Below are positions 1-64,000 of a stretch of 64,000 bases of DNA, in pieces. The first letter of the stretch is position 1. Every line of letters begins with the position of its first letter. A model generated the notes under the pieces. The model made no database searches and was not told where the DNA came from. It saw only the letters and a program-made list of their open reading frames with translations. Origin of the DNA: Closterium sp. NIES-65. Its lineage: Eukaryota; Streptophyta; Zygnematophyceae; Desmidiales; Closteriaceae. The stretch covers positions 3,906,001-3,970,000 of the forward strand of contig CANXME010002486.1 of the NCBI GenBank assembly GCA_948144175.1. Reading direction: 5' to 3'. The position numbers and the translations under genes were made by a program.

Positions 1-2298
1 GCGCACGATCTCCAGCCCGAGGTAATTCTGCACCGGCGAGATCTTGCGCAGCTCAAAGGCAGCTTCCAGTAGCTCCTTTAGCTCCTTCAGCATCTCGGTT
101 CTACTGCTGGTGGCAAGCAGGTCGTCGACGTAGACCAGCACTCAGCAGGCCACCTTGTCGTTGCCGACCTTGAAGTACAGAGCCTCGTCGACCTGGCTCT
201 TCTTCCACCCATCGCCGACCAGCACGTTGTTGAGCGCCAAGTACCACAGCAGCGGTGACTTCTTTAGCCCGTACAGGCTCTTCAGCAGCTTGCACACCCG
301 GCCGATTCCGTCGTTGAAGTAGTCCGGCTGGGACATGTACAGCACCCGGTTGAGCTTGCACTGCAGAAAGGCGTTCTTCATGTCGACCTGCATCAGGTTG
401 AGGTTGAGGACGGCGACAATTCTGGGGAAGATCCTCAGCGTGACGTAGCTGCCCGCAGGCGCGAACGTCTCATCGTAGTCGGTGCCGTACACCTACATGA
501 AGCCCTTCACGACCAGCCTCACCTTCTCGCGCTCTTCGGTATCATCAATGTGGTACTTCGTTGTCAGCACGCACCTGTTCTTCATGATGTTCACTCCCGA
601 CGGGCGTTCTACCAGCTCCCACGTCCACATGTTGATGAGGCTACGGATCTCCCTTTCCATGGCAGCCTTCACCGCCTGGCCCTTCCAGCTCCCCAACGCC
701 TTCTACACCGTCATCGTCGAGATGTCCCAATGGTGCTTGAGGTCGGCATGCATGTCGGGGTTGAGCTCCAGAAACTCCTCATCCTCTTCGGCGTCGTCGT
801 GTAGCAGGTCATCGTCGTCCACGTCGTACACCGTGGTGAAGGCAGCGGGGACGAAGAAGTTGGGTAGCCTCCGAATTCGGCCTGACTGCGGAGGTCCAGG
901 CGGGACCTCCACCACGTCGCTGTTGGTGGTCTTCTTGGCGTCCCCTCCTTCATCACCGGCTTCGCTGCCCTCGTCGTGCTGCGCTTCGGTTGGCGTACCG
1001 GCCAGCCTCTCCCCTGTGGTCAGCTCCTCTGCCGACCGTCTTGTCGCCGACTGCTCCGTGGTCGGCTTTGCTGCTGCCTGCTCGACAGTCAGTTGTTGCC
1101 TTGCCACTACCCCCTTTGCCGACTTCACCTCCGTCAGCTGCACTTCCTCGACCTGCTCCTCTCTTGCCGGCGTCGACCTTACTCTCACATCGACTTGCTG
1201 AACGTCACGTCGGCCATCGGCGATGCTCTTGGCAGGCGCCGCAGGCGATGCCCCACTGCTCCCCTCATCGCCGGAGGCCGACATCAGAGTCAGCCTTAGC
1301 AGGTTGGCCACAAGGGGAGGGGCAAGAGGGGCGGGGAAGGGGGATGGAGAGGGGACATCATCGACGTCCTTAGCAGCAGGCTCACCAACCTCGGCGAGCA
1401 AAGGGAGCGTCACCGTCGAGGTGTCTGTTGGCGGGGTGGTTGGTGTCCGTCCCGTGCTCCGACTTCCACACCTCCAGCGACATGTCCTTGTAGAATACCA
1501 CGTCCGACGTGGTGACCACCCGGATGTCGGCAATGTCGAGGAGCTCCCAGCCTTTGCTCTCCTCCGACACGCCGAGGTGAAGGCCCCACTTGGCCTTCGG
1601 CTTCAGCTTCCCACCACGCTGTCAGGTCGTGGACGATCCCCTTGCCGTTCACAAAGTCGATGAACCGCTTCCCGAGGAACTCCCCTCCCCGGTCAGAGCG
1701 CAGCTTAAACACCGACTTCATCGTTTGCCACTCAGCTAACGCTAGCCACTGCACGAACTCCTGTAGCGCATCCGACTTCTTGGCGACCGACCTCACCCAC
1801 ACGAAGCGGGTCTTGTGGTCCTTCAGCAGCAAGAAGTACAGGCTGCCGTCTTTGGCAGCCGCTCGGAAAGGCCAGCACAAGTCGCTATGCACAACGACCA
1901 GCACGTCGTCGGCGTCGGAACCTTTGTCGGGGAAGGTGTGCCGCGCCAGTTTCCCGCCAACACACGAGACACACGGTGAGTCGGCGCCGGATGCCGACTT
2001 GAGGTCCAGCCCAGTGGCGACCTCGTGCTTCGCCGAGCTCGGGATGGTGTCCATGCCGACGTGAGCGAGCCTCGCATGCAGCCTGTCCGGCGTCGGCTTT
2101 GTCGCCGAGACGATCGTCCGCAAGGCTACGAACTCCGTCGTGGGGGACGTCGACCTCGTCGAGCAGGGACGCAGGTCAGTGTAGAGGACACGCCCGGTGT
2201 ACGTCGCCCGACCAAGGACTTCTCCCGCCGCCGAGACGAGCAACATCCCGTCGCTGCCCTCCTACAGCTTCACGCCGTTCTCCTTCAGCTGCCCGGCC
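1..2298 (-). pseudogene. RLC-1 copia pol remnant: integrase to reverse transcriptase (left half)
   Basis: Minus-strand Ty1/copia pol remnant, running off the left edge inside reverse transcriptase. In coding order: GAG-pre-integrase and integrase at about 2246-1600 (HARLAHVG and CVSC zinc-binding residues, first Asp in HSDLCWPF, second Asp in RSDRGGEF); the stretch that should carry the third catalytic Glu (PQQNG...E) is lost near 1630. Then the integrase C-terminal patch WELLDIADIRVV near 1510-1560, a Pro/Glu/Ala-rich linker (about 760-1400), and RT blocks YDETFAP, LMQVDMKNAFL, LLKSLYGLKKSP, with the YVDD catalytic motif near 130-142 after an in-frame stop. Several stops and frameshifts show it is dead. 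The same element resumes at 14820 beyond RLC-2. The domain order is established copia order; joining the two halves rests on the exact GAAAG duplication at 2299-2303 and 14815-14819. Confidence 0.9.
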
Positions 2299-2303
2299 GA
2301 AAG

Positions 2304-2432
2304 TGTCACGCTATATTTGTTATAGCTTATTTGTGTTAGTCTAGGTGTACTTTATGTTTTCCTAGGGTTAGGGTTATGCTTGCTATATCTTGGTTGTTTC
2401 TGATTTTCCTTAGTCAATTTTACCTTGTGCCA
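2304..2432 (+). repeat. 5' LTR of RLC-2
   Basis: 129 bp, begins TGTCACGCTATATTTG and ends TTGTGCCA. It matches 14685-14814 with only a handful of substitutions by eye. The target duplication GAAAG lies immediately upstream at 2299-2303. This is very short for an LTR that must hold a promoter and polyadenylation signal. Confidence 0.95.
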
Positions 2433-2459
2433 TGGTATCAGAGCTAGGTTAACCCTAGC
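2433..2459 (+). promoter_or_regulatory. RLC-2 primer binding site plus post-PBS hairpin
   Basis: TGGTATCAGAGC (2433-2444) abuts the LTR and is the standard plant copia primer site, complementary to the 3' end of initiator tRNA-Met. A 6-bp stem GCTAGG/CCTAGC with a five-base loop (2443-2459) overlaps its last two bases. Related elements RLC-3, RLC-5 and RLC-7 have hairpins at the same place with different sequences. Confidence 0.85.
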
Positions 2460-2649
2460 GAGATTTTCCCCTTAGGAAAAATCACTCGATTATCATGGGC
2501 CCACCTAGTCGCGCCCCGTCCTAGACCGCCTGTATCGCGCTTACCTTAGCCCCGTCGCCCGTAGACCCACACAAACCCCCCCCCCCCCCCCCCCCAAGTC
2601 ACCAATCGCCCGTCGCCCGTTTCCCCCCGTCGATCGCAGTAGTTTTCCC

Positions 2650-2680
<31 letters not shown>

Positions 2681-2975
2681 CCGACGCCCGTCACTTGTCG
2701 CGGCTGTAACGGGCCCCGCGGCCTTTCGTTAGCGGGCCCCGTGGCCTTTCGTTAGTGGGTCTTGCGGCCCTTCGTTCGTGGGCCCAGAGGCCCCTTCGCT
2801 AGCGGGCCCCGCGGCCCCGTCGTTAGTCGCACGCACACACAGCAGCAGCTGCGCGCACCAGCGACCCGTCCCCCCACCCGTTTCCCACCGTCGTAACCGC
2901 CGCCCCACCCGTTAGACGTGGCCCCACCCGCTGCCTTACCCGCCGCCCACCCTGTTAGCCGTCGCCTCACCCGCG
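2460..2975 (+). other. RLC-2 5' leader, first part, with poly-C and poly-T runs
   Basis: Non-coding leader between the primer site and the RLC-3 insertion point. It holds a long C run (about 2575-2596) and a T run of about 30 (2651-2680), then imperfect repeats of a unit like 'gcgggccccgcggcc'. No supported gene. The homopolymer lengths may be affected by sequencing or assembly. The leader resumes at 10208. Confidence 0.7.
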
Positions 2976-3111
2976 TGTCAAACATTGTATGTTGTGCTTG
3001 TTTAGGCTACAGTGGGTTAGCCTATACTGGGTACACATTTCTAGGGTTAGGTTTGACCTATTTGTACCCAACTCTCATTCTAGTCATTCATTCTCGTTTC
3101 TCATTCTGACA
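2976..3111 (+). repeat. 5' LTR of RLC-3
   Basis: 136 bp, begins TGTCAAACATTG, ends CATTCTGACA. Its partner at 10072-10207 differs at only a few positions (e.g. TGTC/TGTG, ATACTGGG/ATAGTGGG). It contains a potential hairpin TAGGCTA...TTAGCCTA around 3003-3023. Confidence 0.95.
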
Positions 3112-3140
3112 TGGTATTACGAGCCTAGGTTTCACCTAGG
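3112..3140 (+). promoter_or_regulatory. RLC-3 non-canonical primer site and post-PBS hairpin
   Basis: TGGTATTACGAGCC directly follows the LTR. It resembles the usual TGGTATCAGAGC site but has a different core; RLC-5 has exactly the same variant. Overlapping it is a perfect 7-bp stem CCTAGGT-TTC-ACCTAGG at 3124-3140. Confidence 0.8.
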
Positions 3141-3869
3141 ACCGAAACGATAGGGCCCACCGTTTCCGCTAGCCGCGCCCTCGTGCGCCGCCTTTTCCTG
3201 CGCCTCGAGCGCCTCGTTCTTAAGGCCCCCTAAGGCCCTCTCGCGTCGCCCCTTAAGGCCCCTCACGGCCCCTCGCGTCGCCCTCTTAAGGCCCCTTACG
3301 GCCCCGCGCTAGCCTCTCAAGGCCCCGTGTGGCCCCGCGCTAGCCTCTCACGGCCCCCGATCGGCCCCACGCTAGCCTCTCACGCCCCCCCCCTCAGGCC
3401 CCGCGCTAGCCCCCTAAGGCCCCCGTCGGCCCCGCGCTAGCCCCGCGTTAGCCCCCTAAGGCCCCCGTCGGCCCCGCGCTAGCCTCTCACGGCCCCCGAA
3501 CGGCCCCGCGCTAGCCCCGAATGGCCCTGTGCGGCCCCCGCGCTAGCCTCTCACGGCCCCCCTTGGCCCCGCGCTAGCCCCCTAAGGCCCCCGTCGGCCC
3601 CGCGCTAGCCTCTCACGGCCCCCGAACGGCCCCGCGCTAGCCTCGAACGGCCCCCAACCGGCCTCGCCCTTGCCCTGGACGGCCCCGCGCTCTCCCTCAG
3701 CAGCCCCACCCGGCCCCGCGCTTGCCCCTCTAGGACCGAGCCGAACCGCGCGACCCGACCGAGCCGCGCGACCCGACCGAGCCGCGCCGCCCTAGCCGAG
3801 CCGCGCCGCCCTACTGCTGCTACTGCTACTCCTGCTACTACCACTGCTGCCACAGCTACTGCTTCAGCT
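3141..3869 (+). repeat. RLC-3 leader with GC-rich tandem repeats
   Basis: From about 3220 to 3660 the leader is a degenerate tandem array of units about 30-33 bp long, built on 'cctctcacggccccc' and 'ggccccgcgctag'. Each unit varies, so the array looks old or fast-changing. Downstream are 'gaccgagccgcgc' repeats and a 'ctgctac' run leading into the Gag start at 3870. Leaders of RLC-4, RLC-5 and RLC-7 are also GC-rich and repetitive but not with the same unit. Confidence 0.75.
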
Positions 3870-6800
3870 ATGGCTAGCCCTACAGTTCTCTCGTTCGATA
3901 CTGAGGGCCGCCCGATTAAGTTTGAGACCTGGCTCGATGATCTTCACCTGTTCCTCCAGCTCACTGCCAGAGAGGATATCTCGCTGTACGATCACGCACT
4001 AGGCACAGTCCCTGCTCCTGCTACTACTGCTACCGCTACTGCTCGCTCGCAGTGGCAGACTCGCGATGCCCACGCCCGCTTTGCCATTCGCAACTCCCTG
4101 CCAGTCGACGAGCGCGAGCACTTTGGTCAGCATCAGACTGCGCAGGCCCTGTACACTGCTGTAGTTGCGCGCTACTCCTCCCCGGCCTCAGCTGCACTAG
4201 GCCGTCTCTCCCTTCCCTACCTGTTCCCGGACCTGTCCGCTTTCCAGACAGTCGCTGATCTCATCACTCACCTCCGTACTAGTGATGCCCGCTTCCGTAC
4301 AGCCATGCCCGCTGAGTTTCTTGCCTCCAACCCTCCCCCGCTCTGGCTCACTCTCTACCACCTAGTCACCCGCCTCCCTGACACTCTGCGTACAGTCAGG
4401 GACCACTTCCTAGCTCGCTGCCCCACTGAGCTCACCATTGCCGCCCTAGAGAAGGAACTACTTGCAGCTGAGAAGAGTATTGTAGCTGTAGGTGCCTCTC
4501 GTGGCGACCCCCGCACCCCTTTCTTCAAGGGGTGTTCCCCCTCCCCCCTCCTCCCCTCTGTCGCCTCTGCTGCTGCTGTCGACCTTCTGGGTGCTGAGCA
4601 GGTCGGCTCTGCGTCCGCTCCCAGCGGGCGCCGCAGCGGCAAGGGCAGGGGAGGCAAGGGCGGTGGGGGTGACGGCGGGGGAGGCGGTGGTGGGGGTGGT
4701 GGCAGCGGTGGGGGCGGTGGCGGGGCTGGAGGGGCTAGTGGCAGCGGTGGGGGTGGTGGAGGCAGCGGCGGCGGCGGTGGCCGGGGTGGGGGCGGTGGTG
4801 GTGGCGGCAGTGGACGTGGCGGCGGCAGGGGCGGTGGTGGTCGTGGTGGAGGCGGCGGTGGTGGTCGTGGAGGCTCTGGCACTGACCAGAGTGCGCAGCA
4901 CCCTCAGTCCTCCCAGGAGCTTCGTGAGTGGTACTTACAGCACGGGGGTGGGGGGGGTAGCCTTAGCTGCACGTATGTCATCCGCACTGGTCGCCGCAAG
5001 GGACACACGTGCGGGAGGGCGCACACTGCGCAGCGCTGCTTTTCTCGCCTAGATGACGCTTGGCGTGCTCAGTTTCCTGACGCTCCTGAGCTCCCTCAGT
5101 GGGCTGATCTCCTCAAGAAGGATATCGATATCTATGCTCTTGATTTTGATGTCATTCTCAAAGCAATGTATGCATTGACTATTAGTGGAGAGGAGGACCA
5201 GTACCTGAGTGTTCCGCCTGACCCAGGCATCCGCACGAGTGAGGCTGCCGCCCTAGGTACTTGCGTGTCTGCTACCCCAGGTGCTGGTGAGGCTACTGCT
5301 CTAGGTGCTTGTGTGTCCGCCACCCCAGGTACTACTGAGTCCACTGAGGCACTGCACACCTTCACTCTAGACTCAGGCGCTTCGCGCTGTTTCTTTCGTG
5401 ACCGCACTGCTCTTGAGCCCCTTGCTCGACCAGTCGCTGTCTCGCTCGCTGACCCCTCTGGGGGTTCGGTCATTGCGACCTCCTCCACCCTCCTTCCTTG
5501 TCCTGCTATCCCGTCGGGCACACTGTCAGATCTCCACCTCCCCTCGTTCTCCACGAACTTGGTGGCGGGTTGTGCGCTTCAGGATGGGGGTGTTCACCAG
5601 TTCATCCCTGCCTACGAGCGCGTGACACATTGCACGTGTGCTCGGACGGGCCGTCACCTGGCTACCTTTACTCGGCAGCCGGGATCGGACCTGTACACAC
5701 TGACCACTGAGTCCCCTCAGGTAGCGGCGTCTGCGTCTGCGTCTGCGTCAGGTCAGCTGTCTGCCCCCTACTCGTGTCGCTCTCTAGCACACAAGACTGT
5801 CCTCTGGCACCACCGACTTGGTCACCCGTCAGTGCAACGCCTTTAGGGCATGCACGCCCGGTACCTTGTCTCTGGTCTTCCTCGGGTACTCCCTCCCCTC
5901 CCACCCTCCCTTGCTCCTCCTTGTCTTCCCTGTGTCGAGGGGCGGCAGCGCGCTGCCCCTCACTCGTCCTCGTTCCCCCCGACGACTGCTCCTTTGCAGA
6001 CGCTCCACATGGACGTGTGGGGCCCAGCCCGCGTCCGTGGTCAGGGCCAGGAGAGGTACTTCTTGATCGTCGTTGACGACTACTCGCGCTACACCACGGT
6101 CTTCCCCTTGCGCACCAAGGGTGAAGTCCCTGATGTCCTGATCCCTTGGATCAGCAGAGCACGTCTTCAGCTGCGAGAGCGTTTTCGCTCGGAGTTTCCT
6201 GTCCTGCGCTTGCACTCTGACAGAGGTGGCGAGTTCTCCTCCGACCTCTTGGCAGCCTACTGTGCTAAGCACGGCATTCGCCAGTCGTTCACGCTTCCGG
6301 CCTCTCCACAGCAGAATGGGGTTGCTGAGCGCCGCATTGGCTTGGTCATGGAGGTTGCTCGTACCTCCTTAGTCCACGCGGCTGCCCCCCACTTTCTGTG
6401 GCCGTTTGCGGTCCGGTACGCTGCGCATCAGCTCAACCTCTGGCCCCGTGTCTCCGCTCCGGAGACCTCGCCCACACTGCTGTGGATGGGGGAGGTTGGA
6501 GATGCGTCACGCTTCCGTGTCTGGGGATCCCGAGCTTTTGTTCGCGACACGTCTGCGGACAAGCTCTCCTCCCGCACTGCTCCCTGTGTCTTTCTTGGCT
6601 TTGTCCCGGATGCGTCTGGCTGGCAATTTTACCACCCCGCCTCGCACCGCGTCTTCCCCTCTCAGGACATCACTTTTGACGAGTCCGTGCCCTTCTACCG
6701 CCTCTTCCCCTACCGCACTGCCCCGCTCCCTCCCCCGCCTCTCTTCCTCGCGCCAGGTGCTGCAGTGGTAGACCCCCTCCCCCCTCAGGGTGCCGCTCCC

Positions 6801-9800
6801 TCAGGTGTCTCTCAGGTAGACCCGGTTGAGCCTGCCGAGGTAGCTGACGACTCGCGTCCTGCTAGAGGTGCTAAGCCTGAGCGTGCGGAGCCTGAGCGTG
6901 CGGAGCCTGAGCGGGCGGAGCCAGGGGGTGCTGAGTCAGGGGGTGCTGAGACTGGGGGTGCTGAGCCTGGGGGTGCTGGGTCTGGGGAAACTGAGTCTGA
7001 GGGTGCTGAGCCTGGCGTTGCCGAGTCTAGGGGTGCTGAGCCTGGTGGTGTTGCAGTTGACTGTGAGGCGCCTGGAGGACCTCCCTCTTCGCAGCAGCTG
7101 CGTGAGTGGTACTCACGATACTGCAGCCTCCGGCGGGGTGCGTCTCGGGCTTGTGGTGCTACTGGAGCTGGTACTCGTGCTTCCCCACCATGGCGGGAGC
7201 CGCCCTCTTCCCCACAGCTTCGAGAGTGGTACGCTCGGCACATCAGTCTCCGTAGTGGAGCTGCAGGTGCTGGGGTCCCTGGAGTTGACGCTGCTGCGGG
7301 TGCTTCGGCCACTGGTACTGGAGGTGCTGCTGCTGCTGGCGGTGTTGCTGGAGGTGCTGCTCCTACTGAGGACCCGGGCGTTGGAGCTGCTGTGGGTGCT
7401 GCGGACCCTGGTGCTGGAGGTGCTGCTGCTGGTGGAGGTGCTGCTGGTGCTGCTGGAGGTGCTGCTGTTGCCGCTGGAGTGGAGGACCCGGAGGGTGGAG
7501 CTTCTACTGGTGCTGAGGACCCTGCCGCTGGTGTCTCTGCTGGTTCGAGAGTTGCTGCACGGCCACGGGCGTACTTCGTTCTGCTCCTTTAGCAGGTTCT
7601 TGGTCAGCGTCCTCCCTCTTGTCCTCCTCTCGCCTTAGTTTGTCCGCCGTCTGTCCAGTCACAGCCACAATTACTGCCTGCCTCCCCACTCCCTCTTCCT
7701 ACTCCTTACACTGGTCCGACTGGAGGTCTTGCTGAGAGACGTGAGCCTGCGTCACGTCCTGTGTCACCTGTGTCTCGTCGAGCGTCGCCTGTTCGTGCTA
7801 CTACCACTGGTAGTCGTGTCCAGAGTCAGCGTCCTCCTGCTGTCCCAGGCACTCACCAGATGGCGCTTCGTCAGTCCGCTGCTCCGCAGCGTGTCGCTCT
7901 CCCGTCGCCTCCTGCGTCCTCTCTTCCTGCTCTTGCTGACCCGGAGTCAGACACCCTTCGCGCTGCCAGTCCTACTGTCACACGTCTCCTGGCTACGGTT
8001 GTCACTGACCCTTCCTTTGAGTCTGCTGCTACGTCTGCCTTAGTCGCTGAGCTTGTCGACTTTGCAGCTGCGTGTCGTCTAGACTACGCTGCGAGTCTTG
8101 TTGCTGATTCTGAGTCTGTCTGTCCTCCGTCCGCCGGGGGTGAGTGTGCTCTTGACACGGACGTTCTTGAGGACAGGCAGGAGGAGTTTGTTTGCCTTGC
8201 CGCTGCTTTGCCCCATCTCGTGTCCATGCTTGTTGCCCCTGAGGGAGACCCGGATGCACCAGACATCCCGACCCCACGCTCTTACGCAGAGGTGGTGGCC
8301 GGTCCCTACTCCTCTCAGTGGCAGTCAGCCATGGACACAGAGATGGCTTCCTGGAAGTCCACTGGCACCTACGTCGACGAGGTTCCCCCACCTGGGGCGA
8401 ACATCGTCAGTGGCATGTGGATTTTCAGGGTGAAGCGGCCGCCGGGCTCTCCGCCTGTCTTCAAGGCGCGTTACGTTGCGCGAGGCTTCAGTCAGCGAGA
8501 GGGAGTTGACTTCTTCCAGACCTTCTCCCCGACCCCGAAGATGACCACTCTTCGGGTTCTGCTACACGTCGCCGCTCAGCGTGACTACGAGCTCCACTCT
8601 CTTGACTTCAGCACAGCTTTCTTGCAGGGCAGCCTGCACGAGGAGATCTGGCTGCGCCGCCCACCTGGCTTCATTGGGTCGTTCCCTCTTGGTACCCAGT
8701 GGAGCCTCCGGCGGCCAGTCTACGGTCTCTGCCAGGCGCCACGTGAGTGGCACGACACACTGAGGACTACACTTGCGGCTCTTGGGTTCGCTCCTTCTAC
8801 TGCTGACCCGTCGCTGTTTCTACGCACCGACCCCTCACTGCCGCCGTTCTACATCCTCGTGTACGTCGACGACTTGGTCTTTGCCACTTCTGACACAGTT
8901 GGTCTCGCTCACGTGAAGTCCGAGCTGCAGAAGAGACACACGTGCACAGACCTGGGTGAACTGACAAGCTATCTTGGCTTGCGGATCACCCGGGACAGAG
9001 CACGCCGCACCATCACCTTGACTCAGTCACACATGGTGCAGCAGGTCCTTCAGCGCTTCGGCTTCACGTACTCCTCGCCTCAGTCCACTCCTCTGCCTAC
9101 GGGACACTCACTCTCAGCTCTGCCTTCGGATGAGTCCGTAGAGCCGAGTGGTCCGTATCCAGAGCTTGTGGGCTGCCTCATGTACCTGATGACCTGCACT
9201 CGACCTGACCTTGCATACCCTCTCAGCATCTTAGCACGCTATGTCGCTCCCGGCCGTCACCGGAAGGAGCACATGGATGCAGCTAAGAGGGTGTTGCGCT
9301 ACTTGTGCAGTACGTCGGGCATGGGGCTAGTGCTTGGAGGGCGAGACCGGCCTGTTCTCACTGGGCACTGAGATGCTTCTTGGGCAGACGACCAGGCTAC
9401 TCAGCGGTCGTCCCAGGGTTACACCTTCAGCCTTGGCTCTGGCTCTGTCTCTTGGCGTTCTACTCGCTCTTCTTCTGTTCTCAGCTCCACTTGTGAGGCT
9501 GAGATCTACGCCACGGCCATGGCTGCCCAGGAGCTTCGCTGGCTCACCTACCTGCTGACCGGCCTTGGAGAGCAGCCTCGTTCTCCTCCAGTGCTGTACG
9601 TCGACAACAAGGCCACCATTGCCTTGTGTGGGGAGCACAGACTGGAGCACAGGACGAAGCACATTGCTCTGCGCTACTTTCTTGCTCGAGAGCTGCAGCA
9701 GCGAGGTCAGCTTTGTCTGTGTTACGTGGCCACTCGGGCCAACACTGCTGACGTGTTCACCAAGGCGCTTCAGCCTTGTGACCATCAGCGCTTCTGCACT

Positions 9801-9845
9801 GTTCTAGGCCTCGTGCCTACTGTCCCTCATTTGCTCACTTCTTGA
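3870..9845 (+). pseudogene. RLC-3 Gag-Pol polyprotein, one frame with three in-frame stops
   Basis: The ATG at 3870 starts MASPTVLSFDTEGRPIKF; the frame stays open to TGA 9843-9845 apart from TAG 5844-5846, TAG 7590-7592 and TGA 9369-9371 (about 1,990 codons). Order: Gag capsid-like region (residues 1-210, LYTAVVARYSSP), Gly-rich RGG-like tail (215-335), variant zinc finger CTYVIRTG...C...H...C (about 367-391), protease DSGAS (near 501), integrase with WHHRLGHPS, CLPCVEG, Asp in MDVWGP (about 714), Asp in HSDRGGEF (about 784) and Glu in NGVAERR (about 820), a Glu/Pro/Gly/Ala repeat linker, reverse transcriptase with YVDD at 8862-8873 (about 1665), and RNase H (GYTFSLGSGSVSW, YVDNKA) ending RANTADVFTKALQPCDH. 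Sister copies have sense codons at all three stops, so decay is more likely than programmed readthrough. Confidence 0.93.
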
Positions 9846-10071
9846 CTTTGCTTGTACAGTGATCTCTATATATATCTACCTGCATGATTCCTCTTGCTAG
9901 GTTGTGATCACTGTATCTCTTGTTCTTTTATAAATCTGCATGTGAACTGGTCTTGTGACCACTTGCTTGTGCTCGAAACTTGTGTGGTATCCTTGAGATC
10001 CACCTTGAGCTTTGCTTTACTTTGACTGGTCTTGTGACCCCTTGTTCTCCCCCACTTTGCCTATGGGGGTG

Positions 10072-10207
10072 TGTGAAACATTGTATGTTGTGCTTGTTTA
10101 GGCTACAGTGGGTTAGCCTATAGTGGGTACACATTTCTAGGGTTAGGTTTGACCTATTTGTACCCAACTCTCATTCTAGTCATTCATTCTCGTTTCTCAT
10201 TCTGACA
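10072..10207 (+). repeat. 3' LTR of RLC-3
   Basis: 136 bp, TGTGAAACATTG...CATTCTGACA, preceded by the polypurine tract TATGGGGGTG (10062-10071) and followed by CTGCG (10208-10212), the right copy of the target duplication. The stretch between the stop at 9845 and the tract is untranslated. Confidence 0.95.
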
Positions 10208-11400
10208 CTGCGACCTGCCGCCCCACGAGCAGAAAACCGCCGCCACACCAGAAATCGGCCGCCCCAGGAACTGCAAACCGCTGCCCCAGACCTGAAACTG
10301 CCGCCCCACCTGGAAACCTGCTGCCCCACCCGTTCCAGTCACCTCACCCGGAATCAGCCGCCCAACCCAGTACTCTCCACTGCATAGAACCGCACAAAAC
10401 CGTGCAGAACCGCACAGTTTCCGCACAGAACCGTGCAGAATCACGCAGAACTGCACAGAACCGTACAGATCCACACAGAACCGCCACCTTACCTTCCCCA
10501 CCCGTCGCCCGCTGCCTTAACAGCCGCCCCACCTGACACCCACCTCCCCACAAGCTGCCACACCCGCCGCTAGTAGCACTAGCAGTTTACACTGCCGTCA
10601 GTAGCACCAGCAGCCTAGACTACCGCTACGAGCACCACCAGCAACTTAGACTGCCGCCAGTCGCACCAGCAGCAGCTTTCACTGCCGTCAGTGCACCAGC
10701 AGCAACTTAAACTACCCCCTAGCAAAACCAGCAACGTACACCGCCCCACCCGGTACTCCCCATCGCGCAGAACCGCACTGAACTGCACAGAACGGCACAG
10801 AACCGCACCCGCTGCCCCACCCGTTCCAGCCAGAGCTGCTGCCTCACCCGTTCCAGTCACCTCACCCGGAATCAGCCACCCCACCCGGTACTCCCCACCC
10901 CGCAGAACCGCACATCAACGCACAGATTCGCGCAGAACTGCACTAAACTGCACAGAACCGCACAGAACCGCACCCGCTGCCCCACCTGTACCAGTCAGAG
11001 CTGCCCCCCCCCACGACCTGAATCCTCCGCCTCAAGAGCTGAAACCCGCCACCAGCAGCTCTAGTAGCAGCAGTTTAGGCTGCCCCCAGCAAAACCAGAA
11101 GCAGCATAGCCTGCCCCAACGCTCAAGCAGTAGCTTAGGATACCGCTAGTGCACCAGCAGCAGCTTAGGCTGCCCCCAGTAAAACCAGAAGCAGCATAGG
11201 CTGTCCCAGCGCTCGAGCAGTAGCTTAGGCTACCGCTAGTGAACCAGCAGTAGGATAGCCTACCGCCAGCAGCAGTTTAGGCCCACCTGCCAGAACCACC
11301 CCCGTTTCTAGCTACTCACATGGCATGTACTCGAGTTCTACAGTAGCAGGGCCAGCCGCAGCACTCCCGGCAGTGGGGACCTGCGGGTTCAAAGTGTGGA
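10208..11400 (+). repeat. RLC-2 5' leader, second part, with short tandem motifs
   Basis: Continuation of the RLC-2 leader after RLC-3. It is built from recurring short motifs: 'cagaaccgcac' repeated at about 10380-10480 and 10765-10980, 'ctgccgccccac' at 10210-10330, and 'accagcagcagcttaggctgcccccag' variants at about 10580-10740 and 11080-11280. No protein homologous to Gag is visible here, whereas sister elements carry their capsid region in the matching place. Confidence 0.7.
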
Positions 11401-13209
11401 GCCCTCAGCAGTGGCTCAGCTAGCAGTGGGCGAGACGTCGACCCCTGCGAGTACCGGGCCCTGACAGGCCCTGGTGCTGGCACTACCTGCTGGAGTCCTG
11501 ATCACTTTGCGTCCAACTGCTACCGTCGACTCGACGACCTCCACCGTGAGTGTTTTGGTCCTCACGCTATTACACCGCACTGGCCCTCGCGTCTTCGCCA
11601 GCGCACTGCTGCACCAGTTGAGTCTCACCCACCTGGTCTAGGACTGTTCCCGGCTGCACGAGTAGAGACCTGTGTTTCCAGTCTTAGTGCGTGTGTTGTT
11701 TCCAGTCTAGGCACCTCTGAGGGTCTTTGTGTAGGAGCTACAGCTACCACTAGTATAGCACTAGCCTTTGTAGCTGGCTCGGGTGCGACCCTACAGACTA
11801 CACATCTTTCCTTCACCCTAGACTCTGGAGAGTCCACCTGTTTCTTTCGCGACTGTACTGACCTCACACCACTGCGCACTCCAGTAATTTTTGCCTTGGT
11901 TGACCCCTCTGTGGGACGTGTAGTTGCTCGCAGCACCACCACTCTCCCGTGTCCAGCATCTCCCTCAGCTTTTCTTACAGGTTACTACACCCCCTCGTTC
12001 TCTAGGAACCTGGTGGGTCTCAGTCACCTCCACAACCTAGGTGTAGTCACCACTTTCCCACTGGATGAGCCTGTTGCCTCCTGCACAGTCGGTACCAATG
12101 GGGACCCTCTGGCCACTTTTCTTAGGGAGCCGGGCTCTGGTCTGTACTCACTATACATTGGGTCCCACCGCACTCGGTCAGGCCAGGCCAGGCCAGGTCA
12201 GGTAGCTGCTGTGTCGTGCGACTGTCGCTCCCTCACCAACCCGTCCGTCCTCTGGCACCACAGTCTAGGTCACCCGTCGTTCCCACGTCTCAGTAGGATG
12301 GCACGTTACCGCCTGGTCTCAGGTCTCCCAGATTTGCTTGCCCCGCTTCCTTGCTCGCCTACGCCGCTGTGCACTCCTTGTGTCGAGGGTCGGCAGCGCG
12401 CTACCCCTCAATCCTCCTCGTTCTCCCCCACCACGGCTCCCTTCCAGACCCTGCACTTGGACGTCTGGGGTCCCTCCCCGGTCCTTGGACCACATCAGGA
12501 GCGCTACTTCCTGATTGTGGTAGATGACTACTCCCGCTACACCACGGTTTTCCCCTTGCGACGGAAGGCCGACGTGCCTACCGTCCTCGAGCCGTGGCTA
12601 CTAGCGCGGGGTGGTGCCCAGGGCTTGTGTGGACTTTGCCTACACTCGGACCGTGGTGGTGACTTTTCTTCCACTCGCCTAGAGACGTTCTGTCAGGGTC
12701 GGGGAGTCATTCAGTCGTACACGCTACCAGCCTCGCCGCAGCAGAACGGGGTAGCCGAGCGTCGCATCGGCCTGGTCATGGAGGTTGCCCGGACCTCCAT
12801 GTGCCATGCCGGTGTCCCTCAGTTCTTGTGGCCTCAGGCGGTCCGCTACGCCGCGCACCAGCTGAACCTGTGGCCCAGTGACGCACGGCCACGGATGACG
12901 CCGGTCTCTCTCTGGTCAGGTTTACAGGGTGTAGCAGCTGACTTCCGCGTCTGGGGTTGTCTGGCTCACGTTCACGCCCCTGACCCGAACAAGTTGTCTC
13001 TGCGCACTCGTGCCTGCGTCTTTCTTGGCTTCCCTTTGGACGCCTCCGGCTGGGTGTTCTACGACCCAGTCACCTGCGGGTTCTTCGCTTCTCAGGACGT
13101 CACGTTTGACGAGTCTGTCTGTTACTACAGGAGTCGCCCCCACCGAGGTACTGAGGTCTTTCCCCCCCGCTGTTCCTCACCCTTGAGCCTCCCCCAGTTG
13201 CCCCAGTAG
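11401..13209 (+). pseudogene. RLC-2 zinc-finger relic, protease and integrase
   Basis: Copia pol remnant. A zinc-finger relic CEYRALTG...C...H...C lies at about 11440-11530, aligned with the CxYVIRTG fingers of sister elements and followed by the same RLDDL context. Protease carries FTLDSGEST (near 11815) and the downstream FSRNLVG block. Integrase runs from LWHHSLGHPS and CTPCVEG through the catalytic Asp of LDVWGP, Asp of HSDRGGD and Glu of NGVAERR (near 12755) to the C-terminal FASQDVTFDES block, ending at TAG 13207-13209. The integrase triad is complete. The reading frame breaks right after, in the linker. Confidence 0.9.
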
Positions 13210-13838
13210 ACACCCCCCCTTCGCGTCCTGCCTCGTCTGGTGTGTCGCACGTCACTCCGCAATCGTCCCCTCGCAGCATCCAGACCCTGTCGTGTCTGGG
13301 GGTGCGGGAGGTGCAGTTGCGGAGGGTGAGGGTAATGGGGCTGCAGGAGCTGGTGGTGTCGGCCCTGGGGGTGCAGGGGTTGTGGGCGTGGAGGTCACTC
13401 CTGTGGAGGACACGGCAGCCTCAAGTTGGCGGCCTCGCCTCGCCTCACCCCCTGGCTTCCTGTCCGTCCCGCGGTTTCCTCCTCGTTCTTCTTTGCCGCC
13501 GGTTGTTGCGGAGCCTGCGGGTGTTCCTGCGGGAGGTACTGGAGGCCCCGGGGGTGTCGGTGGTGGAGGTGCTCGTTCTGGGGGTGCTGGAGGTGGAGGC
13601 ACTGGCACTGTGGCGCCTAAACCGCGCACTGTACGTTTCCTGACCCGTGAGCAGCGTCTCCTTTGGTTGGAGAGGGAGGAGCGTGAGCAGTTTGAGAGGG
13701 CACAGCAGTAGGAGCAGCAGCAGCAGGAGAGAGTAGAGTGCTTTTTTGCGTCCTTCTTAGCGTCCTTGCGCGCTTAGCGTCCTTGCGCGCTTTTTTGCGC
13801 CTGGGAGACACCGACCTTCCCACTGGTACGCGGCTAAG
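13210..13838 (+). other. RLC-2 linker and reverse-transcriptase deletion scar
   Basis: A Gly/Ala-rich linker in a shifted frame (13292-13711) ends in the conserved-looking PKPRTVRFLTREQ block and a run of Glu/Arg/Gln. Reverse transcriptase should follow, but the sequence passes through two 17-bp direct repeats (13756-13772, 13773-13789; 'cttagcgtccttgcgcg') flanked by TTTTTTGCG on both sides and lands in the GRHR...AAKRV segment just before RNase H. About 1.2-1.5 kb is missing compared with RLC-3. Confidence 0.8.
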
Positions 13839-14370
13839 AGGGTGGCGAAGTATGTGGCGAGTACATCACGCATGGGACTTGTCCTTGGAGGGAAGCAGCC
13901 AGTTACACACACAGGTTACTCGGACTCGTCGTGGGCCGACGGTGCGGAGACGCACCGGTCTACACAGGGGTACTCCTTTAGCCTCGGGGCAGGTGCTGTT
14001 TCGTGGCGGTTGACTCGAGCGTCGTCTGTTGTCGGTTCTAGCTGTGAGGCAGAGGTGTACGCTGCGGTCATGGCCGCTCAGGAGCTTCGCTGGCTGTCTT
14101 TCCTTCTCACCGACATTGGTGAGCAGCCTCGCTCTCCACCAGTCTTGTTCGCCGACAACAAGTCTGCTTTCCTATTGTGTGAGGAGCCTCGATTGGTTGG
14201 GAAGGCGAAGCACATCTAGCTTCGTTACTTCCTTCTGCGTCAGTTGCAGCAGCGTGGCCAGGCCCGCGTGGTACGTGTGGTCTCTGCGGCCAACATTGCA
14301 GATATCTTCACCAAGGCGTTGCCGCCTTGTGACCACCAGCGTTTCTGCACCTAGCTTGGCCTTGTGTCTA
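13839..14370 (+). pseudogene. RLC-2 RNase H domain remnant
   Basis: Encodes AAKRVAKYVASTSRMGLV, then the RNase H blocks SDSSWADG, GYSFSLGAGAVSW, SSCEAEVYAAVMAAQELRW, LFADNKSAF and TKALPPCDHQRF. An in-frame TAG occurs after KAKHI (14217-14219). The domain matches the C terminus of RLC-3 but is clearly diverged, so RLC-2 and RLC-3 belong to different subfamilies. The 3' untranslated part from about 14370 to 14684 holds two imperfect copies of a 'gatgctt...gcatct...tatatgca' segment. Confidence 0.88.
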
Positions 14371-14684
14371 CATGCCTCACTTGCTTGTGTAGAGATGCTT
14401 TGCATTGTACTCTTGCATCTCTTTATATTTGCTATATATATATGCATCTAGACTGGCCTTGTGGCCCTGTGCTTCTATAGAGATGCTTGTCGTGTACTCT
14501 TGCATCTTCTATATTTGCTATATCCTTGCATGTGGACTGGCCTTGTGGCCCCTTGTTTGTTCTCGGACTGTGTGGTGATCTTGAGATCCACCACGAGATT
14601 TGCTGTGATTTTTGTGAACTGGTCCTGTGACCCTTGCTGTGTGTTGCGTTCCACAGGACTACCGTCACCTAGACTATGGGGGTG

Positions 14685-14814
14685 TGTCACGCTATATTTC
14701 TTATAGCTTATTTGTGTTAGTATAGGTGTACTTTATGTTTTCCTAGGGTTAGGGTTATGCTTGCTATATCTTGGTTGTTTCTCATTTTCCTCAAGTCAAT
14801 TTTACATTGTGACA
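14685..14814 (+). repeat. 3' LTR of RLC-2
   Basis: 130 bp, TGTCACGCTATATTTC...TTGTGACA, preceded by polypurine tract TATGGGGGTG (14675-14684) and followed by GAAAG (14815-14819), the exact partner of 2299-2303. Confidence 0.95.
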
Positions 14815-14819
14815 GAAAG

Positions 14820-16213
14820 TAGGTTCGCTCACACGCCCGGGACGTAGAGCACGTCGGGGAGCACCTGCTTCCCGACCTCCCCTTGCAGAGCGGCAGTGGC
14901 GCGGCGCTGGATGTTCTGCAGTGCCCCATTGAAGCCGCGCACGTGCTTGACTTTGCCGCTCGGCTGCAGGTCGACGAAGCCGTCCTTCGTCCCCATCAGG
15001 TGGTGAGAGCAACCGGTGTCGAGCAGGACCACCACAGCACAGCAAGGAAGTCAACCAGGAAGTCCTCGCACAGCCAGGAAGTCCTGCCGGTTTGCCTGCA
15101 CAGCTGCCGCCACAGCCTGGAAGTCCTCGTCAGCCTCCGGTGCCAACGAGACGGTTGGCTCCACGACGCCAACCAGCGAGCACGACGCTGCCTTGTCGTC
15201 TCGCCCCTTTCCGCCAGCAGAGAAGTCGACGTCCTTCGCCGAGGTCGACTTCGTCGACTGCTTCTCCTTGCGCGGCTTACTCTCTCGGCGAGGGCGACGC
15301 CCAGCCGACCTCCCTCGGTCTTCCTTGGCGTCGTCGTCGTCCGAGTCACTGTGGTCGGGGCACTCGAAGGAGAGGTGGCCGGGGTCGTCGCACAACCAGC
15401 AATCCCGACGTCGACTTCCTCCTCCACGACCGCTATCCTTGGCCGACTTCTTCTTGTTGGCATCCTTGGTCGGCTTCCAGCCGCTGCTGCCACCGCTGCC
15501 AGACTACCCACGCTGCCCTGGTCAACCACGCCGCTTTGTCGGGGCGACGTAGTTCACCTTGGACTGCTCAGCCTCCTGCATCGCCTCGTCCTTTAGGATG
15601 TACGAGGTCATGGTGTCCTCGTTGAGCGTCGCTCGCGTGCTCAGCACCATCGACAGCCGCTTCAGCAAGTTGTAGCTGCTCGGGAGCCCCTACATGACGT
15701 GCGTGATGTACGACGCTGTTGAGTACTGCGCACCAGCCATCCTGATGGTGGCGAGAATTCGCCGGGCTCGGTTGTAGTAGTGGGTCGCAGTCTCCTGGTC
15801 GCCCATACGCAGGTGCGTCAGCTGCCTATCAAGCTGGGCGAAGAACAAGTCGTCGGTGACTTGATATGTCGCCTCAATGAAGTGCCACACCCGTTGGCCG
15901 GCGTCGAGGTATTCGCTGCACAGATCACGGCAATCTGCACGCCCAGCGAGCAGCACCGCGAGATGACAGTGAAGGTCAGCAGCTGCATAGCGCGAAACTC
16001 CGCACGCAAGTCGGGGTCCTCACACGTTGCCACGGTGCCTCGAGCAAAGCCGATTAGCCCGACCATCTCCACCTGGGGCTCGATCGCTTCCTTCTAGGTG
16101 AGAATGTCGGGTCCACCGACCAGCGGGGGAGTGACCAAGATCATGTCCAGCGTAAAATTGAAGTAGTCGTTACTCGGTGCAATCCCGCCCGCCGTCACGT
16201 GGGTCGCCGTCAT
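14820..16213 (-). pseudogene. RLC-1 Gag and protease remnant (right half)
   Basis: Upstream half of the copia element interrupted by RLC-2. The likely start is the ATG at 16213 (minus), MTATHVTAGG; a stop follows in the first 50 codons. Gag segments: MVGLIGFARGTVATCEDPDL and a UBN2-like stretch around 15690-15956 (WHFIEATYQVTDD, LDRQLTHLRM). A canonical zinc knuckle CWLCDDPGHLSFEC (CX2CX4HX4C) lies at about 15350-15400, followed by an Asp-rich and a basic stretch. The protease motif LLDTGCSHHLMG is at about 14990-15030, ending at the RLC-2 insertion. The reading continues at 2298 with the pre-integrase region. Multiple frameshifts make it non-functional. Confidence 0.87.
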
Positions 16214-17786
16214 TGGCAAAAATCTGCTTCGTCGACCTCCGAGGTCGCCTCACGAGGGGCCAGCAGCCACCGGCGTCTGCATCCCTCGCGCCTATACACC
16301 GCCGACTTCATCGGCGTGGATCACATCTCGCTGCATCGACGTGCCTCCCGCACTGCTGCCGACTTGGCCACCACCGGCGTTGATGCCCATGTCGACGCCG
16401 CCCTCATTGTTCACCGGTCGAGGAGATGCAGGCCGAGAAGGAGGGTGCCCCATCGCCCACACAGCACGGATGCCAACCTCGACAACTACTCAGGGGAGGT
16501 CACCGTACTCCTTTGCCTCATGGCATCTCCTTGCATTCTCCAGCCGTGCCTCCAAGGTGCCCACCACCCCTGCGTCACCTACGGTGCCTACCATAGTAAC
16601 TACCGCACAACTGCCGGCCTACAATACGCAATAGGCAAGTGACCACTACGTCGACCTGACTGAAAGGTAAGTCATGTGCCGTCCACGCTCACCACACCAT
16701 GCGGAGATAACTCTATCAACGCGAGCTAGACTACGGGCTAGGCACGGGGTAGGAGGGATCTCTGCGTTCGTTCCTTAGTCGTTGTCTAGCACTTGTTCGT
16801 TCACAGGGCAAAACTACAAGACTTTCACTAGCAAAAGTTGAGAACAAAGGTTCAGAATGATAACAACAAAAGTTGGCATGCAAGACTTCATCAGACCTAG
16901 CAAAGCTGCTGGTCGACCTCCAGCGCAGCACGGTCGACCGCGTGCCAGCACGACTTGGTCGACCGCGCTCCAGCAGAGCAAAGTCGCGGCTTGCCAACGT
17001 TGCAAGTCCATGGTGTGCCAACGCTGCAGCAAGTTGGCTGCACAGCGTTGCACCCACAGGACAATGAAGCATCTGCTTCGCATATGCACGCAGCTGGTTG
17101 GTGCGCCACTCCTCGTCACGAGCACAGCGCAGGCGCCTAGCAGACTCCACGCCAGCGACAGCACCCACCAGCCACGTTGACCTCGGGATACCAACATCAG
17201 AGGTCGGCCTCGCAGAAGTCACCCCTGCGACCTTTGCATGCTTCTGCAGAAGTCCGTCACCCGGGTAACACAGTCGACCGAGCAACCAGGTTGACGCTTG
17301 CCAGGTCGGCATCCTCCTTAGTCGGTGTCCCCTCGTTGACCACGACTAGGCCGCCGACTTCGCCAAGTCGTCGGCCACCCAAGGTCGGCGCCCTCCATCC
17401 CGGCGCCCTGCTACTCGATGCCCAGCTGCTCGGCGTCCTACTCGACGCCCTCCAGCTCGACGTCCCCAGCCTCCCCTGTCGAGGTCGACATCGGCCCCTC
17501 CGTCGTTGACCACCAGGTTCGGTCGACCTCCTAGTCGACCACCCCAAACTGGGCGCCCAGAAGTCGGTGCCTGTCGCAGTGGTCCCCGTGCAGGTCGACC
17601 TTCTCGTCGATCAGCTTGCCCACTGCCGTATGTCGGCTGCACTCCCCCGTACAGCCGACCACAAGTTCGGCTCCGCCCAAGCAAGGACAGGGCCTAACAC
17701 AACTCCCGTTGACACCGGCACAATCACTCGCTGAGGGATGGTTGGGTTGGGCGAGCGGCGTGACCTCTTAATAGAGGGCCCATGTG
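16214..17786. other. GC-rich region, probably RLC-1 leader and 5' LTR, boundaries not found
   Basis: No protein family is recognisable on either strand. The region should hold the 5' leader and LTR of minus-strand RLC-1, but neither a primer site nor TG...CA ends can be placed, because the matching 3' LTR lies outside the window. GTCGAC-containing words such as 'ggtcgacc' recur many times from 16910 to 17610. The element's end probably lies near 17700-17780, where the gypsy Gag begins. Confidence 0.45.
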
Positions 17787-19030
17787 CTACTGACTCCTAG
17801 CGTTTCCCTGCTGCTTGGTCAGTTTTTTCTGCTCAGCTTTCCCCTTTCCCTTGGCGTTTTCCGAGCATTCGCTCTTACGGTGCCTCGGCATGTTGCACGC
17901 GAAGTAGCGCCCTTTGAACGATGCGGCAGCAGCATTCACGGCGATAGCACGTATCGTGGCATAGTAGCTCGTCCCATGAGTCCGATGTCCCCAGCTGGTG
18001 TTATTGGGGTAGGAACCCGGTCTCGGTCGGCGAAGAAAATCTTTTTTTTTTTCGACCATAGCGAGAATCTCGTTAAATTCAGTAACGTTGTGAAGCAGGA
18101 TTTCATAAGCGATCTCGTATTTTGGGCCGCGGACGTAGCGGTCGATGCGCTCCCCCTCATGCATTTGGCCCACCTGCTCATACAACACCAGAAACCTGCT
18201 TGTATTATCCTAGACGGACCCAAGCTGGTGCCTAGAGAGGAGCTTCTGTCGCGCTGCGATCAAAGCCGCAATTGGCTCGAATCTCGTGCGCAGACCTGCG
18301 CACCACGCGTCCCACGTGCGATTTTGGGTACCTTCACAAAATACGATGGCACCCAGGGTCCGGTTTCTCCTTCTGTGTCGGTAGAGTCTTGTAGTTCACC
18401 GGCTTTGTGACGATAACGTGCCACCAATCCATGGCGGGTCCTTGCAGCAGCGACACAGCGTATCGAATCTTCGCCGAGACCTCCTAGACGTAGTTGGCGT
18501 AAAAAAATACGCTCATTGTGAACAACCACGCCTGAACGGCCGGACCACCCCGGTGACTTGGGTCGAAGCAAGGCAGGTGCTACGGCTTGAGCGGCATCCG
18601 TGACGGCAGTGCTGACTTGCTGGTCGGCACCGAAATTGTGACGCATGGTTGGCTCATGGCTGCATTAGTCGCTCTGGGTTGTGTCGCGCCGTATTCGTCG
18701 TCTCCGTCGTTCCGGGCGACGCCATCAATAGCCGAGATCGAGGGTTGCCCCACACTTCCATGTTGTGATGACTGTCGTGCTTGTTGTCCTTATGTGCAAT
18801 ATGTTTGTGATTGCTTGTTGCACCCGTGCGTCGTTCTTTTGCAGTGCCGTATATTCTGCCATCAACGCCACGATTTCTTTGGAACTTTCGTGCAGCTGCT
18901 GCAGCAGTTCGTTTAGGGGCTCCCGCGCAAGAGTCGTTACGTTGACGTGCTCGGCCACTTCGAAGGACGACGTCTCGTCGTAGCTTTTGGCGTAGTCTTG
19001 GCTGCACGCGTTTACGAGAGAACGCAAGGA
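17787..19030 (-). pseudogene. RLG-1: Ty3/gypsy Gag remnant
   Basis: Minus-strand Gag in several frames. N-terminal part at about 19027-18725 (NELLQQLHESSKEIVALMAE, coiled-coil-like). The capsid block LLQGPAMDWWHVIVTKP lies near 18420-18490, typical of retrotransposon Gag (LL.G.A..WW). The C-terminal part at 18188-17787 has LYEQVGQMHEGERIDRYVRG, IAYEILLHNVTEFNEILAM and a zinc knuckle whose first Cys has become Tyr (YFACNMPRHRKSEC), then a Lys-rich tail. Frameshifts and stops separate the pieces. No protease or reverse transcriptase of this element is in the window; RLC-1 probably inserted just downstream of the knuckle. Confidence 0.82.
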
Positions 19031-19099
19031 CAGTGGCTCCTAGGTGCTAAGGGGCGTGATTTCTCTAGGTGCGGAGGTGCGCGGTCCCAAAAGGAAAGT

Positions 19100-19113
19100 G
19101 GCTCTGATAACCA
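19100..19113 (-). promoter_or_regulatory. RLG-1 primer binding site
   Basis: On the minus strand TGGTTATCAGAGCC follows a putative LTR end (TG on plus at 19116) after two bases. It is a one-base-inserted relative of the initiator-Met site, and its position just upstream of the Gag remnant fits. Confidence 0.65.
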
Positions 19114-19115
19114 AG

Positions 19116-19489
19116 TGTTACGGGTGCAATAGAACGAGATAACGAGGAGTGCACTAGGTGGTTAACGAGTACAAAGTATGAGCGAAGGCAATGAGCGAAG
19201 ACTTATGTGCAAACATGCAAACTGTTACGCGGCGCGTGCGAGCTAGCTATTGCTAGGCTGGCATCAAGGTTCGGGCTAGTCCTGAAGCGTAGGCCGACTC
19301 AGCCAGGCCAGCGGTGCATGCTTTGGAAAAACATTGGCGAAGCCCCGTTAGTAGTAACGGGCGAACAACGGCTGCTGTTGTACTCGGTTGAAGAACACAG
19401 TAAGGAATGCCCAAAAAAAACTTATACTAGGTTAATATTAAAGTAGCATGTGCCCCTTTTATATTCTTGTACTTTGTATTACTATCAAT
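19116..19489 (-). repeat. RLG-1 partial 5' LTR, cut by RLC-4
   Basis: Begins (plus) TGTTACGGGTGCAATAG immediately outside the primer site and is AT-richer to the right. No second copy exists in the window, so the far end is unknown; RLC-4 interrupts at 19489/26943 and the LTR may continue after 26948. Confidence 0.55.
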
Positions 19490-19615
19490 TGTGAAAATAG
19501 CGAGGAATGAAGTGACTGGGCAAAATGTGGGTACAAGTAGGAAACCTAGAAATGTTGTACCCTATAGTGTCTACCCCACTACAGCCTAGATTGACCATAA
19601 CATATAAGTTTGACA
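19490..19615 (-). repeat. 3' LTR of RLC-4
   Basis: 126 bp; on the minus strand TGTCAAACTTATATG...TATTTTCACA. It closely matches 26821-26942 and is related to the LTRs of RLC-7 (shared 'ggggtagaca', 'cctacttgtac', 'cattcctcg'). Confidence 0.92.
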
Positions 19616-22600
19616 CACCCCCATAGGTCACAAGACCAGTCAAGCAAAGCAAAGCAAGCTCAGGGTGGATCACAACGTCACCACACATTCCGAGAACACG
19701 TTCAAGGCCACAAGGCCAGTTCACATGCAGAAGTATATATAAAGGTAAACAAGCAAGTGCAGATATAGAGAGATCACACGAGAAGCAAGGTCAAGAAGTG
19801 AGCAAGTGAGGCCAAGTAGGCACAAGACCTAGCATCGTACAAAAGCGCTGATGATCACAAGGCTGAAGTGCCTTGGTAAAGATATCAGCAGTGTTGGCCT
19901 GAGAGGCCACGTAAGCAAGGCGCAGCTAACCACGCTGCTGCAGCACACGAGCAAGGAAGTAGCGAAGAGCAATGTGCTTCGTTCTGTGCTCTAGTCTGTG
20001 CTCCCGACACAAGGCCAGCATGGCCTTGTTGTCCACGTACAGAACTGGAGGAGAACGAGGCGGCTCTCCTAGGTCAGTCAACAGGTAGGTGAGCCAGCAT
20101 AACTCCTGTGCAGCCATGGCTCTTGCGTAAATCTCAGCCTCATAGCTGGAGCCGAGAACAGAAGACGAGCGGGTAGACCGCCACGAAACAGAGCCGGAAC
20201 CAAGGCTGAAGGTGTAACCCTGAGACGACCGCTGCGTAGCCTGGTCGACAGCCCAAGAAGCGTCCGCGTGACCAGTGAGGACCACTGGACTCCGCCCTCC
20301 AAGCACGAGCCCCATGCCCGACGTACTACACAAGTAGCGCAACACCCTCTTTGCTGCAGCCATGTGCGCTGGTCGGTGTCTCCTAGGAGCAACATAGCGT
20401 GCAGGTACGCAAGGTCAGGTCGAGTGCAGGTCATCAGGTACATGAGGCAGCCAACAAGCTCTGGGTACGGGCCACTCGGCTCTACGGACTCATCCGAAGG
20501 CAGAGCTGAGAGCGAGTGGCGAGTAGACAGAGGAGTGGCCTGAGGCAAGGAGTACGTGAAGTCGAAGCGTTGAAGGACCTGCTGCACCATGTGTAACTGA
20601 GTCAAGGTAATGGTGCGCCGTGCTCTGTCCCGAGTGATCTGCAAGCCAAGGTAGCTGCGCAGTTCACCCAGGTCTGTGCACGTGTGTCTCTTCTGCAGCT
20701 CAGACTTCACGTGGGCGAGTGCAGCAGTGTCAGCAGTAGCAAAGACCAAGTCGTCGACGTACACGAGGATCTAGAACGGCGGCAAAGAAGTGTCGGTGCG
20801 TAGAAACAGCGACGGGTCGGCAGTAGAAGGAGCAAACCCAAGAGCCGCAAGTGTAGTCCTCAGTGTGTCGTGCCACTCACGGGGCGCCTGGCGGAGACCG
20901 TAGACTAGCCGCCGGAGGCTCCACTGGGTACCAGGAGGAAACGACCCAGTGAAGCCAGGTGGGCAGCGCAGCCAGATCTCCTCATGGAGGCTGCCCTGTA
21001 GGAAAGCAGTGCTGAAGTCAAGAGAGTAAAGCTCGTAGTCGCGCTGAGCGGCTATATGCAGCAGCACCCGAAGAGTGGTCATCTTCGGGGTGGGAGAGAA
21101 GGTCTGAAAGTAGTCAACTCCTTGCCGCTGACTGAAGCCTCGAGCCACGTAACGTGCCTTGAAGACAGGCGGAGAACTCGGCGGCCGCTTCACCCTGAAA
21201 ATCCACATGCCACTGACGATGTTCGCCCCTGGTGGGGGAACCTCGTCCACGTAGGTGCCTGTGGACTTCCAGGAAGCCATCTCTACGTCCATGGCTGACT
21301 GCCATTGAGAGGAGTAGGGACCCTCTATCGCCTCTGCGTAAGAACACGGAGTCGGGATGTCTGGTGCATCCGGGTCTCCCTCAGGGGCAATCACCATGGA
21401 CACGAGATGAGGCAAAGCAGCAGCAAAACACTGGAACTCCTCCTGCCTGTCCTCAAGGACGTCCGTGCTAAGAGCACACTCACCCCCGACGGACGGAGGA
21501 CAGACAGACTCAGACTCAGCAACAAGACTAGCAGCGTAGTCTAGACGACAGCGAGCAGCGAAGTAGACAAGCTTAGCAACTAAGGTAGACGCAGCAGTGA
21601 ACTCAAAAGAAGGGTCAGTGACAGCAGTAGCCGGGAGACGCGTGACAGTAGGACTTGCAGCACGAAGAGAGTCAGACTCCGGGTCAGCAAGAGCAGGAAG
21701 AGAGGACTCTGGGGGAGAAGGCAAAGGGACACGCAGTGGAGCAGTGTAAGGACGCAGTGCCATCTGGTGTGAGCCCGGGACCGCAGGAGGACGCTGACGC
21801 CAAACACGACGACTAGTGCGAGCAGCACGAACAGGCGACGCAGGATGAGACGCAGGCTCACGACGCTCAGCAAGACCTCCAGTAGGACCAGTGTAGGGAG
21901 AAGGAGCAGGCAGTGGGGAGGCGGGCTGTAACTGCGACTCGGACTGGACAGGTAGTGGACACTCCAAGGAAGGAGCAGGACCAGTAGAGGGCGGAAGACC
22001 AAGAACCTGCTCAAGGAGCGGAACGAAGTACAACAGTGGCCGCGCAGCACCTCCAGAACCAGCAGGGACAGTACCAGCACCCCTAGGGTCGGCTCCGACT
22101 CCAGCAGCTCCACTAGCTCCAGGAGCAGCTACTCCAGCACCCACAGGCGCACCGGCAACAGCAGCACCTCCAGCTCCAGCACCTCCTGCTCCAGCAGGAC
22201 CACTGGAAGGCTCAACAGCCCCAGCTCCAGCACCTTTAGCAACTCCTACTTCAGCAGCACCGCGAGCTCCAGCACCGCTAGCAGCTCCAGCACCAGGAGC
22301 ACCCCCCGGCCCAACAGCTTTAGTACCTCCAGTACGAGCACCTCTGGGACTCGTGGCGTCAGCACCCTCAGCAGCAGAAGAACCTCCAGCTCCAGCGGCA
22401 CCTCCAGCTCGAGGCTCACGGCTCCAGCGCCAAGAAAACCACTCGCGCAACTCCTGTGGAGAGGGTAGCTCCCGCCGGGACGAAGCACGCGAAGGTCCTC
22501 CAGACCTAGTACCACCAGACTCCACACAAGTAGGTCCAGCACCCTCAGGCTCCGCACCCCCAGTCCCAGCACCCCCAGACTGGACACTCCTAGGTGCAGC

Positions 22601-24256
22601 ACCCCCAGACTCCGCACGCTCAGGCTCAGCACCCCCAGACTTCGCACCCGCAGGCTCAGCACCCCTAGTAGCACCAGAGTCAACAGCTACCTCAACAGGC
22701 TCGACTGCGTCTACCTGGGACACACCTGAGGGGGCAGGACCGTGAGGGGGAAAGGGGTCTACCGGGGGAGGACCTGGCGCGAGGAAGAGCGGCGGCGGGG
22801 GGAGGGGGGCAGCGCGGTAGGGGAAGAGACGGTAGTAAGGAACCGACTCGTCAAACGTGACGTCCTGGGAGGACAGAACACGGCGCGAGGTGGGGTGGTA
22901 AAACAGCCAACCAGGCGCGTCAAGGGGGGAAGCCAAGGAAGATGCAGGGAATATCATGGGGGGACAGCTTGTCCGCAGACAAGTCGCGGACAAAAGCTCG
23001 AGATCCCCAGACACGGAACGCAGACAAACCGCCAACCCTCCCCGTCCACCGCAGAGTAGGGGAGGTCTCCGGCAAGGAGACCCGGGGCTGAAGGTTGATC
23101 TGATGCGCCGCGTACTGAACCGCAAACGGCCACAGAAAATTGGGAGCAGCCGCATGGATCATGGACGTACGAGCGACGTCCATGACCATGCCAATGCGGC
23201 GCTCAGCAATCTCATTTTGCTGTGGAGAGGCCGGAAGTGTGAACGTTCGGCGGATGCCCCGTGCACGACAGAAGGCTTGCCGAAGGTCAGAGGAAAACTC
23301 GCCGCCTCTGTCAGAGTGGAGATGCAGAACAGGAAAGTCCGAGCCGAAACTATCTCTGAGCTGGAGACGAGCTGCGCGGATCCAGTCGATCAACACCTCA
23401 GTGACCTCACCCTTGCTGTGCAAGGGGAAGACGGTGGTGTAACGCGAGTAGTCGTCAACTACCAGCAGGAAGTAATGCTCGTGACCCTGTCCACGGACGC
23501 GGGCGGGGCACCACACGTCCATGTGAAGCGTCTGCAGGGGAACCTCTGTCGGAGGAAACTCGGAGGAGTGAGGAGCGGCGCGCTGCCGCCCCTCGACGCA
23601 GGAAACGCAGGTAGGGGCAGGCCCCGGAGGAAGAGGAGGGATGGACCGGGGGAGACGAGAGACAAGGGCACAAGAGGCCATACCTCGGAGTCGAGGCAGG
23701 GAGGGGTGACCAAGTCGTTGGTGCCAGAGGAGAGTCTGGTGAGACAGGAGACGACACGAGCAGGGGGCAGACTTAGGACCAGACCTGGACGCTGCAGCAA
23801 ACACCTGACCCGACGCAGCTACCTGACCAGACTCAGCAACCGGAGGAGACTCAGTAGTAAGTGTTTACAGGCTCGACCTCGGCTGACGGGTAAATGTGGC
23901 CAAGTGTCGGCCCGTCCGAGCACACGTACAGTGGGTCACTCGCTGACTCGCAGTAGTGAACTGGTCAACCCCCCCATCCTGTAGGTCAGCACCACTCACC
24001 AAGTTCGTAGAGAACGAGGGGAGGTAAAGACCTTACAGGGTGCCAGAAGGGGCCGTCGGACACGATAAGACAGTGGAGAAGTGGGCAAGGACAGGACCCT
24101 TAGAGGGGTCTGCCAGCGAGACAGCAACAGGCCAACTAAGCGGCGTGAGTGTGGTGCGGGAAGCACCTGAGTCAAGGGTGAAAGTGTGCAAAGCCTGAGC
24201 CGACGTGGTACCTGAGAGAGCAGACTCACCAGCACCTGGGGCAGGAGACTCACCAG

Positions 24257-24395
24257 TGTCAGAATCCCAACCACTAGACCATTGGGATAAAAGGGCTTGT
24301 TTAAGCAGCGGGTCAGTGCGCCCATAACCCCCTAGGCAACCGTGCCTGTAACCCTTCCCTAGGATCAATCGGGGATCACCAGTGGACCTCTAACA
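24257..24395 (-). repeat. 3' LTR of TRIM-1
   Basis: 139 bp. On minus it begins TGTTAGAGGTCCACTGG and ends GGTTGGGATTCTGACA. It carries TGGTCTAGTGG, an exact match to the RNA polymerase III A-box consensus, near its end. The G-rich stretch before it on the minus strand (24396-24403) is the likely polypurine tract. Confidence 0.95.
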
Positions 24396-24431
24396 CCCCC
24401 CCGCACTGGGATGCCCGAAGTGCATACACCG

Positions 24432-24489
24432 GGATTCGAACCCGAGACCTTCGCTCTGATACCATGTCAGAATCCCAACCACAAGACCA
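24432..24489 (-). promoter_or_regulatory. tRNA-like A box and B box across the TRIM-1 5' LTR/internal junction
   Basis: Read on minus: A-box-like TGGTCTTGTGG at 24489-24479 inside the 5' LTR (one mismatch; the 3' LTR and the solo LTR at 61479 match the consensus exactly), the LTR end, the primer site, then a perfect B box GGTTCGAATCC at 24442-24432. The gap of 36 bp is in the range of real tRNA genes. The B box sits in a foldable T-arm (TCGGG/CCCGG). No matching acceptor stem is visible, so this is not a tRNA gene; it looks like an internal polymerase III promoter. Confidence 0.75.
24453..24464 (-). promoter_or_regulatory. TRIM-1 primer binding site
   Basis: TGGTATCAGAGC on the minus strand, directly abutting the LTR (24465). 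It is the usual initiator tRNA-Met site and lies between the A-box and B-box motifs. Confidence 0.93.
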
Positions 24490-24603
24490 TTGGGATAAAA
24501 GGGCTTGTTTAAGTAGCGGGTCAGTGCGCCCATAACCCCCCAGGCAACCGTGCCTGTAACCCTTCCCTAGGATCAATCGGGGATCACCAGTGGACCTCTG
24601 ACA
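24465..24603 (-). repeat. 5' LTR of TRIM-1
   Basis: 139 bp, same length as the other LTR with only a few differences by eye (CTAGACC/CAAGACC, AAGCAGCGG/AAGTAGCGG, CCCTAGG/CCCCAGG, CTCTAACA/CTCTGACA). The right flank is ACCAG. Confidence 0.95.
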
Positions 24604-26058
24604 ACCAGCACCTGGAACAGCAGACGCACTAGCACCTAGAGCAGCAGCCTCACCAGCACCTAGAGCAGCAGCCTCAATGCCCGGGTCAGGCAGAACACAC
24701 AGGTAACAGTCACCCTCATCATTAGTAGACACAACATACATGGCAGCAAGAATAGCATCATAATCAAGATCAAAGATAGCAACCCCCGCCCTAAGCAGCT
24801 CGCCCCAGCGAGGGATCTTAGTGGCGTCAGGGAAGTGGAGACGCCAGGCATCCGTCAGGCGGCCGAAGCTGTGCTAGGTGGTGTGCAGGCCACCGCACGG
24901 CTCACCAGTGCGGTCGTCGGTACGTAGGACGTAGGCACAGGGGCCAGCACCCCCACCCCGCTAACGCGCAGCGTACCACTCACGAAGCTGCTTTGGGGGC
25001 AGGGTCTTACGAGTGCGCTGCTACTGCTGGCGCTGACCACCACCGAAGCCGCCCCGCTGCACAGAGCCACCCCGACCAGCTCCACCGCCGCTGCCGCCAC
25101 CGCCGCCACAGCCGCCTCCTCCGCTCCCACCGCCACTGCCGCCGCCGCCTCCGCCTCCACCGCCGCCACCGAAGCCCCCACCCCCGCCACCACTCCCACC
25201 GCCACCCCCACCACCTCCGCCACCTCTACCGCCACCTCCACCGCCCTTGCCAGCTCCTCCAGCTCCCTTGCCCCCCATGCCCTTGCCGTTGCGGCGTCTC
25301 CCGCTAGGGGCAGACGCAGCGCCAATCGACTCGGTGCCAATGAGGTCGACAGCAGCAGCAGAGGCAACAGAGGGCAAAAGGGGGGAGGGGGAGCACCCCT
25401 CAAAGAAGGGGGCACGAGGGTCACCACGAGAGGCTCCTACAGCGACTATACTATTCTCAGCTGCAAGGAGGCGCTCCTCGAGGAGGTCAACGTTGAGTGT
25501 GGTGGGGAAAACAGAGAGGAAAAGGTCCCTGACCGAGCGAAGGGATTCGGGGAGCCGGGTGACTAGGTAGTAGAGGGTGATGTACATGGGGGGGGGGTTC
25601 TTGTCGCAGAACTCAGCAGGAAGCGCAGCGCGGTAGCGGGTGTCATTAGTGCGGAGGTGTGTAATGAGGTCAGCGACTGTGGGGAAGGCGGCAAGGTCAG
25701 GGAACAGGTACGGCAGCATGAGGCGACTAAGGGCAGCAGTGGCAGGGGAAGAGTAGCGTGCAACTACAGCGTCGTACAAGGTCTTAGCACTCTTGTACTG
25801 ACTAAAGTGCGTGCGCTCAGTGGACGACAGGTGATTACGCACAGCAAGACGGGCAGCAGCATCGCGTGTGGCCCACTGTGAGCAAACAGTACTGTCAGCA
25901 TCGGCAGCAGGGGCAGCAGAGGCACCAGACATGAGATCGAACAGTGAGAGACCATCTTTTCTATCGCACTGCAGGAAAAGCTGCAGATCATCGACCTAGA
26001 CCTCAAAGTCGACTGCCCGACCCTTAGCATCAAAGGTGAGCACATTTGGGGTAGCCAT

Positions 26059-26820
26059 GACAGCAGCAGCAGCAGGAGGGGCGTGGCTCGGCAGTGCGCT
26101 TACCAGGGGCGGGTGGATAGAAGTCCGCAAGTGGTGGGGCAGGGCCGATGTGCGCCGGCAGGAACAGGGCCGCGACAGGGCGGCGGAGGAGGGCCGCGCC
26201 TCGGCTGCAGGGTAGGGCCGGGACGGCGGCAGCGGCTGTCACGGCAATGGCAGCGGCGGTTGTCTCAGCAGCAGCGGCGGCGCGTGTCACGGCAGCAGCG
26301 GCGGCGGCGACCGGCGGTGGCGGAAGCAGCAGCGGCAGCAGGCACGACGGCAGCTGCTGCTGGGGCGGCGACGACGGGGCGGCAGGGCCGTGAAGAGCCG
26401 GGGAGGGGCCGCGAAGGGGCCGCGAAGAGCCGCGAAGGGGCCGCGGAGGGGCCGTGAAGGGGCCGCGAAGGACCGCGAAGGGCCGCGGAGGGGCCGCGAA
26501 GGGCGGCGAAGGGGCCGGGAAGGGGCCTCGAGGGGCCGCGAGGGGCCGCGAAGGGCCGCGAAGGGGGGGGGGGGGGGGGGGGGAAGGGGCGGCGCAGGGG
26601 GCGCGAAGGGCCGTGAGAGGGGCCACGAAGGGCCGCAAAGGGGCCGCGAAGGGCCGTGAAGGGGCCGCGAAGGGCCGTGAGAGGGGCCGCAAAGGGGCCT
26701 TAAGGGGCGCGACGGGCCGCTAAGGGCAGGGGACGCGACGGGAGGGCAGGGGCACGGGGCGCGACTAGGGCAGGCGCGAAGCGCGCTCCGGGCAGGTAAA
26801 AAAAAAATCCGTTATAGTGG
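26059..26820 (-). repeat. RLC-4 leader with GC-rich tandem motifs
   Basis: From about 26390 to 26720 a degenerate array of 'ggggccgcgaagggccgcgaag' type units; a G run (about 26565-26582) interrupts it. From 26200 to 26390 there are cag/cgg triplet runs. No gene. The primer site expected next to 26820 is not recognisable (minus reads CCACTATAACGG), so it has decayed or been replaced. Confidence 0.7.
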
Positions 26821-26942
26821 TGGGCAACGAGGAATGAAGTGACTAGGCAAAATGTGGGTACAAGTAGGAAACCTAGAAATGTTATACCCTATAGTGTCTA
26901 CCCCACTACAACCTAGATAAACCATAGCATATAAGTTTGACA
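26821..26942 (-). repeat. 5' LTR of RLC-4
   Basis: About 122 bp, matching 19490-19615 except at its inner end, where TGGGCAACGAGG replaces TGTGAAAATAGCGAGG. The inner boundary is therefore uncertain by a few bases. TAAAT follows at 26943. Confidence 0.88.
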
Positions 26943-27498
26943 TAAATTTATATTCTCACACTCTATCAGTACAGGGATTCGAATCTTATGCTATAATATT
27001 CCACTGAGGGATGGACTCTAAAAGATCCTTAGAACTTTTTTCGGCCCAACATGAGAGCAGGAAAGATAATGATTTTTTTAACAACAGACTTACAATTTTA
27101 TAAAATCTTCATTATCAACAACAAACTTACAGACACGACCTCTTGTAACAACGGCAAAATCCACTTGCATAGTGGAGGTGGTGGTATTTAATAACAGCCT
27201 TCACCACCACCACTACTTGGCTCTGTTTTGGCCTTTGCGAGCCCTGCTCCAACAGCTGCATGTGCAACTGGACTAGGAGACGCTGGAGAACTGTCCCTGT
27301 CCTTCTCGTTCAAGGCTGATGGAGATGGTCAGGAACTATATCACTACCAGCATCAATTGATCCTGAGATACAACAATAAGTCATGCATTGTTTCTCAATG
27401 TTTATGGCAGCAGCACCACAGGCAACACAAGCATGAACTTCGGTAAATATGGGGACGTCACCAATGAGTGTCAATGGGAAGTTCTACGCGCAACGACA
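26943..27498. other. AT-rich unassigned segment between RLC-4 and RLC-5
   Basis: No supported gene. It holds a B-box-like word (plus GGATTCGAATC near 26977) without an A box, an inverted pair of GGTGGTGG/CCACCACC words at about 27175-27215, and short spurious ORFs. It may be the far part of the RLG-1 LTR or the upstream part of RLC-6, which RLC-5 split at CGACA (27494-27498). Confidence 0.5.
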
Positions 27499-27620
27499 TG
27501 TCAGAATGAGAGAAGTGATTGAACTTACAGCATTGGGAGTACAAGTGGGAAAACTTAGAATGTTGTACCCCCTAAGGCTAAACCCACTATAGCCTACAGA
27601 ATAGTAACATATATAATGTT
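27499..27620 (-). repeat. 3' LTR of RLC-5, outer part only
   Basis: 122 bp matching 33453-33574; the inner end (minus TGTCA) is gone and pol sequence joins directly at a shared TGTT (27617-27620). Confidence 0.92.
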
Positions 27621-30600
27621 GGCCCGAGTAGCCACGTAAGGGAGACGAAGCTGACCACGCTGCTGCAACTCTTGAGCAAGGAAGTAGCGCAGAGCGATGT
27701 GCTTCGTTCTGTGCTCCGGACACATGGCAATCAATGGCCTTGTTGTCGACGTACAGCACTGGAGGAGAACGAGGCGGCTCTCCAAGGTCGATCAGCATGT
27801 AGGTGAGCCAGCGTAACTTCTGTGCAGCCATGGCCCCTGCGTAGATCTCAGCCTCACAACTGGAGCTGAGAATAGAAGAAGAGCGGGTAGACCGCCAAGA
27901 AACAGAGCCGGAGCCAAGGCTGAAGGTGTAACCCTGTGACGGCCGCTGCGTAGCCAAGTCGTCAGCCCAAGAAGCGTCTCCGTGACCAATGAGGACAACT
28001 CGAGCCCGTCCTCCAAGCACGAGCCCCATGCCCGACGTACTGCACAAGTAGCGCAACACCCTCTTAGTAGCATCCATGTGCTCCTTCCTGTGTCGGCCAG
28101 GAGCGACATAGCGTGCTAGGATGCTAAGAGGGTAGGCTAGGTCAGGTCGAGTGTAGGTCATCAGGTACATGAGGGAGCCCACAAGCTCTGGATATGGGCC
28201 ACTCGTCTCTACGGACTCGTCCGAAGGTGGAGCTGAGAGCGAGTGTCCGGTAGGAAGAGGAGTGGACTGTGGCGAGGAGTACGTGAAGCGGAAGCGCTGA
28301 AGGACGTGCTGCACCATGTGTGACTGGGTCAAGGTAATGGTGCGCTGTGCTCTGTCCTGTGTGATCCGCAAGCCAAGATACCTTGTCAGCTCACCCACGT
28401 CTGTGCACGTGTGTCTCTTCTGCAGCTCCGACTTCACGTGGGCGAGTGCCTCAGTGTCAGCAGTAGCAAAGACTAAGTCGTCTACGTACACGATAATGTA
28501 GAACGGCGGAGAAGTGGTATCGGTGCGTAGAAACAGCGACGGGTCAACAGTAGAAGGAGCAAACCCAAGAGCAGCAAGAGTGGTCCTCAGTGTGTCGTGC
28601 CACTCACGAGGTGCCTGGCGGAGACCGTAGACTGGCCGCCGGAGACTCCACTGGGTACCAGCAGGAAACGACCCAGTGAAGCTAGGTGGGCGACGCAGCC
28701 AGATCTCCTCGTGTAGGCTGCCCTTTAGGGAAGTAGTGCTGAAGTCAAGAGAGTGGAGCTCGTAGTCATGCTGAGCGGCGACGTGCAGAAGAACCCGAAG
28801 AGTGGTCATCTTCGGGGAAGGGGAGAAGGTCGGAAGAAGTCAACTCCCTCACGCTGATTGAAGCCTCGTGCAACGTAACGCGTCTTAAAGACAGGCGGAG
28901 AACCTGGCGGCCGCTTCACCCTGAAAATCCACATGCCACTGACGATGTTCGCCCCAGGTGGGGGAACCTCGTCGACGTAGGTGCCTGTGGACTTCCAGGA
29001 AGCCATCTCTGCGTCTATAGCTGACTGCCACTGAGAGGAGTAGGGACCCTCTATCGCCTCTGCGTAAGAGCGTGGGGTCGGGATGTCTGGTGCATCCGGG
29101 TCTCCCTCAGGGGCAATCAGCATGGACACGAGATGAGGTAAAGCAGCGGCAAAGCACTCAAACTCCTCCTGTCTGTCCTCAAGGACATCGGTGCCAAGAC
29201 CAGCTGCTCCAGCAGCACCAGCACCAGCAGCACCTCCAGCAGCACCACCAGCAGCTCCAGCACCAGCAGCACCACCAGCAGCTCCAGCACCAGCAGCATC
29301 AGCACCAGCAGCACCTCAAGCAGCACCACCAGCAGCTCCACCACCAGCAGCACCTACAGCAGCTCCAGCACCAGCAGCACCTCCAGCAGCACCAGCACCA
29401 GCAGCACCTCCAGCAGTACAAGGGCCTCCAGCGGGCAGCACCCCAGCGCTAGGAGCGCCGCTCCGGAGGCTGCAGCGCCAAGCGTAACACTCACGCAGCC
29501 GGTGTGGGGAGGGAGGCTCCGGCCGCGACACGGCACCCTCAGCACCACCAGCTCCAACTCCAGCAGAATCCCCACCTTCAGTAGCCCCACGCCGGAGGCT
29601 GCAACGCTGAGAGTACCACTTACGCAGCTGCTGTGAAGAGGGAGCGCCACCAGGCGCAGCACGGTCAGTCTCAGAACCCCCAGCCTCAGCTCCCCCAGTC
29701 TCAGCACCCCCAGTCTCAGCACCCCCAGTCGCAGCACCCCCAGTCTCAGCACCCCCAGTCGCAGCACCCCCAGGCTCAGCACCCCTAGTCGCAGCACCCC
29801 TAGTCTCAGCACCCCCAGGCTCAGCACCCCTCGCAGGACCAGAGTCGACAGCTACCTTGACTGGCCCGACTGGGTCTACCTGGGAAACACCTGAGGGAGC
29901 AGGACCTTGGGGAGGGAGGGGGTCTCTCGAAGGGACACCTGGTGTGAGGAAGAGCGGCGGGGGGGGAAGCGGGGCAGTGCGGTAGGGGAAAAGACGGTAG
30001 AAGGGTACCGACTCGTCAAAAGTGACGTCCTGAGAGGGGAAGACACGGCGCGAGGTGGGGTGGTAAAACTGCCAGCCAGGCGCGTCAGGGACAAAGCCAA
30101 GGAAGACACAGGGAACACCACGGGCGGAGAGCTTGTCCGCGGACGTATCACGGACAAAAGCACGAGATCCCCAGACCCGGAACACCGACGCATCGCCAAC
30201 CTCTCCTGTCAAACGCACAGTCGGCGAGGTCTCCAGAACAGAGACACGGGGCCAGAGGTTGAGCTGATGCGCAGCGTATCGAACCGCAAACGGCCACAGA
30301 AAATGGGGGGCAGCCGCATGGATCAGGGAGGTACGAGCCGCCTCCATGACTAAGCCAATGGGGCGCTCAGCAACCCCATTCTGCTGAGGAGAGGCCGGAA
30401 GCGTGAACGACTTCTCAATGCCCTCCCCCTGATAGAAGGCCCTCAAGAGGTCGGAGGAAAACTCACCACCTCTGTCAGAGTGTAGACGCAGGACAGGAAA
30501 GTCTGTGTGGAAGCGCTTGTGCAACTGGAGACGACTGTTGCGGATCCAAGGGATCAAAACATCAGGGACTTCACCCTTGGTGCGCAAGGGGAAGACCGTG

Positions 30601-32857
30601 GTGTAACGCGTGTAGTCGTCAACCACTAGCAGGAAGTAGCGCTCGCCGCCCTGTCCACGGACGCGGGCTGGGCCCCACACGTCCAGGTGGAGAGTCTGCA
30701 GTGGAGCCTCTGTCGGGGGGAATGAGGAGGAGTGAGGAGCGGCGCGCTGCCGCCCCTCGACACAACGAAGGCAGGGAGGGGCAGGGGAGGGTGGGAGGGG
30801 AAGTAGGGTCCTGGGAAGACCAGAGACAAGGTACCGGGAGTGCATGCCTCGAAGGCGCTGCACTGACGGGTGACCAAGGCGGTGGTGCCAGAGGACGGTC
30901 TGGTGCGACAGGGCGCGACACGAGCAGGGGGCCGACAGCTGACCTGACGCAAACGCAGACGCAGCTACTTGAGGGGACTCAGTGGTCAGTGTGTTCAGGC
31001 CCGACCCCGGCTGCCGAGTGAAGGTAGCCAGGTGGCGACTCGTCCGAGCACACGTGCAGTGGGTCACACGCTCATAGGAAGGGGTGAACTAGTGAACACC
31101 CCCGTCCTGGAGAGCAGAGCCCGCCACCAAGTTCGTAGAGAATGAGGGGAGGTAGAGACCCGACAGGGTGCTGGACGGGACCGCAGGACAAGGGAGGACA
31201 GTGGAGGAGGTTGCAAGGACCGGGCCCCCAGAGGGGTCAGCGAGGGAGACAGCAACAGGCCGAGCTAGCTGCTCAAGGACAGTGCAGTCACGAAAGAAGC
31301 AGCGGGAAGCACCTGAGTCCAGTGTGAAGGTGTGCAGTGCCATTAGTAGACGTAGTACTAGCAGGCGCAGACACACTAGCACCTGGAGCAGCTGACTCAC
31401 TAGCACCTAGAGCAGCAGCCTCACCAGGACCTAGGGCAGCAGACGCACTAGCACCTAGAGCGGCAGCCTCACTTGTCCCAATACCCGGGTCGGGCGGTAC
31501 ACGCAGGTAACAGTCACCCTCAACACTAACAGTCAATGCATACATGGCACCAAGGATAGCATCAAAATCAAGAGCAAAGATATCAATGTTCTTTTTCAGT
31601 AGATCAGCCCAGTGGGGCAGCTCAGAGGCGTCAGGAAACTGCTCGCGCCAGGCGTCGTGGAGACGAAAGAAGCAGCGCTGTGCCGTGTGGAACCTCCCAC
31701 AGGTGTGGCCAGTGCGGTCACCTGTACGGATGACGTACGGGCAGCTACCTCCACCTCCAGACCCCCCCACGCTGAGAGTACCACTCACGGAGCTGCTGGG
31801 GCGACGCGGTCTCGCTGGGACGCTGCTGCTGCTGCCTCTGGCCACCACCAAACCCCCCACGCTACACCGCTCCACCGCGCCCGCCACCAGCTCCACTGCC
31901 GCCACCACTGCCACCACCACCCCCGCCACCCCCACTACCGCCGCCGCCACCACCCCCGGCTCCGCCACTGACCCCCCCACCACCAGCACCACTCCCACCA
32001 CCACCACCACCCCCGCCCCCTCCACCCCCTCCACCACCGCCCCCCCCGCCGCCGCCTCCGCCACCCTTGCCCCCCCTTCCCCTGCCGCCCATGTGCCTCC
32101 CACTAGGAGCAGACGCAGCCCCGACCCCCTCAGCACTGAGGTAGTCGACAGCAGCAGCAGATGGAATGGAGGGGAGAAGGGGGGAGGGGGAACATCCCTC
32201 AAAGAAGGGAGTGCGAGGGTCGCCACGAGAGGCACCTACAGCTACAATACTGGTCTCAACTGCAAGGATTTCCTTCTCGAGCAGGTTGACAGTGAGGTCG
32301 GTGCGGGAGAGGGCGAGAAAGTGGTCCCTGACAGCGCGAAGAGAGTCAGGGAGGCGAGTGACTAGGTGGTAGAGTGTGAGGTACATTGGGGGAGGGTTCT
32401 TGGCTAGGAAATCGGGGGGAAGCGCGGCACGGTAGAGGAGATCACTAGTACGGAGGTGAGTGATGAGGTCAGCTACAGTGGCAAAGGCGGACAGATCGGG
32501 GAAGAGATACGGCAGCGAGAGACGGCCTATCGCAGCAGTAGCAGGGGAGGAGTAGCGCGCAACTACAGCGTCGTACAACTCCTGAGCGGTCTTATGCTGG
32601 CCAAAATGCTCGCGCTCATCTAACGGCAAGTGGCTGCGAGCGGCTAGGCGAGCGTGAGCGTCACGCGTCTGCCACTGTGAGCAAGCCGTACTGTCAGCAG
32701 TAGCAGCAGGTGCGGGAGCGGCGCCGGACGTGTGGTCAAACAGGGAAACATTGTCCTTGGTAGTGATTTGGAGGAACAGGTGCAGGTCATCGAGCCAAAC
32801 GTCAAACTTAATCGGCCGGCCCTCAGCGTCAAAAGTGAGAACGGTAGGACTGGCCAT
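27621..32857 (-). pseudogene. RLC-5 Gag-Pol polyprotein remnant
   Basis: ATG at 32857 starts MASPTVLTFDAEGRPIKF. Gag capsid region (LYDAVVARYSSPATAAIG), Gly-rich tail to about 31865, then a frameshift. Variant zinc finger CPYVIRTG...C...H...C near 31680-31755 with RLHDAW after it. Protease DSGASRCFFRD (near 31300), a stop after QDGGVH near 31090. Integrase 31067-29900 has LWHHRLGHPS, CLRCVEG, Asp of LDVWGP, Asp of HSDRGGEF and Glu of NGVAERP: full triad. The Gly/Ala/Glu/Thr repeat linker (29880-29190) then jumps straight to TDVLEDRQEE; about 200 linker residues present in RLC-3 are missing. RT (29129-28806 and 28809-27900) has a frameshift near 28830 and an intact YVDD near 28480-28490. RNase H stops at RANI, where the deletion joins the LTR. 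Confidence 0.9.
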
Positions 32858-33421
32858 AGTGGCAATAGCAGCAGTAGGAACAGTAGCAGCAGTAGCAGTA
32901 GTAGCAGTAGCAGTAACAGGAGCAGCAGGTGCTGCAGGTGGTGCACAGAAGGGCGGCGCGGCTCGGTCAGGGCGGAGCGACTCGGGCAAGACGCCGCGGC
33001 GCGGCTCGGGCAGGGAGGGTGGACCGGCGCGCGGTCTGCAGCTGTGCGAGGCGGCGGCCTACGTGCGGGCAGCAGCCTTTGTGAGGGCGGCGGCCTACGT
33101 GCGGGCAGCGGCCTACGTACGGGCGGCGGCCTACGAGTGCGAGGCGGCGGCGCGCGCCGGTCGACGGGCTGCTCGCGGGCTGTGCTAGGGGCCGCGCGAG
33201 GCCAGAGCGGGCCGCGCGCGGGCGGCGTCGACTGCGCGGGTGGCTAGGGGGTTGCGCGCGGGCGGCTAGCGGGCTACGCGCTCGAAAAACGGGCCGCGCG
33301 CTGGCGGCTAACGGGCTGCGCACAGGCAGCGTGAGAGGGAGGGCGCGCGAGGGCGCACTAGTAAAGAGGCGCACGAGGGCGCGAGTAAGGTAGGGCCGGT
33401 GGGCCCTTAGGAACAAGCGGT
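32858..33421 (-). other. RLC-5 GC-rich leader
   Basis: Holds repeats of 'gcctacgtgcgggcagcgg' (about 33050-33140) and 'gggctgcgcgcgggcggctag' (33180-33330), plus a cag/tag triplet run (32865-32945). No gene. The organisation matches the repetitive leaders of RLC-3, RLC-4 and RLC-7 but with a different unit. Confidence 0.7.
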
Positions 33422-33452
33422 CCTAGGTTCCTAACCTAGGCTCGTAATACCA
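33422..33452 (-). promoter_or_regulatory. RLC-5 non-canonical primer site and post-PBS hairpin
   Basis: Minus TGGTATTACGAGCC (33452-33439) abuts the 5' LTR, identical to the RLC-3 variant. A perfect 8-bp stem CCTAGGTT/AACCTAGG with a three-base loop occupies 33422-33440. Confidence 0.85.
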
Positions 33453-33579
33453 TGTCAGAATGATTGAAGTGATTGAACTAACAACATTGGGAGTACAAGT
33501 AGGAAAACCTAGAATGTTGTACACCCTAAGGCTAAACCCACTATAGCCTATAGAATATTAACATATATAATGTTTGACA
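33453..33579 (-). repeat. 5' LTR of RLC-5
   Basis: 127 bp; on minus TGTCAAACATTATATATG...CATTCTGACA. CGACA follows (33580-33584). Confidence 0.95.
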
Positions 33580-34874
33580 CGACAGCCGGTTTCTTATCGT
33601 GTTTCGCCTCGACAACAGCTACGGACATCCTTTGCGTTCGTACCCCTCGACGTACCTGCATTTCAGCAAGATCATCAACAGGATGGAGATTGATTGGGAG
33701 TGAGAGACGCAACAAACTATCAGGCTCAGATGTTGAAACTCTTGAAGTTTGAAACTTCGAAGCCTTTCGACAAAAATTACCAAAAAAATATTATCATAGA
33801 GCTTCGAGTTTGACTTCATGATGGGAGCACCATAGATCTGGGAATACTTCACTTGAGAGCTCGATTTCTAGTTAACGGTGCCTCAGAACAGCAACGTGAT
33901 TTGAGTTTCAAGTCTATGATGGCGCTTACAATTCTTCTTCGAAACCTGACACCAACGAAACAACATGGCATCAGATCATACATGGAGTTTGGAAACTCAG
34001 CAAGGTTGGCAGCATCTCAAGCAGCTTTATGAGGCAACAAAAAGTGTCGCACAAAGCAGACTCATGTCGCAGCTCACCAACGTACAGATGAAACCAAGAA
34101 AAAAAACACTAAAGTATATCACCAGGTGCAAAGAATTACGAGACCAGTTTGTGCGAAACAGATGCAACTCTCTTGAATCCATGTTCATCACAGTTGTCAT
34201 CGCTGGACTTAGTCCTCTATGGCAGCATACATGCTCGCTTCTTCAAGCTCAAAGGAACATCTCCGAGATGCACCTCTGTGCAACTCTCCTCATTGAGCAG
34301 TAGAACATGGATCTATTTGACAGTAAAATCAACAAGAGGGTTAATCAGTTTGCTTTAAAAACCCACAGCCAAGCGGAGCTTTAGAGGCAGCAACATCAGA
34401 AGCATTTCCAGCAATTGCAGCAACAACAGAAGTAGAAACAACAGTCGTGACACCAGCAGCAGCAATACTACGTACAGCCGTTTTGTCCTAACTGTAAAAT
34501 TTATGGGCACTCCCATGATCACTTCCCACAACGTCAGCAGTCAACACCCCAGCGTACAGTTGCTGCTCCACCACAGGTTGCTGCCGCCACTACCTCAGCT
34601 GCATAAGCTAAAACCCAAACTACATCAGCATCAAAGAATGGAAGGAACAAAAAAGCGTGGATGACAAGAACAAATTCTTGTGTTCTAAAATCACCACTCA
34701 CCTTTTCACCAAATGACATCTCGGATCCAATTTCAGCAACTCTTCAAATCAATCCTCAATACGCCAACGTCGCTCAATACGCCAGCATCGCAGCCAGCAC
34801 TGAAGCCCTACAAGGACCCCAACCAACAGTTCCAGGAACTGCAGCTACCGCCACCCCCACCTGTTCTCATATAG
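33580..34874 (+). pseudogene. RLC-6: decayed copia Gag remnant
   Basis: Plus-strand copia Gag in broken frames. Early part near 33730-33960 (LLKFETSKPFDKN, ALTILLRNL). The clearest part, 33965-34303, reads WQHLKQLYEATKSVAQSRL, then KYITRCKELRDQFV and VIAGLSPLW, the order seen in UBN2-type Gag. After a Gln-rich stretch there is a damaged zinc knuckle CPNCKIYGHSHDHF (last Cys lost) at about 34485-34530. Beyond it is Ala/Thr/Gln-rich sequence with no recognisable protease. It is AT-richer than its neighbours and has many stops. No LTRs can be assigned. Confidence 0.75.
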
Positions 34875-35087
34875 GATGAACCTGAGTATGAAGTAGAGCG
34901 CGTTCTCACTCATTGGCGCCACGGCGGCAAGACCCTCGAGTTCCTAATACGCTGGAAGGGATATGACCCCACTGAGGACAGTTGGGTTGCAGAAGCTGAT
35001 ATGGGCAACGCACGCCGTGCTCTCAAGGACTATCTTGTCCAGCAGTGTGTATCTCACGCCACCCAGGTTTGTGGGGGGGACTTGTGA
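34875..35087 (+). pseudogene. RLG-2: Ty3/gypsy chromodomain tail
   Basis: An open frame from GAT 34875 to TGA 35085-35087 encodes a chromodomain: YEVERVLTHWRHGGKTLEF, LIRWKGYDPTEDSWV, ADMGNARRALKDYL. The aromatic-cage-type residues (Tyr near the start, Trp of RWKG, Trp of EDSWV) are present. In chromoviruses this domain ends integrase and binds modified histones to direct insertion. Only this last piece of pol remains; a TAG stands just upstream (34872-34874), where the copia-like RLC-6 sequence meets it. It is followed by a 3' untranslated region and the LTR-like duplication at 35221. Confidence 0.88.
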
Positions 35088-35220
35088 GTACGATGGCATA
35101 TGCTGGCTTTGCTAGCTTGCCTGAACTTTATTATGCTATTACCAGCTTAGAATTAGTTTATCATGCATAGATATGCTTGATTTCCTAGGTTATGTGCATT
35201 GTTATATTTTATTATAGTTA

Positions 35221-36084
35221 TAGCACCGAACCAGGTTATGTGTACCGAACTCAAGCCTATTCAATTTTCACCGAATTGCTTTTTACCGAGTTTGGGAAGG
35301 TTCTGCTCAAGACGATTCGCGACCCTCAGAACATTCGCGTAACACCTGGGTTACCTGCCTTATGTTGAGCCTATATATAGCCTCGTGTTGTACCCAAGTG
35401 AATCATTCAATTCAAACCCACTTTTCTGAGCTCGATCCTAGATCCTCACACATTCAATCCCAGCGGGTAAATTTAATGCCAGCCTGGGAATTCAATTTCG
35501 AAGTCACCAGGCTGGAAGTCGGTGCATGCCTACTGGGCCAAGTGGGACCCAGCTAGAATATTGGAGCCTTCACGGGCAGCTCAGCTGACTTGCTTGGTGC
35601 ATAGGCGCTTGCTTTTGGAGAAAACAACCTAGGCAGGGGTGGGAATAGATGTAGCACCGAACCAGGTTACGTGTACCGAACTCAAGCCTATTCAATTTTC
35701 ACCGAATTGCTTTTTACCGAGTTTGGGAAGGTTCTCTTCAAGACAATTCGCGACCCTCAGAACATTCGCGTAACACCTGGGTTACCTGCCTTATGTAGAG
35801 CCTATATATAGCCTCGTGTTGTACCCAAGTGAATCATTCAATTCAAACCCACTTTTCTGAGCTCGATCCTAGATCCTCACACATTCAATCCCAACGGGTA
35901 AATTTAATGCCAGCCTGGGAATTCAATTTCGAAGTCACCAGGCTGGAAGTCGGTGCATGCCTACTGGGCCAAGTGGGACCCAGCTAGAATATTGTAGCCT
36001 TCACGAGCAGCTCAGCTGACTTGCTTGGTGCATAGGCGCTTGCTTTTGGAGAAAGCAACCTAGGCAGGGGTGGGAAGAGATGTA
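35221..36084 (+). repeat. 431-bp tandem duplication, LTR-like, two copies
   Basis: Unit 1 35221-35651, unit 2 35652-36084, about 11 differences by eye (roughly 97% identical). Each unit starts TAGCACCGAACCAGG and contains a TATA-like CCTATATATAGCC followed by GTTGTACCCAAGTGAATC and a C/T-rich stretch, as expected of an LTR promoter and transcript start. Units meet at a shared ATGTAG. The first follows the chromodomain tail; the second precedes the leader of RLG-3, so they may be the 3' and 5' LTR regions of adjacent gypsy copies or a local duplication of one. Confidence 0.75.
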
Positions 36085-36181
36085 GGCAGGAGCAACACTC
36101 AGGCTTCTTGCTTTTTCCTCATATGTTTCTCTTTTTACTCCAACTTGTTTTCCAAATTCGAAGGGAATTAGCAGTAGGAGA
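36085..36181 (+). other. Putative RLG-3 leader, first piece
   Basis: AT-rich, non-coding. It is continuous with 43022-43151 once RLC-7 is removed (target duplication GGAGA at 36177-36181 and 43017-43021), and then with 49056 once RLC-8 is removed. No gene seen. Confidence 0.55.
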
Positions 36182-36312
36182 TGTCAAAATTATATGACAT
36201 AGTCTGTGTAGGCTGTAGTGGGGTAGACAATATGGGGTACAACACTTTCGGGTTTCCTACTTGTACTCCTCCTGCTGCTCAATGCAATCATTCCTCGTTC
36301 TAACTTTTAACA
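36182..36312 (+). repeat. 5' LTR of RLC-7
   Basis: 131 bp, TGTCAAAATTATATGAC...CTTTTAACA. GGAGA precedes it (36177-36181). About six differences from the 3' LTR by eye. Confidence 0.95.
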
Positions 36313-36342
36313 TGTTTTCATAGCAGGTTCCCTAGTGGGAAC
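36313..36342 (+). promoter_or_regulatory. RLC-7 degenerate primer site and post-PBS hairpin
   Basis: TGTTTTCATAGC after the LTR matches the usual TGGTATCAGAGC at 9 of 12 positions. A 6-bp stem GTTCCC/GGGAAC with loop TAGT follows at 36327-36342. Confidence 0.7.
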
Positions 36343-36390
36343 GTTTTTTTTCAGGCCCACCACGAACTTTTTTTTATCTGCCCTGTTCAC

Positions 36391-36540
36391 GCCCTTGAGC
36401 GCCTGCCCTGCCCGCGCCCTTGAGCGCCTACCCTACCCGCGCCCTCGAGCGCCTGCCCTGCCCGCGCCCTCGAGCGCCTGCCCTGCCCGCGCCCTTGAGC
36501 GCCTGCCCTACCCGCGCCCTCGAGCGCCTGCCCGTTGCCC
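36391..36540 (+). repeat. Six tandem 25-bp repeats in the RLC-7 leader
   Basis: Unit 'gccctygagcgcctgccctg' plus 'cccgc', six consecutive copies with T/C and G/A variants, the last one diverging at its end. The unit length is not a multiple of three, so each copy shifts the reading frame and all frames stay open. Confidence 0.88.
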
Positions 36541-37430
36541 TGCCCTGCAGGCCGTGCGCGGGCCTGCCCTGCACTCGCGACGCTGCCCTTGGACCCCATG
36601 GCGTCGCCCCTGGACCCCGCGACGCCGTCAATGGACCTCGTGACGCCCCTGAGGGACCCGGGCGTTGCCCCTGTTTGTCGCGACGCCCTTGCGGGACCCG
36701 CGCGGCGCAGCTCCTGCTCGTTGCGACGAACCTGTGGGACCCGCGCGGCGTCGCCGCTGCTTGTCGCGGCGCCCCCTGGGCGCCGTACCTGCTTGTCGCG
36801 GCGCCCCCTGCCGCAGTCGCGGCCCCGCCTTGCCGCAGTCGCGGCACCACCCTGCAGCAGCTGCCGCGGAGCCCCCCCCCCCACCCTGCCGCTGTCGCGG
36901 CCCCACCCTGCAGCAGCTGTCGCGGAGCTCCCCTGCCGCTGTCGCGGCCCCGCCTTGCAGCAGCTGTCGGGGCCCCGCCTTGCCGCTGTCGCGGCCCCTC
37001 CCTGCCGCTGTTGCGGCCCTGCCCTGCCGCCGACTCGGCCCTGCCTTGCAGCCGCTATCGCGGCCCCGCCGTTGCCGCCGTCGCGCGCCTACTCTGCCGC
37101 TCGGCGAGCGCCTGCCCTACCCGCCACCGGTGGCACCTGCCCTACCAGCCACCGTTGGCACCTGCCCTACCTGCCCCTGGTGAGCACCTTCCCTACCCGC
37201 GCTTCCCGCGCGCCTGCCTTACTAGCTCGCTGCCGCGCCAGCGTGCCTGCCTACCTGCTGCGCCTGCCTACCAGCCCAGCCGCGCCGCCTAGCTGAGCTG
37301 CGCCGCTCAGCCGAGCCGAGCCGCCCAGCCGAGCCGCGTCGCGCTGCCGGGCTGTGCCGCCCTGCTCTACTGAGCCGCACTGCCCTGCTCGCACTGCTAC
37401 TGCTGAGACTACTGTTCCTACTGCTACTGC
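36541..37430 (+). other. RLC-7 GC-rich leader
   Basis: Low-complexity sequence dominated by 'ctgccgctgtcgcggccc' and 'gcgacgcc' motifs, then 'gccgagccg' and a ctgctac run just before Gag-like sequence. Long ORFs on both strands here reflect composition, not genes. Sister elements encode the Gag capsid in the corresponding place. Confidence 0.65.
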
Positions 37431-40400
37431 TGCTACTACTGCTACTGCTGCTACTGGCGGTGGCCAGATGCAGCTCCAGCGACGTCCGCGTGAGTCCCTC
37501 CAGCCCCAGCAACTTCGTGAGTGGTACGCTAGTTGGGGTTGTAGCGGTGGCAGTCATGGCAGTCGCCCTGGAGCTAGTCAGTTGCAAGCTTCTGGCAGTG
37601 GCCAGATGCAGCTGCAGCGGCGTCCGCGCGAGACACTCACGCCCCAGCAGCTTCGTGAGTGGTACGCTCAGAGTAGAGGGTCTCGGAGTACCGTTCGTTG
37701 CCCGTACGTCATTCGCACAGGTGATCGGTCTGGTCAGGCATGCGAGACAATTGGTCACCCACAGTTCCGCTGCTTCGCCCGTCTGAGTGACGCCTGGCGT
37801 ACCAAGTTTGGTGACGAGGCTGAGCTCTCCACCTGGCTAGAGCTACTTAGGCAGAGGGTCGATATCTTTGCTCTTCACTATGATGCTATCCTCACTGCCA
37901 TGTATGCATTGCCTACTAGTGCTGAAGGTTCCCGCTCCCTGTACGTACCACCTGACCTAGGTATAGAGTCTACTGCTCTAGGTGCTGGTGATGCTGCTGC
38001 TCTAGGTGCTAGTGCGTCTCCTGCACTAGGTGCTGGTGAGGCTGCTGCTCTAGGTGCTAGTGAGTCTACTTTTCCAGGTGCTGGTGAGTCTGCTCTCCTT
38101 GGTACTGCGCCTGCTAAGGCTTCCACACCTTCACACTTGACTCAGGTGCTTCCCGCTCCTTCTTTCGCGACAGCACCACACTCACGCCGCTCAGTCGGCC
38201 GCTTGCAGTCTCCTTGGCAGACCCCTCTGGGGGCCCAGTCCTTGCGCACTCCTCCACGGTCCTGCCGTGTCCGGCAGTCCCGTCTGGCTCACTGTCAGGT
38301 CTTCACCTACCCTCGTTCTCTACGAACTTGGTGAGTGGAGCTGACCTCCAGGACCAGTGGGTTGACCAGTTCACTCCTGGAGGTCAGCGCGTGACCCACT
38401 GTACGTGCTCCCAGATGGGCCGGCACCTGGCCACGTTTACCTGTGCGCCTGGCTTGAGTCTGTACACACTGACTACTGCGCCCCCTCAGGTCGCTGCGTT
38501 TGCGTCTACGTCAGGTCAGCTAGTGGCCCCCTGCTCGTGTCGCGCTTTGTCGCACCAGACCGTCCTTTGGCACCACCGTCTTGGTCACCCCTCAGTGCAG
38601 CATCTTCGTAGCATGCATTGCCGTGTTCTTGTATCTGGTCTTCCCAGGATTCTCCCTCCCCTCCCTCCCTCACCTGCTCCTCCCTATTTTCCCTGTGTTG
38701 AGGGGCGGCAACTCGCCACTCCTCACTCTCCTCGTTTCCCCCGACAACTGCTCCCCTGCAGACCCTGCACATGGATGTGTGGGGCCCAGCCCGCGTCCGT
38801 GGACAGGACCGCGAGCGGTACTTCCTGCTGGTTGTTGACGACTACTCACGTTACACCACGGTCTTCCCCTTGCGCACTAAGGGTGAGGTTCCTGATGTTT
38901 TGATCCCTTGGATCCGCGCTGCTTTTCTCCAGCTCCGCGAGCGGTTTGGGACGGATTTTCCCGTCCTGCGTCTGCACTCTGACAGAGGTGGAGAGTTTTC
39001 CTCCGACCTTCTGCAGAGCTTTTTTCGTGGGGAGGGCAGTTGCTAGATGTTCACGCTTTTGACCTCTCCGCAGTAGAATGGGGTTGCTGAGCGCTGCCTT
39101 GGCTTGGTCATGGAGGTCGCTCGTACCTCCATGGTCCATGCGGCTGCCCCCCATTTTCTGTGGCCATTTGCGGTCCGCTACGCAGCGCATCAGCTCAACC
39201 TCTAGCCTCGTGTCTCCTTGCCGGAGACCTCGCCCAGACTGCGGTGGACGGGGAAGGTTGGGATGCGTCGGCGTTCCGGGTCTGGGGTTCTCGTACCTTT
39301 GTCCGCGATACCACCGCGGACAAGCTCTCCGCCTGTGCTATTCCCCAAGTCTTCCTTGGCTTTGTCCCTGACGCGCCTGGCTGGCAGTTTTACCACCCCA
39401 CCTCGCGCCGAGTCCTGCCCTTTCAGGACGTCACGTTCGACAAGTCAGTTCCCTTTTACCGTCTCTTACCCTATCGCACTGCCCCTCTCCCCCCCCCCCC
39501 CCGCTCTTCCTTGCACCAGGTCCTCCCCAGGTAGACCCCCTCCCCGCTCAGGGTCCTGCTCCCTCAGGTGTGTCTCAGGTAGACGCTGTCGAGCCTGTCA
39601 AGGTAGCGGTTGACTCTGGTGCTGCTCCTGGGGGTGCTGAGCCTGAGGGTGCGAAGCCTGGGGGTTCGGAGCCTGGGGGTGCTGAGCCTGAGCGTGTGGA
39701 GCCTGGGGGTGCTGAGTCTGAGCGTGTGGAGTCTGGGGGTGGTGAGACTGGGGGTGCTAAGTTTGCTGGAGTTCCTGCAGGGGCCTTGTCTCGGCGAGTG
39801 CCTCTCTCTCCACCGCAGCTACGCGAGTGGTTTGCTTGCCGCTGGAGACTCCAGCGAGGTGCTGCTGGAGCTGGAGCTGCTGAAGGTTCTGCTGGTGCTG
39901 GAGCTGCTGGAGGAGCTGGAGCTGGAGGTGCTGCCAGAGCTGGAGTTGCTGGAGGTACTGCTGGTGCTGGTGCTGCTGGAGGTGCTGGAGCCGCTGGTCC
40001 CGGAGGTGCTCGTACTGGCGGTAGTGGAGCTGCTGCGACTGGTGGTGCTCCCGGAGTTGGAGCTGGCGGCGCTGGTGTTGTTGCTTTTGGAGGTGCACGT
40101 GGAGCTGGAGCTGCTGGAGCTGGAGGTGCTGCCGGAGCTGGAGCTGCTGGAGGTACTGCTAGTGCTGGTGCTGCTGGAGGTGCTGGAGCCGCTGGTCCCG
40201 GAGGTGCTCGTCCTAGTGGTACTGGAGTTGCTGCGACTGGTGGTGCTCTCGGAGTTGGGGCTGGAAGCGCTAGTGCTGTTGCTTCTGGACATGCTACTGG
40301 AGCTGGAGCTGCTGGAGGCGCTCGAGCTGGTGGTGCTGCGGAAGTTGAAGCTGCATATCTTGGAGCTGGGGGTACTGGTACTGTCTCTGCTGGTTCTGGA

Positions 40401-42656
40401 GGTGATGCGCGGCCACGACCGTACTTCATTCCACTCCTTCAGCAGGTTCTTAGTCTCCCGCCTTCAACTTGTCCTACTCCTCCCTTAGAGTGTCCACCGC
40501 CTGTCCAGTCGTACTCGCAGTTAGAGCCATTCTCCCCACCGCCGACCGGAGGTCTTACGGAGCGTCGAGACCCTGAGTCTCGTCCTACGTCGCTTGAGTC
40601 TCGTCCCGTGTCACCTGTTTGCACTATTCGTACTGGTAGTCGTGTTTCGCGTCCGCGTCCTCCTCCTATCCCTCGCACACACCGGATGGCGCTTCGTCCG
40701 TCCACTGCTCCACTGCGTGTCCCTCTGCCGTCTCCTCTTGCGTCCTCCCTTGCTGACGGTCCGGACCCGGAGTCTGACTCCCTTCGTGCTGCTAATCCGA
40801 CTGTCACGGGTCTCCTGGCCACTCTTGCCACTGACCCTTCGTTTGAGTCCACTGCTCCGTCTGCCCTAGTTGCTGAGCTTCTTGACTTTGATGCTCACTT
40901 TCGTCTGGACTACGCTGCTAGTCTTGTTGCTGAGTCTGAGTCTGTCTGTCCTCCGTCCGTGCAGGGTGAGTGTGCTCTTAACACAGACGTCCTTGAGGAC
41001 GGGCAGGAGGAGTTCCAGTGTTTTGCTGCTGCATTACCCCATCTCGTGTCCATGCTGCTTGCCCCTGAGGAAGACCCGGATGCACCAAACATCCCGACCC
41101 CGCGCTCTTACGCAGAGGCGATAGAGGGTCCCTACTCCTTTCAGTGGCAGACAGCCATGGATGCCGAGATGGCTTCGTGGAAGTCGACAGGCACTTTCGT
41201 TGACAAGGTTCCCCCACCTAGGGCGAACATTGTCGATGGCGTGTGGATCTTCAGGGTGAAGCGGCCGCCGGGCTGTCCGCCTGTCTTCAAGGCGCGTTAC
41301 GTGGCTCGAGGCTTCAGTTAGCGACAGGGAGTTGACTTCTTCCAGACCTTCTCCCCGACCCCGCAGACGACCACTCTTAGGGTTCTGCTACACGTCGCCG
41401 CTCAGCGTGAATTCCGAGCTTCACTCTCTTCCTACAGGGCAGCCTGCACGAGGAGATCTGGCTGCGCCGCCCACCTGGCTTCACTGGGTCGTTTCCTCCT
41501 GGTACCCTGTGGAGCCTCCGGTGGCCAGTCTAAGGTCTCCGCCAGGCGCCCCGTGAGTGGCACAACACACTGAGGACTACGCTTGCGGCTCTTGGGTTTG
41601 CTCCTTCTACTGCTGACCCGTCGCTGTTTCTGCGCACCGACACTTTGCTGCCGCCGTTCTACATCCTCGTGTACGTCAACGACTCGGTCTTTGCCACAGC
41701 TGACACTGAGGGACTCGCCCACGTGAAGTCTGAGCTGTAGAATAGACACACGTGCAAAGACCTAGGTGAGCTGCGCAGCTACCTTGGCTTGCAGATCACC
41801 CGGGACAGAGCACGGTGCACCATTCCCTTGACTCAGTCACACATGGTGCAGCAGGTCCTTCAGCGCTTTGACTTCACGTACTCCTCGCCTCAGGCCACTC
41901 CTCTGTCTACTCGCCACTCGCTCTCAGCTCTGCCTTCGGATGAGTCCGTAGAGCCGAGTGGCCCGTACCTAGAGCTTGTTGGCTGCCTCATGTACCTGAT
42001 GACCTGCACTCGACCTGACTTGGCATACCCTCCTAGCATCTTGGCACGCTATGTTGCTCCTGAGAGACACCGACCAGAGCACATGGCTGCAGCGAAGAGG
42101 GTGTTGCGCTACTTGTGCCGTACGTCGGGCATGGAGCTCGTGCTTGGAGGACGGGCTCAAGTTATCCTCACTGGTCAAGCAGACGCTTCCTGCACTGACA
42201 AATTGGCTACGTAGCGGTCGTCACAGGGTTACACTTTCAGCCTTGGCTCCAGCTTTGTTTCGCCGACAACTTGGCTCGGGCTCTTCTGTTCTCAGCTCCA
42301 CCGGTGAGGCTGAGATCTACGCAGGGGCCATGGCTGCACAGGAGTTACGCTGGCTCACCTACCTACTGACCGACCTAGGAGAGCCGCCTAGTTCTCCTCC
42401 AGTGCTGTACGTCGACAACAAGGCCATGATTGCCTTGTGTCAGGAGCACAGACTAGAGCACAGGACGAAGCACATTGCTCTCCGCTACTTCCTTGCTCGA
42501 GAGCTGCAGCAGTGTGGTCAGCTTCATCTTGCCTACGTGGCCACTCGGGCCAACACTGCTGATATCTTCACCAAGGCACTTCAGCCTTGTGATCATTAGT
42601 GTTTGTGTACTGTTCTAGGCCTTGTGCCCACTAGGCCTCACTTGCTTACTTCTTGA
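37431..42656 (+). pseudogene. RLC-7 truncated Gag-Pol remnant
   Basis: Begins at the end of Gag with two copies of a QMQLQRRPRE...PQQLREWYA block (near 37468 and 37606). Variant zinc finger CPYVIRTG...C...H...C at about 37700-37775 with RLSDAW after it. Protease is frameshifted near 38130 (the DSGAS region is distorted). Integrase is split: LWHHRLGHPS, CVEG, then 38771-39046 with Asp of MDVWGP and Asp of HSDRGGEF, a TAG, and NGVAERC with a TAG in the preceding PQQ. The linker (39570-40480) is a long Ala/Gly/Glu repeat. RT starts in the frame ending at TAG 41319-41321, is badly damaged, and the catalytic YVDD has become YVND at 41672-41683. RNase H (42300-42650) keeps YVDNKA and TADIFTKALQPCD. 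Stop 42654-42656. Confidence 0.88.
39920..40315 (+). repeat. 198-bp tandem duplication in the RLC-7 linker
   Basis: The sequence at 39961 recurs at 40159 (198 bp, 66 codons) and similarity extends over almost the whole unit on both sides. It is composed of Gly/Ala/Gly-Ala-rich codons (in-frame GAAGAGAAGG type). Confidence 0.8.
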
Positions 42657-42885
42657 CTTTTCTTGTACTGTGATCTTTATGCATATACCTGCATGCGTAC
42701 ACTTGCTAGGTTGTTATTACTGTATTGTTTGTTTGCCTCTACATAACTCTGCATGTGGACTGGCCCTGTGGCCATTTGTTTGTGCTCAGAATGCGTGGTG
42801 AATTCGTGATCCACCGTGAGCTTGCTTTGCTTCTCTTGACTGGTCTTGTGACCTCTTGTTCTCCCCCAATTTGCCTATGGGGGTG

Positions 42886-43016
42886 TGTCAAACTTATATG
42901 ACATCGTCTGTGTAGGCTGTATTGGGGTAGACAATATGGGGTACAACACTTTAGGGTTTTTTACTTGTACTCCTCATGCTGCTCAATGCAATCATTCCTC
43001 GTTCTAACTTTTAACA
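42886..43016 (+). repeat. 3' LTR of RLC-7
   Basis: 131 bp, TGTCAAACTTATATGAC...CTTTTAACA, preceded by polypurine tract 42876-42885, followed by GGAGA (43017-43021). Confidence 0.95.
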
Positions 43017-43021
43017 GGAGA

Positions 43022-43151
43022 AGCTGGAAGCAATCGGACTGAGCCCTCGAGGGAGAGTTTAAGTCTTGTTCCACACAAGAAAAAAGGCTTACGACTGTCT
43101 AGAGTTCCTGAAATAGGCTGGGACGCTTGGAATTGCTTGCGGTGATGCACC
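43022..43151 (+). other. Putative RLG-3 leader, second piece
   Basis: Non-coding stretch between RLC-7 and RLC-8. Its last 26 bases (43126-43151) recur at 49030-49055 on the far side of RLC-8. Confidence 0.55.
43126..43151. repeat. Left copy of the 26-bp duplication flanking RLC-8
   Basis: Begins CTTGGAATTGCTTGC and ends GATGCACC; partner 49030-49055 differs at one base (T/C at position 13). The LTRs start and end exactly against the two copies, as a target-site duplication would, but copia integrases normally give about 5 bp. Confidence 0.85.
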
Positions 43152-43719
43152 TGATGGAAAGCGAGCAAATCTGGAGAGCGTACAAGAGATTAAGTCCGCC
43201 GACTTCGACGGAACATTGCGTGCAGCTCACGTAACCTTAAACTATGAGCAGGTACGCGTCGGAAAGGTCTTAATCTCTACTTTCCAGAATGGTAATGCAC
43301 GCTTTCAACCAAGATCTAGACCGATCGCTATCGCGATCTAAGTGCGACGGTGTATTTTGGCGGAATTAATAGGCAGCCATGGATTAGATCAAGAGACTAG
43401 CTTTAGCAAGAGTTCAGATCTGAAAAGTGACGAGTTGTTCAAACCCTACCAACCCAACCCTCGCCCTACAACAATCCCCAACAACCCAAAGTGCTAAACT
43501 AGCAACACCAAAGGTGTTGTAGTGAATAGCAAAGGTTTGTTGGTGCTTGTTGGGTGCGAGATCAATTCCAGCCCACAACAAGTCTAACCACCATATTTTG
43601 CCCAAACCCTTAGCCCACAACCAGCTAGAGCAAAATACCACAACCACCTACACAATCAACACCCCCCCTTGCTCGTGCTGGGGGTGGCTGAACACCACTG
43701 GGCAAAATCCTTCACTTCA
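43152..43719 (-). repeat. 3' LTR of RLC-8
   Basis: 568 bp; on minus TGAAGTGAAGGATTTTGCCC ... TTTCCATCA. Preceded on the minus strand by a purine-rich tract ending in GGGGGAG. Confidence 0.95.
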
Positions 43720-46700
43720 CTCCCCCTTGCCCAGGGAGGGGCGCCATCCACAGCATGAGGTCGTCAAGGCAGAGAAGCACCAGTCCTCCCACATCCTGCT
43801 CAGGCACCATGCTAACATGGGGCTGCATCCCTATCAAGGACATGCACACACCATGCCGCTCAAAAGGGAGGGGTTTGGTGAGTATATCCGCTGCCTGACG
43901 GTCGGTGGGGCACCACCGGAGGATCACCTCGCCGCACGCCACCATCTCCCTGATGAAATGCCACCGAACCTGCATGTGCTTGGTGCGGCCATGCAAGCAT
44001 GCATTCTGTACAAGGGCAATGGCAGACTGGTTGTCCACAAACATAGGCACACCACCAGCAAACTCATGCCCAAACTCCCCAAACAAACACTTCAGCCACA
44101 CACCCTCCTGAATTCACTGACACAGACTGATGTACTCACTCTCAGTGGTGGACAATGCAACCACCGGCTGCCTCTTGCTCTGCCAAGAGATGGCTGCACC
44201 ATTAAGGCAATAGACATAGCCGGTGTGACTCTTGCGATTAGCTGAATCTCCAGCATAATCAGCATCACTAAAGCCCACCAACTCAACCTGAGGCTTGCTG
44301 TGTGCGGGGTAGAAGATACCTGACTTGACACAGCCTTTCAGGTACCTTAGCACTCTCTTAGCAACCTGCAGATGAAATGCCTTGGGACAAGACACCACCT
44401 TGGACAGCTGTGACACTGCATAAGCAATCTGGGGCTGTGTGGTCGTGCTTGCATACATGAGAGACCCCACAATGCTTTGATAGAGCTGGACCAGCTCATC
44501 TCGCAGCAAGGGCTCCTCAGCATGTGCATGCACGTCGAACCCTGTGGGGAGAGGGGCACGCACGGGGTTAGCCTCAGAGAGGCCAAAGGACTCAAGCATG
44601 TTGAGAATGTACCTCTCCTGATGAATCAAGATGCCACTCTCATCACGCTCAATCTGCACCCCCAAATAGTACTTGGCCTCCCCCAAGTCCTTCATGCGGA
44701 AACGAGAGGACAAGAGACCCTTCATCTCGTCCAGCAAGACCATGCTCGAAGACATGAGCAGAATGTCATCCACATAGAGGTAGAGGAACAGCCTGCCCTC
44801 ACGCCTCACCAAGTGGTACAAGACGGGGTCACACTCCGACCCCTCAAACCCAAAATCCATCAGCGCCTCATCAAACTTGAGGTACCACTGCCTTGGAGCT
44901 TGCTTTAGCCCATAGATTGATTTCCTGAGTCGGCAAACTCTGCCGGACCCATCATCAAAACCAGGGGGCTGCCTCATGTACAGCTCCTCTTTCAAGACCC
45001 CATGAAGATAGGCAGTGGTCACATCCATGTGATGGATGTGAAACCCCGAAGTTGCTGCCATCCCAAGGGAACCTCTCAGGGTGGTAGGTTTACCCATCGG
45101 GGTATATACCTGGTCATAGTGAACGCCTCGTGTTTGAGTGTTCCCCATGGCCACCAACCTGGACTTAGGCCTCTCAATACTCCCATCAGCCATGTGCTTA
45201 TACTTCCACACCCACTGACACCTCAAGACCTCCATTCCAGGTGGCACACAAGCTGGATCAACCAGCTCAAAAGACTCGTTCACCCTATGAGACTCAAGCT
45301 CCTCACGCATGGACTCGACCCCCTCAGGACGGGACAAGGCCTCCTTGACCGACTTAGGCTCATGCACTTGACCCATGAGACAGAAATCAAGCCCAAGCTC
45401 ACCCCCCTCAGCATCCACAAACATGCACTCCTCCAAGTCATGCACCTCATGATCATGCATGCAAGCATAGTGTGCACTTGGTGTGAACCTTTCAGGTGGT
45501 CGAGAGATGCGTGTGGTGCGGCGCAGAGGTGAAGCCTCCCCCTGCTCCAAACTTTGCAGCTTCTCCGTCCAAGTCACTCTCTTCATGGGGGACCGTGGTG
45601 ACTTGGACAGCTGCTGCTGCAGTAGCTGCTGCCACCTACCCACAGGAACAGGCGGTGTATGCTCGTGTGGTGGCTGCTGTGGCTTCTCTTGTTGCTGTTG
45701 CTGCTCCTGTGGCTGCTCCGGGTCATGGGCTGGTGCGTTAGGGTCAGGGGTAGAACCAGCAGTTGGTGACTCCTCATGGTGAGGTGCAGCTGCCTTTTGT
45801 TCCTCTTGCTGCTCCTCTACCTCCTCTCCTGGGTCCTCCCATGCCCCCTCAAAGATGGAAGAGGTATAGGGATCCTGAAGGGAGCTCCCAACTGTACTAG
45901 CACCATGCTCCTTCCACCCCTTATAGCTCAGCCCCTCGTGGAAAACCACATCCCTGCTTTCCACCACCCGCTGATCCGCCACACTCCACAACATCCAAGC
46001 TTTGCTCCTCTCCGACACCCCAAGAAAAATGCCCCATTGTGCCTTAGGATCCAACTTCCTCCGTTGCTGGTCGGACACTTTGTACTGCGCCATGCACCCC
46101 CACACTCGTGCCATGGACACACTAGGCACCTTCCTGGTCCACATGAAGAAAGGGCTCTTGCCCCCTAGCCCCTTGCTACCCATTCTGTTCTTAACCCAAT
46201 CGGAATATTGCACTGCTGCCCCCCACCAAGTATGGTCCAGCTGCGCATGAGCAAGCATGGCTCGGGCAAGGTCAATGAGGGTCCGGTTTAGCCGCTCCGC
46301 TGCCCCATTTTGCTGCGGCGTGTAGGCGTCTGAAAGCTGGTGGGTGATGCCCTTGTCTTCAAGGAAAGAATCCAGATCCTTCCCCATGTACTCCCCACCC
46401 CGATCGGACCTAAGTATTTTCACCTTGGCCCCGGCTTCCCTCTCCGCATAGCGTATCCAACGTTTGAAGACCTTGGCCACCTCATCCTTGGTTTTCACCA
46501 AGGTAACCCAACTTAGGCGGCTGAAGTCATCCAAGAAGGTGATGAAGTATTTGCTGCCTTTCTCCCTATCCGGTGTTTGCATGGGGCCACACACATCCGT
46601 GTGCACCAACTCAAGAGGTGCGGAGGCTCTTGTGGTGGAGGTAGGGAAAGAGGTCCTTGGCAGCTTCCTGGTAGTGCAATCAGGGCACTTGCTTGGCTGC

Positions 46701-48373
46701 CCACCACCCTCCTTGATCTCCACACCCTTCAGCTCCCCCTTCTTCACACACTCCACAAGTTGCTGCCTTCCCGCATGCCCCATGCGTAGGTGTAGCAAAT
46801 CTGCCGTCACCTGCTCCACGTCCCTCCAACGGGTGCTACAAGCAGCTTCCTTGGCTTCAACTCCATGTGCCCTCTCCACCAGAGGCACACAAACTGGAAC
46901 AAGGTATAGACCCTTCTCTAACTTGGCCTCCATCACCACAACTTCACCCTTGCGAACCGTGCCACCTTCCATGGTTAAGGTGCATATGTATTCTTGCCTC
47001 GCAAGCTGAGAGCATGAGAGAAGGCTGGCTGCCAAATCAGGAATATGAAGCACACCCTTCACATTCAGCACCTCCCCCTCCTTCCCCATGATGGTGATGG
47101 TGCCGATGCCGATTGCTTGCAGCGTATCTCCGCTCCCCACAATCACATTTCTAGAGTTAGGTGGGAGGGAGTGATAGGTGGTGAAGAGGTCGCGCCAAGG
47201 TACCATTCCACAGGTTGCCCCAGAGTCTAGAATGAGCTGATTGGGGTCAGCGAACACACGACCAGCAAGCGCCGTCTCCTTCTCCAAGGATAAGAAGGAG
47301 AAACCATCATCCGATGAGTCCTCTTTTCCCTTCTTATTCTCATTTGCCGCCGTTGCTGCCGATTTCTCTTTGCTGCCCTTCTTGTTCCATGCTCCATTCT
47401 TCATCCTCCTCTCCACCCACTCAAGCCTAGTGACAGGTGGAGCCTCTCCTGGGTACCCTTGAGGCTTCCACCCATCTGGTCGGCTCCAGCACTCCTTCCA
47501 AGAGTGCTTCCGGTTGCATCCAGGGACGAGGCACTTGTCAAGCTCCTTCTTCTTCCCCCCACCTACGTGCCGCTGCTGGTATTTCTTGGAGGCAGCCCTA
47601 TCACCTGCCCCCATTCCTCCTTCAATTCCTCTACCAGCATCACGCTTGCGAGCCTCATCAGAAACCAACACCTCCCATATCCAGGCCTTGGTCCATTTCT
47701 GCTGCTCTAGGTGAAGGTACTGCAGTAGGGCCTCGTTCGCCTCTTGGTCCAGCCCCTGGAGTGCAGTGTAGATGATCTCCTTCTCATCTACATCATAGTT
47801 CAGCTCCTCCAATGCCCTCACATACTCATCCACCCTCTGGAGGTACTGCACCATGGTCTCCCCATTGCCATAGTTGCGTTCCATGGTGTAGAACCGCTTC
47901 CTCCAAGTGAGTATGCTTAACAACCCTTTTTGCAAATGTCGATCTTGAACTCTCTTCCATGCTAGTGCAGCTGCTCCTTGCTTGCCCTTCAGGTCAATCA
48001 GCATCTTTAGGAGCTCTAGTTGGCCTTCCAAGGCCCAACACAGGTACTGGAACGCTTGCTTGTCCTTGCGATCCCATGCTTCCTGTGCCTTAAGAAGCTC
48101 CTCCGCACTAAGCCGTTGCCTTCCGGTTCGCGGTGCTGCTGATCCACCTCCACTTCCCTCAGTTATGGATGAGCTAGAGGCTCCCCCAGCCCCTTCTCCC
48201 ACTTGGCTAGAGACTCCTGTAGATGCCTTTCCTTCATCAGCTTCAGGTCTTCGCTCCGATCCCTCCAAAACGCCCTCTAGGTCTTTAATACCTAGCCAAA
48301 GCATAAACTGGAACCGCCATAGCGAAAAATCCGAGCCGGTGAACCTAGGAGGGCCATCTAATTTCTGGGCCAT
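43712..48373 (-). CDS. RLC-8 Gag-Pol polyprotein (one in-frame TGA)
   Basis: Chosen start is the ATG at 48373 (MAQKLDGPPRFTGSDF); the upstream frame lies in the LTR and primer site. The frame runs about 1,553 codons to 43712, interrupted only by TGA at 44116-44114 (after EYISLCQ). Order: Gag (to about 270), zinc knuckle-like CLVPGCNRKHSWKEC (about 280-294, CX4CX3HX4C), protease LILDSGATCG (DSG near 383), GAG-pre-integrase and integrase with HLRMGHAG, CPDC, Asp of HTDVCGP (about 592), Asp of RSDRGGEY (about 654), Glu of NGAAERL (about 692), a Gln/Pro-rich linker, RT with YVDD (about 1198), RNase H with FSDADYAGD, ALSTTESEY and, after the stop, FVDNQSAIAL and QAADILTKPL. The single stop removes the end of RNase H, so the copy may be dead although recent. 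Confidence 0.95.
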
Positions 48374-48448
48374 GACCAACCCTAGATCTGGAGGTCCTTC
48401 AACCAATTCGAAATATGATGAAAAGAGGGAATGTCGCAGGCCTAACCA

Positions 48449-48460
48449 GCTCTGATACCA
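48449..48460 (-). promoter_or_regulatory. RLC-8 primer binding site
   Basis: Minus TGGTATCAGAGC, one base from the 5' LTR end (48462). Matches initiator tRNA-Met. Confidence 0.93.
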
Positions 48461-48461
48461 C

Positions 48462-49029
48462 TGATGGAAAGCGAGCAAATCTAGAGAGCGTACAAGAGAT
48501 TAAGTCCGCCAACTTCGACGGAACATTGCGTGCAGCTCACGTAACCTTAAACTATGAGCAGGTACGCGTTGGAAAGGTCATAATCTCTACTTTCCAGAAT
48601 AGTAACGCACGCTTTCAACCAAGATCTAGGCGGATCGCTATCGCGATCTAAGTGCGACGGTGTATTTTGGCGGAATTAATAGGCAGCCATGGATTAGATC
48701 AAGAGACTAGCTTTAGCAAGAGTTCAGATCTGAAAAGTGACGAGTTGTTCAAACCCTACCAACTCAACCTTCGCCCTACAACAATCCCCAACAACCCAAA
48801 GTGCTAAAATAGCAACACCAAAGGTGTTGTAGTGAATAGCAAAGGTTTGTTGGTGCTTGTTGGGTGCGAGATCAATTCCAGCCCACAACAAGTCTAACCA
48901 CCATATTTTGCCCAAACCCTTAGCCCACAACCAGCTAGAGCAAAATACCACAACCACCTACACAATCAACACTCCCCCTTGCTCGTGCTGGAGGTGGCTG
49001 AACACCACTGGGCAAAATCCTTCACTTCA
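48462..49029 (-). repeat. 5' LTR of RLC-8
   Basis: 568 bp, same length as the partner. The right flank begins at once with the second copy of the 26-bp duplication. Confidence 0.95.
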
Positions 49030-49055
49030 CTTGGAATTGCTCGCGGTGATGCACC
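49030..49055. repeat. Right copy of the 26-bp duplication flanking RLC-8
   Basis: 25 of 26 bases equal 43126-43151; abuts the LTR end at 49029 and is followed by ATGAGGCAAG, the continuation of RLG-3. Confidence 0.85.
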
Positions 49056-49128
49056 ATGAGGCAAGAGTAAATTTGATCAGGAAGTTTACACTCATCACCT
49101 GCGCTCGGGACACCGATTCTCTGCGAGA

Positions 49129-50652
49129 ATGATGGAGGGACGCAATCTGCCGACCAGGACGCCTTTATCTTGGGCTGGGGAAGGAGATACTAACGTACGC
49201 GACAACCAAGGACTTGATCGAGAGAAAGAAAGCGGTGGACAAGGACATCAGCCTCTAAGCCCCGCTTATGACTCGCCTGCTGATGGGAGTGGAGTCCCCC
49301 CTATGGGGAGTGGACCTCGACATGGAACTCTAGATCTGAGAGGGGAAGATCATCATGAAGACCGGCGAAGTTAGAGAGGAGGGGACGATCTACACAAAGA
49401 ATGACACAGTCATAGAGGAGGGGACTATCAGCATGAAGAGCAACAAAGTCAAAGAGAAGGGGAAGCGTATCACGGTTTCTTGGCGGGAGGATACGAAGCT
49501 ATGGAGACCGGAAGAGGAGGTCGATTTGCAGGAAGCGGAGTTAGGGGGGCAACGAGCTGGGGGACGGGCAGATCGATGGACGCCACTCCACCAAAAATCG
49601 AGGTGCCAGATCGCTTCTCAGGAATGCCAGGAGAAGAGCCCATGCTCAAGCATTACCTCATGATGATAGACGACATCCACTACTGCTGGGAGAGGGAGAG
49701 AATGGATCGCATCGAATTCTTTAGGAGTTTGGGGAAGACCCTTGAAGGTGAAGCGCTGACTCATTACCATGTGGAGAGGCAAGGGCTGCTGATGCAGAGC
49801 AAGGGAGGAGACTTCTCGCCTACTGTGATCACGGACCAATTCTTAGAGAGCCTGCAAGAGCAATTCCTGGGGCATTCAGCAGATCGGATGGCGGAGTTTC
49901 AAAATTTCATTAGAGTTACTTCTGAGTCGCTGTTAGCCTATTACAACAGGCTGCTGGAACTGGCAAAGAATATGGGGTGCGTGGAAGAACGCATCTTGGT
50001 GACCAATTTTGTCAACGGGCTGGATGGAGACTTGATAAGCGACCTGAAGGGCCGGCTGTACTCCTTGGGAGTACGAGCTAACGCTGAGGTAGATATACCA
50101 GGTGGCGAAGGAAGTGGAGGAGGGGAAGAGATTTTATGATGGCATGCGGGGGTCGAGTTCCACTTGCCCGAATGAGCGAAGGAGGCATGATTGGGCAGCA
50201 GCAAAGGGCAGAAGTGGAGAGGAGGAGTGAAAGAAAAGACTGCCAGAAGATACTAGGCGATGCCATAAATGCGGGGAGCAAGGACACCTGCGTAGGAACT
50301 GTGCTGTCAGGATATTGTGTGACACCTGCACAGTGAAGGGACATTTCAGACGGGATTGCCCCATGGAGCCGACCCGCACGGGATGCGGGAAAAGGGGAGA
50401 TACGGAGGCCAGATATTACAACAAGGGAGACAGGATGAAAGGGAAATCAGCAAGGAGCTATAGTTGGAACAGGAGCTAGCAAAACTGAAGGCACAGATGG
50501 AAAAGGCAAAGATTATTGAGGATCTGGAGAAAGCGCTGCTGGCTTGGGAGGATGATGAAGAGGAAGAATATGAGGAGAAAGAGCCTGAATATGGGACCAT
50601 GGTTATACCGCCAAGGGTGCAAAGGGATCGGGGCTGCGTAGTTGGGGAGTAG
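49129..50652 (+). pseudogene. RLG-3 Gag with two zinc knuckles
   Basis: Gypsy-type Gag on the plus strand. From ATG 49129 an Arg/Gly/Asp-rich N terminus runs through two frames; the conserved core (49480-50139) reads IEVPDRFSGMPGEEPMLKHY, FFRSLGKTLEGEALTHYHV, FLESLQEQFLGHSADRMAEF and ILVTNFVNGLDGDLISDL, in the order expected of Retrotrans_gag. A frameshift near 50100 precedes two perfect CX2CX4HX4C knuckles (CHKCGEQGHLRRNC and CDTCTVKGHFRRDC, about 50263-50355), used in RNA packaging. A Lys/Glu-rich coiled-coil-like stretch (50464-50600) follows. The knuckles and core residues survive, but stops and shifts break the frame. A strong similarity search target as the N-terminal partner of the methyltransferase-bearing pol downstream. 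Confidence 0.88.
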
Positions 50653-50754
50653 ACGGCAGGGCCGAGCTGAGAAGTAGGAAAGGCGATTGAAGGGAGTAGG
50701 AACTCTAGGACCGCCCGGCGTCACCCAGAAGAAAGGTGCATCTGCCAACCCACG

Positions 50755-51105
50755 GCCTTAGTAGTTGAACCTAAAGAAGTGGCAGTTAGGGGAATACTAG
50801 TGGAGAACGCATTGGTAGATACAGGAGGAGAGAGCATTTTGATCGGGAGGAAGCTGACGGAGCAGCTGTGGGCGCAGGGTAATTTGGAAACCGTGAGTAA
50901 AAACACACTGATTATGACAGCAGAAGGAGGGGCCCTCAAGTGGATGCCCTGCACCCGGGAACCGATTGAGATAACTGTGCAATCGGGGGAGAAAGGAGAA
51001 ATGAAGGTTAGAGTGCAATGTGGGTTAACGGAATCGGAGGAATATGACATTTTACTGGGAATGGAGCTGCTACTTAAGATAGGCACAACGACATGTACCT
51101 GGTAG
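50755..51105 (+). pseudogene. RLG-3 aspartic protease domain
   Basis: Retropepsin-like domain: VRGILVENALVDTGGESILI carries the catalytic DTG (near 50818-50826), and YDILLGMELL near its end is the usual second hydrophobic-Gly block. The frame is open from about 50755 to TAG 51103-51105. It would cleave the polyprotein. It directly precedes the methyltransferase domain, with a short linker. Confidence 0.88.
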
Positions 51106-51120
51106 GAGCGGGTGCTCTAC

Positions 51121-52133
51121 AGCTAGGAATTCTGGGAGGAAGAGTTGACAGAGCTGCCAGTACAATTCGTTAAGGCAGGACCCAAGAAGGCCTGGAGAGT
51201 GGAGCTGTTCGGAGGGCTAGGAGCGGGCTTAGCAGTAATGCTATAGGCAGGTCTAAAGGTGAAGAAGTGGGTATATGTGGAATTAGACCCAGACGTGAGG
51301 AGGATGGCGTGGAAGCATGCTCAATGTTACTGCAGCGATACCCAGCGCAGCTGACAAAGGAAGTGCTACAGGAGGCTATGCAGAACAGGAATTCGGATGT
51401 GGGGCTGATCATTAAGGAAGATGTGAGCAGCTGGGGCAAGGTGGATCTGCTAGTAGCGGGGTGGGAGTGCAAGGGTACTTCCTGAGCTGGGAAGGGAATC
51501 GGTATGCGATGGTGAACGTACATCGATGGTGACCAGACTTCTGACAATTATGAGGTGGGCGAGAGAAGCAGGCGAGGACTATGCGTACATCTTGGAGCAT
51601 GTGGATAGGTGGGGCGACGCACGGGAGCCGGTCAGGGCAGTGAGGGAGCTAGTGGAAGCAGAACTGGGAAGAGGATTGAGTTGTGACGGTGCTCAGCTGG
51701 GGGCACGTGTCATAGGGTGCGACAGTACTGGCAAAACGTCTTGCCAGAAAGGAAATTGAGAGCGAGGCTAGCAAGGGTTGAGAGAGACGATAGCAGGATT
51801 GTGGAAGACATTATGGAACCAGGGAGAGTAGCCACCCCAGTGGTAAAGCCAGATTTTCTGCGGTAGTTTCAGTGCAACTGAGTGGAGGAGGCACGGAAGG
51901 CTTGGCCGACTTTAGTGGCCTACTCCAGGGCTCAAGATTTTGTAGAGGTGGACGGGATTCCAGGACCAGGGATGGTGTACGACCATTGCAAGAAGAAGTG
52001 GGAAGAGCCGAATGCCTTGGAATGCGAACTAGCCATGGGATACCTGCTGGGGGCAACAACTGCAGAGGGAATGGGAGAGGAGATGTGCAAGGCTGCCTTT
52101 GGCAGAGCCATAGATCAGCACTCGCTGAGGTGA
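51121..52133 (+). pseudogene. RLG-3 C5-cytosine DNA methyltransferase domain (broken)
   Basis: The region between protease and RT encodes the ordered motifs of a DNMT/DRM-like cytosine-C5 methyltransferase. Motif I (AdoMet-binding) ELFGGLGAGL at 51202-51231; motif II VYVELDPDVRR at about 51274-51303; motif IV DLLVAGWECKGTS with the would-be catalytic Cys at 51468-51470, followed by a TGA and AGKGIG; motif VI-like YILEHVD with Glu at 51595-51597; motif VIII HRVRQYWQNV from 51711; and a C-terminal GRAIDQHSLR (52101-52130) like motif X. The segments lie in three frames: TAG at 51244, a shift near 51320, TGA at 51483, a shift near 51700, and TAG/TGA near 51864 and 51879. In intact relatives the enzyme would methylate cytosine in DNA; this copy cannot. 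Family placement (DNMT3/DRM-like versus bacterial type) is inference. Confidence 0.82.
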
Positions 52134-52346
52134 TCACTAGGTGAGATGAGAAAGGGGCCAGCTGGAAGGGGAGGAAAAGCAGAAAAGGAGCAGGGACGGT
52201 GCAGCACACAGGGAGCGTACGTAGCTATTAGTAAGCCGACAGAGGGGAAGGAGACCGTTACTACACCATCAGGGGCAAAGAAACAGAGCCAGGCAAAGAG
52301 TGGGAGTTAGGGGCTGACATACGGGAGCGAGTAGCAGATGCGATAC
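52134..52346 (+). other. RLG-3 linker between methyltransferase and RT, cut by RLC-9
   Basis: Lys/Gly/Gln/Thr-rich in the methyltransferase frame (GEMRKGPAGRGGKAEKEQ), no recognised domain. RLC-9 entered at GATAC (52342-52346, 58855-58859). Confidence 0.6.
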
Positions 52347-53221
52347 TGTTAGAGACTAAGGATCGAGTCTGTGAAGATTAGGAGCCTACATTTCTCAAAA
52401 TCGTTGGCTTGAAATTCTGGACAGAATCGTCGAGTTCACAAGAAACGTCGTCGGCTAAATTTGCACTGTTGGAATTATCTCAAACTCGAGTATGTTGTAG
52501 CCCTTGTGGCTATCATTCCCAATTTGAATCGTATCGAAAGGTGGAGTAAATCTTGAGTTATGCTTCTCGGCGCACCAGGGGGTATGCTGCCACATAGAAA
52601 TTAAATTCACTCACAATAGTTTCACAAGTTCACAAGAGTTGCACACAAGAGAGTTAGGGTAGCACTAAACCAGGTAGGAGGGAAGAGGAGGACGAGAGGG
52701 AAGGTCCCAAGAGATTCCCCAACCAAGGAAACCCCATGCCACACAATTCCCTTCCCCATAGGCAACCCCACTTTCACATTTGTCACTTTCCCAACTCATG
52801 CCATCCACCTCAACCCACTTGGCCACACTTGCCAACCTGGTTTGGCTTCACCCAACCACATGGCAGCATTCTACAGTGATGGGCTCGAATTCCCAACCCC
52901 CAAAAGTCTGTACCCCATATTGAGTCAACCCCACAGCTTCCCATAGTCGCCACAACCGAAGTACAGAAAGCATACGAACTCCAACGTTCGTAACTTTCTT
53001 GATATTGCTCCGATCGCGACGATTCTTGGCTCGTTGGAAAGATATTGAGCAGTGGAGTCACTTCAGATATCTGCTCGAGCCAAATAACATTCAAACACAC
53101 TCAGAAAATCCAAACCACAGAAAAACACAAATTCTTGCGCACGCTCATTTCACACATGCTACGCACGAACACATGATGGGAGGCAGACAGACGTGAATGC
53201 AAATGATAGCATCACATAACA
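52347..53221 (-). repeat. 3' LTR of RLC-9
   Basis: 875 bp, on minus TGTTATGTGATGC...CTCTAACA. The outer side carries GATAC; the inner side meets purine-rich GGCAGCCAGAGGGGGAGTT (minus). Confidence 0.96.
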
Positions 53222-53278
53222 AACTCCCCCTCTGGCTGCCAACAATCATCCCACATGCCATACCTCAAGCATGCACCC

Positions 53279-55049
53279 TCAATGCACACTCATCCCAGCA
53301 AGCTTCATGCCCTTCCAATGCTCAGATTCAGCCAGGCGCTTGGTGAGAATGTCAGCCGCCTGCTGATGGGTCTTCACAATCTCCAGCTGCACCTCCTTGT
53401 CCAGGAGCCTTCTCACCCAGTGCCACTTAGGCCTGATGTGTTTGGTCAGCTCATGAAGATAAGCATTCTTCGCAAGCTTCACCGCCGACTCATTGTCACA
53501 GAAAATCACAGTCGGCTCCCTTTGACCAACCCAAATCTCCTCTAGCAAACGCCTCAGCCACACCACCTCCTTTGCCCCATGATGAAGGGCCATGTACTCT
53601 GTCTCACACGAGGACAGCCCCACCTCGTTCTGCTTCTTGCTGCGCCAGCTCACTGCACCACCTCCAAAGAGGCACACATAGCCTCCAATGCTGGTGCCAT
53701 CCGTCTTCACTGAGTTGAAGCTAGCGTCGGTGTAGCAAGTCAAGCGCATCTCCCCCTTGCTCAAATCAGCTGCACCCCTCTGTAGCCTCTGTCGCACAGC
53801 ACTGTACTCCAAACCCACTGATGCCGTTGCACTCACATAGCGGACCAACCTCTTGGCCGCTTCCAGCTGCTCATGACTGGGGCGTGAAACCACACTGGCA
53901 AGCCTGGATGTAGCAAAGGCAATGTCAGGCCGTGTGTGGTTAGCCGCATAGTTGAGTGCCCCAACCATGGAATGAAAAAGTTTCCTGTCACTCTCTCCCA
54001 CCACCTCCTCATCAGCACAGGGCTCTACGGTGAACCCTGAAGGCAGTGGGGTGGCTGGCTTCCCTCCATCTCGCAGCCCATACTTCTCGGCCAGCCCCTC
54101 ACAATACTTCCTCTGGTGCAACCTCAACACTCCCTTGTCAAGGTCCCTCTCCACATGCATCCCCAGGTAGTACTTCACGTCTCCCATCTTGGAGCACTTG
54201 AACTGCATTTCCAGCATCTCCTCCACACGCTCAATCATTGCAGACGACTCAGAGAAGAGCAGCATGTCGTCCACATACACCAGGAGCATGAGAAACTGCT
54301 CCTTCTCTTGCAGCAGGAACAAGCTGTGATCGCACTCACTCTTCTTGAACCCCCCGGCCAGCAGTGTCTCCTCCAGTTTGTGGTACCATGCACGAGGAGC
54401 CTGCTTCAGGCCATAGATGGCCTTCTTCAGCCTGCACACCCTGCCGCTCCTATCATCCAACCCCTCAGGCTGCAGCATGTACAGCTCCTCCAGAATGACT
54501 CCATTGAGGAAGGCGGTGGTAATGTCCAGCTGCTTTACCCGCCATCCACGGTATGCGGCCATCGCCAAAGACACTCTCAGTGTTGTGCCTTTTCCCACAG
54601 GAGCATAGAGCTCATCAAAATCCTTCCCCTTCGTTTGCTGGAACCCCTTAGCGACAAGCCTTGACTTGTAGCGCGTCAGCTCCCCATCAGGTCCATACTT
54701 GTGCCTGAAGATCAGCTTCGAAGAGATTGCCTTCTTCCCAGGAGGCAGCTCACACAGCTCCCACGTCTCATTCTCCAGCAGTGAGTCGTACTCCTCCTTC
54801 ACACTCTGCTTCCACTTCTCAGCATCGGGCCCACTCAAGGCCTCGGTAAGCGTCTTGGGCTCAGGGACGGCTGCCCAGTAGCAGTGCGCTATCTCCTCCT
54901 CATCACACTGCTCAGCCACACTCCCAGCCCTTACCACACTTGGCTTCCCAAAGCTCGAATAGGTCAGCCGGTTAGGAGGGCGCACATCCCTCTTAGGACG
55001 GTCAGCCGTACGTGCGGCACCTCGTGGAGCATCTTGCTGCCGCTGCTGC

Positions 55050-55102
<53 letters not shown>

Positions 55103-57739
55103 CACCTCGGGTTCTCCCCCATCCTCAGTCACCCCAGAGATCTCCTCCTCTGAGATGGCAACCTCCACTTGCCTCGAAGGCCGCTGCATCTCATCGGCCT
55201 CAACGATCAGCGGTGTCGTAGGAAGCTTCTGCTGCTGCTGCTTCCACTCCTTGTAGTACAAGGACTCCAGGAACTTCACATCCCTCGACACAGTCAGCTG
55301 CTGGCTGGTCAAGTCCCAAATCAGCCAGCCCTTGTGATCCTTAGCAAGCCCCAAGTGCACACCCCATCTTCCAGAAGCTTTCAGTTTTCCCCTCTTCTCC
55401 TTAGGCACATGAAACACCACCATGCAGCCGTAGGCTCTCAGCATGTTGACTGCTGGTGCACTCCCATACCACTTGGTGTAAGGCACCCACTGCTTGTCCC
55501 CCACAGTTGCGAGCACCCTGTTCTTCACCACAACGACCTGCCGTAGTGCAGTCACCCAAAACGGATCCGGCAGCCCTGCACGCCCAAGGAGAGTGCGAGC
55601 ACCTTCCTGCAGGGTCCGGTTGAACCCCTCAGCCACGCCGTTCTGCTGAGGGTTGTAGGGCACCGTGAGCTGATGCTGGATCCCCTTCTTCTTCAGCACC
55701 GCCTCAAAAACACCGCCAATGAACTCTCCCCCATTGTCGGTGCGGATCACCTTCACTTTGTGTCCGCTCTCCCTTTGTGCTCTCGGCATCCACTCCTTGA
55801 GAACAGCCGCTGCCACCTCCCCCTTAGTCTTGAGAGGGTAGACCCACACCGCACGTGTGTGGTCATCCACAATGGTTAAGAAATAGCGGCTGCCCGAGAG
55901 AGAAGGGGCCCTCGTGGGGCCCACCACGTCCATGTGCACAAGTGCAAGTGGAGCCTTCGCTGGTCCCGTGCTGCTGCTGAAGGGAAACTTCGTGAACTTG
56001 GTCTCAAGGCATGTAGGGCAGCTCCCAATCTCCCTTGCTGCCCCCTTCACCTCCAATCCCTTCAGGTTCCCATCCTTCACCAATTTCTGCAGCATCGGAA
56101 TGTTGATGTGGCACAACCTCTCGTGCCACGTCTCCCAATCGGCCTCACCACTCCAAGAAGAAGCCTTTGCCCATGCAGCCGTTGCATCCACACCAGCAAG
56201 CACCTCACCATGTGATTGCTGTGGCTGCTGCACCTTCTTGACTGCATCCAGGGCCCCAGCAGTTGGTGCAGTCTCCTCTCCTCCCGCAGTTGCTTTAGCC
56301 GCTGCCGCTGCCTTTGCCGTTGCTGGAGGTTTCCCATTCCAAGGGATGATGGGCAGCTGCCACAGGTCCTTGATGCAGCTGCTCTTCTCCTCCAAATCCC
56401 ACAGCAGCAACTTCCCAAGCTTTGCACGGCAGCTGGTTGGGCCGAACGTAACTTTGGCCTTGCTTTTCTGCAGCCGGCGCACAGAGAGGAGGTTAGCGGA
56501 TAAACCTTCAACCAACAGCACATTTCCCAGCCCCACAAGCCCCCCATTAGCTCCCATAACCTTGGCATTCCCAACACCAATCACAGGGAGCAAGGCACCT
56601 GAAGCGGCAGCCACAAACTTTATCTTCCCAGGGGGCTTCACCTCATCAAGCAAATCTGCCCGTGGAGTCATGTGACTCGTGCAACCTGAATCGATCACCC
56701 AGTGAGTGAGGGGGTGCATCACAACCTTCCCAACTGAACCCACATCACCCCCACTCCCTTGCACGTCCTCAACCATGAGGAACATACCAGGGTCGGCTTT
56801 ACCTTGTGCACCATCACCTTGTGCACCTGAATCTTGCACAGCACCACCTCGTGCACGTTCACCACTTGGCGGCTTCATGCCTGGAGGCGCCCATCCTTCA
56901 GGCCGGCTGAAACACTTGAACCATGGGTGTCCAGCCTTCTTGCAGTACCAGCACGCACCCTCCATTCCAGTACTCCCCTTGCCACCAGAGCTCCCATGCC
57001 CCTCATTGTAGTCACCTCGGCCTCTTCCTCTGCCAAAGCCTCTCCCACGGCCTCGGCCTCTCCCTCCCCCTCTTCCTCTGCTGCCTCCTGCAGCTCCATA
57101 CCCGTCAGCAGTTTTGTTGGCAGCACCACCTCCCATGTGGCGCCTGCGGAAGTCCTCCTGCAGGATCTGCTGCCGTAGCCACTCAGGCGTCCACTTGTCC
57201 TGCTGAACGTTGAGGGTGGGGATGAGGTTGTCCCACGAGTTGTCGAGCACCGAGATGATCTTGGTGCACTGCTGCATCTCCGACACCTTGCTGCCCGCCG
57301 CTGCCATCCTCGCATAGGTGTCCTTGATCTTGTCAAGGACCGGTTTCACATCGTCTTCCGCCTTCATGGAGAGAGCAGCCAGCTCCTTCTCCATTACGAT
57401 CACCATCGGCAGCGTGTTGGGTTGTACCACATCGCGTAGCAGCTTCCACGCCTTAGGCCCGGAGTCGTCCTGCTCCACTAGGTCCTTGATATGCTGGAAC
57501 ATATCATTGTTGACCGATTGAAGGATTAGGTCGTACAGCACCGCGCTCTTCTCAATCCATTTGTCGCGGGCATCACTTTCCTCCGGCATCTTCTCTTCTC
57601 CCATCGCAAGTTTTAGCAGCTTGTAGCGCTTGAAAGCGCTCCGCATCCGCCCGCTCCATTCCTCGTAGTTGGAGCCGTCCAAAGCCTCGATCTTGGACGG
57701 TGGCGGTTCACTCTTCTTCTCAGCTGCTTCTCCACTCAT
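53279..57739 (-). CDS. RLC-9 Gag-Pol polyprotein, intact
   Basis: The frame opens further upstream at a TTG, but the first ATG is 57739 (MSGEAAEKKSEPPPSKIEAL); stop at 53279-53281. Order by residue: Gag/UBN2 region (20-200; NYEEWSGRMRSAFKRY), RGG-rich tail (220-245), canonical knuckle CWYCKKAGHPWFKC (about 263-276), protease WVIDSGCTSHM (DSG about 350), pre-integrase and integrase with WHERLCH, CPTC, Asp of HMDVVGP (about 603), Asp of RTDNGGEF (about 667), Glu of NGVAEGF (about 702), a poly-Gln run (about 880-900, CTG repeat on plus near 55042-55097), RT with LDITTAFLNG and YVDD (about 1153), RNase H with CYTDASFNS, SSCETEYMAL, CDNESAVKL and QAADILTKRL. All catalytic residues I can check are present; no stop or frameshift. 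Canonical knuckle and LTR length set it apart from the short-LTR family. Confidence 0.97.
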
Positions 57740-57961
57740 CTCCTCTGCTCCCAATCAGAGGTTTCAGCTCCCCCTTTTGCTGGTCACAATGTAGATCCAC
57801 AATATTTTCACAAGTGACGGCGCCAACGAAATTTCGGCAGAGTTTCCCCTTAGCGGAAGTCACATCCAACCTCCAGAACTCCACTTAGGCACGCCCACAG
57901 GCCATGGTGGGTCTAGGAGGGTCTTCACACTTCAGTAGACTCCCCACAAGGTCCTTAATCA

Positions 57962-57973
57962 GCTCTGATACCA
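57962..57973 (-). promoter_or_regulatory. RLC-9 primer binding site
   Basis: Minus TGGTATCAGAGC, two bases from the LTR end at 57976; initiator tRNA-Met type. Confidence 0.94.
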
Positions 57974-57975
57974 CT

Positions 57976-58854
57976 TGTTAGAGACTAAGGATCGAGTCTG
58001 TGAAGATTAGGAGCCTAAATTTCTCAAAATCGTTGGCTTGAAATTCTGGACAGAATCGTCGAGTTCACAAGAAACGTCGTCGGCTAAACTTGCACTGTTG
58101 GAATTGTCTCAAACTCGAGTATGTTGTAGCCCTTGTTTGTGGCTATCATTCTCAATTTGAATCGTATCGAAAGGTGGAGTAAATCTCGAGTTATGCTTCT
58201 CGGCGCACCAGGGGGTATGCTGCCACATAGAAATTAAATTCACTCACAATAGTTTCACAAGTTCACAAGAGTTGCACACAAGAGAGTTAGGGTAGCACTA
58301 AACCAGGTAGGAGGGAAGAGGAGGACGAGAGGGAAGGTCCCAAGAGATTCCCCAACCAAGGAAACCCCATGCCACACAATTCCCTTCCCCATAGGCAACC
58401 CCACTTTCACATTTGTCACTTTCCCAACTCATGCCATCCACCTCAACCCACTTGGCCACACTTGCCAACCTGGTTTGGCTTCACCCAACCACATGGCAGC
58501 ATTCTACAGTGATGGGCTCGAATTCCCAACCCCCAAAAGTCTGTACCCCATATTGAGTCAACCCCACAGCTTCCCATAGTCGCCACAACCGAAGTACAGA
58601 AAGCATACGAACTCCAACGTTCGTAACTTTCTTGATATTGCTCCGATCGCGACGATTCTTGGCTCGTCGGAAAGATCTTGAGCAGTGGAGTCACTTCAGA
58701 TATCTGCTCAAGCCAAATAACATTCACACACACTCAGAAAATCCAAACCACAGAAAAACACAAATTCTTGCGCACGCTCATTTCACACATGCTACGCACG
58801 AACACATGATGGGAGGCAGACAGACGTGAATGCAAATGATAGCATCACATAACA
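57976..58854 (-). repeat. 5' LTR of RLC-9
   Basis: 879 bp; four bases longer than its partner. Followed by GATAC (58855-58859). Confidence 0.96.
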
Positions 58855-58859
58855 GATAC

Positions 58860-59895
58860 TGTAGCAGCACAAGGGCACTTTTGCTTATAACTTGCAAGAA
58901 CTGGGGAGATACAACGGGAGGGAGCTGGAGCTGAACCTCACCACAGAGCTGCCTACATACCAACGCAGGAGGCGGATGAATGCAGAGGATGCAGCCATCT
59001 GCAAGGAGAGAATTTGTTAGTTGTAGGGATTATCCGCTCGTCAGAGTCGAGTTACGCCGTCGCCACAGTAGTAGCTGCTAGGAAGGATATCACGGGAAAG
59101 GTGCTGGCAAAGAGGATGTGCGGGGATTCCTGAAAGCTAAACAAGATCACTAGCCCAGACAGGTATCCCATGGCAACTGCAGAGGACATTTTTGACCGCT
59201 TAGAAGGCGCCATCATCTTCACCACCTTAGACCTGCGGCAGGTACTCAATCAAATAGCTATTACGGAGGAAGACAAATGGAAGACGGCGTTTCACGGGGT
59301 AGATGGGCTGTACAAGTACAACGTGATGCTTTTTGGGCTAAGTAACGCTCCGGCACTGTTCCAGCGAACCATGGATTAGGCGCTGAAGGGGATTTCAGCA
59401 GCAGCTTGCTACATAGATGATGTGTTGATTTTCAGCAGAAGTGAGGAGCAGCATGTGCAAGATCTGAAGCAGACCCTAGAGGCGATAGCAGCTGCAAGAC
59501 TGACGTGTCATCCAAATAAGTGCAAGATAACCAGGTGCACAGTGGCTTACTTGGGTTTTGAAGTAATGGGTTGTCGGCTAGCTATACAAGAAGCAAAGGT
59601 CAAGGTGCTGGAGAACCTGGCAGCACCAAAGGACAAGATGGGGTTGCGGGCGCTTCTTGCCTTCCTGAATTACTACAGGAAGTTCTTACTAAACTTCAGT
59701 CGTCGTGCCTATGTGCTGAACCAGCTGCTGAGGGAAGGGAGGAGTTGGCAATGGGGAGAGATGGAGGAAGCGGCAACGCAGGATCTGCTAGAAGTAGTTA
59801 GGACGGGAACCCTGCTACGGATACCAAAAGGCGAAGCACCTTTCTTACTATACACGAACTGGAGCAATACAGGAATGGGGGCAGTGCTCTGTTAG
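58860..59895 (+). pseudogene. RLG-3 reverse transcriptase
   Basis: Gypsy RT resuming after RLC-9. Upstream: ELGRYNGRELELNLTTELPTY, then GIIRSSESSYAVATVVAA and ITSPDRYPMATAEDIFDRLE. Core: FTTLDLRQVLNQIAI, KTAFHGVDGLYKYNVM, FGLSNAPALFQRTMD (TAG at 59377-59379), YIDDVLIF with catalytic YIDD at 59410-59421, CHPNKCKI, YLGFEV, then the thumb LLAFLNYYRKFLLNFS and the start of RNase H FLLYTNWSNTGMGAVL (stop 59893-59895). Domain order (protease, methyltransferase, RT, RNase H, integrase) defines an unusual gypsy layout. A few stops only, so decay is moderate. Confidence 0.92.
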
Positions 59896-60330
59896 GGAAT
59901 AGAAGGGGAAGAGAAGGTGATAGCAGTTGCTAACCGCAGCTGCAGCCCATCCGAGACTAATTACTGCTCATACGAGGGCAAGGGCCTAACAAAAATATGG
60001 GGAAATACACACTTTAAGGCGTAATTACAGGGGCGTCACTTCACGCTGGTAACGGGCCATCAGATACTACTGTGGTTGATGCCCAATCAAGAGTTGACCA
60101 GAAGAAATGCGCGCTGGGCCATCAAGTTGCTGGGATTCAACTTCGAGATTCGATGCGGACTGGGGAAAACAATGCAGCATGCAGATGGGCTGTCCAAGAA
60201 CCGGCCACCGATGCAGCCGGTAGCTCAGCTGGCAGCTATGGCTCAGGTAGCGGCTGTAACCTGGGGGCAGGAGAATGGAGAGAAGCGGCTGGTGAATATC
60301 TCGGAAGATGAGGAGGCTATGAGCTAGATC
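59896..60330 (+). pseudogene. RLG-3 RNase H domain
   Basis: Continues gypsy RNase H: SCSPSETNYCSYEGKGL and, after a TAA, GRHFTLVTGHQILLWLM, NQELTRRNARWAIKLLGFNF and MQHADGLSKN, the usual end of the domain (H.DALSR-like). The Asp of HADGLS is near 60184. Two stops interrupt it. A Gln/Ala-rich tether follows. Confidence 0.85.
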
Positions 60331-60840
60331 AAAGGCAAGCCTTTAGAAGAAGAAGGAATAAGTGAGAGGGTAAGGGCCAGAGGGCAGCATTTACAGGTGG
60401 TTACAGGAGCAACTGCAGCTAAGAACAAAGGAACGCTGGAGAGTGGTACCGCAGCCGCAAGAGAGAGGAAAGATTATGGGGAAAGTTCATGCGAAGTTGG
60501 GCATAACGGCATAGCGAGAACGCGGCAGCTGCTGAGCACCATGTATTGGTGGGCCAACATGGGGAAAGGTGTGGCAGGTCTTGTGGCCAGCTGCGAGGCA
60601 TGCCAAAGGAATAAAGCAAGTTTGAGAAGGAGAGGGATGAGCTACAGTCGCTACGAATTAGAAGGCTGGGTTACAGGTGATCGCTGGACTTTGCGGGAGA
60701 GCTACTGTTGTCGAAGGGAGGGAAGCCGTACTATTTTATGTGATGGTCGCGGACACGAGCAAATGGGTGGAAGCGCGAGCGTCACCAAGCAAGAATACTG
60801 CACTGATAGCAGACGTGTTTGAGGAGCTTGTTCTTGTACG
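60331..60840 (+). pseudogene. RLG-3 integrase N-terminal part, truncated
   Basis: H2C2 zinc-binding domain: VGHNGIARTRQLLSTMYWW, then LVASCEACQRNKASLRR (about 60490-60640). The start of the catalytic core, SLDFAGELLL with the first Asp near 60683-60695, is in a shifted frame, followed by YFMVADTSKWVEARASPS and NTALIADVFEELVL (to about 60840). Catalytic Asp 2 and Glu, and any chromodomain, are missing because copia fragment RLC-10 takes over at about 60930. The 60841-60930 stretch is unassigned. Confidence 0.85.
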
Positions 60841-60930
60841 AGAAACAGAAAAGGAAGGAGAGAGAAAGGCAACCAAATATTTAAGGGAAAGTAAGGACCG
60901 AGTGTTTGTAGAGGAGGATTCACGACAAGG

Positions 60931-62530
60931 GGCCTCATCGTGAGAAATGGTGCGAAGCCATAGACAAGGAGCTGAAGGCGCTGCACGACAACAGCACATG
61001 TGATATAATCCCTTTTTTTACCATTCCTAACCAGAACGTCCTATATGGAAAATGGGTCTTAAGGATTAACACCAACACCAATAGTACAATTGAAAGATTC
61101 AAGGCTTGATAGGTCATTTGTGGTTTCTATCAAAAGCAAGGCATAGGCAAGACGTTTGCTCCTATTAGACGTCACATGTCACTTCGTATTCTACTCTCCT
61201 TCGCAGCCGTATTGGGTCTAAAGCTTCGCCAGATCGATGTGTCAATGGCATTTATTTACGCTATCTACGGGATAAAACAAGCACCACGTCTCTGACAGCA
61301 GCATCTTCACAACCATCTCTTTTGCATCGGCTTTCCTCAACTCCCACATGATCGCGGAATGTACCGTCTTGATCGTGACAGCGCCTTCGTGCTACTCGTC
61401 GTCAATGTTGACGACTTACTTTACATCAAAAGCACCGCAACAATTCTGACTCATTTTGAAGGGGAGCTGCGGAAGGATTGTCAGAGGTCCACTGGTGATC
61501 CCCGATTGATCCTAGGGAAGGGTTACAGGCACGTTGGCCTGGGGGGTTATGGGCGCACTTACCCGCTACACAAACAAGCCCTTTTATCCCAATGGTCTAG
61601 TGGTTGGGATTCTGACAAGGATCTCACGTTGACTATCTCTATTACGGTAATGCAATATCTCGGTCTCAACATCACCAAGACGCCTACCTCCATTCAGCTC
61701 ACGGCTGAAAAATATGCAGAGAAGCTTCACACGCGCTTTCCTTTGCCGACCACTACGGCTTCTACTCTGTATCGTTCTACTTCATCTACCTGTGGTCTTA
61801 TCCACCAATGGTGTCAAACGCTATCAGCAGCTACTCGGCAGTCTCTGAGATGTTGCCGTCACCTGTCGTCTGGATTTATCATACTCTGCTAGCAAGATTG
61901 CTCAATACCTTAAACGACCTCAAGGGGAGAATCTACAAAAGCTTGAAGCAGCACTCTCCTACTTTGTGTCCACGCCTACAATCGGACTAACCTACCATAA
62001 GTCCCCGCCGTCGCCGCTTTCACTACTCTGCTACGTACATGCAGATAGCACGGGTGATACTGCAAACAAGTGTTCACGTACAGTATATATATTTCGTCTG
62101 GAGCATGTTGGGACAATCTCTTGGCAGTCGTCAAAGCAGAAGATGATTGCTTTTTTGTCTGCAGATACAGAGTTCATCACTGCCTCCAACGCAACAAAGG
62201 AGGGTCTTAACCATTGCGAGTTACTAAGTGAAACAAACTTAGTGGATGTGCCGCAATTCTAACTCCTCTAAAAATCGTCCGCAATTCGCATTGCTGGTTA
62301 TGCCAACTGAACGAAACGCATTTCGCTACGCTACTTCTTCGTCATGCTACTTCTTGGTGAATGACAAAATCGAACAAGACAAGTTAGGTACGGCTTGCAT
62401 ACTGTCCTTTGAGCAAAATTGCCGCAGATTTCTTGACCAAGCGACTACCTCGACCGAAGTCTCACTACTCCATGTTGCTGACTAGACTCTGCCACATCAT
62501 AAACAACACCGGCAACATCGAACTTCGAAA
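60931..62530 (+). pseudogene. RLC-10: copia RT and RNase H fragment
   Basis: Plus-strand copia pol without Gag, protease or integrase. RT begins PHREKWCEAIDKELKAL, then VLYGKWVLRI, TFAPIRRHMSLRILLSFAAV and LRQIDVSMAFI; an internal deletion near 61260 joins to IYGIKQAPR. The catalytic motif reads NVDD (61407 region) where copia has YVDD. The fragment is split at AGGAT by a solo LTR (61479-61617), then continues YLGLNITKTPTSIQLTAEKY and RNase H (HADSTGDTANKC, ISWQSSKQKM, FITASNATKE). Stops and shifts throughout. A purine-rich GAAAGGGAG near 62527-62535 may be its polypurine tract. Confidence 0.85.
61479..61617 (+). mobile_element. Solo LTR of the TRIM-1 family
   Basis: 139 bp, TGTCAGAGGTCCACTGG...GGTTGGGATTCTGACA, the same length and about 95% the same as the TRIM-1 LTRs (opposite strand), flanked by a perfect duplication AGGAT (61474-61478, 61618-61622). 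It contains the intact A-box word TGGTCTAGTGG near its end. Primer site, B box and second LTR are absent, as expected after recombination between two LTRs. Confidence 0.96.
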
Positions 62531-62737
62531 GGGAGTATTGGAGTAAATAAATTGATTTATGGAATTCAATAGTTTGAATAGTAAATAACTATAGTAGTAT
62601 CGTAGTATTATCATAGGTGAATGTTACTGTAGCATGTATCCCTTCGCATAAGTTACATGTTGTAGCGCAAACAGTTTTGTGACTGTTCGTGTGAGAGAGG
62701 AAACATGTTAATTTTTTCAATTCCTTTCCTCGCCATC
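62531..62737 (+). repeat. Possible partial 3' LTR of RLC-10
   Basis: AT-rich; begins right after the candidate polypurine tract with TATTGGAGTAAATAAATTG, resembling common copia LTR starts (TGTTGGAGT). No second copy in the window, so only a suggestion. Confidence 0.35.
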
Positions 62738-63240
62738 TACTCAGCACTTGAATGATGCGAAGCGTGTCCTGCGCTACCTCTCCGGCTCTAAATCTTTTGG
62801 TCTCTTCTTTCATGGACATGAGCATGGTAGTGTCTTGCATGGTTTCACGGATGTGTATCGGGAAGGTCCTCTTTCAAAGCGGAATTCCACTGGACGCTAC
62901 ATGTTTGTGATAGCGGGAGCAGCTATTTCTTGGCAATCGAAGAAGCAAGGTTGTGTGGCATTATCTTCAACGGAGGCGGAGTATATGACTGTGATGCAAG
63001 GAGCAAGAGAGGCTGTGTGGTTGCAAGGGTTGCTGACAGAGTTGGGTCTTCCCCAACATGAGCCGACCATTCTGCACATTGATAACACATTGGCGATCGC
63101 CTTGAGAAAAAATCCGGCCTTTCATGGATGCACAAAGCACATTGATACCTAGTATCACTACATTCGGGAGCTGATTAAGAACAAAGTTGTGACACCGGCC
63201 TACAGCAGCACCACGGACCAGGCTGCTAACTTTCTGACTA
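62738..63240 (+). pseudogene. RLC-11: copia RNase H fragment
   Basis: Encodes LNDAKRVLRYLSGSKSFGL, RNSTGRYMFVIAGAAISW, VALSSTEAEYMTVMQGAREA, TILHIDNTLAIALRKNPAFH and, after a TAG at 63150-63152, YHYIRELIKNKVV and TTDQAANFLTNILP. This is the RNase H end of a copia element unrelated to the short-LTR family and distinct from RLC-10. The first catalytic Asp position reads GFTDVYREG (D present). It abuts RLC-10's probable LTR, so the two fragments are likely separate insertions. Confidence 0.87.
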
Positions 63241-63441
63241 ACATACTCCCCCGCCATCTCTTTCTTCTTGGCCGCCACCGCGCCGGATTGATGTCGATCG
63301 ATTCTCTCGAGTGCTTCTGTATTGCTGTCTTTTCCGCTCCTTCATCTCGCTCTGAGGGTCAGCAGTGCGGGAGGGGTTTTGGAATGAGCTGCTGCTGCTG
63401 CTGCTGCTCGAGTGGCACCAGGGTGGTGGGAAAGTTTTCAC

Positions 63442-63461
63442 GTGGCGAAAATTTTCGCCAC
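63442..63461. repeat. Perfect 20-bp palindrome
   Basis: GTGGCGAAAATTTTCGCCAC is its own reverse complement. It could form a cruciform or bind a dimeric factor; no partner copy seen. Confidence 0.85.
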
Positions 63462-63667
63462 AGTTTCCTCGTCAGCCAAAATTTGAATTTGCATAAAGGC
63501 ATCCAGCAACATTACCCATTCGCCACCTCACCGTCCTTAAACTCCAGTCAGCAAGGCACCATTCCATTTTCACCCAATATAAATTAATCAATCCTCCACC
63601 TCATCTCTTCTCCAGTCCTCTTCAACCTTCTCATCCCAAACTCCACCACTCAATCGAAAGATTTCCT

Positions 63668-63778
63668 CACCAAGCTTTAAATTCAAGGCCACATTCATTC
63701 CACTCACCAAGCCTTAAATTCAAGGCCACATTCATCCCACTCACTAAGCCTTCACTTCAAGGCCACATTCATCACCCC
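63668..63778 (+). repeat. Three tandem 37-bp repeats
   Basis: Units start at 63668, 63705 and 63742 (caccaagc.tta.attcaag core, then gccacattcat.cc). A shorter related 'caagctct' motif recurs further right. Confidence 0.88.
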
Positions 63779-64000
63779 CACGTATCCAACTCAACCAATC
63801 ACAATCTTTCATCTCCTCATTCCTCATCCAACCTTAAACTCCACCAAATACAAGGAGGGTTCACCACATTCTTCACACCCAAGCTCTCTACAAGCTCCAT
63901 TACAAGCTCTCTCAAGGCCACCTTCAAAGTCCTTATGCCTAACTCCTAAGGCTGCACTCATACCACCAACCTCTCCCAACCCAAGCTCATAGCCATGTTC

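Follow-up and report, generated by a model that had tools for sequence, protein, structure and literature searches.

A decayed Ty3/gypsy retrotransposon of the KnitGypsy-Dnmt3 kind in Closterium, with a predicted DNMT3-type methyltransferase and relatives whose ends suggest insertion from DNA circles

Does a decayed gypsy retrotransposon of the alga Closterium sp. NIES-65 encode a cytosine DNA methyltransferase of its own and, if so, what could such an element use it for? The question arises within the 64,000-nucleotide stretch of contig CANXME010002486.1 analyzed here (the window), where the initial annotation had read six methyltransferase motifs between a gypsy protease and reverse transcriptase (RT). 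All six are present in the claimed order (ELFGGLGAGL, VYVELDPD, VAGWECKGTS, ILEHVD, HRVRQYW and GRAIDQHSLR, within 51199-52130), and the placement holds as well: the window is colinear with the relative P0083, which encodes gag, CCHC, protease, methyltransferase, RT-RNase H and integrase, and intact members of the family have the domain in this same place. The parts of the window copy, together with the copia element inserted into it later, are as follows:

35901..36181, + strand: left repeat (A1) piece (blastn with A1 of intact copies, 76-86%)
43016..43151, + strand: A1 end and leader start, left of a copia element (blastn, 72-82%)
49040..49141, + strand: leader continued, right of that copia (blastn to copy L103, 80%)
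49591..50091, + strand: gag (colinear with P0083, 44-54%)
50237..50449, + strand: CCHC zinc-knuckle stretch (P0083 residues 317-387)
50671..51120, + strand: aspartic protease, VDTGGES (P0018, 71%; Pfam gag-asp_proteas E 0.0019, below cut-off)
51199..52130, + strand: putative DNMT3-type C5-cytosine methyltransferase, broken (phmmer, protein search, tblastn, P0083 colinearity)
52347..58854, - strand: later copia in the linker between methyltransferase and RT (LTRs 52347-53221 and 57976-58854; GATAC duplication)
58856..60216, + strand: linker end, RT and RNase H (P0083, 47-60%; PF00078, PF17919)
60383..60841, + strand: integrase zinc finger and core start, truncated (PF17921 E 1.8e-12; P0083, 44-54%)

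Relative to P0083, the methyltransferase stretch has suffered three frame changes, four in-frame stops (counted in the frames used, which were assigned by hand from the printed stops) and a shortened linker, so that the earlier count of at least five lesions is right. Insertion of the 52347-58854 copia (LTRs 98.5% alike) into the linker explains why the RT now lies 6.5 kb downstream of the methyltransferase, and an upstream copia at about 43152-49029 (LTR pair 97% alike) splits the gypsy leader. Bordering the latter on both sides is a 26-bp direct repeat from the gypsy leader (43126-43151 and 49030-49055; 96%), far longer than the usual 5-bp duplication. A sibling locus (L116, L115; G000:C1122:857000-872999), 91-98% alike over window 38224-60247 and 95-98% over the gypsy pieces, is without both copia insertions, with both empty sites visible, and carries another insertion of its own; it is either a haplotype or an old duplication. 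The window's methyltransferase DNA matches this sibling at 98% and the other 38 places scored at 79-81%. The window as a whole is rich in nested LTR elements, and long low-complexity frames rich in Pro, Ala, Gly and Arg lie amid copia remnants (26030-26811, 36387-37292 and others). Simple LTR flanks were sought for the gypsy copy and not found; its A1 repeat was later located by blastn in two pieces.

The profile check that the initial annotation had proposed came out divided. Pfam returned no methylase match for six short single-frame pieces or for a read-through with X at the breaks, a silence we ascribe to the broken state of the window domain, and it was the frame-aware comparisons and the intact relatives that gave the answer. 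The read-through (335 aa) matches DNMT3B chains (phmmer E 2e-4), and a protein search with it matched 17 proteins (best E 3.7e-78, 48% identity), 16 of them with Closterium as source name, as have 54 of the 73 proteins in a further search for relatives; PF00145 scores above cut-off in seven of ten matched proteins scanned. The best relative, the protease-methyltransferase protein P0018, is 63% identical to the window and aligns by tblastn to 50497-52229, while the contiguous methyltransferase-RT protein P0024 aligns to 51304-52157 and 58853-59562, flanking the copia insert. With motifs I, IV (Cys), VI (Glu), VIII and X in order, and with a DNMT3-like fold in its intact relatives, the window domain is assigned as a DNMT3-type C5-cytosine methyltransferase. 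The catalytic Cys is kept in 137 of 138 full domains of such relatives. To our knowledge, Pro-Cys in motif IV is near-universal among C5-cytosine methyltransferases; the window copy and 108 of the 138 domains have Glu-Cys, and 20 have Pro. The names DNMT1, CMT and DNMT2 are absent among the DNMT3-matching rows, an absence that alone excludes nothing. P0018 found no relative among viral contigs, and another query yielded at least 600 viral stretches, at least 271 of them encoding a relative; the best 80 of the 271 match only in part, at 23-39% identity, in line with ordinary phage C5 methylases.

A search of the same genome for intact copies, likewise proposed in the initial annotation, found them with the methyltransferase in place, so that neither of the two refuting outcomes named there occurred. 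Across the 874-Mb assembly, where 71 places of 1,793 candidates were scored, 58 of the 71 are free of stops where protease and methyltransferase match, and open frames of 2,071-2,084 aa occur in 26 rows (a stop being counted in one of them). In intact relatives a single ORF, about 2,084 aa long, has the order CCHC-protease-methyltransferase-RT-RNase H-integrase zinc finger-DDE integrase, and among the copies examined no intact one has its methyltransferase outside this ORF or free of selection; in two such ORFs Pfam reports CCHC, protease (weak), methylase (22.4 bits at a cut-off of 22, and 18.4 bits), RT, RNase H, H2C2 and rve. The Ty3/gypsy order of gag-CCHC, protease, RT, RNase H and integrase is thus present, and the RT-RNase H of P0083 finds Ty3 as its best solved chain (E 4.6e-82). 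The window holds one decayed copy of a large, still recently active family. Its subfamilies are mosaic: the pairs L100/L103 and L101/L106 are close in RT-integrase and distant in gag-methyltransferase, which indicates recombination between subfamilies, as from template switching.

The ends were examined in 38 copies (eighteen 10-kb stretches and 20 further copies), which come in two forms: a long A-coding-B-A-B form, exemplified by the reference copy L091 (A1 1319-1828, ORF 1919-8170, B1 8105-8275, A2 8278-8787, B2 8788-8958), and a short A-coding-B form (L094, L097, L099, L101, L102, L118 and L119, with L120 short by position, its stretch starting inside B). Both outer ends are defined (A position 1, B position 171) in 26 of the 38, the remaining 12 being truncated, broken, odd or with other sequence in the stretch (for example L090, L092, L104, L105, the tandem L121, and L128 with an inverted B). 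All 26 start with TGTCG and end with CGACA, and 25 of them (17 long, 8 short) have an exact 4-bp target site duplication (TSD), none longer; L103 has defined ends and no TSD, and as a control, pairing the left flank of one copy with the right flank of another gave agreement in 2 of 650 cases. A1 and A2 are 99.6-100% alike in eight of nine copies measured (identical in four) and 98.6% alike in L103, so most of these insertions are recent. The copy ends are not two contiguous identical LTRs but A and B, with the repeats split. Nor do the copies show the DIRS/PAT hallmarks of tyrosine recombinase and missing TSD, DIRS-type recombination not being known to leave one; they have an rve integrase and the 4-bp duplication. 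The palindrome CGACAGCTGTCG, which itself contains two CG sites, lies between B1 and A2 in all four copies looked at, and the outer ends of the element equal its two sides. Two of the odd copies deserve separate mention: L128 (G000:C21:1079057-1080157) has an inverted B after A2 that starts at the palindrome, as if cDNA had attacked itself, and L090 (G000:C2299:131768-141767) stops at A2, lacks the 4-bp duplication, has some 45 bp of flanking DNA repeated on either side and may have been inserted by another route.

While the outer ends are uniform, the inner A2|B2 joins vary. The 16 joins readable in long copies comprise 15 distinct 32-nt strings, with bases lost on either side and 0-3 nt that come from neither A nor the bases before B1 (strings read by eye). 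L091 and L093, 99.9% alike, have one common join, whereas that of L091 differs from those of L089, L095 and L096 despite 99.3-99.7% likeness; the joins of L098 and L106 come from other subfamilies, which carry their own substitutions, and in L130 A2 is much shortened. Just ahead of the start of B stands GGGAGGGGGCA, likely the polypurine tract, in five of six copies printed (L103 has one difference), and ACAAGCAAAAAG stands just after the end of A in all six.

Such variable joining of copy ends suggests insertion from DNA circles. Provided that the cDNA carries B followed by A as its LTR, the A|B join would be the end-to-end junction of a 2-LTR circle, and as a transcript running from A1 to A2 has all needed parts but not this join, the join would usually be made anew. 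The simplest reading of the assembled DNA is that the DDE integrase inserts both 1-LTR and 2-LTR cDNA circles at the palindrome within the LTR. RT would make the cDNA, which would close into a 1-LTR circle or, by joining of the A end to the B start, into a 2-LTR circle; the integrase would then open the circle at CGACAGCTGTCG, the B/A boundary, and insert it as TGTCG...CGACA. A 1-LTR circle opened at the palindrome would give A-ORF-B, the second A missing, and a 2-LTR circle would give A-ORF-B-A|B, transcribable from A to A, with the cycle thereby renewed. In retroviruses, integration of circles by integrase is regarded as a dead end.

In the intact relatives the methyltransferase is under purifying selection: NG86 dN/dS between subfamilies is 0.13 (L091/L098) and 0.11 (L091/L099), with 0.10 and 0.12 for RT in the same pairs. 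Farther pairs give 0.03-0.07 with dS saturated, and other close pairs 0.12 (L101/L106), 0.36 (L098/L099) and 0.58 (L100/L103), the last two from few changes. That the domain is selected about as strongly as RT in the two clean comparisons and has been retained over deep divergence argues that the element uses its methyltransferase. The enzyme might methylate the new cDNA or the circle, which could then pass as host DNA or enter a defined chromatin state; we regard action on fresh cDNA or circles as the most likely role, at roughly even odds of being correct. Taken as a whole, the explanation of the window as a dead Ty3/gypsy copy of the KnitGypsy-Dnmt3 kind, with circle insertion and a methyltransferase acting on cDNA or circle as its inferred parts, is one we hold with good confidence. 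A broader proposition may equally well prove right or wrong: that circles rather than linear ends insert, via the LTR palindrome and with only the 2-LTR forms fertile, and that methyltransferases recur in retroelements with nuclear circles, perhaps marking or shielding the circle. Its examples are this gypsy line, with a cytosine enzyme, and DIRS elements, whose enzymes act on cytosine or adenine; a LINE of Symbiodinium that bears a methyltransferase falls outside it.

Beyond Closterium, a third protein search returned 159 matches, and the following counts refer to the 120 listed (11 Closterium, 109 other). Where an RT motif was found among these, the methyltransferase precedes RT in 8/8 Closterium proteins and follows it in 77/77 others; with RT and integrase zinc finger both present, the order is methyltransferase-RT-integrase in 3/3 Closterium proteins and RT-methyltransferase-integrase in 66/66 others. 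The second set comprises Haematococcus lacustris proteins (P0123, P0125, P0158), EukProt entries and metagenome contigs; precomputed annotation places a PHD domain in 90 and a G-patch in 5 of the 109 listed, and Pfam finds PHD after integrase in five of six polyproteins scanned and none in the sixth. The metagenome methyltransferases P0035, P0043 and P0046, with Pro-Cys in motif IV, make up a third group next to the two retrotransposon sets, and one gypsy-methyltransferase polyprotein, P0112, is filed under a Minisyncoccia bacterium MAG, its contig probably being a mis-binned algal one. Across 75 non-Closterium elements, methyltransferase and RT distances are correlated (r 0.68, a value reached in 0 of 2,000 permutations; r 0.74 once three Closterium elements are included), so element and domain move together.

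Where the domain came from can be read in more than one way. A broken copy in a neighborhood full of nested elements could in principle be a host DNMT3 gene or pseudogene lying by chance beside gypsy fragments, yet protease and methyltransferase share a single frame in many genome copies, which refutes this, and the family copies have matching repeats and fresh TSDs; we give that explanation practically no credence and have dropped it. Two independent captures of DNMT3-like genes, which in the Closterium line would have placed the domain between protease and RT and in the Haematococcus and metagenome line between RNase H and integrase, come a little short of an even chance. In the listed matches with RT found, the two positions never mix, and in the methyltransferase tree (a careful run with the bootstrap not fully settled and algal host DNMT3 genes left out) the Closterium domains, including that of the window, fall into a single clade (100/99; 14 rows of the 68 kept after thinning). 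A quick RT-RNase H tree with Ty3 as outgroup splits alike, with just 3 Closterium-side rows against 59. One capture followed by relocation fits equally, however, and the unusual Glu-Cys occurs in both sets (20/22 Closterium, 88/116 others), a weak counterargument in view of the 11 changes of this residue on the tree, for which we rejected it as a mark of common origin.

The end structure and the role of the enzyme admit alternatives as well. A-ORF-B-A-B could be inherited through RNA as the split direct repeats of DIRS/PAT elements are, the integrase merely replacing the tyrosine recombinase: the repeat order is the same as in DIRS, the repeats of the Klebsormidium element are so described in the available text of PMC5890265, and L091 and L093 do have a common join. 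Inheritance would nevertheless make the join common to all, yet it differs among close copies, and the 4-bp TSD in 25/26 copies also speaks against it, leaving this reading improbable beside circle insertion. As to role, the methyltransferase could instead serve the host by marking copies for silencing and slowing retrotransposition, so that milder elements persist, a possibility raised in the discussion of PMC5890265 as far as available; in the two clean comparisons the domain and RT are under similar selection, which benefit to the element itself explains at least equally well, and we rank this role second and consider it rather unlikely.

The suggestion in the initial annotation of a likeness to published charophyte elements is borne out in kind, as DNMT3 type and A-coding-B-A-B repeats recur in the available description (PMC5890265), and a methyltransferase-bearing gypsy element of this layout was thus already known from it as KnitGypsy-Dnmt3. 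Found here are the split in domain position, the 4-bp TSDs at TGTCG...CGACA, and the two copy forms with variable joins. Together these extend a one-charophyte report to a second streptophyte alga, whose family is large and has been active recently, as well as to related elements of Haematococcus and metagenomes; this wider spread and the correlated distances make the tie between DNMT3 and gypsy look old and stable. A genome with very young copies also opens the purpose of a parasite's own methyltransferase to test, and the end structure points to circle integration by a retroviral-type integrase. Among titles and abstract openings of the literature matches listed, with few subscription journals, we found no methyltransferase-bearing gypsy described for Closterium or chlorophytes and no account of such elements inserting as circles, and the name Klebsormidium is absent among the matches listed in three protein searches.

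Compared with known systems, the Closterium family shares the catalytic-domain fold and motif order of DNMT3A/DNMT3B, from which it differs by an identity of about 21% and by Glu for Pro before the catalytic Cys in 108/138 domains; no PWWP or ADD appears among the Pfam hits of the scanned polyproteins and two Closterium ORFs. The Haematococcus lacustris, EukProt and metagenome polyproteins have a related methyltransferase and gypsy RT-RNase H-integrase, but place the former after RNase H, usually with PHD after integrase and sometimes G-patch. SymbioDIRS-Dnmt3 of Symbiodinium likewise has DNMT3 in Pol and A-coding-B-A-B repeats, but it is a DIRS-class dinoflagellate element with a tyrosine recombinase where the Closterium family has a DDE integrase, as far as described in PMC5890265, where the SymbioDIRS enzymes are reported to perform CG methylation in yeast; the available text of PMC12344493 mentions DNMT3 in "LTR Copia and DIRS" elements. 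Closest is KnitGypsy-Dnmt3 of Klebsormidium nitens, for which the same description (PMC5890265) gives a DNMT3-type domain in the gypsy Pol ORF, DIRS-like repeats and purifying selection, and no methylation seen in yeast, from which its authors draw no conclusion. Its main text has neither "circular" nor "target site duplication" and names TSDs for a LINE only, and short forms and variable joins, present in Closterium, are absent from the description as available. Matched on that description, the Closterium family is of the KnitGypsy-Dnmt3 kind: a gypsy pol with DNMT3 and A-coding-B-A-B repeats in a charophyte host, here a different alga.
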